Shown here in pieces: positions 1 to 40,670 of a stretch of 40,670 bases of DNA (position 1 is the stretch's first letter; every line of letters begins with the position of its first letter). A program made the position numbers and the translations under genes. This DNA comes from an uncultured bacterium (GTDB lineage Bacteria; UBP6; UBA1177), in NCBI GenBank assembly GCA_905235605.1, contig CAJOMF010000053.1:1-40670 (forward strand), read 5' to 3'. Below the pieces are notes generated by a model that saw only the letters and a list, made by a program, of their open reading frames with translations, did no database searches and had not been told where the DNA came from.

Positions 1-1832
1 AGCAATGCAAACGCCGATGTTTATGACATGAGCTACAACTATTCACGCGGCTGGCACCTTGTCGAGAAAGCTGACGGCATCAGGAACACTTCCGACAAGT
101 ACAGCTACGATTCCTACTACCGCCTGAAAGAAGTCAAATACGACTTTGCGAACAACACGGCTGCAAGAACCGACTCATTCTTTCAAGACGGCGTCCACAA
201 CATAGAGCAGAGCACCGAAAACGGCGTAACTTACGCATGGGGCGTTGACAAACTCAACAGACTAAGAAACAAAAAAATCGGCGGAAACACCGCAGTTGAA
301 TATGAAAGGACAGAAGCGGCACAACTGACGATAAAACCTATATCTACGACAACCTGAACCGCCTCATCGAAGTCAAGGACGGCAGTAATCAAACAATTGC
401 AACTTATACTTACGACGCGTTTAACCGCCGCATAACCAAAACCGTCGGAAACACGACGGAAAGATATACCTACGACGATTGGGATATAGTTGAAATATCA
501 ACAAATTCGGACGATTACACAAGCATCATCGATTCCGGCACAGACAGGTACATTGCAATCGAAGTCACCTCAAACAACATCTCAACACTTTATTATTTCC
601 TCACCGACGAACGCGGTAATGTAACCGCTTTAACAGACACAAACGGCAATGTTTTAGAGCGTTACAGATACCGTGTTTACGGCGATTTTGAGATCCTTGA
701 TTCACAGTTCGCGCCGAAAAACTGCAACAACCAGACCTGTTATGCAACGAACCTGCACAATTTTCTCTGGGGCGGCTCACTCTACGAGCCCGAAACCAAT
801 CTCTACTGGATGCGCAACCGTTACTATCACATCGATATGCACCGCTTCATCAATCAAGACCCCATCGGAATCTGGGGCGATACCAACAACCTTGGCAACG
901 GCTTCGCTTATGTCGCCGGAATGGTTATCGAAGCGAGTGATCCGAGTGGGTTGGAGATTTATTGGGATTCTGCTTGGATAACTGATGCTATTCAAAACGG
1001 TTTGGCCTATTCCGAAACATTTTCCGATATATATTCTGAGGTAAAGAATTTAATCATAAATATGAGCGAAGATGGAGAATCTGAAAGCTGGGTAGACTTT
1101 GATATTGTTATCATTGTCAAAGATTTTAGTGATAAGGACAAGGCAGATTTTGGAGCCGCATTTGCTGATTATTTGAACAGTGAAACAATGCAAACGTCAG
1201 AACTGGCTGATTATTTGAGTTCTAAGGAAATAGAGCCAATACAAGGAGTTTTTGTAATTTATGTCGATACTGAATTGGCAAAATCTGGTGAAACTGATAC
1301 TTCTTATGAAACAGGAATTCTTATAGAGGGGGCTCTCGGACATGAATTTGGACATCCCAAGGACGAAGGAAAAGGAATGATTAACAATGATGATCCTGAT
1401 CTTGAAGTCGAAAAGAAAAACCAAAAAAATGCTAAAAAGATAAAAGAAGAATTAGAAAAGAGTAAAAAAGAAGAATATCCAGTAAATCCTGATTCTTCTG
1501 AGAATAAAAACCAGTCATATTTTGCCAATCAGTTCATTAAGAAGATCTTGGAAATGCGTGACAAGAAAAGTTTCCTCGAAATGATGGAAGAAGTTGGACC
1601 TGTCATAAAATACGACGATAACGGCAGGAAAGTTTTCTTTTTCAATCCCTATTACAGAGGGAAAGATCCTATGAAACAGATCTTCTGGAAAACCAAAAAT
1701 GCAGACGGCACAAAAGGTTTTGTCAGAAATCCTTTTGCTCCTGGTGCTGAGTATGGCTACGACTTCAGCACTTATGAAAAGTGGCAACAAAAAGGATTTG
1801 CCCAGCCGAATGTTGACCCGTATTGGTATTAG
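1..1832 (+). CDS. Rhs/YD-repeat polymorphic toxin with zincin-like C-terminal domain (5' partial, frameshifted)
   Basis: The 3' end of an Rhs-family gene whose start lies left of the window. YD-repeat coding runs in frame 1 to about position 305 and continues in the frame that ends at 1832. Adding one A near 305-308 restores a continuous repeat (VEYEKDRSGTTDDKTYIYD), so there is a single-base frameshift or a sequence error. The core ends in the family's closing motif: DPIG at about 862-873 and DPSGL at about 936-950. After it comes a variable domain of about 210 residues containing HEFGH (1341-1355), an HExxH zinc-protease motif, then a lysine/glutamate-rich linker and an unusual tail ending NVDPYWY. 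In this family the core encapsulates and delivers the C-terminal toxin; metallopeptidase activity is inferred from the motif alone. Confidence 0.85.
1581..1832 (+). repeat. Conserved C-terminal tail module, copy A (attached to the Rhs toxin)
   Basis: The last ~84 codons of the Rhs protein form a module that recurs at 3263-3421, 4193-4501 and 6158-6353. Shared landmarks are FNPYYRGKDP, NADGTKGFVRN, APGAEYGYD, TYEKWQQ and the terminal NVDPYWY. This is the only copy still fused to a toxin domain. Its stop codon lies just before the ATG of the WG-repeat gene at 1842. Confidence 0.85.
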
Positions 1833-1841
1833 AGGACTAAA

Positions 1842-3266
1842 ATGAGAAACCTAATAATTTTAATAACTTTATCACTTTTGGCTCTTTTATGCGTTTACAT
1901 GGATGAAGCATCTAGGGCAAACAAAAAAGTGATGTATGTCCTTAGCCATGACAATGGAAAAGAATCCCTTTTATTTGATGATTTCAGCGAGGCTCTTCCA
2001 CCGGTATTCGACAAAGTTTTCACTATGCAGGAAGGTTTGATGCGGGCTATGAAAAACGGGTATTCGGTGATAGTCACGGATAAGGGAAAGATTTTGCCGG
2101 GTGAATATCTGCGTATAAAAGAGTTTAAAGAAGATCTTTCGTCTGTTAAATCGAAAGACAGTAAGTGTGGATTTATTGACAGAAGCGGAAAAGTCGTCAT
2201 CCCTTTTGAGTATGAAGATGCAGGAAACTTTTCCGAAGGCTTTGCCCCCGTCAAAAAAGAGGGAAAATGGGGCTATATTTCCAGATCCGGCGAGATGAAA
2301 ATACCTTTTGAATTTGATGAAGCTTCCGATTTTTCAGAAGAATACGCGGTTGTTTCCAAAAATGGGGAAGCAGGATTTATCGATAAAAACGGAGTCTCGC
2401 CGACAGGTTTTGTTTTTGATTCAGGTGAACCTTTCCGATTTGGAGTCGCCGTCGTGAAAAATGGTGATGAAAACCATCTCATAAATAAAAAGTGGAAAAC
2501 GATTTATGTTTCAAAAAGCTCTATTTCACCGTTTCCTGTCGGTGAAAATGTCTTGTCTTTGAGAGCTTTTGTTTTGCCTCCGCTTGTGAATAACGATAAA
2601 GTGATATTGCGCGAAAGCGATGCTGACAGGGTTTATCCGAAATTCGAGAACTCCTTGCTTGTGTTCGAAAAGAACAGAAAATTCGGTGCGGTAAACACAA
2701 ACGGAAATATTGTTGCTCCGGCAAACTTTGACAGTGTCATTATTTTAAAACACGGATATTTGTTAGTCAGAGAAGGTTCTAAAAAGGGACTGATGAATAA
2801 AATCGGCGAGTATATTCTGGAAATAAAACCGGAATATTATGATATCCGAGTGCTTGACAGCGGGAAAATTGTTGCATTGGAAGGAGATACACTAAAAATA
2901 ATAAGCGATGATCTCAAAACAGAGACCGTTGTTTCCGATATCAATATGATTCTTGGAGTCCGTGACGGCAAAATAATTGTTCAAAAGGCGGGGAAAAAAG
3001 TTGTTTTGGATGAAAATGGCGCGATTTCTGTAGAAGCACCTGTTGGTAAAGATCCTGTCGAAGAAGAAAAAGACAACCCTTCGAAAATTTCTGTTTACGG
3101 CAGAACATGCGGTTTCGTTGACGGTTTGGCACGTGTCGAACAAAGCGGAAATATTTTATACATTGACAAGTCTGGTAATATTGTTCTTCGCGGAAAATGG
3201 CTTAGAAGAGTTGACTGGAAAGATGTCTATGCCTGTGGAAGAAGAGGAGACTTCGGATATTGGTGA
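1842..3266 (+). CDS. Exported WG-repeat protein, candidate immunity protein
   Basis: A 474-residue protein with an N-terminal hydrophobic segment (residues 1-20, IILITLSLLALL), either a signal peptide or a membrane anchor. WG repeats follow from about residue 105: units such as CGFIDRSGKVVIPFEYED, KWGYISRSGEMKIPFEFDE and AGFIDKNG, with weaker ones further on (KFGAVNTNGNIV, CGFVDGLARV). WG repeats fold as beta-rich repeat arrays and usually serve as binding scaffolds. The gene starts 9 bases after the Rhs toxin stop, the standard place for an immunity gene. Export would fit neutralisation of a toxin acting in the envelope. The immunity role is inferred from position only. Its 3' end runs into a truncated tail module (3263 onward). 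Confidence 0.75.
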   Translation: MRNLIILITLSLLALLCVYMDEASRANKKVMYVLSHDNGKESLLFDDFSEALPPVFDKVFTMQEGLMRAMKNGYSVIVTDKGKILPGEYLRIKEFKEDLSSVKSKDSKCGFIDRSGKVVIPFEYEDAGNFSEGFAPVKKEGKWGYISRSGEMKIPFEFDEASDFSEEYAVVSKNGEAGFIDKNGVSPTGFVFDSGEPFRFGVAVVKNGDENHLINKKWKTIYVSKSSISPFPVGENVLSLRAFVLPPLVNNDKVILRESDADRVYPKFENSLLVFEKNRKFGAVNTNGNIVAPANFDSVIILKHGYLLVREGSKKGLMNKIGEYILEIKPEYYDIRVLDSGKIVALEGDTLKIISDDLKTETVVSDINMILGVRDGKIIVQKAGKKVVLDENGAISVEAPVGKDPVEEEKDNPSKISVYGRTCGFVDGLARVEQSGNILYIDKSGNIVLRGKWLRRVDWKDVYACGRRGDFGYW

Positions 3267-3421
3267 GAAAATTTGTCCCCGGTGCAGAATATGGCTATGA
3301 TTTAACTACTTATGAAAAGTGGCAGCAGTCAGGATTCCCGCAAACAAATGTAGATCCGTATTCAAATTTGCAACAAAGTAATGGTTTTATCCAGACGAAT
3401 GTTGATCCGTATTGGTATTAG
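3263..3421 (+). pseudogene. Orphan toxin-tail remnant, copy B
   Basis: An open stretch of 52 codons starting at a GTG that overlaps the WG-repeat gene's stop, reading VRKFVPGAEYGYD, TYEKWQQSGFPQTNVDPY, then a second short repeat ending TNVDPYWY. It matches the last part of the Rhs toxin tail but has lost the upstream half and any toxin domain. It has an extra unit (SNLQQSNGFIQTNVDPY) shared with copy C. Its TAG stop merges with the ribosome binding site (TTAGGAGGA) of the lipoprotein gene at 3431. Best read as the leftover 3' end of a replaced toxin cassette. Confidence 0.75.
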
Positions 3422-3430
3422 GAGGACAAG

Positions 3431-4192
3431 ATGATAAAATTAATACTTGTGTCCTTGGCGTTTTTATTAGCTTCCTGCACCTCAAAAAGCGGAGAAAATC
3501 TGATCAAAGCTGTCAAAAACAATGATTTCGAAAAAGTTAAGAGAATTGTTACTACCGAAAATGTGAATTCTTCAGATAAAAAGAGGGCAGATATCAGAGA
3601 AACAAAGGATGAAGAAGATGAGGCGCAAAAACTGCTGATGAAAATAATCCTGCAACAGCGCAGCAAAGACGGTTCGTGTACAAGAATAAAAACCATGACG
3701 AAATCTTTTCCCGAAGAGGTAAAAAAAATTGAAGGGGAGCAGACGAATAACTCTTCTGTTGCTGGAAAAAGATCAAGATTCTCCATCTTATCCTCTATTG
3801 AATGGCGTATAGGGTCAATACCCGAAATAGCCAAAAATGGAGGCAAAACAGCTGAAGTTACTAAACATTTTTTTCAAGAAAACAGAGAACCTATGATTAT
3901 AAAGGGAATAGAAAATTTTTCCTGCGAAAACGAAGGTTTTACAAGTGATGCCGAGTGTTGGGAGCAAGTTAACGTACAGCATATTAAAAGCGAAAATTGT
4001 CCTAAGCCGTCGCTGTCACAACCAGATATAACTTTTTCAAAACCGGTTTTGGATCCTGAAACGAACTTGGTTTTTGTTTATGAATTTTGGTACTGTGGCG
4101 ACTTATGTGCAAGAGAATCGTTTGTGGTTTATGAGCTTAAAAGTAACGGCAAACTTGAGTTGAAACACTGGTTTACGCTGCGAGTATCTTAG
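3431..4192 (+). CDS. Lipoprotein, candidate immunity protein of a lost toxin
   Basis: A 253-residue protein with a clear type II signal peptide: MIKLILVSLAFLLASC, with a lipobox LASC, so it should be anchored in the cell envelope. The mature N terminus (ENLIKAVKNNDFEKVKRIV) resembles one helix-turn-helix of an ankyrin repeat; the rest is not recognised. Cysteines in the C-terminal half (around WYCGDLCARE) could form disulfides. It starts 9 bases after tail remnant B, with AGGAGG as the ribosome binding site, and is followed at once by tail copy C. The immunity role is inferred from this repeated tail-gene-tail arrangement. Confidence 0.7.
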   Translation: MIKLILVSLAFLLASCTSKSGENLIKAVKNNDFEKVKRIVTTENVNSSDKKRADIRETKDEEDEAQKLLMKIILQQRSKDGSCTRIKTMTKSFPEEVKKIEGEQTNNSSVAGKRSRFSILSSIEWRIGSIPEIAKNGGKTAEVTKHFFQENREPMIIKGIENFSCENEGFTSDAECWEQVNVQHIKSENCPKPSLSQPDITFSKPVLDPETNLVFVYEFWYCGDLCARESFVVYELKSNGKLELKHWFTLRVS

Positions 4193-4501
4193 GTGTTGAA
4201 AATGATGGAAGAAGGATCTGTCATAAAATATGACGACGATGGGAGGAAGGTCTTTATTTTCAATCCTTATTACAGGGAAAAAGATCCGTTAAAAGAACTC
4301 TTTTGGAAAAAGCAAAACGCCGACGGAACAAATGGATTTGTCAGGAATTATTTCGCACCTGGTGCAGAATACGGTTATGATTCTACAACTTATGAAAAAT
4401 TTCAGCAATCAGGTTTCCCACAAACAAACGTCTATCCGTATTCAAATTTGCAACAAGGTGGAGGTTTTATCCAAACTAATGTAGATCCATACTGGTATTA
4501 G
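4193..4501 (+). pseudogene. Orphan toxin-tail remnant, copy C (longest)
   Basis: A 102-codon frame (GTG, or TTG at 4196, or ATG at 4202) that begins where homology to the Rhs tail begins: KMMEEGSVIKYDDDGRKV, then FNPYYREKDPLKELFWKK, NADGTNGFVRN, APGAEYGYD, TYEKFQQ. It ends with two related units, TNVYPYSNLQQGGGFI and TNVDPYWY. The whole tail is intact but the toxin domain and Rhs core are absent. It could still be translated as a small protein, since it directly follows the lipoprotein stop. The stop forms TATTAGGAGG, supplying the ribosome binding site for the next gene. Confidence 0.7.
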
Positions 4502-4512
4502 GAGGTGTTGCT

Positions 4513-6158
4513 GTGTTGAAGCTTATAAAAGGTGTTTTACTCAATACTTTGATAGTTTTCCTTGCCGAATTTGTAGCACTGATACTTTTAGGCACTTTGG
4601 TATATGTAAAAATTCTTTCTCCAGAATATTTTTTTACATGTCTGGCATTTATCTTTTTACCAGTTTCTTTTTGATTGGAAAGAATTTGGCTGTTAATGGT
4701 ATAAAAAAATACCTTCTCTTTTTCTGTTTCCTTGCGACAGGCCACCTTGCAAATGTTTTGGTTTTTAAAGAGAAATTTAACTTCAAAACCGTATCTCTGC
4801 TGGTTTTATTTACTTTTTGCGGACTTGTCGGAATTCTTGTCAGAGAAAAATCGTTCTCTGTAAAAAAATACGTGGTAACAGTTCTTATTCTGATTTCTTT
4901 GCTTTTGGTTTTGACTCCTTTCCTGCCTTTATTAAAAAGCGTTCAGCATGAAAAAACTCTTATTGAATACATTAAAAACGATGAAACTGAAAAGGCAAAA
5001 GTCTTAGTAATAGAAAAAGGGGCAGATGTGAACTTGACCGATGAAACTGGCGCGACTCCTGCGATGTGGGCTGCATATAAAGGAAATGTCGAAATTCTGG
5101 ATATTTTGCTGAAAAAAGGTGCCGACGCAAATCACAGCGGTATTTTAAATGTAGAAAAATTTGGCACAGTATATACCAATGCAATTAATGCCGCAGCAGG
5201 AGAAGGACACCTTGAAGCAGTTAAATATCTGATTGAAAAAGCCAATATTTCTGCAAGTACTGTCGGAATAGCAATAAGAGATTTTTTCTTATCGGAAGAC
5301 GATGTTTCCGACCCAGACGGTTTGTGCAAGTTTATGCAAAATTCTGATGATCAAATTTCAAAAAAAATTCGCAAAAATACTTCTCTTTCGATGTTAGGGT
5401 GCAAGGATGGCAGACTTACGGATAAAAACCGTTCTGTTTTCAGAAGTTCAATTTCGATCCTTTTTTCTGAAATGATAAAATCAGTTGTTATAGAAAAAAC
5501 CAATCAACTCATAAAGATGCCTGTCCAAAATATAAAAGATATAGCCGAAAACAGATTCTTCATAGATAAAACTTTCGGTAATTACATCAAAACATTGAAA
5601 AATTATAAGTTCTTCGATGAAAACAAAAAAGGAGTTACACCTTTAATGGAAGCGGTATCAACTGCTAAAAAAGAAGTGGTAGTTTATCTTCTCGGAAAGA
5701 ATGCAGATCCAAATTTTCAGAGCGAATACGGTATAACTGCTCTTCATGAAGCGTTGTTCAACATGCACTATGATATCGCAAAAATCCTTCTTGAAAACGG
5801 TGCAAAAGCTGATTTGTATGCAGAAGGGGCAAACGCTTTCAGAGTTTATCCAAGTCTGGGAATCGTTCCAAAAGATTGTATCCCGTCGGAAATGGAACCA
5901 GCGGAATACAATAAACAGATTATGGAGATTGTTCCGCCGATGTTTAAAGCCGGAGCAAAAGCAGAGCAGTTTTCTCCGACAGTAATTGAATTATGCCGAT
6001 GCAAAAATCAGGAATTGGTTGAATTTTTGGTTTCATACGGTGTTGACCTTGATTTTAAATTTGAGGACGGGCGGACTTTGAAAGAAATCTGCGCCGAAAA
6101 CGGTGTCGAAATTAAAGATGAGTGGTTGAAGAAAAAGGAAAGGCAAATGGCGCAATAA
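4513..6158 (+). CDS. Membrane-anchored ankyrin-repeat protein, candidate immunity protein (probable N-terminal frameshift)
   Basis: The main frame (4638-6158, 506 residues) has several hydrophobic segments (for example YLFTSFFLIG, KYLLFFCFLATGHLANVLVF, VSLLVLFTFCGLVGILV, VVTVLILISLLLVLTPFLPLL) followed by ankyrin repeats: VNLTDETGATPAMWAAYKGN, VEILDILLKKGADANHSG, and a second cluster GVTPLMEAVSTAKKEVVVYL, ADPNFQSEYGITALHEALF. A separate 53-codon frame begins at GTG 4513, right after a GGAGG site, encodes another hydrophobic helix and overlaps the main frame at a T7 run (4629-4635). The likeliest reading is one gene from 4513 with an indel in T7; otherwise translation starts at 4638 without an obvious ribosome binding site. 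Immunity is inferred from position. Confidence 0.65.
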
Positions 6159-6353
6159 TGATTTACCGTAATCCGTACTATGTAAATAAAGATCCGTTTT
6201 TTCTTTAATGGTAACGATGGCACGGGTAAACCCATGATTTACAGGAATCCGTTTGTTCCAAAAAATGCCGAATACGGCTACGATTCAACGACTTATGAAA
6301 AGTGGCAGCAATCTGGATTCCCGCAAACGAATGTTGATCCGTATTGGTATTAG
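6158..6353 (+). pseudogene. Orphan toxin-tail remnant, copy D (frameshifted)
   Basis: Begins at an ATG overlapping the ankyrin gene's TAA. It reads MIYRNPYYVNKDPFF, breaks at a T6 run (6197-6202), and continues in another frame as FFNGNDGTGKPMIYRNPF, NAEYGYDSTTYEKWQQSGFP, QTNVDPYWY. It is the fourth copy of the Rhs toxin tail and has no toxin domain. Its TAG is followed by GAGGAGG, the ribosome binding site of the gene at 6366. Confidence 0.75.
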
Positions 6354-6365
6354 GAGGAGGTAAGG

Positions 6366-7466
6366 ATGAAAAACATAATATTTTCAATAATTTTTCTTTT
6401 TTCTTTCTGCGTTTTCGGCAATGCCGAGCCGATTGACATTTTGTCTTCTCTAAAATCGACGGGCAATCTGGTTGCATTGGAAAAAGCGAATATTGAAATC
6501 AAAAAAGAGAGTCTTTTTATAAAAATAAACGGCGTTTCTGCTGATATTGAAGTCAATTACACCTATTTCAACAAAGGAAAAAACGAAATCATTGATTTTG
6601 CTTTTCCCATAGATTTTGAAGTCAGTCTTTTCGATGACAGGCAGGATCCGCTGCGTACTGACATAACAGCTTTTTCGATTTCGGTAAATGGTACCGAGGC
6701 ATATCCTGACCATATTATGGAAAAATTCTATAACTGTAATCCGAACGAGAAATCATGTCACCCGATCATACCTGAATACCTAACCGAAAATTTTATAAAA
6801 AGTTGGTATGTAACTAAAATACAGTTTGCACAAAACCGTGAAACAAAAGTTACGGTCAAATACAAGGTTAATGCTTATGCTTATCATAGTCTTTATAGTA
6901 GCGATCCGATTCCTGTGTTGGGGGGCCGGATTTTGCAGTATGACTTTTCTCCTGCACAGTATTTCGGAATGGGAAAAGCAGACGAAATGGAAATTGTAAT
7001 AGATGCTCAGGAAGTTGATGCTATCGGCGGGAAAATTGTTAAAATTTCACCTGCAGTTTTCAATGAAAAAGACAAAATCTACAAATATTCAGGCAAAAAC
7101 TTTGATTTCGGCAAGAATCCGTCGCTTTTAATTGAATATGACATTACAAATTCCGAAATGTTTGATTATTTCAAGAAAAACCGCAAAGGTTTCAATAATA
7201 TGTTCGGCTCAAATACACAGGTCAAAGTTTCATCATCACTCAAAGGATACGATGCAAGGAAGCTGTTTGACGGAGATCTTTCAACAGCCTGGTGCTTTAA
7301 GAGAAGTGGCAAGGAAGAGTTTGTTGAAATCTCACTTGATCCGATGCCGGTAGTCGGATATATCTCGGTTATGAACGGTTACCTGAAAAACAAAGCTATA
7401 TACGATGCCAACGGAAAAGTGACGGAATTTGATGTTACAACAAGATGCGAAAACAAAGACTCGTTC
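6366..7466 (+). CDS. Exported protein with discoidin/NADase-type glycan-binding C-terminal domain, 5' part, interrupted by prophage
   Basis: A signal peptide (MKNIIFSIIFLFSFCVFGNA) is followed by a beta-rich domain (about residues 25-270) resembling DUF4424-type exported proteins. A C-terminal segment (AFDGD-like: LFDGDLSTAWCF, FVEISLDPMPVVGYISVMNGY) is typical of the F5/8-type fold often called NADase-type glycan-binding. The natural domain should run about 50-60 residues further; instead the frame meets TAA at 7470-7472, inside the inferred prophage left end. Joining codon TTC at 7464-7466 to TAT at 40577 gives DSFYQDEAVFLLQYKD and keeps an open frame to the window edge. It has the same position after a toxin tail as the three other candidate immunity genes. 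Confidence 0.75.
7463..7466. repeat. Inferred target-site duplication, left copy (GTTC)
   Basis: GTTC here matches GTTC at 40573-40576. Extending to 5 bp gives CGTTC against GGTTC, so either a 4-bp duplication or a 5-bp duplication with one change. The position was chosen because it restores the host reading frame and places both end sites symmetrically. Confidence 0.5.
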
Positions 7467-7496
7467 GTATAATTGAGTGAGAGGTTTGTCACAAAT
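7467..7496 (+). repeat. Prophage left terminal inverted repeat with outer transposase-site candidate L1
   Basis: Compared with the reverse complement of 40543-40572, the left end shares TATAA at positions 2-6 from the end and TTTGTCACAAAT at positions 19-30. The palindrome-like TTTGTCACAAA (7485-7495) is the probable core of a MuA binding site. Confidence 0.6.
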
Positions 7497-7579
7497 GAGG
7501 TGGTGCGGATGTGCGGAGTTTTCGGAGTGATGTTCGGGAGTTGGGTGTGTTTTCAAGGGGCTGTGTGCGGTGCGCGTAA

Positions 7580-7590
7580 TTTGTCACAAA
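7580..7590 (+). repeat. Inner transposase-site candidate L2 (TTTGTCACAAA)
   Basis: Second exact TTTGTCACAAA, 95 bp inside the first. The flank (GCGCGTAA before, ACTG after) resembles the reverse complement of the inner right-end site. Spaced multiple sites at the left end are typical of Mu-like phages. Confidence 0.55.
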
Positions 7591-7743
7591 ACTGCCTTTT
7601 ATATGCCTTTTTCTTCGCTTTGATCGGGAGATCAGAAAGCGCAAAAAGTCCGCTGTCCGGGCGGTGTCGAAGCCTAACACTTCAGAATCACTAAAAAATT
7701 TATCTATAGTAAAAAACCGAAAAGAAGCGAATTTTCAAAAAGA

Positions 7744-7871
7744 CTAAGGACAATACTAAGGACACTGTTAAAAACCTGTCCTTAGTCCTTCAAAAAACCA
7801 GTAAAAACCGCCTTTTAAAGACAATTTAAGACCGTAAAAAAAACTATCCTTAGTGTCCTTAGTGTCCTTAG
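7744..7871. promoter_or_regulatory. Cluster of 9-bp CTAAGGACA / TGTCCTTAG motifs
   Basis: CTAAGGACA occurs at 7744-7752 and 7756-7764. The inverse TGTCCTTAG occurs at 7777-7785, 7854-7862 and 7863-7871, with a partial copy at 7846-7853, so the last three form a 9-bp tandem. Oriented clusters like this are typical of operator or enhancer sites bound by a repressor and by the transposase N-terminal domain in Mu-like phages. The binding protein is not known. Confidence 0.45.
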
Positions 7872-7883
7872 TAAAAAAAAGCG

Positions 7884-7905
7884 ATTGTCCGGCTATTGTC
7901 CGGCT
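7884..7905. repeat. Tandem 11-bp repeat ATTGTCCGGCT x2
   Basis: Two exact adjacent copies (7884-7894, 7895-7905) just past the 3' end of the repressor gene. GTCCGGC is also part of the dispersed palindrome found elsewhere in the prophage, but no further relation is evident. Confidence 0.6.
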
Positions 7906-7937
7906 ATATTTTTGAGTTTTCAAAAAAGAGCCGGATT

Positions 7938-8318
7938 TCAGCCGTTTTCAAGTTTTTCAACGCGATGCAACAAATCAAGGAGAAGTTTTTTATCCTGAAT
8001 AAAGTGAAGACAATCTTTCTGCTGTTCTTCAGGTAATTCAGACAATAACTTTACAGCCAAAGAAAGAGTACCAGAAGGATCCGAAATATTAACAAGAGGT
8101 TTTTCATCAGGAAGAGGTTTAAACATTTCACCTTGACCGGTAAAAAGCCACTCAATATTTACATTTAACTCAATTAGTCGTAAAAATATCTCTGTAGGGA
8201 ATCCCCTGATGCCCAATTCGATCGAAGAAAGAAAAGTCTGAGAGATTCCGAGCTTTTCAGCAAACTCTGTCTGTGTTAAGCCTAATTTTTTTCTTAACGA
8301 TTTTAAGCGGTTATTCAT
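7938..8318 (-). CDS. XRE-family phage repressor
   Basis: A 126-residue protein with an N-terminal Cro/CI-type helix-turn-helix (about residues 5-60: LRKKLGLTQTEFAEKLGISQ, SSIELGIRGFPT). The short C-terminal region (SELPEEQQKDCLHFIQDKK) is likely for oligomerisation; there is no LexA-like peptidase domain, so SOS self-cleavage is not expected. It is transcribed leftward, opposite the early operon, exactly where Mu places its repressor c. It probably binds the 8387-8404 palindrome and/or the 9-mer cluster at 7744-7871; neither has been demonstrated. Confidence 0.85.
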   Translation of the reverse strand: MNNRLKSLRKKLGLTQTEFAEKLGISQTFLSSIELGIRGFPTEIFLRLIELNVNIEWLFTGQGEMFKPLPDEKPLVNISDPSGTLSLAVKLLSELPEEQQKDCLHFIQDKKLLLDLLHRVEKLENG

Positions 8319-8386
8319 TTTTTACCCCAAAATGAAATTTTTTACTTGCCTTTTAAGTCAATCTGGATTAAAAGAGCAATGTTTTG

Positions 8387-8404
8387 ACGGCAAAATATTG
8401 CCGT
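8387..8404. promoter_or_regulatory. Perfect-arm palindrome ACGGCAAAATATTGCCGT, candidate operator
   Basis: Arms ACGGCAA and TTGCCGT separated by AATA, in the divergent gap between repressor and early operon. TTGACG (8384-8389) overlaps its left edge and could be a -35 box, with a weak TGTTAT 18 bases later. Position and symmetry fit a dimeric XRE repressor site. Confidence 0.5.
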
Positions 8405-8426
8405 TAGTGTTATTTTAGGAGGAATG

Positions 8427-8648
8427 ATGAAAAAAGTAAAGAAACCGAAAGCGGTGAAAGAGAGAGAGGTTTTGTTCAAGGCCTATTTAATCCGCAATCA
8501 GAGAACGCAAAAAGAGATAGCGGATGAGCTAGGAGTCGAGAGCTCGGCAATCAAAAGATCGATCGAACGCGGAGTGTTCAAGACGGGGCCTTTCGCGGAG
8601 TGGTGGAAACAAAACATTATATGCGCCGATCAAATCGCCGCGCAATAA
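8427..8648 (+). CDS. Ner-like small DNA-binding protein
   Basis: A 73-residue basic protein, first gene of the early operon. It contains a helix-turn-helix: NQRTQKEIADELGVESSAIK, reading as a homeodomain-like or Ner-type DNA-binding domain, followed by a short tail. ATG at 8427 is preferred over 8424 because AGGAGG ends at 8422. In Mu, Ner in this position turns down both early and repressor transcription; that role is inferred here. A degenerate copy of the dispersed palindromic element overlaps its last codons. Confidence 0.6.
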   Translation: MKKVKKPKAVKEREVLFKAYLIRNQRTQKEIADELGVESSAIKRSIERGVFKTGPFAEWWKQNIICADQIAAQ

Positions 8649-8662
8649 ACGGAAAATGGAGG
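8621..8662 (+). repeat. Degenerate copy of dispersed palindromic element
   Basis: ATGCGCCGATCAAATCG followed by GCGCAATAAACG and GGAGG resembles the consensus hairpin, GCGCAATGGACGAAG and trailing GAGG. It spans the 3' end of the Ner-like gene and supplies the ribosome binding site of the next. Confidence 0.4.
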
Positions 8663-8669
8663 AAATCGC

Positions 8670-8870
8670 TTGAAAAACACAACATGGAAAGATGTTTTGA
8701 GCTTTATCGCGCTTGCAGCGATGACGATGATGATGGTGTGGATGGTTGTGAGAGATATCGACAAGGATGTCGAGCGCGACTGCGGATACACAAGATTTGA
8801 GGGTGCGCCGGAGTGGTGCGAAAGCTGGTGGAACGACCAAAACGTGCCGATGATTAACGGAAATAAGTGA
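8670..8870 (+). CDS. Small membrane protein
   Basis: A 66-residue protein starting at TTG (8670), 8 bases after GGAGG. It has one predicted transmembrane helix (VLSFIALAAMTMMMVWMVV) and a short acidic C-terminal part with two cysteines. Its TGA overlaps the ATG of the transposase gene (8868-8872), so translation is probably coupled. No family recognised. Confidence 0.6.
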   Translation: MKNTTWKDVLSFIALAAMTMMMVWMVVRDIDKDVERDCGYTRFEGAPEWCESWWNDQNVPMINGNK

Positions 8871-11209
8871 TGTCTGAACTCTGGATCACGGTCAACACTG
8901 CCGCTGACTTACTGCAAGTGTCAGAGCGGACAATACGAAGGCAGTGTGCGCTAAACAAATACACGGTGCAGACTGTGTCAAGCAATGTGGGCAGAGGCGG
9001 TGTGTCGTATCAGATCGATCTGGCAAGTCTGCCGGAGAGGGCACAAATAAAATACTGGGAGACACGGAACGACGTGACGGGAAAACCTGACCCCTCAGCC
9101 GCAAGCGGCAGCTCCCCTGCAACAGGAGAGCCGAGAAAGGCGACCTCACCCCAAACCCCTCTCCAGTGTGGCGAGGGGCTGACTGATAGCCGGATTCAAT
9201 CCGGCACAACAAACGAAGCTCAAAGGTTGACGCGCAATGAACAAAGCTCTGAAGAAGCCGCGCATGACATGCAGCGGCAACAGACGATGCAAGAGGTCGT
9301 AAGTCTGAATGCGAAGAACAGGGAGATTCTGGAGAGGAATCTGGAGATGGTTGAATTTTTCAAAGGGCTGAAGGGGGCAGAGATCGACAGCGCGTTGATT
9401 CAGTGGAACTCTGAGCACGGGGATTCACTGAATAAGCGTACTGTTTACAGGATTCTGCAAAAATTCCGGGACGGCGGTGCTGCTGCGGTTGCGGGCAAAT
9501 ACGGCAAATCGGCGGGAACGTCAACGATACCGGATGAGTGGTGGCGCAAGTTCATGCAGGTTTATGCTGCACTTGGGAACAAAACATCGCTCTCGGCGTG
9601 CCGGGAAATTGTCCGCGGTTACGCAATCAAGACGGGAGAAATTGAGCCTGACGGCGATTTCCCGAGCCGTGACGCTTTCAGGAGACGGCTGAACCGTGAG
9701 CCGCAGGCAGTGGTCGAGTATATGCGCGAAGGTAAAGACCATCATAAGCGTTACCACAGTCTTTATATTGATGTTAACCGTGACTCAATACAGTGCGGTC
9801 AGATATTCGTAGCAGACCACGCGAAATTCGATTTCTTCGTGCAGACGAAGGACGGCAGACTGGTTCGTCCGTGGATTAGCGCAATGTGCGACTACAAATC
9901 AAGAATGATCGTCGGTTATGACCTCTTTCTTGATGAGCCGAACGGAGATCACATCATCATCGTTTTGAAGCGATCGTTCGAGAATTACGGCATTCCGCAG
10001 AAACTGCTTTTCGACAACGGCAAGGACTACCGCAGAAAAGACATCGGCGGAGGCCGTCCGACCCGCACATCCGATCTTATTGAGAATTACACTCCGACGA
10101 TAGTCAATATCCTCGGTATCGAAGTGAAATACGCGATTCCGTATAACTCTCAGACGAAGCCGATCGAGAGGGTGTTCGGTATTTTCCGGCAGTATTTCGA
10201 CAAGTTCATGCCGGGATACGTCGGATCGGACGGAAAGCAGAGGCCGGACAAGACGAAAGAGCTGGAGCTGAAGGCGGCTAAACTGATGAGACAGAAAAAC
10301 ACCGCCGACAGTATAACAAAGGCGAAGGATGCAAATGCCGAATATTATTCGGCGCAACAAACGAAGAATGAGGTCGCGCAATCGACGAAGAATAAGGTAG
10401 AACTGCCGGTTCTGCAGTTCGATGAATGGGAAAACACGGTCAGAGAATTTATTGATATTTACAATCACAGGGTTTTTGAGTCGGGGAAACAGGCAGGGCT
10501 CTCGCCGGTCGGGATCTGGCAGAAGGATTCGCCTGTTATGCGTGCACCTGAAACAAGGGATCTTGCGATTCTGTGTGCATCAAGCGGCAATCCGGTGCGC
10601 GTCAGCAGAAACGCTCTCAGAGACACCAGAAGCGGCGAACGCTACTGGGCACCGTGGACTGCGAAATGGGAAGGCGGCAAGCAATATTTCTTCCTTAGAA
10701 TTGACCCTGAAAAGCCTGAAACCGCCTATTGTTTCTATGCCGACTACGACACCAAGGAAAACTGCTACAAGCTCGGTTCTTTTGCCGGAACTGCCGACAG
10801 AATACCGAGTGTCAGCCTGTACGACGATTCGGAAGAGAACCGCGCCGAACTGGCAAGACAGATGGAAATCAAGAACGGGCTTGTCAGATATGCGAAAAAC
10901 GAGCTGAAAAAGGCTGTTGGAGATCCGCTGAGTCCGGATGAGACGCTTGAACTTATGAAGATCAGTGTCATGGCAGACCACAAGGCTGCATGCGCTGCAG
11001 CAGGAATTTCTGCCGAAGATCCGGGCGCACCCGCCGGAAAGCAGATCACACGGTTTTCCAGTGTTGCACATGACATTGAAGAGGCTGAAAACGCCGGTGT
11101 CATGTCGCTTGCCGTTGCTCAGCACATTCTTGAAAAGAAAAAGGATGAGGAACCGAAGATCGTCCGGTTCCGGAAATATGTAATCACGAAGGAGGATGAA
11201 GATGACTAA
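8870..11209 (+). CDS. Mu-type DDE transposase (MuA homologue)
   Basis: A 779-residue protein catalysing strand transfer of the phage ends. The N terminus (LWITVNTAADLLQVSERTIR) is the Mu-type winged-helix domain that binds enhancer/operator DNA. Further helix-turn-helix segments follow (about 165-215), then an integrase-like core with the triad D316 (FVADHAKF), D382 (LFDNGKDY) and E433 (KPIERVFG), and a C-terminal region expected to contact MuB. Length is somewhat above Mu's 663 residues, partly because of two insertions: residues ~74-120 (low-complexity, palindrome-rich DNA) and ~486-510, each containing the dispersed palindromic element read in frame. ATG 8870 is preferred to GTG 8867. Confidence 0.95.
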   Translation: MSELWITVNTAADLLQVSERTIRRQCALNKYTVQTVSSNVGRGGVSYQIDLASLPERAQIKYWETRNDVTGKPDPSAASGSSPATGEPRKATSPQTPLQCGEGLTDSRIQSGTTNEAQRLTRNEQSSEEAAHDMQRQQTMQEVVSLNAKNREILERNLEMVEFFKGLKGAEIDSALIQWNSEHGDSLNKRTVYRILQKFRDGGAAAVAGKYGKSAGTSTIPDEWWRKFMQVYAALGNKTSLSACREIVRGYAIKTGEIEPDGDFPSRDAFRRRLNREPQAVVEYMREGKDHHKRYHSLYIDVNRDSIQCGQIFVADHAKFDFFVQTKDGRLVRPWISAMCDYKSRMIVGYDLFLDEPNGDHIIIVLKRSFENYGIPQKLLFDNGKDYRRKDIGGGRPTRTSDLIENYTPTIVNILGIEVKYAIPYNSQTKPIERVFGIFRQYFDKFMPGYVGSDGKQRPDKTKELELKAAKLMRQKNTADSITKAKDANAEYYSAQQTKNEVAQSTKNKVELPVLQFDEWENTVREFIDIYNHRVFESGKQAGLSPVGIWQKDSPVMRAPETRDLAILCASSGNPVRVSRNALRDTRSGERYWAPWTAKWEGGKQYFFLRIDPEKPETAYCFYADYDTKENCYKLGSFAGTADRIPSVSLYDDSEENRAELARQMEIKNGLVRYAKNELKKAVGDPLSPDETLELMKISVMADHKAACAAAGISAEDPGAPAGKQITRFSSVAHDIEEAENAGVMSLAVAQHILEKKKDEEPKIVRFRKYVITKEDEDD
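9091..9180 (+). repeat. Palindrome-rich insertion in the transposase linker
   Basis: A run of short hairpins inside MuA: GCCGCAAGCGGC, AGCTCCCCTGCAACAGGAGA, and CCCCTCTCC...GGCGAGGGG. It translates as low-complexity sequence (PSAASGSSPATGEPRKATSP) between the N-terminal DNA-binding domain and the next domain, and is followed at once by a copy of the dispersed palindromic element. It looks like an intergenic-type repeat inserted in frame. Confidence 0.5.
9189..9227 (+). repeat. Dispersed palindromic element, in-frame copy in MuA (1)
   Basis: GCCGGATTCAATCCGGC then ACAACAAACGAAG, the same hairpin-plus-tail format as the intergenic copies. Translates within MuA as SRIQSGTTNEAQR. Confidence 0.7.
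10329..10400 (+). repeat. Dispersed palindromic element, in-frame copy in MuA (2), with adjacent half copy
   Basis: ATGCAAATGCCGAATATTATTCGGC, tail GCGCAACAAACGAAGAATGAGGT, then a second tail GCGCAATCGACGAAGAATAAGG. Two C/G pairs of the consensus stem are altered here with pairing kept (CCGAAT/ATTCGG). Encodes DANAEYYSAQQTKNEVAQST in MuA. Confidence 0.75.
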
Positions 11210-12107
11210 AAACGCAAAAGAACTGGTTGAAGAGCTCGTCAAGGCGAACTATTCACAGTCAAAAATCGCGAAACTCTGCGGCATTTCGACGGCGGCACTA
11301 AGTGCTTATGTCAATGACAACTACGCGGCGAAGGACAAATCGGAAATTGAAAAGAAAATCGTTTCAGGCTGCAAGACTGAAATTGAAAGAATCACGAAAA
11401 ACATCAATCCGATTCTCCCGTTTCAGGAAACTGCGACAGCCGACATCGTGCTGAACATCGCACATTTATGCCACACGTCGCGCCGGATGGGTTTGATTTA
11501 CGGTGCTGCAGGAGTCGGCAAGACACGCGCCTGTCTTGAATACTGCCGCTACAACAGAAATGCGCTCTATATCGAGGCACGTCCCTCTTTTACGGCAAGA
11601 ACACTTATGCGCAAGCTCGCATCAGCTCTCGGATGCACACCGAAAACCAATCAGTATGAGTTGGAGGAGGAAATTATATCGAAGCTCAAAAACAGCGGAA
11701 AACTGGTCATTGTTGACGAATGCGAGCATTTGAATCACAGGGCACTGGAGACGCTGAGAACGGTTGTTTTCAATGCTTCACACACAGGCCTTCTTCTGGT
11801 CGGACTTGAAACGCTGAAATACATGTTAATCGGAACGCGCACGAAGAACGAATATCTGAGCAGCAGATGTCTTGCCAACAGCCGTGTCAAGGCACTGTCG
11901 GAAGACGACACGGCCAGCCTTATTGAACACCTTTTCAAAGGCTCTTCAACAGCCGTTAAAAAGGCTTTTTATGCGGTTACAAAAGGCAATATGCGGCTTG
12001 TAGAGAATACCGTTTTCGAGATTCAGCGTCTGCTGCAGCTTAATCCGGAGGCGTCATTGACGGCGCAGTTTGTCGAGGCGGCAGCAGCGCAGTCGGTTCT
12101 GGCGTGA
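11202..12107 (+). CDS. AAA+ ATPase, MuB-like transposition activator
   Basis: A 301-residue protein. The N terminus has an XRE-like helix-turn-helix (YSQSKIAKLCGISTAALSAY), followed by a P-loop ATPase: Walker A GAAGVGKT (101-108), Walker B LVIVDECEH (D172, E173). MuB proteins bind DNA as ATP-dependent filaments, select the target and stimulate MuA. The gene overlaps the end of MuA by 8 bases; ATG 11202 is preferred over 11196 because GGAGG (11191-11195) is then correctly spaced. Order A then B is as in Mu. Confidence 0.92.
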   Translation: MTKNAKELVEELVKANYSQSKIAKLCGISTAALSAYVNDNYAAKDKSEIEKKIVSGCKTEIERITKNINPILPFQETATADIVLNIAHLCHTSRRMGLIYGAAGVGKTRACLEYCRYNRNALYIEARPSFTARTLMRKLASALGCTPKTNQYELEEEIISKLKNSGKLVIVDECEHLNHRALETLRTVVFNASHTGLLLVGLETLKYMLIGTRTKNEYLSSRCLANSRVKALSEDDTASLIEHLFKGSSTAVKKAFYAVTKGNMRLVENTVFEIQRLLQLNPEASLTAQFVEAAAAQSVLA

Positions 12108-12133
12108 GAATCCGGCGATTGGACTGAACGATG
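12108..12133 (+). repeat. Truncated copy of dispersed palindromic element
   Basis: GAATCCGGCGATTGGACTGAACGA between MuB and GemA matches the right half of the element (ATCCGGCGCAATGGACGAA). Confidence 0.45.
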
Positions 12134-12134
12134 G

Positions 12135-12578
12135 ATGATGGCGATGGAAATTACGAAGGCACAAATAAAACAGATTCACCTGCTGAAAACGAAGCTGGGA
12201 TGGGATGACGAGCTCTACAGGCAGGTTCTGGCTAAATACGGGGTTGAGAGCTCAAAACAGATGTCTTATTCGCAGAGGAACAGGCTGATCTCGGAGATGA
12301 TGAGGGCTGCCGGGGTTAAGCCGGATGCAAATGCCGGATATTATCCGGCGCAATGGACAAAGCCAGAGGTGGTGAAGCCGACCAAGGCGCAGGTTTACGC
12401 GATTGTTGCTATCTGGGGACGGGTTTCACGCGCTGAAGGAAACGAGGCGAAGAGAGCCGCCCTGGACAGCTTCATTGACAAGAAATTCGGGAAGACGCTG
12501 GAAACGCTCACGAGAGCGGAAGCGTCAAAAGTAATAGTAATTTTGAAGAAAATGGAGGAACAGAATGAAAAAAAGTAA
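12135..12578 (+). CDS. gemA: GemA / gp16-family regulator (DUF1018)
   Basis: A 147-residue protein matching the gp16/GemA family by its opening (TKAQIKQIHLLKTKLGWDDE, YRQVLAKYGVESSKQMS) and closing parts (KPTKAQVYAIVAIWGRVSR, LETLTRAEASKVIVILKKM). GemA in Mu modulates host and phage gene expression, possibly through DNA topology. Between the two halves a 15-residue stretch, DANAGYYPAQWTKPE, is encoded by an in-frame copy of the dispersed palindromic element. Start may be 12135, 12138 or 12144; no strong ribosome binding site separates them. Confidence 0.85.
   Translation: MMAMEITKAQIKQIHLLKTKLGWDDELYRQVLAKYGVESSKQMSYSQRNRLISEMMRAAGVKPDANAGYYPAQWTKPEVVKPTKAQVYAIVAIWGRVSRAEGNEAKRAALDSFIDKKFGKTLETLTRAEASKVIVILKKMEEQNEKK
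12325..12370 (+). repeat. Dispersed palindromic element, in-frame copy in gemA
   Basis: ATGCAAATGCCGGATATTATCCGGC then GCGCAATGGACAAAGCCAGAGGT. Close to consensus despite being in coding sequence, so either recent or tolerated in a loop. Confidence 0.8.
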
Positions 12579-12963
12579 CGAGAGAAGATTCGTTGATTTC
12601 GATCCGGCGATGTATGCCACGGTGAAGGACAAAATGCCGGTCAAGGTCTTCTACACTGATGACGAGATCGCGAAAATGAAGGATTCTCACTTCGAGAACA
12701 GCGCGAAACTCGCATTCGCGGAAGAAGAGAAAAAGCAGATGGTTGCAAGGAAAAACGAGGAAATCAAACTGATCAAAAACGAGATCGTAAAAGACACGAC
12801 CGCAGTCACGAAAGGCTACCGCGAAGAGGTCAAGGAGGTTTACCTTGTTCCCAACTTTGACGAAGGAAAGATGGAGTACATCACGGCTGACCGCGAGATC
12901 GTCCAGACAAGAAAGCTGCGCCAGGACGAGATGCAGGAAAATGTAATCAGGCTGGCTAATTAG
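12565..12963 (+). CDS. Hypothetical phage early protein
   Basis: A 132-residue, highly charged, mostly helical protein (AFAEEEKKQMVARKNEEIKLIK) with no recognised family. ATG 12565 follows GGAGG and overlaps the end of gemA by 14 bases, so it belongs to the same transcript. It occupies the region where Mu-like phages often carry the Gam nuclease inhibitor, but I see no Gam signature. Confidence 0.75.
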   Translation: MKKSNERRFVDFDPAMYATVKDKMPVKVFYTDDEIAKMKDSHFENSAKLAFAEEEKKQMVARKNEEIKLIKNEIVKDTTAVTKGYREEVKEVYLVPNFDEGKMEYITADREIVQTRKLRQDEMQENVIRLAN

Positions 12964-12972
12964 AGGTGAAAG

Positions 12973-13713
12973 ATGTGTGAAGAACAGAAAAAGATGGTCC
13001 AGGTGACTCTGGAAGAGATGACGAAAGAGAGCATTACAAGCGGCGGGAAGGTTATGTTCCTGCGCACGGGCGAACTTCCGAAAATCGAAACAAAGAAAGG
13101 TGTCTGCTATTCGGGAACGCTTGAATCCGTTGTAGATTTCGCAAAAAAGAGAGTCTTTGAGGAGCAGGAGGCGCACCTTGAAATCAACTATTCGGCAGGG
13201 ACGGCGACGCTCACGACACGCGAGCAGTACGACAGCGGAATCACGGTCAAGGGAAGCCTGATTCAGGGATCGGCTCTGAGCAGATTCAGAATCAACACGG
13301 AGACCTCCTTTTCACTCGAAAGCTTTGCGAAACTGGTCAGACAGAACAGGCTCTACTTCAAGGATCAGGATAATTCAACCCTGCTCAAATCGATCGAAAG
13401 ATTCAATGCGACACGCAAAATCCAGCTCAAAAATGAGAATGACCGCAGAGGCAACATCAACGCAGGTCTGGTCGCCGAATGTCAGCAGACGATTCAGGAG
13501 AGCTTTATTCTCACGATCCCGATTTTTGAGGGCTATCCGAAGACGGATGTCAAGGTCGATGTTTTTACGGAAGTGACGGACAACGGTGTTTCGATAGAGC
13601 TTGAATCGGTAGATCTGACTGAGCAGATTGAGGTGAAAAAAGAGAACCTGCTCAAAGATGTCAGAACGCGAGTTCTCGCCGAGAAGAAAAATATCGTAAT
13701 TATCGAGAAGTAG
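12973..13713 (+). CDS. Hypothetical phage early protein, possibly DUF2303-like
   Basis: A 246-residue protein, start ATG 12973 after AGAGGTG. Features are ESVVDFAKKRVF, an alternating beta region (HLEINYSAGTATLTTREQYD), SFSLESFAKLVRQNRLYF, and a beta-rich C-terminal half (FILTIPIFEGYP). Overall layout recalls the DUF2303 family found in phage early regions, but I could not confirm it. Ten bases separate it from the gene before and nine from the DUF3164 gene after it, consistent with a single operon. Confidence 0.7.
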   Translation: MCEEQKKMVQVTLEEMTKESITSGGKVMFLRTGELPKIETKKGVCYSGTLESVVDFAKKRVFEEQEAHLEINYSAGTATLTTREQYDSGITVKGSLIQGSALSRFRINTETSFSLESFAKLVRQNRLYFKDQDNSTLLKSIERFNATRKIQLKNENDRRGNINAGLVAECQQTIQESFILTIPIFEGYPKTDVKVDVFTEVTDNGVSIELESVDLTEQIEVKKENLLKDVRTRVLAEKKNIVIIEK

Positions 13714-13722
13714 GAGGAAAAG

Positions 13723-14337
13723 ATGGCAAAAGTAAAGATGATCGACGACAAGCCCTACTGGGTGGATGCAGACGGCTCGCTGAAGCCGGAAGAGTGCATC
13801 AGCAATGCAGACAAGAAGAAAGAAGAAATGATCGACGCTGTCTTTGAGTCTGTCGGTGAAACAAAAGAAAAAATGGAGAAATTCAAACTCTGGGTCTGGG
13901 AAGTTCTTACGACTTACATCGAGAAACTTGCGAAAAAAGCAAGGGTCGATAAGCCGCAGGGTAACTTCACCATAGTCAACTACGACTCGACAAGAAGGAT
14001 CCGCTTTTCCAGAAGAGAGAGGCAGAATTTCAACGAGAATCTGCAATTTGCAAAAGCGAAGTTTGACGAATGGGTTGTCAAAAAGACAGAGGGAGCTGAC
14101 GAAATTCTTGCCGAACTTGTTCAAAAGGCGTTTGAGGTCAACAAGGAAGGCAAAATCAACCGCAGTTTTCTTTTCAGGCTGCTCGGCTATTCGATCAATG
14201 ACCCGGATTTCAAGAAAGCTCAGGAGCTTTTGAGGAAGTCAATGATCACAAACGGAACAAAAGATTACATCCTTTTCCAGGAAAAGGACGAACACGGCGA
14301 ATGGAAGACGATCCCGCTTGATTTTGCGGCTCTGTAA
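13723..14337 (+). CDS. DUF3164 family phage protein
   Basis: A 204-residue protein recognisable as DUF3164, a family common in the early regions of Mu-like phages: YWVDADGSLKPEECISNADK, then KARVDKPQGNFTIVNYDSTR, RIRFSRRERQNFNENLQ, and NRSFLFRLLGYSINDPDF. Molecular role unknown. Strong ribosome binding site (AGGAGG) before ATG 13723. Followed by two copies of the dispersed element. Confidence 0.85.
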   Translation: MAKVKMIDDKPYWVDADGSLKPEECISNADKKKEEMIDAVFESVGETKEKMEKFKLWVWEVLTTYIEKLAKKARVDKPQGNFTIVNYDSTRRIRFSRRERQNFNENLQFAKAKFDEWVVKKTEGADEILAELVQKAFEVNKEGKINRSFLFRLLGYSINDPDFKKAQELLRKSMITNGTKDYILFQEKDEHGEWKTIPLDFAAL

Positions 14338-14382
14338 TGCAAGTGCCGGATAAAATCCGGCGCAATGGACGAAGCTCGAAGG
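14338..14382 (+). repeat. Dispersed palindromic element, intergenic copy
   Basis: TGCAAGTGCCGGATAAAATCCGGC then GCGCAATGGACGAAGCTCGAAGG, directly after the DUF3164 stop. Confidence 0.8.
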
Positions 14383-14390
14383 AATTTGAA

Positions 14391-14426
14391 GGTTGCCCGC
14401 CGGAGATAAGCCAAAGGTCGGCGGGT
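14391..14426 (+). repeat. Hairpin CCCGCCGG...TCGGCGGG between two palindromic elements
   Basis: CCCGCCG at about 14397-14403 pairs with CGGCGGG at about 14419-14425. Not followed by a T run long enough for an intrinsic terminator. It may be part of a composite repeat. Confidence 0.4.
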
Positions 14427-14444
14427 TTCCTTGAGGTTCTTTGG

Positions 14445-14490
14445 GATGCAAGTGCCGGATAAAATCCGGCGCAATGGACGGAGTTTAAGG
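14445..14490 (+). repeat. Dispersed palindromic element, second copy before the Mor-like gene
   Basis: ATGCAAGTGCCGGATAAAATCCGGC, GCGCAATGGACGGAG, TTTAAGG. The trailing AAGG acts as the ribosome binding site of the gene at 14493. Nearly identical to the copy 107 bases upstream. Confidence 0.8.
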
Positions 14491-14492
14491 TA

Positions 14493-14810
14493 ATGAAAGA
14501 AGAGTTTCTCAAATTCGTGAATGAAAACATGACGGTGGACGATATGCCGACAAAAGACATGAAGCTGATTGCAGAAAGCTGCGGCATTGACGTTGCCATC
14601 AGATTAATGTCCAAGCTGAGAGGCGGTCTTCACATCTATACTCCGAACTTCTGGCAGAAAAAGATCGTAAAGAAGTATATCCTGGCGAACCCGCACAAAA
14701 GCGCGAAAGAAATAGCGAATGAGGTTGAGATGTCCGAGACTTTCGTGAATAAGATTCTGAACGAAAAGGCGGCGGATAACAGGCAGGGAACGATTTTTGA
14801 TTTTGATTAG
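14493..14810 (+). CDS. mor: Mor/C-family transcription activator
   Basis: A 105-residue protein with the Mor layout: an N-terminal dimerisation part (LIAESCGIDVAIRLMSKLRG), the characteristic GLHIYTPN segment, and a C-terminal helix-turn-helix (KSAKEIANEVEMSETFVNKI). In Mu, Mor turns on middle transcription and C turns on late transcription; only one such protein is visible here, so it may do both, for instance at the divergent late region near 24.2 kb (inference). Confidence 0.85.
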   Translation: MKEEFLKFVNENMTVDDMPTKDMKLIAESCGIDVAIRLMSKLRGGLHIYTPNFWQKKIVKKYILANPHKSAKEIANEVEMSETFVNKILNEKAADNRQGTIFDFD

Positions 14811-14819
14811 GAGGCTGTA

Positions 14820-15440
14820 ATGCTGTGGACTGACATGACCAGAAAGATGCGCTCCCAGGCGCGTAAGGACATTGAGAAGTGCTGCGCTTTGGGGAAGCGT
14901 TACAGTGTCCGGGCTGTGGACAACTATACGGTGGAGGCGCGTGCCGAGGGCGAGACGGAGCCGCTTATCAGCTATAATTTCAAGCAGATGTACCACACTA
15001 TATACTACATGAGTGCGTACTTCGACGAGCTTGAGGTTTTCAGGAATGCGCGGTTTCTCAAGTTTTGCCGTTCGGCAGACAAAAAGACGCTGACGGTGCA
15101 TCCTGCGGAGAGCCCGAAGAAGGTTTTTGCGGTGGATTTTGACGGCTTTCTGTTTGAGGAGGCGTTCCCGGAGATCGGTAAGCCGATTCTGCAGAACATA
15201 GTTATCTGCAAGCGGATCAGGAAGGCGGGACACACGCTTATTCTGTGGAGCTGCAGGGCGGATGAGAAGCTGAAGGAGGCGGTCGAGGCGTGTGCGAAGT
15301 ATGATCTTTTTTTTGACTATGTGAACGAAAACACGCCCGAAAATATTGAGAAATACGGCAATGATTCGCGCAAAATCTGCGCGGACTACTACTTTGACGA
15401 CAGGAATATTGATCCAAAAGTAATTTATGATGCGATTTAG
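14820..15440 (+). CDS. HAD-superfamily hydrolase with extra N-terminal domain
   Basis: The C-terminal half (residues ~100-206) is a phage/gut-type HAD phosphatase: motif I VFAVDFDGFLF, motif II LILWSCRADE, then YFDDRN as the acidic motif IV region. The N-terminal ~90 residues (RKDIEKCCALGKRYSVRAVD, QMYHTIYYMSAYFDELEVF) are not recognised. HAD proteins of this type probably act on small phosphorylated substrates, perhaps nucleotides. It lies 9 bases after the Mor-like gene. Its codon use looks more G/C-ending than its neighbours, suggesting separate acquisition. Confidence 0.75.
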   Translation: MLWTDMTRKMRSQARKDIEKCCALGKRYSVRAVDNYTVEARAEGETEPLISYNFKQMYHTIYYMSAYFDELEVFRNARFLKFCRSADKKTLTVHPAESPKKVFAVDFDGFLFEEAFPEIGKPILQNIVICKRIRKAGHTLILWSCRADEKLKEAVEACAKYDLFFDYVNENTPENIEKYGNDSRKICADYYFDDRNIDPKVIYDAI

Positions 15441-15449
15441 GGAGAAAAA

Positions 15450-15629
15450 ATGATTAACAAATTTCTTTACGGCTGTCTTTGTGTTGTGGTATCATCGGGA
15501 TTGGTGCTGTTTGTGCAGGCGATGATGCTGAAATATATGGAATGCAGATTTGACGAGATTACGGCTGCGGTGCTGACCGTCGTTTGTATGCTGAAGTTCC
15601 CAGACAAAAAGGAGGACGGAGATGAGTAA
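15450..15629 (+). CDS. Small membrane protein
   Basis: A 59-residue frame with GGAG eight bases before ATG 15450. One or two hydrophobic helices (LYGCLCVVVSSGLVLFVQAM; AAVLTVVCMLKF). It overlaps the next gene in an ATGAGTAA junction, implying coupled translation. Could be holin-like or simply an early-operon membrane protein; nothing decides between these. Confidence 0.55.
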   Translation: MINKFLYGCLCVVVSSGLVLFVQAMMLKYMECRFDEITAAVLTVVCMLKFPDKKEDGDE

Positions 15630-15939
15630 GGAAATTGAAGTCGCGGAAGAGTTGAAAAACGCTCCTGAAGATGTCGGATCGGACGAGCCTACTTGGATTT
15701 ATGACTACGAAAATACTTATAAAGGGTATCCATTTTATAAAAGAAAAGCAACAGACACTATATGGTGGGTAGATGTCACCGACATGAAAGGGTTTAATCT
15801 TATTAGTTTTGACAAAAAAGAGGTTTTTAATCTGTTCCGGGATTATCCTTGGAAGCTGACTGACGAGCAAGTCGAGATTTTTAAAAGAGAAAATCCTTAT
15901 TGGGCAAACTTTTTTAAAGATCGTAAAAGAAACCGCTAA
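15622..15939 (+). CDS. DUF7675-like protein, candidate immunity protein to the MuF toxin
   Basis: A 105-residue acidic protein with aromatic-rich sequence: YDYENTYKGYPFYKRKATD, TIWWVDVTD, FDKKEVFNLFRDYPWKLTDE, ENPYWANFF. The pattern matches a small soluble family I know as DUF7675; its function is uncharacterised. It ends 2 bases before the stop of the convergent MuF gene at 15942, and both genes are visibly AT-richer than the flanking phage genes where they meet. Together these suggest a toxin/immunity module. Ribosome binding site GGAGGA at 15611. No signal peptide, so it would act in the cytoplasm. Confidence 0.65.
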   Translation: MSKEIEVAEELKNAPEDVGSDEPTWIYDYENTYKGYPFYKRKATDTIWWVDVTDMKGFNLISFDKKEVFNLFRDYPWKLTDEQVEIFKRENPYWANFFKDRKRNR

Positions 15940-15941
15940 AA

Positions 15942-17339
15942 TTATTTCTCAACAGTATTTAAATAACCCAATAATGTTTTAAATTCAGCATTATTTCTGA
16001 GTTTTTCGATACTAAACAAAACCGTTCCATTTCCACCCCGTGTCCTGCAATTAAAACGGTATTCTAAAGCATCATCTGTCAAGTCAACAAAACCGCTGTT
16101 CGCGCCTTCCTGCAATTCCAAAAATTGAACGGCATCTTTTGTTTTTCTGACTATCGCGGAATGGTTGCCGGTTGAAAGATAATATTCTTTGCCTGAAATC
16201 AACATGTTCATTAAAGATTTTACAGCCTTAAATTCGTTACCGTGGATAACAACACCGCCTGCCAGTTTGCTGATACGAATGATGTTGGGATCGCTGCCAA
16301 AGAAAATCAAAGAAGAACCTCCTCGGTTGTCAGCAACATTTAGGCCGATTTTATTCCCTGCATAAGCCAGCGCGAGAGAGGAACAAGAGCCAACCCCTTC
16401 ATCTTTGATTGCTATTTTTTTGACGATCTGCTCCTCTGAAAGTCTCTTCTTTAAAGGCAAAACCTCTTTGTATTCAATATCTTTCTTTTTTATTCTTGCT
16501 TGAAGAATATTAAAGGCACTATTGTTGTTTGTCGCGGCTTTTATCACATTGTTAAACTGTTTTTCCAGCACGGGATCTTTTCCGTCATCCATCGGCTGAT
16601 ATGCCGCTTTTCCGGGGTTGTAGTTCCAGCCGACATCGGTCTGGACGGTGGTTTTGCCGTTGCGGTAGACTTTGCCGGTGACTTTCTGGCCGTTCGGAAG
16701 TGTTGCGGTAGCGTTCAACAGCTTGCCGTCGGTGTTTTCGACTGTGAGGCCGCGCTGTTTGAGTTCGCGTTCGCTGAGTGATTTGACTGTGCAGCGGCAG
16801 TTCCAGCCGTTGGGCGGAAAGAAGGTGTCCCAGAAGGGATCGTCCCAGCGGAAGACTTTGCCGTGGAGCGACTTATGCTCCTTCCGGGTGCGGTCGTCCA
16901 TGACGGCGATATACTGCCAGTAAGGGCGGAACTTCGCGTTTTCAGCGAGGTCGTTGTAACGCCCGGTCTGGTATGCGGTGCGGACGTTGATGTCGAAGAT
17001 TTTCTCGAGGCGGCGGACGCTTCCGAGCTGGATCTCTTTCTCCGGATTCTTGGGATCGGGAACTTTGCCCCACCATCCTTTCTGCTTTAAAAGGGGTTTA
17101 AGCTCCTTTTGAAACTGCTTTAAAGTGGTACCTTCGTCGATGGCTTTCTGAACGGCGGCCCGGATGTCTTTGAGGACATCGTATCCGGCTGTTTTGGCTA
17201 CGGTAAAGATTTTGTCGTGCTCTTTTTCATAGATTTCATACCAGTTCCAGGATTTCTGAGAGACCTTTTTTTCGAGGTATTCGGAAGCCAGTTTCGGCTT
17301 CATTTTGAAGAGGGCTGCGAGGTTGATATTACCGGGCAT
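15942..17339 (-). CDS. MuF head protein fused to a papain-like toxin domain
   Basis: A 465-residue protein. Residues ~1-245 are a MuF/SPP1-gp7 minor head protein: VRTAYQTGRYNDL, MDDRTRKEHKSLHGKVFRWDD, FFPPNGWNCRCTVKSL. MuF proteins sit inside or at the portal of the capsid and can enter with the DNA. Residues ~290-460 form a separate domain with a likely Cys-His-acid site: C319 in GVGSCSSLALAYAGNKIGL, H393 in STGNHSAIV, E408 in QFLELQ. This matches papain-fold toxin domains found at the ends of MuF and other polymorphic toxins. The 3' third is AT-richer than the MuF part, with a junction near 16560. The convergent gene at 15622-15939 is the best immunity candidate. Confidence 0.85.
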   Translation of the reverse strand: MPGNINLAALFKMKPKLASEYLEKKVSQKSWNWYEIYEKEHDKIFTVAKTAGYDVLKDIRAAVQKAIDEGTTLKQFQKELKPLLKQKGWWGKVPDPKNPEKEIQLGSVRRLEKIFDINVRTAYQTGRYNDLAENAKFRPYWQYIAVMDDRTRKEHKSLHGKVFRWDDPFWDTFFPPNGWNCRCTVKSLSERELKQRGLTVENTDGKLLNATATLPNGQKVTGKVYRNGKTTVQTDVGWNYNPGKAAYQPMDDGKDPVLEKQFNNVIKAATNNNSAFNILQARIKKKDIEYKEVLPLKKRLSEEQIVKKIAIKDEGVGSCSSLALAYAGNKIGLNVADNRGGSSLIFFGSDPNIIRISKLAGGVVIHGNEFKAVKSLMNMLISGKEYYLSTGNHSAIVRKTKDAVQFLELQEGANSGFVDLTDDALEYRFNCRTRGGNGTVLFSIEKLRNNAEFKTLLGYLNTVEK

Positions 17340-17661
17340 CGGTCACCTCTCTGCTTGCGCCGCCGACTGTAGAGTGTTTAGGGAATTTAAGGTGTTTAGA
17401 GTCCTTAGGGATGGCGGCATTGAGGCATTCGATGGTCGCTTTCAGTTTTTCGGCGTAAGCCTTGAGGTCGGCGATGTTGTTGAGCAGTTTCAGCATCTTG
17501 ACTTCGTCGGGATCATCGCGGCTGATGCGCTCGAAAACGGGCTCATCGGGAACGCGGCAGAGCCTTTGCCTGATTTCCGGCTTCGTCTGAACAGTAGCCG
17601 AACAGCTCGTTGAGACGATCAATGAAAGTATCAGCATCGTGAGCAGCAACACATTTTTCAT
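17329..17661 (-). CDS. Outer-membrane spanin lipoprotein (Rz1-like)
   Basis: A 110-residue lipoprotein: MKNVLLLTMLILSLIVSTSC with lipobox STSC (Cys20), then KPEIRQRLCRVPDEPVF, a short segment typical of phage Rz1-like proteins, and a C-terminal part with weak coiled-coil character. The start lies inside the upstream inner-membrane spanin gene in another frame (overlap 119 bases), the nested arrangement of spanin pairs. The last residues (SKHLKFPKHSTVGG) come from a CCTTAA-type repeat. It overlaps the MuF start by 11 bases. Role: fusing inner and outer membranes at the end of lysis. Confidence 0.75.
   Translation of the reverse strand: MKNVLLLTMLILSLIVSTSCSATVQTKPEIRQRLCRVPDEPVFERISRDDPDEVKMLKLLNNIADLKAYAEKLKATIECLNAAIPKDSKHLKFPKHSTVGGASREVTDAR
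17365..17415 (-). repeat. CCTTAAACA-type minisatellite, copy 1
   Basis: Read on the minus strand: GCCGCCATCCCTAAGGACTC, TAAACACCTTAAATTCCC, TAAACACTCTACA. It matches 18781-18833 in order and flanks (GCCGCC at one side, CTACA at the other). It lies inside the o-spanin coding sequence near its 3' end. Confidence 0.6.
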
Positions 17662-17923
17662 TTTTTTTGACCTCGATTTTATTGGTTGTTTCGATGTTGC
17701 GGATTTTTGTGAGATATGTCGAGACGGCGGTGACATCCCCTTCTATCCGGGCGTATTCAGCGTGCAGGGTTTCGACTTCGGCGGTGAGTGCTTTGATTTC
17801 CGCTTTCTGCGCGGTTATCCGGTCGGACTGTCGTTCAATGGTGAACCAGAGGATATAGAAAAGGATCACCAGAAAGGCGGTGATTATTTCTTTCCGGTAG
17901 TGAAAAAGCAGGGCGAAGCTCAT
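17543..17923 (-). CDS. Inner-membrane spanin (Rz-like)
   Basis: A 126-residue protein with an N-terminal transmembrane helix (EIITAFLVILFYILWFTIE) followed by a long coiled coil (about residues 32-85: QKAEIKALTAEVETLHAEYA) and a C-terminal periplasmic region with two cysteines. Size and layout are those of an i-spanin, and an outer-membrane lipoprotein gene is nested in its 3' part. Together they would complete lysis by disrupting the outer membrane, which implies a diderm host. Confidence 0.75.
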   Translation of the reverse strand: MSFALLFHYRKEIITAFLVILFYILWFTIERQSDRITAQKAEIKALTAEVETLHAEYARIEGDVTAVSTYLTKIRNIETTNKIEVKKNEKCVAAHDADTFIDRLNELFGYCSDEAGNQAKALPRSR

Positions 17924-17928
17924 ATTAA

Positions 17929-18747
17929 CTAAAGCATGGAAAGATAATTTTTAAAAGATATCTTTTCTTTAAAAAAAACAAAAAATCTCAAATCATATAT
18001 TCCACCGGGCGTGAGATTAGTCCATCGGAAATTATCTAAGTCAAAACAGCCTGGATTTTGTCCCCCGAAATCTTTATTTACACTAAAACTGAAGGGATAA
18101 GCGAGAGTAGATTTGTAATATCCAGCCATCAATCTTTCGTCCAAAACGCTATCATTATCGGCGCGGGAAGAGAAACGGTAATATACTACAAAACCATTGT
18201 CACCGAAATTTGTGAGTCTCAAGCGCAAATAGTCGGGACCATTAGGCGTAAAATCAGCAACCCCGGAATCGTCCGCTACTGCAACCTGATTCCCAAACTC
18301 AAAAGTCGGATAGATAAAGAATGTTTCGTCATTAACGCGGATGTAAGGGAATGCTGGAATGTTTTGTGTGGTGCCTAAATACTGAAGTTTTTCCACCAGA
18401 GATGACAAATTCTGATGTTCTGTCAGGAAGCCTGAATCGTTCTGCAGGTCGCTTGTTCTCGACGGGATGTTCGGTTTTCCGCTCAGGTCGGCATAGCTGC
18501 CGGAAAAGAGCTGCGGCAGGTTTTTGAGGTCGCTGTATTTGCCGGAAGTTGCGACTTTGTGGAGGTTGGTTTCGTCCTTGAAGAGTGACTGAAGGAGGTT
18601 GATCGGAACCTGTTTCAGTTTCGGGTCGCCGTCGGCATCACGGTCATTGAGATCTAAGATCGGGATCGCGTAATTGGTGCTTTTGGTTAGGGTCAAAAGT
18701 GCTTCAAGATCATTGATTTTTTTTGATTTTGGTTTTTCTTCGGTCAT
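17929..18747 (-). CDS. Phage fiber-like protein with variable C-terminal domain
   Basis: A 272-residue protein. The N-terminal part contains fiber-type repeats (VATSGKYSDLKNLPQLF, GSYADLSGKPNIPSRTSDLQ, NDSGFLTEHQ), a style seen in tail or head fibers. The C-terminal half (from about residue 125) is beta-rich and AT-richer, without recognised family, and could be a receptor- or glycan-binding domain. ATG 18747 is preferred because the upstream extension (to 18843) is repeat sequence. It lies between lysis and head genes, away from the baseplate cluster, so a head or neck fiber is as likely as a tail fiber. Confidence 0.6.
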   Translation of the reverse strand: MTEEKPKSKKINDLEALLTLTKSTNYAIPILDLNDRDADGDPKLKQVPINLLQSLFKDETNLHKVATSGKYSDLKNLPQLFSGSYADLSGKPNIPSRTSDLQNDSGFLTEHQNLSSLVEKLQYLGTTQNIPAFPYIRVNDETFFIYPTFEFGNQVAVADDSGVADFTPNGPDYLRLRLTNFGDNGFVVYYRFSSRADNDSVLDERLMAGYYKSTLAYPFSFSVNKDFGGQNPGCFDLDNFRWTNLTPGGIYDLRFFVFFKEKISFKNYLSML

Positions 18748-18780
18748 GGTTCGGGCTGTTATTATTTCCGGGCGGCGGTC

Positions 18781-18833
18781 TGTAGGGAGTTTGGGGAATT
18801 TAAGGTGTCTAAGGTGTTTAAGGAATGCCGCCG
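18781..18833 (-). repeat. CCTTAAACA-type minisatellite, copy 2
   Basis: Minus strand: CATTCCTTAAACACC, TTAGACACCTTAAATTCCC, CAAACTCCCTACA, with GCCGCC/GGCGGC close to both sides. Units of 9-10 bases repeat within it. Same family as 17365-17415. Confidence 0.65.
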
Positions 18834-18839
18834 ATATTA

Positions 18840-19271
18840 TCATTTTATCTCCAGTTCAAAAGTGTCTATGCCTTCAAGCATCTGCATGAAAGTTTTCATC
18901 GCGGCGCGTGAAGACAAGAGGCAGGGTTTGCGTCCGCCGGTTTCGACACCTACTCCGAGCAGGATGCAGCCGTGTGTGTCTTTGGCGGTGTTACCTGCGT
19001 GGAAGAGGATGCCTGCTCTGCCGGTCACGCGGGTGACGACGAAGGTTTCTCCGAATTTCGGGCTTTTGACCCTGTAGCAGGAATAAGTTCCGGCGGGAAT
19101 GCAGCTGATCTGCGGCTGGTTGTCAAGCCACGGCAGTTCAAGGGTTCGGCAGCTCCAGCGGAGGTTGCGCGTCTGAATGTAGAGAATGCCGATTGTGCAG
19201 GTTTTGGAACTGCGGATGCGGGTTAAAGAAACTGTTACGTCGTCACGGCGTGTCGTCGTTACGTTATCCAT
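18840..19271 (-). CDS. DUF5675 family protein, candidate cell-wall enzyme
   Basis: A 143-residue protein matching DUF5675: SKTCTIGILYI, CRTLELPWLDNQPQISCIPA, GTYSCYRV, RAGILFHAGNTAKDTHGCIL. The H-x-GN...DT-x-GCI arrangement recalls the His/Cys active site of L,D-transpeptidase-like enzymes, but catalysis is not established for the family. Good ribosome binding site (GGAGG) before the start. It lies upstream of the spanin genes. Since no lysozyme, amidase or peptidase endolysin is visible elsewhere in the prophage, it is the best candidate for the peptidoglycan-degrading step. Confidence 0.7.
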   Translation of the reverse strand: MDNVTTTRRDDVTVSLTRIRSSKTCTIGILYIQTRNLRWSCRTLELPWLDNQPQISCIPAGTYSCYRVKSPKFGETFVVTRVTGRAGILFHAGNTAKDTHGCILLGVGVETGGRKPCLLSSRAAMKTFMQMLEGIDTFELEIK

Positions 19272-19272
19272 T

Positions 19273-19785
19273 TTATGCCTCCTTTGTGATTTTGTTAATC
19301 ATTTCTTCAATGAAATCACAGATTTCTTCGATTTCGCGATCGGTAGTGTGCATGTATGGCCGAGCCGGGATGTCACCCCACGGGATGGGGCGCGGTTTCC
19401 ATGTGCCGGAGGGCCCGCGATATGTGCCGAACTCGCCTTTTTTGGCTCCGAAATGGTGAACGGCTGCATATTTGACATTGGTTCCGACGGTCGCGGTATT
19501 GTTATCATTCGCTATTGTAAGCGACTGATAAAGGCGGTTGGAGACGCGCAGGACGGGTGAATTTTTCTTCCTCTTGCCGCGACGCGCAAGTGTGACGGCT
19601 GAAAGGGGTTTCCATGTACCCGATCCGCCGTTTTCCCTGCCGGACTGAAGAAAGTTTTCCTGAACACCAGCAAGAAGGATTTCGGCGATGTTCTTCGTTA
19701 GCGGATCACGCTTTTCAAAAAGCTCTTTAAGGCGCGTTAAAGCCCTGTTCAAACGGTCGAAACCTTTTGTGTCAATGTCAACCAT
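19273..19785 (-). CDS. Phage virion morphogenesis protein (Mu gpG / P2 gpS family)
   Basis: A 170-residue protein with family hallmarks: LFEKRDPLTKNIAEILLAG, ENFLQSGRENGGSGTWKPLS, LYQSLTIANDNNTATVGTN, YAAVHHFGAKKG, PARPYM near the end. The family acts in tail completion or head-tail joining. One base separates its stop from the DUF5675 start, so they share a transcript. Confidence 0.88.
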   Translation of the reverse strand: MVDIDTKGFDRLNRALTRLKELFEKRDPLTKNIAEILLAGVQENFLQSGRENGGSGTWKPLSAVTLARRGKRKKNSPVLRVSNRLYQSLTIANDNNTATVGTNVKYAAVHHFGAKKGEFGTYRGPSGTWKPRPIPWGDIPARPYMHTTDREIEEICDFIEEMINKITKEA

Positions 19786-19800
19786 TTATACCCCTGAATA

Positions 19801-19840
19801 AAGTCGGATAATATCCGACGCAATTGACGAAGAATGCGGT
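19801..19840 (+). repeat. Dispersed palindromic element, intergenic copy
   Basis: AGTCGGATAATATCCGACG, CAATTGACGAAGAATGCGG. Stem is TCGGATA/TATCCGA: the outer pair differs from consensus on both arms, so pairing is kept. Oriented opposite to the genes around it, between portal and gpG genes. Confidence 0.7.
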
Positions 19841-19842
19841 CG

Positions 19843-21318
19843 TCATATTTTGCCTCCACTGTTGCCGTACATGTCGGCTGCGGCACAGGCGCGTTCGAGA
19901 ACGTCTTCGAGTTCGTCGGTGTTGAGTTCGGGAAGGAGCTCGCCCAGCTTTTCATAAATATCTTCAAGGCTTTCACCTTTTTCTATGAGGTCGAAAACGG
20001 GTTTCAGGATGCCTTCCATGATTTTCTGCTGGAGTTCGGGAGGAAAGGCCCTGGATGCGGCGCGGTCGAGGAGATCTTTGAGACCGGGGCGGCCACCGCT
20101 GTAATTCGCACGGATAATATCCGGCGCAATGGACAAAGTCTGAGGTTGCGCCGCCGAGAAAAGCGACTGCTGGGGCTCAACGATTGTGAAATCCTTTTCA
20201 CCGAGGTTGTATGCCCGCTGAATGTATTTAGGTGTGAAGCGGACTCCGATGCCGGAAAGGATCGCATCTCTTTCTGCAAGCTGCTTGTTGGTTTCCTCGG
20301 GTTCCGAAAAACGGAATGCAGGAGCGATCACATCTTTTCCGAAGTTCTGGTCTATAGTCCATCTGACTATCTGATTGAGAGTTTCTTCAATGATTCTCGC
20401 ATCTGAAAGAATGATGTCCTTGCGGACTTCATTGTGTGTCTGTGCTGCGGCTAAGCTGCCTGTGGAGCTGAGTTCGGTTGTCAGGGTCTGACCGAGTATG
20501 GCCTTGCTGATGTCGGCGTTGCATGCGTCTTTCAGCTTGTCGAATATATCAGCCGAAGCACCTTTCCCGGATGCTTCGATGATTTCGATTTTGGAGGTGT
20601 CGGGAACGACGGCTATAGCATCCTGAACCATGTTTTCAAGCTGATCTGCGAGGATGTTCTGATTTTCGTTGCTTGTTCCGGGAGCATACTTCCCGACAAG
20701 CCACGGGGAGCCGTATTTCTCGGTGAATGCGACCCAGAACTTGAAATTTCCCTTCTTGAACATTGCAGGCCAGAAACAGAGGGAAAGCACGGATGTTCCG
20801 TAAGGATTCTTGTAGGTTTCGTCGTTCGTGGGACATACGAACTTCATGGGCGGAAGTTCTTCGCCTGTTACGGGGTGCTTTCTGGAGAGGAAGCGGAGTT
20901 CGTTTTTCTCGCCGAAGCAGAACCATTCAACGGGTTTTGCCTCCATTTTTGCCGGAACGATACGTCCTTTGCGGACTTCCCAGTCGATTTCAATTGGCTG
21001 GTATCCGTAAGCTACACATCCGAGAATCTTTCGGAAGAGTTTGTGGTAATTGAAGCGGTCGAAAGTTTCCTGAATGAAATCGATGATTTTCTGATCTGCG
21101 TCTTTTCCTTCGAGTTCGAATTTGAGTTTTAAGACACCCGCTTTCCTCGATGACATGCAGCTCCGCACCTGCGCGTCGTAAAGAAGATCGTCGTAAGCCG
21201 AAATCCTTTTTCCGAGTTTAGCAAGAACCGGATCGGGATTCGGAAGAATCTGCATGAATGAAATCAGATCAAATGCCGTGAGTCTGTCAGCTACTGTTTT
21301 TCCGAGTATTTTCTGCAT
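19843..21318 (-). CDS. Portal protein, DUF935 (Mu gp29-like)
   Basis: A 491-residue protein recognised by GCVAYGYQPIEIDWE, KYGSPWLVGKYAPGTS, LGQTLTTELSSTGSLAAAQ, HNEVRKDIILSDARIIEETL. Portal proteins form the dodecameric vertex for DNA entry and tail joining. Between the core and a C-terminal extension (GLKDLLDRAASRAFPPEL) sits QPQTLSIAPDIIRANYSGG, encoded by an in-frame, reverse-oriented copy of the dispersed palindromic element. Order terminase-portal-MuF/gpG follows Mu. Confidence 0.92.
   Translation of the reverse strand: MQKILGKTVADRLTAFDLISFMQILPNPDPVLAKLGKRISAYDDLLYDAQVRSCMSSRKAGVLKLKFELEGKDADQKIIDFIQETFDRFNYHKLFRKILGCVAYGYQPIEIDWEVRKGRIVPAKMEAKPVEWFCFGEKNELRFLSRKHPVTGEELPPMKFVCPTNDETYKNPYGTSVLSLCFWPAMFKKGNFKFWVAFTEKYGSPWLVGKYAPGTSNENQNILADQLENMVQDAIAVVPDTSKIEIIEASGKGASADIFDKLKDACNADISKAILGQTLTTELSSTGSLAAAQTHNEVRKDIILSDARIIEETLNQIVRWTIDQNFGKDVIAPAFRFSEPEETNKQLAERDAILSGIGVRFTPKYIQRAYNLGEKDFTIVEPQQSLFSAAQPQTLSIAPDIIRANYSGGRPGLKDLLDRAASRAFPPELQQKIMEGILKPVFDLIEKGESLEDIYEKLGELLPELNTDELEDVLERACAAADMYGNSGGKI
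20109..20149 (+). repeat. Dispersed palindromic element, in-frame copy in the portal gene
   Basis: CACGGATAATATCCGGC, GCAATGGACAAAGTCTGAGGT. It lies antisense to the gene and is translated as SIAPDIIR plus flanks near the start of the portal's C-terminal extension. Confidence 0.75.
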
Positions 21319-21331
21319 GTTTCACCTCTAT

Positions 21332-22687
21332 TTAATACATGTCTAACCATCTTGATGTCTGTCTTGGCATTCGGGAGTTTATGACCACCGGAGTGTCGTC
21401 TGTTGCGTCGGCGGCATATAGAGAAAGAGCGGCAGCCCAGAATTCATCGCTGTGTCCTGCTTCTGTGCGCTCGGCATCGAAGCGGATGTTTCCGGCAGCG
21501 GTCACTACGCGCTTGATGTTATGAAAGGATTCGCGGATTTCCTGGGTATCGGGAATGAGAAAACGGCGGTCCTGCAATTTTGTAAGAACGCGGAATGCCA
21601 TGTCCTCTTTGACCGATCCGCTGAAAGTGACCTGCTCTATTCTGTAACGCCCGAAACAGGTCTGGGCTTCTTCGGCGAACTGCATTCCGAGACCGGTCGA
21701 GTCTATGCAGCAACGGCGGAGATTCGGCAACGCAAGAAGCGGCCAGATCACCGCTTTCTGGTCACTGAAAGTCATGTTCCTGAGTGTGATCACGCGCCGG
21801 GTGACAAACAGACATGTGTCTGTTTTTTCTGTAATCCAAATCGCGGTCAAATCTGATTTGCGACCGATGTCTATACCTATATATATTTCATTCATTGCCC
21901 GGATCTCATTGATGTCTCGGATGATCTCCTTTTCGTCGCAGGAATTGAGGGCAAGGAGATCGTAGGTTATGAATGCAGTAGCGGAGTCAACGGGCTGGCA
22001 GCAGTACTCCTGGAGCCAGATGTCATCGCTTACGCAGTTCTTTCTGACTTTGGCAATCCATTCGGCCTGCTCTTTTTCAGAGGTGGTGCGGCCCATGATG
22101 TTGTCAAGCAAGCCCTGCTTAACCGCTTCGGCAAGGGTCACGCTGTGAAGAGACCAGTTGAGCTGGCCGTTTTTCACTTTCTGAATAAGCCTGTAATAGA
22201 GGTTGTTCATGCCGCGGTAGGTTGAGATTATCCTTATCGGATCGCCGCGCAGGATCGCAGGCTGAGCGGCTGCGTAAAGCTCGTCCTGGTGCTCGTGAAA
22301 AGCGAACTCGTCAAGAATGACCTTTCCTCCTTTGGAACGGAAGCGTCCCGGCGCGGAAGTCATTGCATGGATCTCAGATCCGTTTTTCATCCGGATCAGG
22401 CGTGACTGTATGCCTTTTTGCGGATCGACGATTTCTGTTCCGATGTACGAGGCCGCTATATTGAATAGCTTTTCCAGGAAAAAGCGGCAGTAGTCGATGT
22501 ATTCAGCAGCCGCTGAGTCATCACGCGAGCTGAACCATACTTTGCGGTTTCTCTGCATCAGGCTGTATTCAACGTCTTCATAGGCCTGTGCATAAGTGAT
22601 ACCGATACGGCGTGATTTCTCGACAATCTTGAACCGTGACTGATCATTGATGTAATGTATTTGGTATGGAAGGAAGTTGAAAGACAT
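21332..22687 (-). CDS. Large terminase subunit (Mu gp28-like)
   Basis: A 451-residue packaging motor. ATPase part: Walker A region VEKSRRIGIT (22-31), Walker B KVILDE (D126, E127), coupling motif STYRG. Nuclease part with an RNase H-like set of acids: D273 in IGIDIGRKSD, D329 in CCIDSTGLG, D414 in GHSDEFWAA. Length is normal for the family. Mu packages by headful from the host-flanked left end. It is 13 bases upstream of the portal gene on the same strand. Confidence 0.93.
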   Translation of the reverse strand: MSFNFLPYQIHYINDQSRFKIVEKSRRIGITYAQAYEDVEYSLMQRNRKVWFSSRDDSAAAEYIDYCRFFLEKLFNIAASYIGTEIVDPQKGIQSRLIRMKNGSEIHAMTSAPGRFRSKGGKVILDEFAFHEHQDELYAAAQPAILRGDPIRIISTYRGMNNLYYRLIQKVKNGQLNWSLHSVTLAEAVKQGLLDNIMGRTTSEKEQAEWIAKVRKNCVSDDIWLQEYCCQPVDSATAFITYDLLALNSCDEKEIIRDINEIRAMNEIYIGIDIGRKSDLTAIWITEKTDTCLFVTRRVITLRNMTFSDQKAVIWPLLALPNLRRCCIDSTGLGMQFAEEAQTCFGRYRIEQVTFSGSVKEDMAFRVLTKLQDRRFLIPDTQEIRESFHNIKRVVTAAGNIRFDAERTEAGHSDEFWAAALSLYAADATDDTPVVINSRMPRQTSRWLDMY

Positions 22688-22701
22688 TTTAATGCTCCTT
22701 T

Positions 22702-22750
22702 ATGCAAATGCCGGATAATATCCGGCGCAATGGACGAAGAATGAGGTTGC
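22702..22750 (+). repeat. Dispersed palindromic element, intergenic copy (consensus)
   Basis: ATGCAAATGCCGGATAATATCCGGC, GCGCAATGGACGAAGAATGAGGTTG. The closest to consensus of all copies, between baseplate V and terminase genes and antisense to both. Confidence 0.85.
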
Positions 22751-22759
22751 GGCGGCGAA

Positions 22760-23302
22760 TCATTGTGACACCTTGATTGTGGTCGAGGGTTGAAGGTGAC
22801 ATGTACCGAAGACGGGACAGGGGCTCGCACTGTGAACGACGGGAAACGTCGGCTGTCCCGCGCCTTTGATCTCGACACTTGAACCGTCTGCAACTATCGT
22901 TGTGGTGCCGATTGTAATGGTGACTTTGCCAGGGTTCTCTTCGACTTCGACTTTGGTTCCGTCTTTGAATCTGAAAACAGATTTTCTTTCGGTTGAGTCA
23001 AGGTTTGCCTTGTCGTCGTAGAGGCGGCATATAATCCAGCCGTCATCCAGTGTATCGTCCATGATACAGCCGACATAGTCACCGACCCTGTAGATGTATT
23101 GAATGTCGGGACCGGAGAAGCCGATCTGAAGCCAGTCGGTAACCATCTGTTTCCCGTCTGAATCGCATTGTGCTGCGAGTTGGACTTTTGCCTGCATTTT
23201 TCCCGGATCAATATCCGAGATTTTGCCTTCTACCATTCTCATTTTACCAACCGCCGAATTTCGCGCAGAATTGATTTTTGTTGTTTTTTCTATTACTGAC
23301 AC
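22760..23302 (-). CDS. Baseplate spike protein, gpV-like
   Basis: A 180-residue protein (GTG start; ATG 23242 is an alternative). It has an OB-fold-like part (GKISDIDPGKMQAKVQLA, GKQMVTDWLQIGFSG, YIYRVGDYVGCIMDD) followed by short beta-helix-like repeats (SVFRFKDGTKVEVEENPGK, VTITIGTTTIVADGSSVEI) and a tip-like end (VVHSASPCPVFGTCHLQPS). This is the plan of P2/Mu baseplate spike proteins that puncture the outer membrane. Unusually it is coded with the packaging genes on the minus strand rather than with the other baseplate genes at 35-39 kb. Confidence 0.75.
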   Translation of the reverse strand: MSVIEKTTKINSARNSAVGKMRMVEGKISDIDPGKMQAKVQLAAQCDSDGKQMVTDWLQIGFSGPDIQYIYRVGDYVGCIMDDTLDDGWIICRLYDDKANLDSTERKSVFRFKDGTKVEVEENPGKVTITIGTTTIVADGSSVEIKGAGQPTFPVVHSASPCPVFGTCHLQPSTTIKVSQ

Positions 23303-23358
23303 CAGTCAAAAACCGTTGAACGATTCTGCGGCGTTTTAAACGGGTTTTGAACGGGGTT

Positions 23359-23802
23359 CTACTTTTCATCATTCTCTCCGTTTTCGGTGTCGCTTTCTTC
23401 AAGTCCGAAAGCCTGGCGGACTACCTTGACAACTTTAGAATCGTCTATTTTCTTTTCGCCGACTGCTCCGGATGCCGCTTTTTCAACAGCTTCCGCTTTT
23501 GGGATCTGTTCAAAGAGCATGGCTGCAAGACGGTATTTGGAAGCCGGCACCTCCTTTCCCTCCTTCAGATCGCGACCGATGCTGTCCATGATCAGGTTGT
23601 AGTGCTCCATGAGCTTCTGCGGGAGTGCACGGCGCGATTCTATGAGCTCTGTGCGCTTGTCTTCCCAGCCGAATTTTTTCTTCCAGGTTTCAACCGTGCG
23701 GCGGTTTTTGCCTATCTTTTCGGCGATGTCACTGCAAGACATGTGTTCGTAAGTGTAGAACTTTTCGGCAAGAAGGATGTCGTTGTGGTTGCTTTTGTTC
23801 AT
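23359..23802 (-). CDS. Small terminase subunit-like protein (DUF1804 type)
   Basis: A 147-residue protein with an N-terminal helix-turn-helix: AEKFYTYEHMSCSDIAEKIG, KNRRTVETWKKKFGWEDKR. The rest is helical with a charged C terminus. This layout is that of DNA-recognition subunits of phage terminases. It starts at ATG 23802 after GGAGG and overlaps the upstream gene by 4 bases. It is close to the large terminase, with the gpV-like gene between. Confidence 0.75.
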   Translation of the reverse strand: MNKSNHNDILLAEKFYTYEHMSCSDIAEKIGKNRRTVETWKKKFGWEDKRTELIESRRALPQKLMEHYNLIMDSIGRDLKEGKEVPASKYRLAAMLFEQIPKAEAVEKAASGAVGEKKIDDSKVVKVVRQAFGLEESDTENGENDEK

Positions 23803-24101
23803 CGGCTGCCTCCCGAACCGGCAGCATGTCCGTCTTTCTGAAGGGTGTCGATTTTGAGCTCGATTGTTGTCTGACGCTGCTCAAGTTTGTTCAGCGCGTC
23901 TGTAAGCTGGCCGATGCTCCGATCGAGCTTGTCAATGCTGTTGTCATATCTTTCAATGGTCTGCCGGTTGTTGTTAATTATTTCGGTCATAAGCATCTGA
24001 TTGGTATGCGTGAACTCCTGATATACCAACCAGAAGATGACGAGAAACACGGCCATCGGCCAGTTCTTTTTTATCAGTTCGGTGAGAAAATCCTTATCCA
24101 T
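23799..24101 (-). CDS. Small membrane coiled-coil protein, possible holin (BhlA/UviB-like)
   Basis: A 100-residue protein with one N-terminal transmembrane helix (WPMAVFLVIFWLVYQEF) followed by a coiled coil (NNRQTIERYDNSIDKLDRSI to LEQRQTTIELKIDTL). The arrangement resembles BhlA/UviB-type holins and also Mu DUF2730 proteins, which occur next to terminase genes. It is the first gene of the leftward late block, with TAAGGAGG before ATG 24101. A holin role is plausible but not shown. Confidence 0.6.
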   Translation of the reverse strand: MDKDFLTELIKKNWPMAVFLVIFWLVYQEFTHTNQMLMTEIINNNRQTIERYDNSIDKLDRSIGQLTDALNKLEQRQTTIELKIDTLQKDGHAAGSGGSR

Positions 24102-24118
24102 GAAGCCTCCTTATAAAA

Positions 24119-24160
24119 ACCGCCGATAAAACCGACGGACAACCAACGAAACTCAAAGGT
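24119..24160 (+). repeat. Degenerate dispersed element
   Basis: ACCGCCGATAAAACCGACGG, ACAACCAACGAAACTCAAAGGT keeps the hairpin-like start and ACGAA...AAAGGT tail but has lost most stem pairing. A further partial tail (CACAATGAACGAAACTC) follows. Confidence 0.4.
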
Positions 24161-24208
24161 CACAATGAACGAAACTCACAAATTCGATAATAGGCTGAAA
24201 TTATTTTG

Positions 24209-24233
24209 AAAATACAAAACCGTTTTGTATTTT
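24209..24233. promoter_or_regulatory. Perfect palindrome with 12-bp arms in the divergent late region
   Basis: AAAATACAAAAC, a single C, then GTTTTGTATTTT. It lies between the leftward block (first ATG 24101) and the rightward block (ATG 24296). The symmetry and location fit an operator or activator site controlling both late transcripts. A bidirectional terminator is an alternative, since T-rich sequence follows on both strands. Confidence 0.6.
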
Positions 24234-24295
24234 TTACCTAAAAAAACGGCTAAATTGAGATTCGATGAAAGCGGCGAAAGCCGCAGGAGAAAAGA

Positions 24296-25204
24296 ATGTG
24301 GATTGAGATTTTCAAAACGGGAACCTGGACGAGCTCGCAGGGGAAGACTACCTCTTATAACAAGGATGATCTTGACGCGATCGTGGCTAAGTTCGACCCT
24401 GCCAATGAGCCGCCGGTCACGGTGGGACACCCTGAGACTGACACGGCTCCGGCTTTCGGATGGATGAAGGCTCTGAAACGCGTGGGTGAAGTGCTTGTGG
24501 GCGACTTTGAGTTTGTGCCGGAGTTTCTGGAACTGCTCAAAAAGGGGGTTTACAAGAACCGTTCAATCGGACTCAGGAACGGAGCAATCGCGCACGTTGC
24601 ATTTCTCGGAGGAGCCGCACCGGCTGTAAAAGGACTTGAAAGTATTAAGTTTTCCGCCGATGAAGCGGAAACTGCATATTATGAAACAAACCTCGAAAAG
24701 GAGAATGAGATGGAAAAAGAAGCTCAGGAGAGGATCGCTAAACTCGCGGAAAACGCCAAAATGAAGGCTGACTTCGCCGCTTCGCAGGAAGAGATCAAAT
24801 CGATGAAGGCCGAAAAGGCAAAGATGGAAACCGAAAAAAGAGAGAGAGAAGTTGACGCTTTCTGCGACTCGCTTGTCAAAAACGGTCAGCTCACGCCTGC
24901 CGTAGCTGACAGCGTGAAAGCGACCATGCACGGTCTCTGTGCAGACGAAAAGAACTTCGAGAAAGGCGGTGTCGTTGAACAGCTCAAGGAGACTTACAGC
25001 AAACTTCCGAAACTCGAGCACCTCGAAAGCAACAAGGCCAACAAGCAGTCTGCCAAAAAAGAGAGTCAGGAGGATGCTCCGTCTTACTACGGACTGCCGG
25101 TAAACGCTGAAAGGCTTGTGCTTCACGAAAGAGCGAAAGAAATCGAGAAGGAAGAAAAGATCAGCTACAGCGAAGCTGTGAAAAAAGCAATCAGGGAGGG
25201 CTAA
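24296..25204 (+). CDS. Prohead protease/scaffold (Mu gpI-like)
   Basis: A 302-residue protein. The N-terminal protease half has EPPVTVGHPETDTAPAFGWM, KNRSIGLRNG and IAHVAFLGGAAPAVKGL, motifs of the Mu gpI family. The C-terminal half is a charged, coiled-coil scaffold (ERIAKLAENAKMKADFAASQ onward) ending YSEAVKKAIREG. In Mu the same gene also yields a separate scaffold product from an internal start; the ATG at 24710 (MEKEAQERIAKL), preceded by AAAAGGAGAATGAG, could do this here. It is the first gene of the rightward structural block, one base before the capsid gene. Confidence 0.9.
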   Translation: MWIEIFKTGTWTSSQGKTTSYNKDDLDAIVAKFDPANEPPVTVGHPETDTAPAFGWMKALKRVGEVLVGDFEFVPEFLELLKKGVYKNRSIGLRNGAIAHVAFLGGAAPAVKGLESIKFSADEAETAYYETNLEKENEMEKEAQERIAKLAENAKMKADFAASQEEIKSMKAEKAKMETEKREREVDAFCDSLVKNGQLTPAVADSVKATMHGLCADEKNFEKGGVVEQLKETYSKLPKLEHLESNKANKQSAKKESQEDAPSYYGLPVNAERLVLHERAKEIEKEEKISYSEAVKKAIREG

Positions 25205-25205
25205 A

Positions 25206-26120
25206 ATGGCTAAACTCAGTAAAAGAAGAATTGTAGATCCCGTTCTTACTGAACTCGCAACGGGATACAAAAACGCAACATGTGTCGGAACGGAGCTTTT
25301 TCCGGTCGTTCTGATTGAGAAAGAGGGAGCAATCATTCCCAAGTTCGGAAAAGAGGCGTTCAAGCTCTACAAAACAAGCAGGGCTCCTGGCGCGAAATCC
25401 AACAGGGTAAAACACGATCCGGCTGAGACTGTCGATGTAGTTCTCAGGGAACACGATCTTACTGACTCGATCGACTACCGTGAGGATGAGGAGAGCCTCT
25501 TCAACGAGCAGGAACGTGCGGTCAACTTCACAAGCGACGCTCTTGATCTTCAGATCGAAAAGGAAATCGCGGATCTTGTCCAGAATCCTTCGACCTATGC
25601 AGCCGACCACAAAAAGGCTCTCTCGAACACGAACTGCTGGGATCAGTCGAACGGCAAGCCGGTCGCTGACATCAAGGAAGGCATTCAGACTATCAGAAAG
25701 GCTATCGGCAGAAAACCGAACACGCTCTTCCTCGGTGCCGACACTTTCGCAATCCTTCAGGAAAATGAAGCAATCCTCGAAAAGCTCAAATACACGAAAG
25801 AAGGAGTTGTCACGGAAGAGGATCTTGCGAGAATTTTCAAGATTGAAAAGGTCGTAGTCGGCGAAGCTATCTGGGAAGACGATAACGGAACCTCTCACGA
25901 TGTATGGGACGATGTTGCAATTCTCGCCTATGTCGCAAGAGACTCGAAGTCACCCTACACTCCGGCTGCCGGATACCTTCTCAGGAAGGCAGGATACCGC
26001 GTCGTCGATTCGTGGACGGAAGAAAACGGCAAGATCATCAATGTAAGAACTACGGACATCCGCAAACCGGTACTTGTAGGTGCCGATGCGATGTATCTTA
26101 TTTCCAACACGAAGAAGTAG
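25206..26120 (+). CDS. Major capsid protein
   Basis: A 304-residue protein directly after the protease/scaffold gene. Characteristic stretches: VDPVLTELATGYKNATCVGT, LFPVVLIEKEGAIIPKFGKE, AETVDVVLREHDLTDSIDYR, KPNTLFLGADTFAIL, and a C-terminal VRTTDIRKPVLVGADAMYLI. This is the layout of Mu-type HK97-fold capsid proteins. ATG 25206 is preceded by GGAGGGCTAAA, partly inside the previous gene's end. Confidence 0.88.
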   Translation: MAKLSKRRIVDPVLTELATGYKNATCVGTELFPVVLIEKEGAIIPKFGKEAFKLYKTSRAPGAKSNRVKHDPAETVDVVLREHDLTDSIDYREDEESLFNEQERAVNFTSDALDLQIEKEIADLVQNPSTYAADHKKALSNTNCWDQSNGKPVADIKEGIQTIRKAIGRKPNTLFLGADTFAILQENEAILEKLKYTKEGVVTEEDLARIFKIEKVVVGEAIWEDDNGTSHDVWDDVAILAYVARDSKSPYTPAAGYLLRKAGYRVVDSWTEENGKIINVRTTDIRKPVLVGADAMYLISNTKK

Positions 26121-26129
26121 GGGGTGACA

Positions 26130-26588
26130 ATGAGCAAAACTACATGTCCGGGAATCATCTACACTGTGAGCGGAGCTGCAACCGACACGGAGAAAGGACT
26201 TTTCATCAAACATGACGGAACAGTATGCGGCGCAGGGGAAACCGCTCTCGGTGTTTCCTACGACGAAGCTGACGAAAACGGAGATCTTGCAGTCGTTCTT
26301 GACGGCATTGTTGAAGTTCAGTGCGGCGGATTGGTCAATGCAGGTGACTTCGTGAAAAGCGACGCGAACGGAAAGGCGGTCACGGCTGAAGCAGGTGACA
26401 CTGCAACCGGCATCGCACTTGAAGACGGTGCAGAGGATGTGACGGTACTTGTCAAGATCGTGACTGTTGCGGTCAATCCGGCGGCTGCAGAAGCTGATGC
26501 TTCGACAAGCTCAGCAACCGAGCCGGGAACGGAAGAACCGGGAACGGAAGAACCGGGAACGGAACCGGAAACAACGACGGAACCGTAA
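26130..26588 (+). CDS. Capsid decoration-like protein (DUF2190 type) with repetitive tail
   Basis: A 152-residue protein. The N-terminal ~115 residues are small and beta-rich (GLFIKHDGTVCGAGETALGV, GIVEVQCGGLVNAGDFVKSD, ATGIALEDGAEDVTVLVKI), as in phage head-stabilising proteins that follow the capsid gene. The C terminus is a low-complexity Pro/Glu/Thr tail from a 15-bp tandem (GGAACGGAAGAACCG, about three units at 26525-26569), likely surface-exposed. ATG 26130 is preferred to GTG 26124 because of spacing to AGGGGGTG. Confidence 0.75.
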   Translation: MSKTTCPGIIYTVSGAATDTEKGLFIKHDGTVCGAGETALGVSYDEADENGDLAVVLDGIVEVQCGGLVNAGDFVKSDANGKAVTAEAGDTATGIALEDGAEDVTVLVKIVTVAVNPAAAEADASTSSATEPGTEEPGTEEPGTEPETTTEP

Positions 26589-26589
26589 G

Positions 26590-26639
26590 GATGCAAAAGC
26601 CGGATTCTGTCCGGCGCAATGAACGAAGTTAGAGGTTTT
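26590..26639 (+). repeat. Dispersed palindromic element carrying a ribosome binding site
   Basis: ATGCAAAAGCCGGATTCTGTCCGGC, GCGCAATGAACGAAGTTAGAGG. The trailing AGAGG sits 5 bases before ATG 26640, so the element provides the ribosome binding site of the gp36-like gene. Confidence 0.8.
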
Positions 26640-27080
26640 ATGGCTTATTCGACGAAAGAAGATCTGATAGCGGCATCCTCCGAACGCGATATAATCCAGC
26701 TGAGTGACGATGCCCGCGCCAAAGTCATTGACGAAGGTGTCGTCACGGAGGCTATCTCGAAGGCGGATGCGCTGATCGACAGCTACATCGGCGGCCGTTA
26801 CCGCGTCCCGCTTTCGAGTGTTCCGCTTGTCATCGGGGATATTTCGGCTCAGCTTGCAATCTATTTTCTGTGGGAAAGAAGACAGAGGCAGAACATGCCG
26901 TCTTCACTTATGGAAATTTACAAGAATCTGATCGCCCGGCTGAAACAGATTCATGAAGGAACGATCGGCCTGCCGATTCCGGAGATCGGAGGCGGTGCAG
27001 CTCAGGGCAACGGACCGACCAAATGCAACAAAAGCAGGAAAGACCGGCTGTTTCCGTGGAGCAAGTTGAATAAGTATTGA
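26640..27080 (+). CDS. Head-tail connector, Mu gp36-like (DUF1320)
   Basis: A 146-residue protein: MAYSTKEDLIAASSERDIIQ, KADALIDSYIGGRYRVPLSS, VIGDISAQLAIYFLWERRQR, MEIYKNLIARLKQIHEG. This is the typical pattern of DUF1320/gp36, a head-completion protein. ATG 26640 is chosen because AGAGG (end of the palindromic element) sits just before it and family members begin near this MAY/MYST sequence. Confidence 0.88.
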   Translation: MAYSTKEDLIAASSERDIIQLSDDARAKVIDEGVVTEAISKADALIDSYIGGRYRVPLSSVPLVIGDISAQLAIYFLWERRQRQNMPSSLMEIYKNLIARLKQIHEGTIGLPIPEIGGGAAQGNGPTKCNKSRKDRLFPWSKLNKY

Positions 27081-27106
27081 TTTTTTTGGCTTTTGGGCGG
27101 CGGTCG

Positions 27107-27143
27107 GGATCACGGGATTACGTAATCACGGGATCACGGCACA
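27107..27143. repeat. GGGATCACGGGATTACGTAATCACGG-type repeat
   Basis: CGGGATCACGGGATTACG followed by TAATCACGGGATCACGGC. ATCACGGGAT occurs twice around a TTACGTAA palindrome. It lies between gp36- and gp37-like genes; no role known. Confidence 0.5.
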
Positions 27144-27163
27144 AACTGCCGCCGCGAGGAATG

Positions 27164-27745
27164 ATGATTGAAAAGATTGAAACTGCAATTCTGAACAAGC
27201 TGCAGGCCGATGCGGAAAAACCGGAATCGATTCTCAGCATGGTTGAGATCGAACTTTGTCCGGAAGATGCCGCATCGAGGCTGATGAATCTGTCAACGGG
27301 TGTCGTCTGGATCCACTATGTCGATACTAAGACGACGGAGCCTGAAGGGGTGTATTCGGCAGTGCAGCAGGATACTGTATCTTTCGATCTCGACATCATT
27401 ACCAGGAATCTGCGCAGCGGCTGCGATATAACCGTGGATAATGTCGGAGCTTATGATGTCATCGACCGCGTCCGGAAGGTTCTGACAGGCTTCAGACCGG
27501 TTCTCGGCGCGAAGCCGATGTACATGACAGCCAGCGGATGGACGGACGCAGGCCAGGGATTCTGGCATTACACGGCCAGATTCGCGGTAAAACTGCCTTA
27601 TGTTGAGGAACAGGATGCGGAATCCGATCTTCAGCCGCTACCGGCTGTCGCAAAACAAGTCACATGGAAACATAGAACTGGAAAACAATTTACGGTGCCG
27701 AAAGAGGCAAACGATGCGGCGATGGAATCGCACGCAACAGACTGA
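27164..27745 (+). CDS. Tail completion protein, Mu gp37-like (DUF1834)
   Basis: A 193-residue protein starting MIEKIETAILNKLQ, with VVWIHYVDTKTTEPEGVYSA, VSFDLDIITRNLR and FWHYTARFAVKLPYVEEQD, matching the DUF1834/gp37 pattern. ATG 27164 (or 27161) is used because CGAGGA precedes it; the longer frame to 27077 covers repeat sequence. gp36-gp37 order is as in Mu and places it between head completion and tail sheath. Confidence 0.8.
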   Translation: MIEKIETAILNKLQADAEKPESILSMVEIELCPEDAASRLMNLSTGVVWIHYVDTKTTEPEGVYSAVQQDTVSFDLDIITRNLRSGCDITVDNVGAYDVIDRVRKVLTGFRPVLGAKPMYMTASGWTDAGQGFWHYTARFAVKLPYVEEQDAESDLQPLPAVAKQVTWKHRTGKQFTVPKEANDAAMESHATD

Positions 27746-27767
27746 ACAATAATGTATGGAGGAAAAA

Positions 27768-28835
27768 ATGAGCGGAAAAAGAATCGAAGAACTTGAAAAT
27801 TACAACATCACGAAGGCTGCGGAAGGCGATTACATACCGATCGTAGCGACCGGTGATGAAAACAAAACAGGGAAATGCCCGGTTTCAGATTTCAGAGACC
27901 AGATGGCGAAAATCAACGTTATCAACATTGTTACAATGATCATTTCCCTGATTCGGTCTCTCATGGAAGGAAAAAACGGGGAGACATTTCACGTAACAAC
28001 GGCATTTGAAAAGATAGCCGCATACATCAAAACCAACTGGTTCGATTTTTCGACCGGCAGAATGAATCAGACCAGCCTTCAGACCTTGAAGACCACCTTA
28101 GCCTCGGCAATGAGACAGGTCAGTGACGAAGGTTTCGCTCTGGTGAAAATGATATGGGACTTCGGATCAGAGAAAGAAAAACACTGGTATCTCGGGAGAA
28201 TTACGAAGCAGACTTACGACTACACAGCTGCTGAAGGTTCAACACAGCCTGACACCATATATGTCGTACACTACGAGGAGGATTACAAAATATGCGTATC
28301 CCAGGAGGCTGCGGCACAATCGCCTGAAGCTCAGACCCCTGGTGCCACCATAGAGGCTGCAGACTGGGCAGGCGGTGCGGACAAACAGCCTTATGTCTTC
28401 GACTGGACGAAAGACAGAGTGGCTGACATGCTGGAAGCAATGGATCTTGGTGAATTCGGGGAAGGTCTTGTTTATCCGATCACCCATCAAATTGAGAAGA
28501 TTTGGCATGAGATCGATAATCTCTACTCAAGCCTCCACAATCGCATTTTTAGTCTTGAATCCAAAGTCGCAACACTCGAAAATGCGTTGCAGCAGTACCA
28601 GAACAGCGGAAACAGCGGCGGAGAAATTTATGACAACAGTGAGGATGTGGCTCTCAGAAACAGAGCAGATGCACTGTGGGCACAGTTCGTTGGTTCCGAT
28701 GCAAGCAGTATGACGACGGAAGAAATGGTCGCTGCTCTGGAGAACGGGGCTAATATCACGCCTGACCCGAATGCGACACTTGCAGAAAGAATTGAGGCAC
28801 TGGAAGCACTGGCAGCGCAGCAGGCACAGGAATAA
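27768..28835 (+). CDS. Phage structural protein, fiber/neck-like
   Basis: A 355-residue protein starting at ATG 27768 after GGAGG. The N-terminal segment (RIEELENYNITKAAEGDYIP, IVATGDENKTGKCPVSDFRD) is the type that opens many gut-phage fiber or neck proteins. The middle is helical; the C-terminal part has a coiled coil (HNRIFSLESKVATLENALQQ) and a repeat-like tail ending LEALAAQQAQE. No catalytic motif. Its place before the sheath gene suggests a head/neck or collar fiber. Confidence 0.55.
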   Translation: MSGKRIEELENYNITKAAEGDYIPIVATGDENKTGKCPVSDFRDQMAKINVINIVTMIISLIRSLMEGKNGETFHVTTAFEKIAAYIKTNWFDFSTGRMNQTSLQTLKTTLASAMRQVSDEGFALVKMIWDFGSEKEKHWYLGRITKQTYDYTAAEGSTQPDTIYVVHYEEDYKICVSQEAAAQSPEAQTPGATIEAADWAGGADKQPYVFDWTKDRVADMLEAMDLGEFGEGLVYPITHQIEKIWHEIDNLYSSLHNRIFSLESKVATLENALQQYQNSGNSGGEIYDNSEDVALRNRADALWAQFVGSDASSMTTEEMVAALENGANITPDPNATLAERIEALEALAAQQAQE

Positions 28836-28850
28836 GGATTTTCAGGAGTT

Positions 28851-28867
28851 GCGGGCGAGCCGCCCGC
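28851..28867 (+). repeat. Hairpin GCGGGC-GAGCC-GCCCGC
   Basis: A 6-bp perfect stem in the 64-base gap between two structural genes. It is followed by GATGAACGAACTAAAAGGAGG, which resembles the tail of the dispersed palindromic element and holds the next gene's ribosome binding site. No T run, so not a standard terminator. Confidence 0.5.
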
Positions 28868-28899
28868 GCTCTTGATGAACGAACTAAAAGGAGGGAAAG

Positions 28900-29571
28900 A
28901 TGAATGGAATTATAACAACAATTCAGAATCTGGTCGAAGTGATCAAGAGTTGGGCTCTCAATGTCGGGAAACTGTTTTTCAGTGATGACCCGGAGGAAGT
29001 AACGATGAAGATGCTTGACGAAAACACCAATGAGCCTGTAGATAAGCCGGTTAAGAATCTGGCAATGATCAAGCAGGAGTTCGAGGAGTGGAAAGACAGA
29101 ATAGAAAAAACTATCGGCTACACTCTGACTCAAACGGGATACACGAAAAACAGTATCTCTGCAACTGATTTCGCCGGATCAGGCATTGCAGACCCTGCAG
29201 TCAAGATTGATGCGTTCAGGTTTTCCGAAGAAGGCGATTCGCTGACTGTAGCTCAGGGGAAGTCGGCAACTTTCAGAATCAAGCTGCTTGCGATGTTCTG
29301 CAAACAGTCGGAGACGGACGGACTTTACGACATTTCTTTCGGCGGAGAAGCAACTGTTACATGTGACGGTCTCGGTAATGTCACCGTTACGCAAAAAGAG
29401 TCCGGAGGTGTGAAGGTTCTCATACTGCCCGAAACAAACGCTGACGGCGCACATGTGCTGAAACCGTATCTGTGGCCGGGATTCGTAAACGGTAACCCTG
29501 ATATAGACGCATATATTCCGCGGTGCAGCACGGGAACTGTTCAGGTAATATCCAGATCAACGGAGGTATAA
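28900..29571 (+). CDS. Hypothetical phage structural protein
   Basis: A 223-residue protein not assigned to a family. The N-terminal third is helical (IQNLVEVIKSWALNVGKLFF, IKQEFEEWKDRIEKTI); the remainder is beta-rich (AVKIDAFRFSEEGDSLTVAQ, EATVTCDGLGNVTVTQKESG). It ends with the TAA touching the sheath ATG, so it belongs with the tail genes. Strong GGAGG before ATG 28900. Confidence 0.65.
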   Translation: MNGIITTIQNLVEVIKSWALNVGKLFFSDDPEEVTMKMLDENTNEPVDKPVKNLAMIKQEFEEWKDRIEKTIGYTLTQTGYTKNSISATDFAGSGIADPAVKIDAFRFSEEGDSLTVAQGKSATFRIKLLAMFCKQSETDGLYDISFGGEATVTCDGLGNVTVTQKESGGVKVLILPETNADGAHVLKPYLWPGFVNGNPDIDAYIPRCSTGTVQVISRSTEV

Positions 29572-30924
29572 ATGGCAGATTATCTTCACGGTGTCGAGAC
29601 CATCAACAAGGGCAACGCGCCGAAAAATGTAAGCGAGGTCAAGACCTCGGTCATCGGGATCGTCGGCAGGGCTGCCAGCTCCGGCTGGACGGAAGAACCG
29701 GCTGTCAACACTCCGATAGTTATTATGAAAAAAGAAGATGTGGAAAACAAGCTCGGAACTTCCGATGAGGAAGGAACACTTCCCTACTACCTCAAGAAAA
29801 TGTATGAGCAGTTCGACAAGCAGATTCCGCTCATCATCGCGGTCAATGTCGGAACAGACAGCGGCAGCAGCGAACCGGAAGACACGAATATATATCTTGT
29901 CGATCACGAAGGGAATATCATTACCGACAGCGAAGGAAATCCGATTGTAATCGGCGATACTATCGCCGATGCAATGGACGAAGTCAGCGGTGGCGATGAA
30001 ACGGAAGCTCCGGAAGTCACTGCCGGAGATGTCGCCGGAAACGTAGTGAGAAAAACCGGTGTCTATGCGCTGCTCAAATCGCAGGTCGTCACGGGTTATG
30101 TTCCGAGAATCATCATTGCTCCGGGATATTCGCAGAATCTTGAAGTTGCCCAGGCAATGGTGAGTGTATGCGAAACGCTTCGTGCAAGGGGTTTCGTTGA
30201 TATTGACAGTGATGTCGAAAACGAGCTTTCTCTTGCTCTTGCAAGCAGAGGCAATTCGGAAAAGGTCGGCGGTATATACAATACGCGCATTTCACTTTTC
30301 TGGCCGAAACTCAAAAGCGGGGACGCGCTCTATCCGATGTCTCTTGCAGCAGCAGCTGTCAGGGCAAAGACCGACATGGACACGAGCAAGGGTTATCACT
30401 GGTCGATCAGTTCCCAGAGCATCAACGGTTTCAGCGGGCTTGACATTCCGGTGACCTACTCACTCAACGTCAGCTCGGCTGACTCGCAGATACTCAATTC
30501 GCGCGGCATTGTTACGGTCAAGAATGTCGGCGGACTGAAATTCTGCGGAAACCGGAACAGTTCGTTCGACAGCGAAAGCAGCGGCGGAAACACGGATCAC
30601 GAAGTGTTCGAAGTCACGAAGACGACAGGCGACGTGATCGAAGAGTCAATCGAATACTACACGGAGCAGAAGATCGATCAGCCGATCAACAATGTCTGGA
30701 TCGACTCTATTGTCAGTGATGTCAATGCATTCCTGAGGAAGCTCAAGGCACGCGGCGCGATCGCAGGCGGTCAGTGCTGGTACGATCCTGACGAGAACGA
30801 GCCGACAGAGATCATGGCGGGTCACATCATTTTCAACTACGACGATGCGGCAACGCCTCCGGCTGACAGGGTAACATACCAGAGATCCTACAATGTTGAT
30901 TATCTTGCACAACTCGGACGATAG
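29572..30924 (+). CDS. Contractile tail sheath protein
   Basis: A 450-residue sheath protein. Recognisable stretches: SVIGIVGRAASSGWTEEPAV near the start, LKSQVVTGYVPRIIIAPGYS, LEVAQAMVSVCETLRARGF, SISSQSINGFSGLDIPVTYS, ILNSRGIVTVKNVGGLKF, VWIDSIVSDVNAFLRKLKAR. These match the P2/Mu sheath family. An acidic insertion (residues ~100-155: GSSEPEDTNIYLVDHEGNII onward) is longer than usual and probably exposed on the sheath surface. Confidence 0.92.
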   Translation: MADYLHGVETINKGNAPKNVSEVKTSVIGIVGRAASSGWTEEPAVNTPIVIMKKEDVENKLGTSDEEGTLPYYLKKMYEQFDKQIPLIIAVNVGTDSGSSEPEDTNIYLVDHEGNIITDSEGNPIVIGDTIADAMDEVSGGDETEAPEVTAGDVAGNVVRKTGVYALLKSQVVTGYVPRIIIAPGYSQNLEVAQAMVSVCETLRARGFVDIDSDVENELSLALASRGNSEKVGGIYNTRISLFWPKLKSGDALYPMSLAAAAVRAKTDMDTSKGYHWSISSQSINGFSGLDIPVTYSLNVSSADSQILNSRGIVTVKNVGGLKFCGNRNSSFDSESSGGNTDHEVFEVTKTTGDVIEESIEYYTEQKIDQPINNVWIDSIVSDVNAFLRKLKARGAIAGGQCWYDPDENEPTEIMAGHIIFNYDDAATPPADRVTYQRSYNVDYLAQLGR

Positions 30925-30933
30925 GAGGAAAAC

Positions 30934-31446
30934 ATGGGTGCAAAATTAACTTTCGATACTGTGACCGGTGCCAACGTCTATATGGACGATGCTTCGCTCT
31001 ACGGCAAGGCTCTGGAGATCTCAGGGCTTTCGGTCAATCCTGTGATGAAGGATATAAGTCCGATCGGGATGTTCGGAAAAAAGAAGGTGATGACCGGGAT
31101 CGACGCTCTTTCTGTCGATGTTACCTGGGACTTCATCAACGAGAAGGTCACCAATCCTTTCAAGGACTACAATCTGAAAGTTTACGGAAACGTAGTCAGA
31201 AGGGAAAACGGAACCGACCGCAGCCTGAAGGCTTACATGGAACTTCGCGGCAGGCTGGGCGACAACGACCTTATGGGAACTCTGAAAGGTCAGGAATGGT
31301 CAGGCCAGAAGACAAAATTTGAGCTCGACTACATCCTTGTCAAACATGACGGCGAAGAGATCCTTGAGATCGATGTCGAAAACAATGTCTTCAAGGATCA
31401 CGGCGAAGACATGCTGGCAGAAATGAGAAATAACGCAAATCTTTAA
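30934..31446 (+). CDS. Tail tube protein
   Basis: A 170-residue protein following the sheath gene by 9 bases, with GLSVNPVMKDISPIGMFGKK, SVDVTWDFINEKVTNPFKD, LKAYMELRGRLGDNDLMGTL and WSGQKTKFELDYILVKHDGE. This is the P2 FII/Mu tube family, stacking as hexameric rings inside the sheath. Size is as expected. Confidence 0.92.
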   Translation: MGAKLTFDTVTGANVYMDDASLYGKALEISGLSVNPVMKDISPIGMFGKKKVMTGIDALSVDVTWDFINEKVTNPFKDYNLKVYGNVVRRENGTDRSLKAYMELRGRLGDNDLMGTLKGQEWSGQKTKFELDYILVKHDGEEILEIDVENNVFKDHGEDMLAEMRNNANL

Positions 31447-31457
31447 TAAAACCGTGC

Positions 31458-31499
31458 GGGGCGGCTGCCGACGGGCGTAAGTTTTCCGCCCCTTTACTT
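31458..31499 (+). terminator. Possible terminator or attenuator after the tube gene
   Basis: GGGGCGG (31458-31464) can pair with CCGCCCC (31486-31492), followed by TTTACTT. The loop is long (21 bases) and the T run short, so partial termination that lowers chaperone and tape-measure expression relative to tube is more likely than a full stop. Confidence 0.4.
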
Positions 31500-31510
31500 A
31501 GGAGGATAGT

Positions 31511-31849
31511 ATGACTGAAGAAGTTAAAAAAGCGGAAAAAATCAAAAAGGAAACTACTCCCAAATTCAAAATCAAAAAAGTCGAAAACAAACAGGTGTTC
31601 AATTTTAAGGAAGTTGAATACAGAACGGCTCTCGTAGCCGATTCAATCAATGCTGAAAAGGTTTGCGGGCAGTCAGAGGGAATAGAGTTTCTTCTTGCTC
31701 TTATTGCAGAATGCTGCACTTTTGACGGCAAAAAAGTCGTTTATGAGCAGATCAGGCAGATGGAGTCGGAAGATTTTTTAGATCTATCCGAAGCATTGGG
31801 CTTCGAACCGACAGGGGCGGAGTCACAGCCAGCAGGTGCGGAGTCCTGA
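31511..31849 (+). CDS. Tail assembly chaperone, short form
   Basis: A 112-residue protein: a lysine-rich start, then NKQVFNFKEVEYRTALVADS, GIEFLLALIAECCTFDGKKV, MESEDFLDLSEALGFEPTG. Position between tube and tape-measure genes, size and helical content fit tail assembly chaperones, which coat the tape measure during assembly and are absent from the virion. The frame contains the heptamer T TTT TTA at 31774-31780, after which a -1 shift opens a 57-codon extension. Confidence 0.8.
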   Translation: MTEEVKKAEKIKKETTPKFKIKKVENKQVFNFKEVEYRTALVADSINAEKVCGQSEGIEFLLALIAECCTFDGKKVVYEQIRQMESEDFLDLSEALGFEPTGAESQPAGAES

Positions 31850-31953
31850 CGCTTATGAAGGAAGGCGGTTTCAGTTATTCTGAGATTATGAATTTTGATC
31901 TTCAGGAATACGGGCTATGGATGAAGTCTTTGAAAACATATTTTGGGCAATGA
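31511..31953 (+). CDS. Tail assembly chaperone, predicted -1 frameshift product
   Basis: After slippage at 31774-31780 the -1 frame is open from 31747 to TGA at 31951-31953, giving a ~147-residue fusion (90 + 57 codons). The extension ends LMKEGGFSYSEIMNFDLQEY, GLWMKSLKTYFGQ, the helix-plus-aromatic pattern of the second chaperone domain (P2 E', Mu gp42). The frameshift format is conserved in dsDNA phage tails. An ATG at 31855 could in principle start the second frame alone, but I see no good ribosome binding site for it. Confidence 0.7.
31774..31780 (+). other. Slippery heptamer T TTT TTA for programmed -1 frameshift
   Basis: In zero frame the codons are GAT TTT TTA GAT, so the heptamer is correctly phased (X XXY YYZ). 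It lies in the tail chaperone gene at the expected place, and the -1 frame downstream encodes the expected extension. No clear downstream stem-loop was identified by eye. Confidence 0.75.
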
Positions 31954-32239
31954 AAACAAGTTTATGCGGCAGGTAGGCGGCAAGAGACAACGGCATGGCG
32001 GCGATCAGATACAAAATAAGATTCGGTAGCGTCAAGTATTCCGAATCCGTAAATAACGATGCAGCCAAAAATATAAACGGCACTGCCAAATACGCTGCCA
32101 CAACCAATTTCAGCCATAAGCAGCTCAGTCTGCCGAAAAAGCCCGGTGTTTCAAAATTCAATAAATCCTCGAAAGATTCCCAGCCATTTAAAAAAATCTG
32201 TCCGATCGGCATTCTGTCCGAAATAGAGTCGTTATTCAT
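31886..32239 (-). CDS. Inner-membrane protein, candidate lysogeny-expressed moron
   Basis: A 117-residue protein encoded against the direction of the tail genes, between chaperone and tape measure. ATG 32239 is chosen because GGGAGA lies before it. Two transmembrane helices are likely (LVVAAYLAVPFIFLAASLF and LPNLILYLIAAMPLSLAAYL), with a hydrophilic N terminus (SISDRMPIGQIFLNGWESF). Its 3' end overlaps the chaperone extension by 68 bases. Its own orientation and lower GC suggest an independent gene expressed in the lysogen, such as a superinfection-exclusion protein; function is not recognisable from sequence. Confidence 0.65.
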   Translation of the reverse strand: MNNDSISDRMPIGQIFLNGWESFEDLLNFETPGFFGRLSCLWLKLVVAAYLAVPFIFLAASLFTDSEYLTLPNLILYLIAAMPLSLAAYLPHKLVFIAQNMFSKTSSIARIPEDQNS

Positions 32240-32276
32240 TTTAAATTCTCCCAAAAAGACAATAGGAGTATAGCAG

Positions 32277-34241
32277 ATGGCAAAGAATTTTCAACTTGGT
32301 CTTCTTCTTACTCTTAGAAGCAACGCTGAAAAGGTGTTAAAAGTCGTTTCCAAAAAGGGAACAGAGGTCGGAAAGTCATTCAAAGAGGCAGCTGTAAAAG
32401 CCCAGTCTTTCGGAGTTTCCATAAGAAAAGCCGCAGGCGACGGCATCAGGACACTCACGCATTTAAGTGCAGTTTCGGAGAAGTTTGCTACAAAAGCTGC
32501 AGGTCTTACAAAGTGGGCTAACGATATCAGTCTTTCAATGCAGGCTTTCCGTCAGGTCAGTGCATTGGGCGGCTCGGTTTCGGCATTCGGCGGCCGTATG
32601 GTCGGAAGTCTGCAAAAACCTATAAGCGCAATGGCACGGCTTGAAAACGGCATGGTGTCGCTGAAATCGGTCATGCTCGACGCAAACGGCGAAGTTAAAG
32701 AGTCGTTTAACGGGCTTTCAGAAGCAGTTATAAAGACAGCAAACAAACTTCCTGCTACTGCCGAGGAAATGTATCAGGCGGCAGCCGGTGCTATTGCAAG
32801 AGGCATGGATGCGGAAGCGTTAGCAAAAGGCGGGCTTGAGGATTCGGCTAAATTTGCAGTCGGTGTTTTAGGTAACGACTACAACCGCGCCCTTGAAATT
32901 GCACAGCTGGTTTCGAACGCATGGGGAGTCGGAAGCGACAAGCTGGCAGGGAACTTTGGTGTATATGACATGCTGGCGCGTGCAAGTTCTATGGGTGTCA
33001 ATGTCGAAGATATGACAACGATGATTGCCAGAACAGGTGCTGGTGCTGCGGCTCTGGGTTCTACCGGCTATGAAGCATTAACGGAAAGAATGCCCTATCT
33101 TGTCATGCTGAAAAAACAGCTTGCCGGAATGAGTGCAGATGTTCTTTCAACAAACCTTTCGCAGCTTGAAAGCCGTGTTATGGACAAAAATGCCGTAAAC
33201 AAAGCAGGAACTGCTGCGGGAGTCAGGTTGCAGTTTACCGATAAAGACGGAAAATATTTAGGTTTAGGTAATCTTGTAAAACAGCTCGAAAAGCTGAACG
33301 GGCTTTCCGATGTCAGCAGATCTCAGGCTATTCAGGCTCTTTTTGGCAGTTCGGCAAATATGAATGCTCTCGTTTCCACACTTATCACGCAGGGAACAAC
33401 CGGAGCGGCTGAGGCAAAAGCTGAAATGGGCGGGAAAGCCTCACTTGATAAAAGAGTCGGTAGCCAACTCGGAACATTCAGCGCACAGTGGAACGCATTC
33501 ACAGGCACGCTTGACACGGCTATGGGAAAAATCGGAATGAATTTTAACCCGGCTTTGACGAAACTTGCAGAATCTGCAACGTCGGCTGCTGACAAACTGA
33601 GCGGTCTTGCCGAAAAATATCCGGGAATTACAAAGGCTGTCGGATATACGACTTTGGGATTGGGAGGAACGGCGATTGTTGCAGGAAAAACACTTGAAAT
33701 TGCAGGACAGTTGGGCATGGCTATGCCGCTGATCGAAAAATTCGGTCCGAAAGTTCTTGATGCCGGGAAGAGTGCCGGACATGCCGCAGTCAAAGTGGCA
33801 AAGTTCGCGGCACAAAACTGGAAAGCGGCTGTCATTATTGCCGGATTTGTAGCATGGAGAAAGGTCGTCGAGGATTTTTCTGATGTTACGACTGATGTGG
33901 GCCGGGATTTAGCGGTTCTGAAATCGGGTTTTGAAGGCTTTTCGGCTGTTCTCGGTAAACTCGGAGGCTTTTTCTCTTATATTTTTCACGGTTTTGAAGT
34001 CACCCCGGAAGCTGCTGCAAAATCATTAAAAGTGGATGCCATTGCTCAATCGGACAAGAATCTTCAGGCTGAGATTCACAAACAGCAGATAATCAATCAG
34101 GGCGGAGACCATATAACAGCAAACTTCACAATCAACAACAATGGTAAAAATCTTAACCGGGGAGAACTTGAAAGCACAGTCAAAAATGTATTCAAGGATA
34201 TTGAAATGGAAAAAACACGCGCCGGACGGAGGAAATACTAA
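32277..34241 (+). CDS. Tail tape measure protein
   Basis: A 654-residue protein. The N-terminal half carries the TP901-type tape-measure core (ARLENGMVSLKSVMLDANGE, VIKTANKLPATAEEMYQAAA, TMIARTGAGAAALGSTGYEA). Hydrophobic segments occur around residues 455-525. The C-terminal part ends with NFTINNNGKNLNRGELES, common in these proteins. Length implies a fairly short tail. ATG 32277 is 3 bases after a stop-rich spacer; TAATG overlap with the gpU gene follows. Confidence 0.9.
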   Translation: MAKNFQLGLLLTLRSNAEKVLKVVSKKGTEVGKSFKEAAVKAQSFGVSIRKAAGDGIRTLTHLSAVSEKFATKAAGLTKWANDISLSMQAFRQVSALGGSVSAFGGRMVGSLQKPISAMARLENGMVSLKSVMLDANGEVKESFNGLSEAVIKTANKLPATAEEMYQAAAGAIARGMDAEALAKGGLEDSAKFAVGVLGNDYNRALEIAQLVSNAWGVGSDKLAGNFGVYDMLARASSMGVNVEDMTTMIARTGAGAAALGSTGYEALTERMPYLVMLKKQLAGMSADVLSTNLSQLESRVMDKNAVNKAGTAAGVRLQFTDKDGKYLGLGNLVKQLEKLNGLSDVSRSQAIQALFGSSANMNALVSTLITQGTTGAAEAKAEMGGKASLDKRVGSQLGTFSAQWNAFTGTLDTAMGKIGMNFNPALTKLAESATSAADKLSGLAEKYPGITKAVGYTTLGLGGTAIVAGKTLEIAGQLGMAMPLIEKFGPKVLDAGKSAGHAAVKVAKFAAQNWKAAVIIAGFVAWRKVVEDFSDVTTDVGRDLAVLKSGFEGFSAVLGKLGGFFSYIFHGFEVTPEAAAKSLKVDAIAQSDKNLQAEIHKQQIINQGGDHITANFTINNNGKNLNRGELESTVKNVFKDIEMEKTRAGRRKY

Positions 34242-34756
34242 TGGCTTACCATCTGGGCGGAATAACATTTAACATTCCGGCTCTGACTCCTGAGAGTGAA
34301 AGTTATTCAAATTCGCACACCTACGCCGAAATGAAGCCGGCAAACGGAAAACCGATACTGCAGAGCAAAGGATCAAACCTGATGGACTTCAGCATCACGA
34401 TGTATTTTCACCACTCTTTCTGCAAACCTTCGGAGCAGCTGGGAAAGCTCATGGATGTTCTGGAAAGCGGCGCGGTCAATCCTTTCTACTGGGATAATGG
34501 CGAATTTAAGGGGAATTATGTCATTCTCGATGTCAAGTGCAGAACCGAAAAAAGATTATTTTCAGGTGAACTTCTCTCAGCTACGGTCGATGTAACTTTG
34601 AAAGAGTATTCAGAGGTGCAGTTTCTGCATTCGGTCGAAGAGGAATTTCAAACTGCTGAAACGCCAGATCCTGAGGCAGAGACTGGAGCTCCGGTTTACG
34701 GCGCAGGTTCAGAATCTTTTGATTCGGTAGATCCATCAGAAATAACGAGGCGGTAA
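34241..34756 (+). CDS. Tail protein, gpU family
   Basis: A 171-residue protein. Residues ~1-125 match the P2 gpU family (MAYHLGGITFNIPAL, LMDFSITMYFHHSFCKPSEQ, VNPFYWDNGEFKGNYVILDV, LLSATVDVTLKEYSE). gpU-type proteins cap the tail tube. The C-terminal 40 residues are acidic and low complexity. It starts inside the tape-measure stop codon (TAATG) and ends inside the next ATG. Confidence 0.85.
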   Translation: MAYHLGGITFNIPALTPESESYSNSHTYAEMKPANGKPILQSKGSNLMDFSITMYFHHSFCKPSEQLGKLMDVLESGAVNPFYWDNGEFKGNYVILDVKCRTEKRLFSGELLSATVDVTLKEYSEVQFLHSVEEEFQTAETPDPEAETGAPVYGAGSESFDSVDPSEITRR

Positions 34757-35724
34757 TGAAGGCGGAACGGGCTTTTTTCAGTATTATTTACAACGGCGAA
34801 AAACTGACAGCAGATCTTAATGAAGCAGATCTGAGTGTTGTTTTCAACTTCTATTTGAGCGGTCAGGCGAATGATATCAATTTAAAATTTGAAGACGCTA
34901 AGCTTCAGTTTGCGAAAGATCTATACCCGAAGAAAGGAGATACAATAGAACTCGATATCGGATACGGCAGCAGAGATTTTTTTCCGTGCGGTGCGTTTTT
35001 TGTCGATGAAGTCTCTTTCGATCTTTACCAAAAATACGTAACGCTACGCGGAACCTCAACAGAAGTTTCCAAAAATTTCTATGAGAGTCAATACCGGGAA
35101 TACTCCGGGACGCTGAAAAGCATAATTCAAAAAGTTGCAAATCGAAACAAGTTAAAACTTCAGGCAGATATCCAGAATCTGGATATCGGAAGAAAGAGTC
35201 AGTCTAATTCGGATTTGGAGTTTTTGAACGAGCTTGCCGACATGTTCGGCTATATAATCAAGATCGAAAAAGACATTCTATATTTCCAGCCGTGGGAAAA
35301 ACTGAGATCTCAGGATGCTGTGTTCAAGATCGATGTGGACAAACTTTTAGAGGGATCGTACCTGAACGACTCCGGGCGAACTTACCAGTTCTGCGAGGCG
35401 ACTTATTCCAGAAAGGGAGTTACATATAAGAAAAAGGTCGAGGATACTTACAATAAAAACGGGCTTGTTCTGAAGATCGATGCACGAAGTGAAAGTGCTG
35501 CGCAGAGCGAGGCCGAGGCCAAGGCTGCTCTGACGAAGGCTAATCTGGATGCTATAAGCGGTGTTTTTGTGTTCAAAGGAAATACCGACATTTACGCGGG
35601 ATCAATCATCGAACTACAGAACGCCGGAAATCTGAACGGAAAATACTGTGTTAAGAGCGGATCGCACGCGATCAACGACGGAAATTCAGCGTTTCTGACT
35701 ACTGTGGAGGTGTTTGCTGTATGA
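34756..35724 (+). CDS. Baseplate hub protein, gpD family
   Basis: A 322-residue protein of the P2 gpD/late control D type: VVFNFYLSGQANDINLKFED, YPKKGDTIELDIGYG, GAFFVDEVSFDLYQKYVTLR, FLNELADMFGYIIKIEKDIL, then the C-terminal SESAAQSEAEAKAALTKANL domain. These proteins form the T4 gp27-like hub joining spike to tube. Despite the family name, no regulatory role is implied. Followed by gpX with an ATGA overlap. Confidence 0.88.
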   Translation: MKAERAFFSIIYNGEKLTADLNEADLSVVFNFYLSGQANDINLKFEDAKLQFAKDLYPKKGDTIELDIGYGSRDFFPCGAFFVDEVSFDLYQKYVTLRGTSTEVSKNFYESQYREYSGTLKSIIQKVANRNKLKLQADIQNLDIGRKSQSNSDLEFLNELADMFGYIIKIEKDILYFQPWEKLRSQDAVFKIDVDKLLEGSYLNDSGRTYQFCEATYSRKGVTYKKKVEDTYNKNGLVLKIDARSESAAQSEAEAKAALTKANLDAISGVFVFKGNTDIYAGSIIELQNAGNLNGKYCVKSGSHAINDGNSAFLTTVEVFAV

Positions 35725-35945
35725 CACGTTACTATACCTATATAATAATAAGCGGAGACCGCATTGATAAAATCAGTCAGAAATTTTACGGCAGGGTCGA
35801 TAATGTCGAACCTGTTTTTGAGGCGAATCCGTGGCTGAAATTCAAGGTTCCGCTTGAAGACTATGTCGGACGGGAAATCATTATTCCTGTCGAGGAAGAA
35901 ACAGAGACGATTGTGACGGCAAAACACGGACTGAGGGCGTTGTGA
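35721..35945 (+). CDS. Tail protein X (LysM-like)
   Basis: A 74-residue protein: YYTYIIISGDRIDKISQKFY, GRVDNVEPVFEANPWLKFKV, GREIIIPVEE. This is the small LysM-like gpX family found beside gpD in P2/Mu-type phages, thought to aid baseplate assembly. It overlaps gpD at ATGA and the following gene at its stop. Confidence 0.9.
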   Translation: MTRYYTYIIISGDRIDKISQKFYGRVDNVEPVFEANPWLKFKVPLEDYVGREIIIPVEEETETIVTAKHGLRAL

Positions 35946-36181
35946 TGATAACGAAAGAGACTTGCAAAAACGAGTTCATGCAGGCGCTTATGAAACGCAG
36001 CATGCTGGAACTGACAAGCGGCGGCGGTCAGGATTTCTGCGACGCGATGGCAGAAGCTATATACAATATAGTTTCAAAAATGGATATTGTTTTCACTGCT
36101 CATACGCACGAGTGCAGTGCTCCTGGAGCACCCTCAGCAACACCTTTGCCGTCTTCACTCTTTTTAGATCCGGAGGCATAA
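35945..36181 (+). CDS. Small baseplate-associated protein with HxH tip-like motif
   Basis: A 78-residue protein. The first half is helical (ETCKNEFMQALMKRSMLELT, DFCDAMAEAIYNIVSKMD); the second contains HTHECSAPGAPSATPLP. An HxH followed by Pro/Gly-rich sequence is characteristic of spike-tip or PAAR-like segments in contractile tails. ATG 35945 is preferred to GTG 35942. A tip or hub-plug role is inferred from the motif and its place between gpX and the baseplate wedge genes. Confidence 0.6.
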   Translation: MITKETCKNEFMQALMKRSMLELTSGGGQDFCDAMAEAIYNIVSKMDIVFTAHTHECSAPGAPSATPLPSSLFLDPEA

Positions 36182-37006
36182 ATGGTCTGGCAGAGCAAAA
36201 CTTTAGGTGAAATTGTGCCGAAGGCTTTCGAGGCTGCGGCAGCGGCAAAAGCGGAAGCTGAAGCTGCGATCGCTAAATTCGACGAGGGTCTGGCTTTGGT
36301 AAACGATGCTTTGGGTGAAGCCCGGACCGCTTTGAATTTGGTCGAATCCGACATTGAAAAACTCGAAGCAAGCGGTTTTGCGGTGATATGCCTTAGTCCG
36401 AGGCAGGGTTCATGGCTCTCAAGGCTTATCAATGCGCCGAATGCGCCTTCTACGAGTGCCGGTTATTCGTGCGGATATTTCAATATTGCGACTGCTCCGA
36501 CGGAAGCCCTGGCGATAGAGGCCTATAATGCGATGAAGGCGGCGTTGACGGAAAAGATCGAAGTCGCGGATTTCGACATTGGATTGCCGCAGCCGCTTGA
36601 TTTGAGATTGGACACTGGAATTGACTGGGATATAGACAAGTGGGTCGGAAAGACGCTCGGAGAGCTGATGCCGGGCGTTTTCAATTCGCTGAAAAAGGAT
36701 TGCAACGCAAAAAGGCAGGTTGTGGCGAAACTGGAAAAGGCGATTGCCGACATCAACGAAAAGAAAAATAAATTTTATCTTTCTTTGGATGCAGCCAACG
36801 CAATGATTGCCGGACTTTCGACATCGGGAATCTATCAGTATGCCATGCCTGCCGCTTCAGGTTCGTGGGCTTCACGTGCAGCAGGCGAAGCGGGCGCACC
36901 GCCTGCGACCGGAGACCAGTACAGCTTCGGTTTTGCGGCGGTTGCCGTAGCTGCCGACATGGCGGGTGCTCAAGCGTTGTATCAGAAATTGCAGGCGGTG
37001 ATGTGA
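36182..37006 (+). CDS. Hypothetical baseplate-region protein with internal duplication
   Basis: A 274-residue protein built from two similar halves. Half 1 (1-~122): KTLGEIVPKAFEAA, SGFAVICLSPRQGSWLSRLI, CGYFNIATAPTEALAIEAYN. Half 2 (~152-274): KTLGELMPGVFNSL, SGIYQYAMPAASGSWASRAA, SFGFAAVAVAADMAGAQALY. Each has a coiled-coil stretch after the start. No family recognised. Ribosome binding site GGAGG within the previous gene's end. Its position points to a structural role in the baseplate. Confidence 0.7.
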   Translation: MVWQSKTLGEIVPKAFEAAAAAKAEAEAAIAKFDEGLALVNDALGEARTALNLVESDIEKLEASGFAVICLSPRQGSWLSRLINAPNAPSTSAGYSCGYFNIATAPTEALAIEAYNAMKAALTEKIEVADFDIGLPQPLDLRLDTGIDWDIDKWVGKTLGELMPGVFNSLKKDCNAKRQVVAKLEKAIADINEKKNKFYLSLDAANAMIAGLSTSGIYQYAMPAASGSWASRAAGEAGAPPATGDQYSFGFAAVAVAADMAGAQALYQKLQAVM

Positions 37007-37007
37007 G

Positions 37008-37056
37008 GATGCAAATGCTGAATAATATTCAGCACAACTGACGAAGTCGGAGGTAA
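37008..37056 (+). repeat. Dispersed palindromic element with compensatory stem changes
   Basis: ATGCAAATGCTGAATAATATTCAGC, ACAACTGACGAAGTCGGAGGT. Relative to consensus, CCGGAT/ATCCGG has become CTGAAT/ATTCAG with both arms altered in step. The trailing GGAGG is the ribosome binding site of the gene at 37058. Confidence 0.8.
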
Positions 37057-37057
37057 G

Positions 37058-37387
37058 ATGATCGGAGTGATTTCAAGGACGGAAACCGGAAAGACGGTGA
37101 AGGGAACGGAGCGGATCGATCAGCAGATAGACATGATCCTGATGACTCCGAAAGGCTCTGTTGTCGGTGATCCGAATAAGGGTATAAGAGACGATATTCA
37201 GGATCTGCCGGCGGGCGTGGTTGTCGGTGCAATCGTCGAGGATCTGAATAAACAGCTGGCGGTCTACATCCCGGATGTCAAGGTCGACAAGATCACGAAA
37301 AGTGTTGAAAACGGGCATGTAACCATAGATATTTCATGGAGCTACAAGACGGGAAACGGCGGCGGCGAGTTAAGGAGGAAGATATGA
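37058..37387 (+). CDS. Baseplate wedge protein, gpW/gp25-like
   Basis: A 109-residue protein of the T4 gp25/P2 gpW fold: KTVKGTERIDQQIDMILMTP, KGSVVGDPNKGIRDDIQDLP, VEDLNKQLAVYIPDVKVDKI, HVTIDISWSYK. Part of the baseplate inner wedge. Its ribosome binding site comes from the palindromic element. It overlaps the gpJ start by 4 bases. Confidence 0.85.
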   Translation: MIGVISRTETGKTVKGTERIDQQIDMILMTPKGSVVGDPNKGIRDDIQDLPAGVVVGAIVEDLNKQLAVYIPDVKVDKITKSVENGHVTIDISWSYKTGNGGGELRRKI

Positions 37388-38364
37388 GCGAAATAGAAAA
37401 ACCGAGTTTTATCGAGCGCGATTTCGGCGCGGTCAAGCAGCGGCTTATTGGTGATTCCGGATTGCAGCCTGCTGATCCGGAATATGTCACGCTGGAACAG
37501 ATCGCCTACGAAATGTATATTCTGAGATGCAATATTCAGGATGCGTGCGTGCAGAATCTTCTGGATTATGCAAGATACCCGATGCTTGACTATCTTGGTG
37601 CCATGCGTGACTGCTACCGCGAAGAAGGCGAAATCGACGACGTCTACCGTGAGCGGATCAAAAGGGCGATGGATAAATATGCGATTGCCGGTCCGGCGGA
37701 CGGATATATCGAACTGGCAAAAGAGGCCGGCGGGCAAAGCGAGGATGAGGACGGCACTCTGACCGACAATATTATTGATGTGAGCGTTTATTCTCCGATC
37801 GATGTTTTCGGCGACAAGGTACGTCCGAGCGGAAAGGCGGTTATAACCATTTTAAGCAAGGAATACTGGGATATCGACGAAAAGGAAAGGATCGAAGGTC
37901 TGATCAGGGCAGCTGAAGAAACGTCTGACGAAGAAAGTGAGGAGGATGCAGAGGAGCCGACGGACGAAGAGTTGTCTAAGCTGGCGGCGATGAAGGCACT
38001 CCTGGAAAGAGTGCGGACTGCTCTTTCTGACAAGGATAAAAGGCCGCTCTGCGAGCTTGTCGAAGTGAATCTTGCGAAAAAGACCGATGTCAGTTTTACG
38101 GTAGAAATCACTGCGACGATCAGCGGATCACCGAGCCTGAAAGATGACGTTGAAGCGGCTTTAAACAACTATTTAAAACATGTTAAAGAGACTATTTCGA
38201 GAGATCTGGTCGTCAATCAGATCATCGGAGTATGTCAGGCGGTGCCGGGAGTCTATAAGGTTGAAATCGCCGGTCTTGAAGGTGATGTGGAAGCCGCTTA
38301 CAATGAATTTATTTCGGCTGCGGCGGAAGTTACGATCAAGGGTGTAAGCAATGAACGTGAATAG
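37384..38364 (+). CDS. Baseplate protein gpJ-like
   Basis: A 326-residue baseplate wedge protein (P2 gpJ/Mu gp47 family): RCNIQDACVQNLLDYARYPM, DYLGAMRDCYREEGEIDDVY, RERIKRAMDKYAIAGPADGY, then DVSVYSPIDVFGDKV and, near the C terminus, LVVNQIIGVCQAVPGVYKVE. ATG 37384 is preferred because TAAGGAGGAAG lies directly before it. An acidic insertion (about residues 178-200: EETSDEESEEDAEEPTDEEL) is not typical of the family and probably forms an exposed loop. Confidence 0.88.
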   Translation: MSEIEKPSFIERDFGAVKQRLIGDSGLQPADPEYVTLEQIAYEMYILRCNIQDACVQNLLDYARYPMLDYLGAMRDCYREEGEIDDVYRERIKRAMDKYAIAGPADGYIELAKEAGGQSEDEDGTLTDNIIDVSVYSPIDVFGDKVRPSGKAVITILSKEYWDIDEKERIEGLIRAAEETSDEESEEDAEEPTDEELSKLAAMKALLERVRTALSDKDKRPLCELVEVNLAKKTDVSFTVEITATISGSPSLKDDVEAALNNYLKHVKETISRDLVVNQIIGVCQAVPGVYKVEIAGLEGDVEAAYNEFISAAAEVTIKGVSNERE

Positions 38365-39031
38365 AAGCCAACTGCCCTCTTCGATCACGAATGAAAAACT
38401 GCGGGCTCTTTACCGCGCAGCGATGAAAGAACTGGATCTGATTCAGGCAGAGACGAAAAAGGCTCTGATTTACTGCATCAACGACAATTTCGGTTCGCCG
38501 ATCCCTGGTGCTGTGCCGGAACTGGCCAAAGATCTGAATGTCGATCAGCTTGAATACTGGAACGCCTCTCTTAACGACCTGAAAGAGGATGCCGGCTGCA
38601 TGAAAAGACGGAGGGATCTGATCAGCGGAGCGTTCATTCTGCACAGGAAAAAAGGGACTCGCGGCGTACTTGACGATGTGCTGAAAAGAACGGGCAGGAC
38701 TGATATCAGGATTAAGGAATGGTTTGAAGTGCCGGAGCTGAAGGATGACTATCCTTACGCTTTTGTCGTTGAATATCCTGCACCTGTAGGCAGGATAGAA
38801 ATGCCGGTCATAGCCGGTCTGATCAAGAGATATAAGAGGGCTGTATGCCAGGAGATAGCGAACTATGTGCTGCCGAAGCAGCTTTTCGGAGTTGCGGCGG
38901 CCTCAAGGTGGGATCGCGAAATTGTGTTCGATACGGTCGATTCCGAGCGTCCGAGGCGGCTTTTTGTCGCAGCGGCTGTCCGCTGGGATCGCAACATTAT
39001 TTATGAAACTGTTGAAGAAATGGAGGTTTAG
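38351..39031 (+). CDS. Tail protein I
   Basis: A 226-residue protein of the P2 gpI family: PGAVPELAKDLNVDQLEYWN, RRRDLISGAFILHRKKGTRG, VLDDVLKRTGRTDIRIKEWF. gpI joins the wedge to the fibers. The C-terminal part has two similar segments, LFGVAAASRWDREIVFDTVD and LFVAAAVRWDRNIIYETVE. It overlaps gpJ by 14 bases and abuts the fiber gene. Confidence 0.87.
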   Translation: MNVNRSQLPSSITNEKLRALYRAAMKELDLIQAETKKALIYCINDNFGSPIPGAVPELAKDLNVDQLEYWNASLNDLKEDAGCMKRRRDLISGAFILHRKKGTRGVLDDVLKRTGRTDIRIKEWFEVPELKDDYPYAFVVEYPAPVGRIEMPVIAGLIKRYKRAVCQEIANYVLPKQLFGVAAASRWDREIVFDTVDSERPRRLFVAAAVRWDRNIIYETVEEMEV

Positions 39032-39628
39032 ATGTTTACGGATGCTGGTAGAAACATGCTGGCCGAGTGGCTGAACGATCACTCGAAAAAGGTCGATATC
39101 AAGTGGATCGGCGTAGGAGCCGCTCCGGCAGAGAGCTACGAATACGACGGAACTGAAACGGGAATGTCCGACGTGCGCTATATAGGCAGTGTGCAGCGCA
39201 CATACATCGAAGAGGATTCGAGAGACATCGTGCGCGTTGAGGCTGTTTTCGATCCGGATTCTCCGAGTCCTGTTCCTGGTTTTGTGAACAGCAGAGGCTG
39301 GAGTGCCGGTGAGATTGCTCTTTTTGCCGAAGATCCGAGTTATCCCGGAGACTTCAGCCATGCCGTCATGATATGGATCGAGAGACACCCGGAAATTTAT
39401 ATTCCCCAAGAATACGAGCATGCTGCGGTGCTTGAAATCATTACTGTTCCGATCCGCTTTTCCAATGTCGAGGCGGTTACACTTTATACTAACGGTGCGG
39501 GTTTGGCTACGCTGACTCAGCTCGAACAGACTCATATTGCCGCGATAGCTTACGCCGGGACACAGGCGATCGAGGCGGCAGAGATGGACGGAATGATTCT
39601 GGCAAAAATCGCGCAGCTGCACTCGTAG
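39032..39628 (+). CDS. Tail fiber N-terminal-type protein (short)
   Basis: A 198-residue protein resembling the N-terminal attachment domain of P2-type tail fibers: MFTDAGRNMLAEWLN, VDIKWIGVGAAPAES, FVNSRGWSAGEIALFAED, VPIRFSNVEAVTLYTNGAGL. The usual long shaft and receptor-binding tip are missing, so either the fiber is completed by another protein or distal genes were lost. The only other fiber-like genes in the prophage are at 17929-18747 (minus strand) and 27768-28835. Confidence 0.75.
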   Translation: MFTDAGRNMLAEWLNDHSKKVDIKWIGVGAAPAESYEYDGTETGMSDVRYIGSVQRTYIEEDSRDIVRVEAVFDPDSPSPVPGFVNSRGWSAGEIALFAEDPSYPGDFSHAVMIWIERHPEIYIPQEYEHAAVLEIITVPIRFSNVEAVTLYTNGAGLATLTQLEQTHIAAIAYAGTQAIEAAEMDGMILAKIAQLHS

Positions 39629-39636
39629 GAGGTGAT

Positions 39637-40430
39637 ATGGTCAAAATTATTCCGATCGATCACCTCTTTCCTTATATCGGCGGAAAGAAAGCACTCAGGC
39701 CGCACATAGTGCCGATGATTCCGGGCGACATTTCGACTTATGTCGAACCGTTCTTCGGCGGCGGGGCTATTTATTTTGCCCGCGAGAAATGGGCTCCTTG
39801 CGAAATTATCAATGATATCAACGATGAGATAATCAATCTCTACCGGATCGTGAAAGAGCGCGGAGAGGAATTTGCGCGGGAATTCAACTTCGTTTTCAGT
39901 TCCAGGTCCTTTTTTAACAGGATGCGGGAATTTACCCCCCCCAAGAAAATCATCGATATTTTCAAGCATTTAGGACTTTATATCTGCTGAATTTCTGTTT
40001 TGGGGCAAGAATCGTCAATCCGACTTATGCGCCGGGAAATCTGAGCACTGTCGAAAATATCCAGTCCAGGATCATTGCAATCTCGAAACGACTGCAGAAA
40101 ACGAATATCGAATGTCTCGATTATTCAATTTTATTAGAGAGATACAATAAGCCGGACACGTTTTTTTACCTCGATCCGCCGTATTTCGAGACGGAACACT
40201 ACTACGCGGCAGGGAGCTTCGATCACGAGCAGTTGGCCGGACTGCTGAAGAAGAGCAAGGCACGGTGGATACTGAGTTATAACGATTGCCCTGAAATTTG
40301 TGAATTGTATAAGGATTTCAAGCAGAAAACGTTCAATAGACGCTGTTCGCTGAACAACCGGAATGCGAAAGATTTCGGAGAACTTCTGGTTTGGAATTTT
40401 GACGAGAAAATTCAGGAAACTCTATTCTGA
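39637..40430 (+). CDS. Dam-type adenine DNA methyltransferase, frameshifted at a C8 run
   Basis: A D12-class N6-adenine methyltransferase in two frames. The first (39637 to TGA at 39990) has YIGGKKALRPHI and motif I region YVEPFFGGGAIYF; the second continues with YLLNFCFGARIVNPTYAPGN, motif IV FFYLDPPYFETEHYY, and ends at 40430. Adding one C to the C8 run (39935-39942), or a -1 slip on it, gives a single ~264-residue protein of normal Dam size. Near the right end, this is where Mu carries mom, so it likely protects phage DNA from restriction. The C8 tract could be a phase-variation switch or a sequence error. Confidence 0.85.
39935..39942 (+). repeat. C8 homopolymer in the methyltransferase gene
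   Basis: Eight consecutive C residues at the point where the reading frame breaks. In this frame codons are ACC CCC CCC AAG; a ninth C would restore the full-length enzyme. Confidence 0.85.
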
Positions 40431-40493
40431 AAGCAATAGTCACTTGAGTCCGATTGAAAAGCGGTAGCTGTAAATTATAGACATAGCGTTTTG

Positions 40494-40516
40494 CAGCAGT
40501 TTTTCGCTGTTTTTTT
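40494..40516 (+). terminator. Weak candidate terminator after the methyltransferase gene
   Basis: CAGC (40494-40497), loop AGTTTTTC-like, GCTG (40506-40509), then seven T. The stem is only 4 bp, so efficiency would be low. Confidence 0.3.
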
Positions 40517-40520
40517 GAGT

Positions 40521-40563
40521 TTTGTGACAAACTGCGTGCGTTATTTGTGACAAACTGCGTGCG
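40521..40563 (-). repeat. Right-end transposase-site candidates R2 and R1
   Basis: TTTGTGACAAACTGCGTGCG occurs exactly twice, at 40521-40540 and 40544-40563, 3 bases apart. On the minus strand each reads CGCACGCAGTTTGTCACAAA, matching the two left-end sites at their core. Close pairing at one end and wide spacing at the other is the usual asymmetry of Mu ends. Confidence 0.65.
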
Positions 40564-40572
40564 CGGTTATAG

Positions 40573-40576
40573 GTTC
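40573..40576. repeat. Inferred target-site duplication, right copy (GTTC)
   Basis: Matches 7463-7466. See the left copy; extended to 5 bp the copies are GGTTC and CGTTC. Confidence 0.5.
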
Positions 40577-40670
40577 TATCAGGATGAAGCGGTTTTTCTG
40601 CTGCAATACAAAGATGCGGCAGCTGCCGAAAAATATCTTCTTGCAAGAAAAGACAAACTTGATCAAATAT
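40577..40670 (+). CDS. 3' part of the interrupted discoidin-like host gene (runs off window)
   Basis: Open to the window edge in the frame TAT CAG GAT GAA, reading YQDEAVFLLQYKDAAAAEKY then LLARKDKLDQI. When joined to codon 7464-7466 it continues the C-terminal domain of the 6366 gene, at a point where that domain is about 50 residues short. No start codon context of its own. Confidence 0.55.

What the first reader, a model, noticed from the sequence alone, without database searches (positions are those of the whole stretch)
15622..17339. Capsid-borne MuF toxin with papain-like domain and a convergent candidate immunity gene
Seen: the MuF protein carries a C-terminal domain with Cys319, His393 and Glu408 in papain-like spacing; its stop is 2 bases from the stop of a convergent 105-residue gene; the toxin half and that gene are AT-richer than their neighbours. 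Known: MuF proteins are established carriers of polymorphic toxins in temperate phages. Inference: a toxin loaded into virions, with an immunity protein on the opposite strand. This would let the immunity protein be made from the early (rightward) transcript while the toxin is made late, which differs from the usual co-transcribed pair.
Basis: partly seen in the sequence, partly recalled or inferred. Interest (0 to 1): 0.85.

Follow-up and report, generated by a model that had tools for sequence, protein, structure and literature searches.

The report
Phage capsid toxin with back-to-back antidote
A bacterial virus carries a probable cysteine-protease toxin on one of its head proteins and, tail-to-tail on the other DNA strand, the likely antidote gene; phage satellites and bacterial chromosomes keep copies of that gene without the toxin.

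Summary
The 465-residue MuF protein ends in a domain with Cys319, His393 and Glu408, modelled confidently as papain-like. Its stop lies 2 bases from the stop of a convergent 105-residue gene of unknown family DUF7675. Most pairs are co-directional (89 of 109 clusters); 20 are convergent. On one phage backbone, toxin domain and convergent gene differ as one block of about 940 bp between flanks 90% identical. DUF7675 is translationally coupled to genes downstream of a Mor-like regulator, so early antidote and late toxin is plausible. Orphan DUF7675 genes sit in eight Streptococcus satellites, in seven of 147 surveyed Streptococcus genomes, none of which holds the toxin, and twice in this host's chromosome. 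MuF toxins, and MuF fused to papain-like domains, were known. This pairing, the tail-to-tail cassette and the hoarded antidotes appeared in none of my literature searches. Toxicity, virion loading, inhibition, timing and target are inferred.

The parts
15942..17339 (-). MuF minor head protein with C-terminal papain-like domain (465 aa)
   Evidence: PF04233 E 1.4e-28; phrog_220 at residues 5-306 and phrog_7104 at 262-464
16785..17171 (-). MuF domain, residues 57-185
15945..16472 (-). papain-like toxin domain, residues about 290-465
   Evidence: AlphaFold2 of residues 262-465: pLDDT 90.9, pTM 0.87; fold matches
16383..16385 (-). Cys319 codon, predicted nucleophile
   Evidence: 103 of 103; first turn of helix 57-69 of the model
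16161..16163 (-). His393 codon
   Evidence: 103 of 103; start of strand 132-138 of the model
16116..16118 (-). Glu408 codon, predicted third triad residue
   Evidence: 101 of 103; end of strand 143-147 of the model
16110..16112 (-). Gln410 codon, invariant, giving an ExQ motif
   Evidence: 103 of 103
15622..15939 (+). convergent DUF7675 gene, predicted antidote (105 aa)
   Evidence: PF24723 E 5.2e-30 over residues 38-102
15635..16572 (.). exchange block: toxin domain plus predicted antidote, differing as one unit in relative L205
   Evidence: about 49% identity (456 of 938 columns summed from the bins) between flanks of 90.3% (16573-17193) and 90.9% (15437-15634)
15450..15629 (+). 59-aa membrane-like ORF (by eye) whose stop overlaps the DUF7675 start by 8 bases
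14493..14810 (+). Mor-like regulator upstream of DUF7675 on the same strand
   Evidence: weak PF08765 match, E 0.018, below the cut-off; homologues on the strand opposite to the late genes in L203, L204, L206, L243
8867..12107 (+). MuA-like transposase and MuB-like ATPase, start of the rightward early genes
   Evidence: PF02914 E 2e-9; AAA_22 E 1.3e-16
19843..22687 (-). portal and large terminase, leftward late genes; MuF follows the portal directly in the toxin-less relative L243 but lies 2.5 kb further on here
   Evidence: portal PF06074 E 1.1e-103; synteny; terminase named from its place and sequence by eye

Best explanation
This is a polymorphic toxin-antidote cassette of a Mu-like temperate phage. 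The MuF head protein carries a papain-like cysteine hydrolase (Cys319-His393-Glu408), most likely a protease, less likely a glutamine deamidase. MuF is made late, would be assembled into the head, and would enter the next cell with or near the DNA, where the tail domain damages a conserved bacterial protein. The convergent DUF7675 protein is its antidote, probably by binding the domain. It is the last gene of the rightward early/middle cluster, so it would be made before the toxin in a producing cell and soon after infection in a new one. Because toxin domain and antidote lie tail-to-tail, one recombination block can swap both. Shown: the anatomy, the near-complete pairing, the conserved triad, the model, the block difference, the orphan DUF7675 genes. 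Inferred: toxicity, virion loading, inhibition, expression timing, target.
For: Pairing: toxin loci with DUF7675 27 of 28 and 79 of 80 (best 80 of 86 kept), both misses cut by the contig end; 17 of 17 phage records; in 41 genomes (this one and relatives) the same 2 hold both. DUF7675 loci with a toxin match: 73 of 80 (best 80 of 208 kept). MuF relatives without this toxin domain: DUF7675 in 0 of 34 distinct fetched loci, some of them short. Both layouts keep the matched stretches touching: median gap -22 bases same-strand, 14 convergent. Fold: pLDDT 90.9; by title nearly all of the 50 rows shown are papain-like enzymes, Z up to 7.8, among them a papain-like toxin/immunity pair. Block difference. 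Different tails on one MuF body. DUF7675 start overlapping the upstream early gene in four phages. Orphans: 8 of 25 phage-collection records, all satellites; 7 of 14 DUF7675-bearing Streptococcus genomes of 147, with no toxin anywhere in those 7, while 2 of 2 paired genomes searched alongside showed it; 2 in this host. A satellite copy is preceded by a remnant of about 35 residues of the toxin's C-terminus.
Against: No toxicity, binding or virion data. No Foldseek PDB match reached E 0.001, and the best Z of 7.8 is a level that the tool says unmatched models typically reach. No Pfam domain matches the toxin part significantly; one relative has a weak Josephin match, E 0.15. Only 46 family matches to MuF-type head models (28 PF04233, 14 PF06152, 4 VG15) were counted in 89 full-length toxin ORFs scanned of 108, so for about half the carrier is MuF by place or not at all shown. 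DUF7675 has no convincing fold match. Promoter-like sites are no more frequent than in shuffles, so expression of the antidote in a lysogen is unsupported. Co-occurrence fits any protease-inhibitor or chaperone pair. The toxin/DUF7675 distance correlation is weak (r 0.23; 0 of 2000 permutations as high, highest 0.21) and does not correct for shared phage ancestry.
Confidence: 0.75

Rival explanations
1. The papain-like domain is a processing peptidase of the phage, cutting a head or co-injected protein during assembly or ejection; DUF7675 keeps it inactive until packaging.
For: Zhang et al. 2012 (PMC3482391, passages read) proposed processing for MuF-fused Tox-PL1. An early inhibitor would fit too.
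Against: A relative with the same head genes lacks the domain (L243). The MuF body carries unrelated tails in other phages, in the streptococcal cases each with its own small gene. Satellites and chromosomes keep DUF7675 alone, which a private maturation inhibitor would not predict.
Confidence: 0.1
2. The domain is an injected effector that disables a host defence or a competing prophage rather than a growth-inhibiting toxin; DUF7675 limits collateral damage.
For: Other phage head proteins are injected effectors (recalled). The orphan DUF7675 genes in this host (L009) stand beside genes that match candidate defence families (PDC-S09, E 2.5e-22; PDC-S01, E 4.6e-133).
Against: Satellites and hosts that keep DUF7675 alone fit protection from harm to the cell better. 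The target is unknown, so this is not excluded.
Confidence: 0.12
3. DUF7675 is a chaperone or loading factor for the tail domain, not an inhibitor.
For: Close linkage and joint exchange fit.
Against: Orphan copies in satellites and in genomes without any toxin match have no known cargo.
Confidence: 0.03

Closest known systems
MuF polymorphic toxins (Jamet et al. 2017, PMC5576092; Apk2, PMC12226406; Bxa, PMC11699363)
   Same: MuF head protein of a temperate phage, variable C-terminal domain, small adjacent antidote gene.
   Different: Papain-like domain instead of alarmone synthetase (Apk2) or ADP-ribosyltransferase (Bxa); antidote on the opposite strand; MuF gene away from the portal at the early/late junction. 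The Bxa paper also predicts glutamine deaminase tails in Bacteroidales MuF toxins (passage); I did not compare that sequence, so kinship with it is open.
Tox-PL1 papain-like toxins, some fused to MuF (Zhang et al. 2012, PMC3482391)
   Same: Papain-like domain on MuF; Cys-His-acid with an acid-x-Gln motif.
   Different: Signature SC-H-ExQ, not NC-H-DxQ; no significant Pfam match; partner DUF7675, not Imm35. That survey counted same-strand genes and examined head-to-head ones, so tail-to-tail pairs would escape it.
Cpe1-Cpi1, papain-like T6SS/CDI toxin and immunity (PMC12136450)
   Same: Papain-like antibacterial toxin with a small immunity protein; a papain-like toxin/immunity entry, 9l5u, is in the fold list at Z 6.1, rmsd 4.0, 119 aligned; that 9l5u is Cpe1 I infer.
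   Different: Delivered by T6SS or CDI; no link to phage heads (the word phage does not occur in the main text).
Orphan immunity gene arrays (T6SS in Vibrio cholerae, PMC5361080; T7SS EsaG strings, PMC9484751; both seen only as search listing)
   Same: Chromosomes accumulate antidotes without toxins.
   Different: Here the genes match those that follow phage head-protein tails, and some are in phage satellites.

Membership tests
MuF polymorphic toxins | N-terminal MuF domain | tested here: met
   PF04233 100.3 bits, cut-off 29.6
MuF polymorphic toxins | Encoded in the phage head/late gene cluster | tested here: met
   Leftward with terminase and portal; not directly after the portal as in L243, L206, L207 and L246 but 2.5 kb further on
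MuF polymorphic toxins | Same MuF body with different C-terminal domains | tested here: met
   Short MuF in G006, other tails in L207, L208, L217, L218; streptococcal MuF bodies 54-69% identical with unrelated tails
MuF polymorphic toxins | Small adjacent immunity gene | tested here: met
   DUF7675 adjacency 106 of 108 loci; immunity function not tested
MuF polymorphic toxins | Toxicity of the C-terminal domain | not testable with these tools
   needs expression
MuF polymorphic toxins | Presence in the virion and delivery | not testable with these tools
   needs virion proteomics
Papain-like cysteine peptidase fold | Cys at the N-terminus of a helix, His at the start of a strand, third residue on the next strand, in that order | tested here: met
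   Model positions 58, 132, 147; helix 57-69, strands 132-138 and 143-147; side-chain distances not measured
Papain-like cysteine peptidase fold | Clear structural match to solved members | tested here: inconclusive
   Z up to 7.8, nearly all listed rows papain-like by title, but under 8; Foldseek best E 0.017
Tox-PL1 | NC-H-DxQ signature and Pfam match | tested here: not met
   SC-H-ExQ; no Pfam family at E up to 5 for the window's domain
DUF7675 (PF24723) | Match above the Pfam cut-off | tested here: met
   103.6 bits, cut-off 27, full 65-position profile
Imm35 (immunity to Tox-PL1) | Pfam match | tested here: not met
   DUF7675 is the only Pfam family matched at E up to 1

The most novel reading that the evidence does not exclude
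Phage head-borne toxins drive a three-way arms race. Phages carry exchangeable toxin-antidote cassettes; in one set of lineages the antidote lies on the opposite strand, so that it is made early while the toxin is made late and packaged. Satellites that hijack toxin-loaded capsids carry the antidote so that cells receiving satellite DNA survive. Host chromosomes hoard antidotes against several MuF toxins at fixed sites. Antidote content would then help to decide which helper capsids a satellite can use and which phage attacks a lineage withstands.
Probability: 0.5. Interest if true: 0.87.

Novelty: new variant of a known kind. Interest (0 to 1): 0.7.

Why it matters
It gives a function hypothesis to DUF7675, for which a search of 5.39 million open papers returned none, and pairs it with a papain-like domain that no Pfam model matches significantly. 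Surveys that look for antidotes only on the toxin's own strand would miss a tail-to-tail layout found in 20 of 109 clusters here. The orphan genes make an open question, what MuF toxins do in nature, directly testable: remove the gene from a satellite or host and ask whether toxin-loaded virions harm it.

Tried and rejected
Several independent origins of the convergent layout: the free quick tree needs 5 changes, but a tree holding all 20 convergent toxins together scored higher and was not rejected (p-AU 0.73); I claim recurrence, not independent origins.

Lysogenic expression of DUF7675 from its own promoter: one promoter-like site lies upstream (15466-15495), but the region holds 4 such sites against 3.5 expected by chance; not claimed.

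A defence-system reading of the pair: PADLOC gave no match for either protein. Sequence search of solved structures gave nothing credible for either family. No natural toxin-antidote fusion ORF was found among 188 pairs, so the complex could not be modelled. The two MuF relatives with metallopeptidase-like tails and convergent small genes (L207, L217) looked like the same layout with other toxins, but Pfam gave no significant support for those tails or small genes; kept as a lead only.

Chromosomal arrays as purely host-made: 6 of 7 orphan Streptococcus loci lie beside ctsR-clpC, and one of these (L275) is a satellite nearly identical to part of Javan361 (97.8% over 1,115 bases), so the arrays may be satellite remnants. 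Of four array genes tested against phages three had matches and one, of 86 aa, had none; other array genes were not tested. Pfam gave no significant match for any of the eight small array or neighbour genes submitted.

Rows dropped: toxin matches under 100 bits (fragments, such as L022, L050 and L151) were left out of the pair count, identical toxins were counted once, and clusters were taken at 85% identity.
Full report
Observation. The leftward gene 15942-17339 encodes a 465-residue MuF protein (PF04233 at residues 57-185, E 1.4e-28) and the rightward gene 15622-15939 a 105-residue protein; 2 bases separate their stops. The toxin part and the convergent gene are AT-rich (GC 0.388 and 0.368) against 0.535 for the MuF body and 0.504 for the gene at 14820-15440. 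The convergent gene is a full match to Pfam DUF7675 (E 5.2e-30).

Setting. The window holds a Mu-like prophage: MuA-like transposase, MuB-like ATPase and a weakly Mor-like regulator (PF08765 E 0.018, below the cut-off) run rightward; terminase, portal, neck, spanin-like genes and MuF run leftward. DUF7675 is the last rightward gene. Its start overlaps the stop of a 59-aa ORF by 8 bases behind an AAGGAGG; the same overlap is seen in L203 and L204, where the upstream gene is a different one, and in L205 if the same ATG is taken. In L203 the ORFs picked from the Mor-like gene to DUF7675 lie on one strand except one opposite ORF of 195 aa, which may be spurious. This supports, but does not prove, early or middle transcription. 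Promoter-like sites are no more frequent than in shuffles.

Fold. AlphaFold2 on the 103-row alignment gave pLDDT 90.9 and pTM 0.87; Cys319 lies in the first turn of a helix, His393 at the start of a strand, Glu408 at the end of the next. Foldseek found no PDB match at E 0.001 (best 0.017, a ComA peptidase domain). Of the 50 rows shown in the second alignment nearly all are papain-like enzymes by title (some filed so by recall), with Z 7.8 (YopQ, rmsd 3.6, 118 aligned), 7.5 (SpvD, 4.5, 146) and 7.3 (ComA, 3.6, 123); a papain-like toxin/immunity pair (9l5u, Z 6.1, 4.0, 119) and a CDI toxin (8ssk, Z 6.0, 4.0, 115) are among them. Since Z stays under 8, the range the tool calls typical for models without a clear match, I call the structural match inconclusive by itself; with the invariant Cys-His and near-invariant Glu-x-Gln set the assignment is likely. 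Among viral models two matches pass E 0.001, the best (E 2.9e-17) a minor capsid component. DUF7675 was modelled (pLDDT 85.1) and matched no known fold.

Pairing. Of 28 genome-contig loci with the toxin domain 27 carry DUF7675 next to it, and of 80 viral-contig loci 79 (the best 80 of 86 were kept); in both misses, L050 and L110, the contig ends at the toxin. Many viral loci are near-copies, hence the clusters below. Among annotated phages, 17 records carry the toxin domain and all 17 are among the 25 with DUF7675. Of 80 DUF7675 loci from viral contigs (best 80 of 208 kept) 73 hold a toxin match; the seven without are L135, L140, L143, L147, L172, L177 and L191. L177 starts inside the toxin's last residues, and L172 ends just after DUF7675, so a convergent toxin there would be out of view. 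In 41 genomes (this one and relatives) the toxin is in 2 and DUF7675 in the same 2. MuF relatives found by the MuF body that lack this toxin domain had DUF7675 in 0 of 34 distinct fetched loci, some of them short.

Carriers. Of 108 representative toxin ORFs 89 were scanned against Pfam (the residue limit): 28 matched PF04233, 14 PF06152 and 4 VG15. The rest, including the streptococcal type that directly follows the portal, have no Pfam head-protein match and are MuF by place and by similarity to each other where that was looked at.

Layout. After dropping matches under 100 bits, 188 pairs gave 128 distinct toxins and 109 clusters at 85% identity: 89 same-strand and 20 convergent. By source: viral contigs 63 and 16, genome contigs 20 and 3, phages 6 and 0, the window 1 convergent. 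In both layouts the matched stretches touch (median gap -22 and 14 bases). The free tree needs five changes of layout, but one convergent clade is not rejected. In several convergent loci the antidote starts a short reverse-strand island, after which large genes resume on the late strand (capsid-like by eye, no family search).

Cassette exchange. Relative L205 is 90.3% identical to the window over 16573-17193 (MuF body) and 90.9% over 15437-15634 (upstream of DUF7675), but only about 49% in between: the toxin domain and the whole convergent gene differ as one block of about 940 bp. L204 shows the reverse: 58 to 60 of 60 identical bases per bin through toxin domain and DUF7675, with a divergent start of MuF. 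The tail-to-tail arrangement makes single-block exchange possible across two opposed transcription units. In L243, a toxin-less relative from the same host genus, MuF is short and follows the portal directly, as it does in the more distant L206, L207 and L246; in the window, L203, L204 and L205 it lies at the end of the late genes, so it has probably moved.

Antidotes without toxin. Eight of the 25 DUF7675 records are Streptococcus satellite phages with no toxin match. The DUF7675 of satellite Javan200 is 90% identical over 70 residues to that of phage Javan215; both come from S. equinus. In satellite Javan482 it is preceded by about 35 residues of the toxin's C-terminus, so it was probably captured from a phage cassette. 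In 147 genomes of the genus of the S. suis locus L026, 14 have DUF7675; 7 are paired (one degraded) and 7 are orphans within about 1.4 kb; a search of those 7 whole genomes found no toxin domain, while 2 paired genomes searched with them both showed it. Six of the seven orphans lie beside ctsR-clpC (five by flank comparison; L275; gene families in L273 and L275). Their neighbours include small genes whose phage homologues sit directly after the gene in MuF position: a 79-aa gene (Javan330, Javan583), a 70-aa gene (phi891591) and a 91-aa gene (Javan247, 33888; also in satellites Javan354 and Javan632); a fourth, of 86 aa, had no phage match. The MuF bodies of Javan330, Javan583 and phi891591 are 54-69% identical to those of the papain-like toxin phages over 245-270 residues, with different tails and no match to the toxin profile. 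Satellite Javan361 carries both the 70-aa gene and DUF7675. Since L275 is a Javan361-like satellite at the same site, the arrays may be satellite remnants.

Host. This genome has two more DUF7675 genes on contig C29, either side of a nucleotidyltransferase/HEPN-like pair (HEPN recalled; the first protein matches PADLOC PDC-S09), and only one toxin domain, that of the window. At the same chromosomal site, upstream of the S-adenosylhomocysteine hydrolase gene and with matching DNA on both sides, another species of the genus has a DUF7675 gene convergent with a MuF-toxin gene lacking the first 54 residues as aligned; no other gene of the window phage tested matched in that 16-kb stretch.

Mechanism and rivals. 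I take it as a polymorphic toxin with its antidote. Because the domain is optional for the phage, differs together with its partner, and its partner is kept by satellites and chromosomes that have no toxin, a private maturation peptidase is less likely. An injected anti-defence effector is not excluded. Nothing here identifies the substrate; protease is preferred over deamidase only because most of the matched folds are proteases.

Known and new. MuF toxins were defined by Jamet et al. 2017 (PMC5576092: abstract, passages and section 5 read), who found a small ORF after 89.4% of 191 MuF toxin genes. MuF fused to papain-like Tox-PL1 was reported by Zhang et al. 2012 (PMC3482391: passages), with the signature NC-H-DxQ, Imm35 as partner, and a neighbourhood rule that counted same-strand genes and examined head-to-head ones. 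Apk2 (PMC12226406: passages), Bxa (PMC11699363: passages), Cpe1 (PMC12136450: passages) and the papain-like classification (PMC10318531: passages; the term MuF does not occur in it) describe other members or relatives. The Bxa paper predicts glutamine deaminase tails on Bacteroidales MuF proteins; whether these belong to the present family I could not compare. Searches for DUF7675 (0 papers), MuF with polymorphic toxin and immunity (19), papain-like with polymorphic toxin and immunity protein (13), MuF with papain (6), MuF with satellite, toxin and capsid (3), phage satellite with immunity protein (3), orphan immunity with prophage and satellite (0), orphan immunity with phage and Streptococcus (14, 12 listed), minor capsid with toxin domain and immunity gene (2) and 'MuF toxin' since 2018 (5) showed no paper on this pairing, on tail-to-tail MuF pairs, or on satellite-borne MuF antidotes, judged by listings, abstract beginnings and the passages named. 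Only open-licence papers are held, and most hits were not opened.

Noticed in passing
window 10327-10393, 12318-12389, 14330-14401, 14439-14507, 20111-20165, 22695-22766, 26584-26655, 37002-37070: A dispersed palindromic repeat (TGCCGGATNNNATCCGGCGCAA core); some copies read through in frame inside the transposase, gene 12135-12578 and the portal. The exact core occurs 4 times in the whole genome, all in this contig.
   Followed up: partly
L009 (G000:C29) 8559-10003 and L242 (G013:C12) 5868-7482: Orthologous chromosomal site: two orphan DUF7675 genes in this genome, a truncated MuF-toxin gene with convergent DUF7675 in a sister species.
   Followed up: partly
L143 and L147, 3320-4198: DUF7675 forms the C-terminus of a 292-aa protein with an unassigned N-terminal part (weak esterase match, E 0.045, L143) in viral contigs without a toxin match in the fetched locus.
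   Followed up: no
L048: Two toxin domains, each followed by its own DUF7675, in tandem in one locus.
   Followed up: no
L207 4950-6802 and L217 1897-3508: MuF proteins with HExxH-like tails (HEYSH, HEMGH) and a small convergent ORF right at the stop: possibly the tail-to-tail layout with other toxins; no significant Pfam support.
   Followed up: partly
G107 (L261), G105 (L262, L263), G198 (L272): DUF7675 genes that are interrupted, split or degraded.
   Followed up: no
alignment A6, one of 89 members: One toxin-bearing ORF also matches the metallopeptidase family PF07737, E 5e-6.
   Followed up: no
window 28-6158: Left of the prophage: what looks like the end of an Rhs protein with an HEFGH-containing tail (810-1832), a WG-repeat-like protein, a displaced tail copy (4193-4501) and an ankyrin-like protein; names by eye, no family search.
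   Followed up: no
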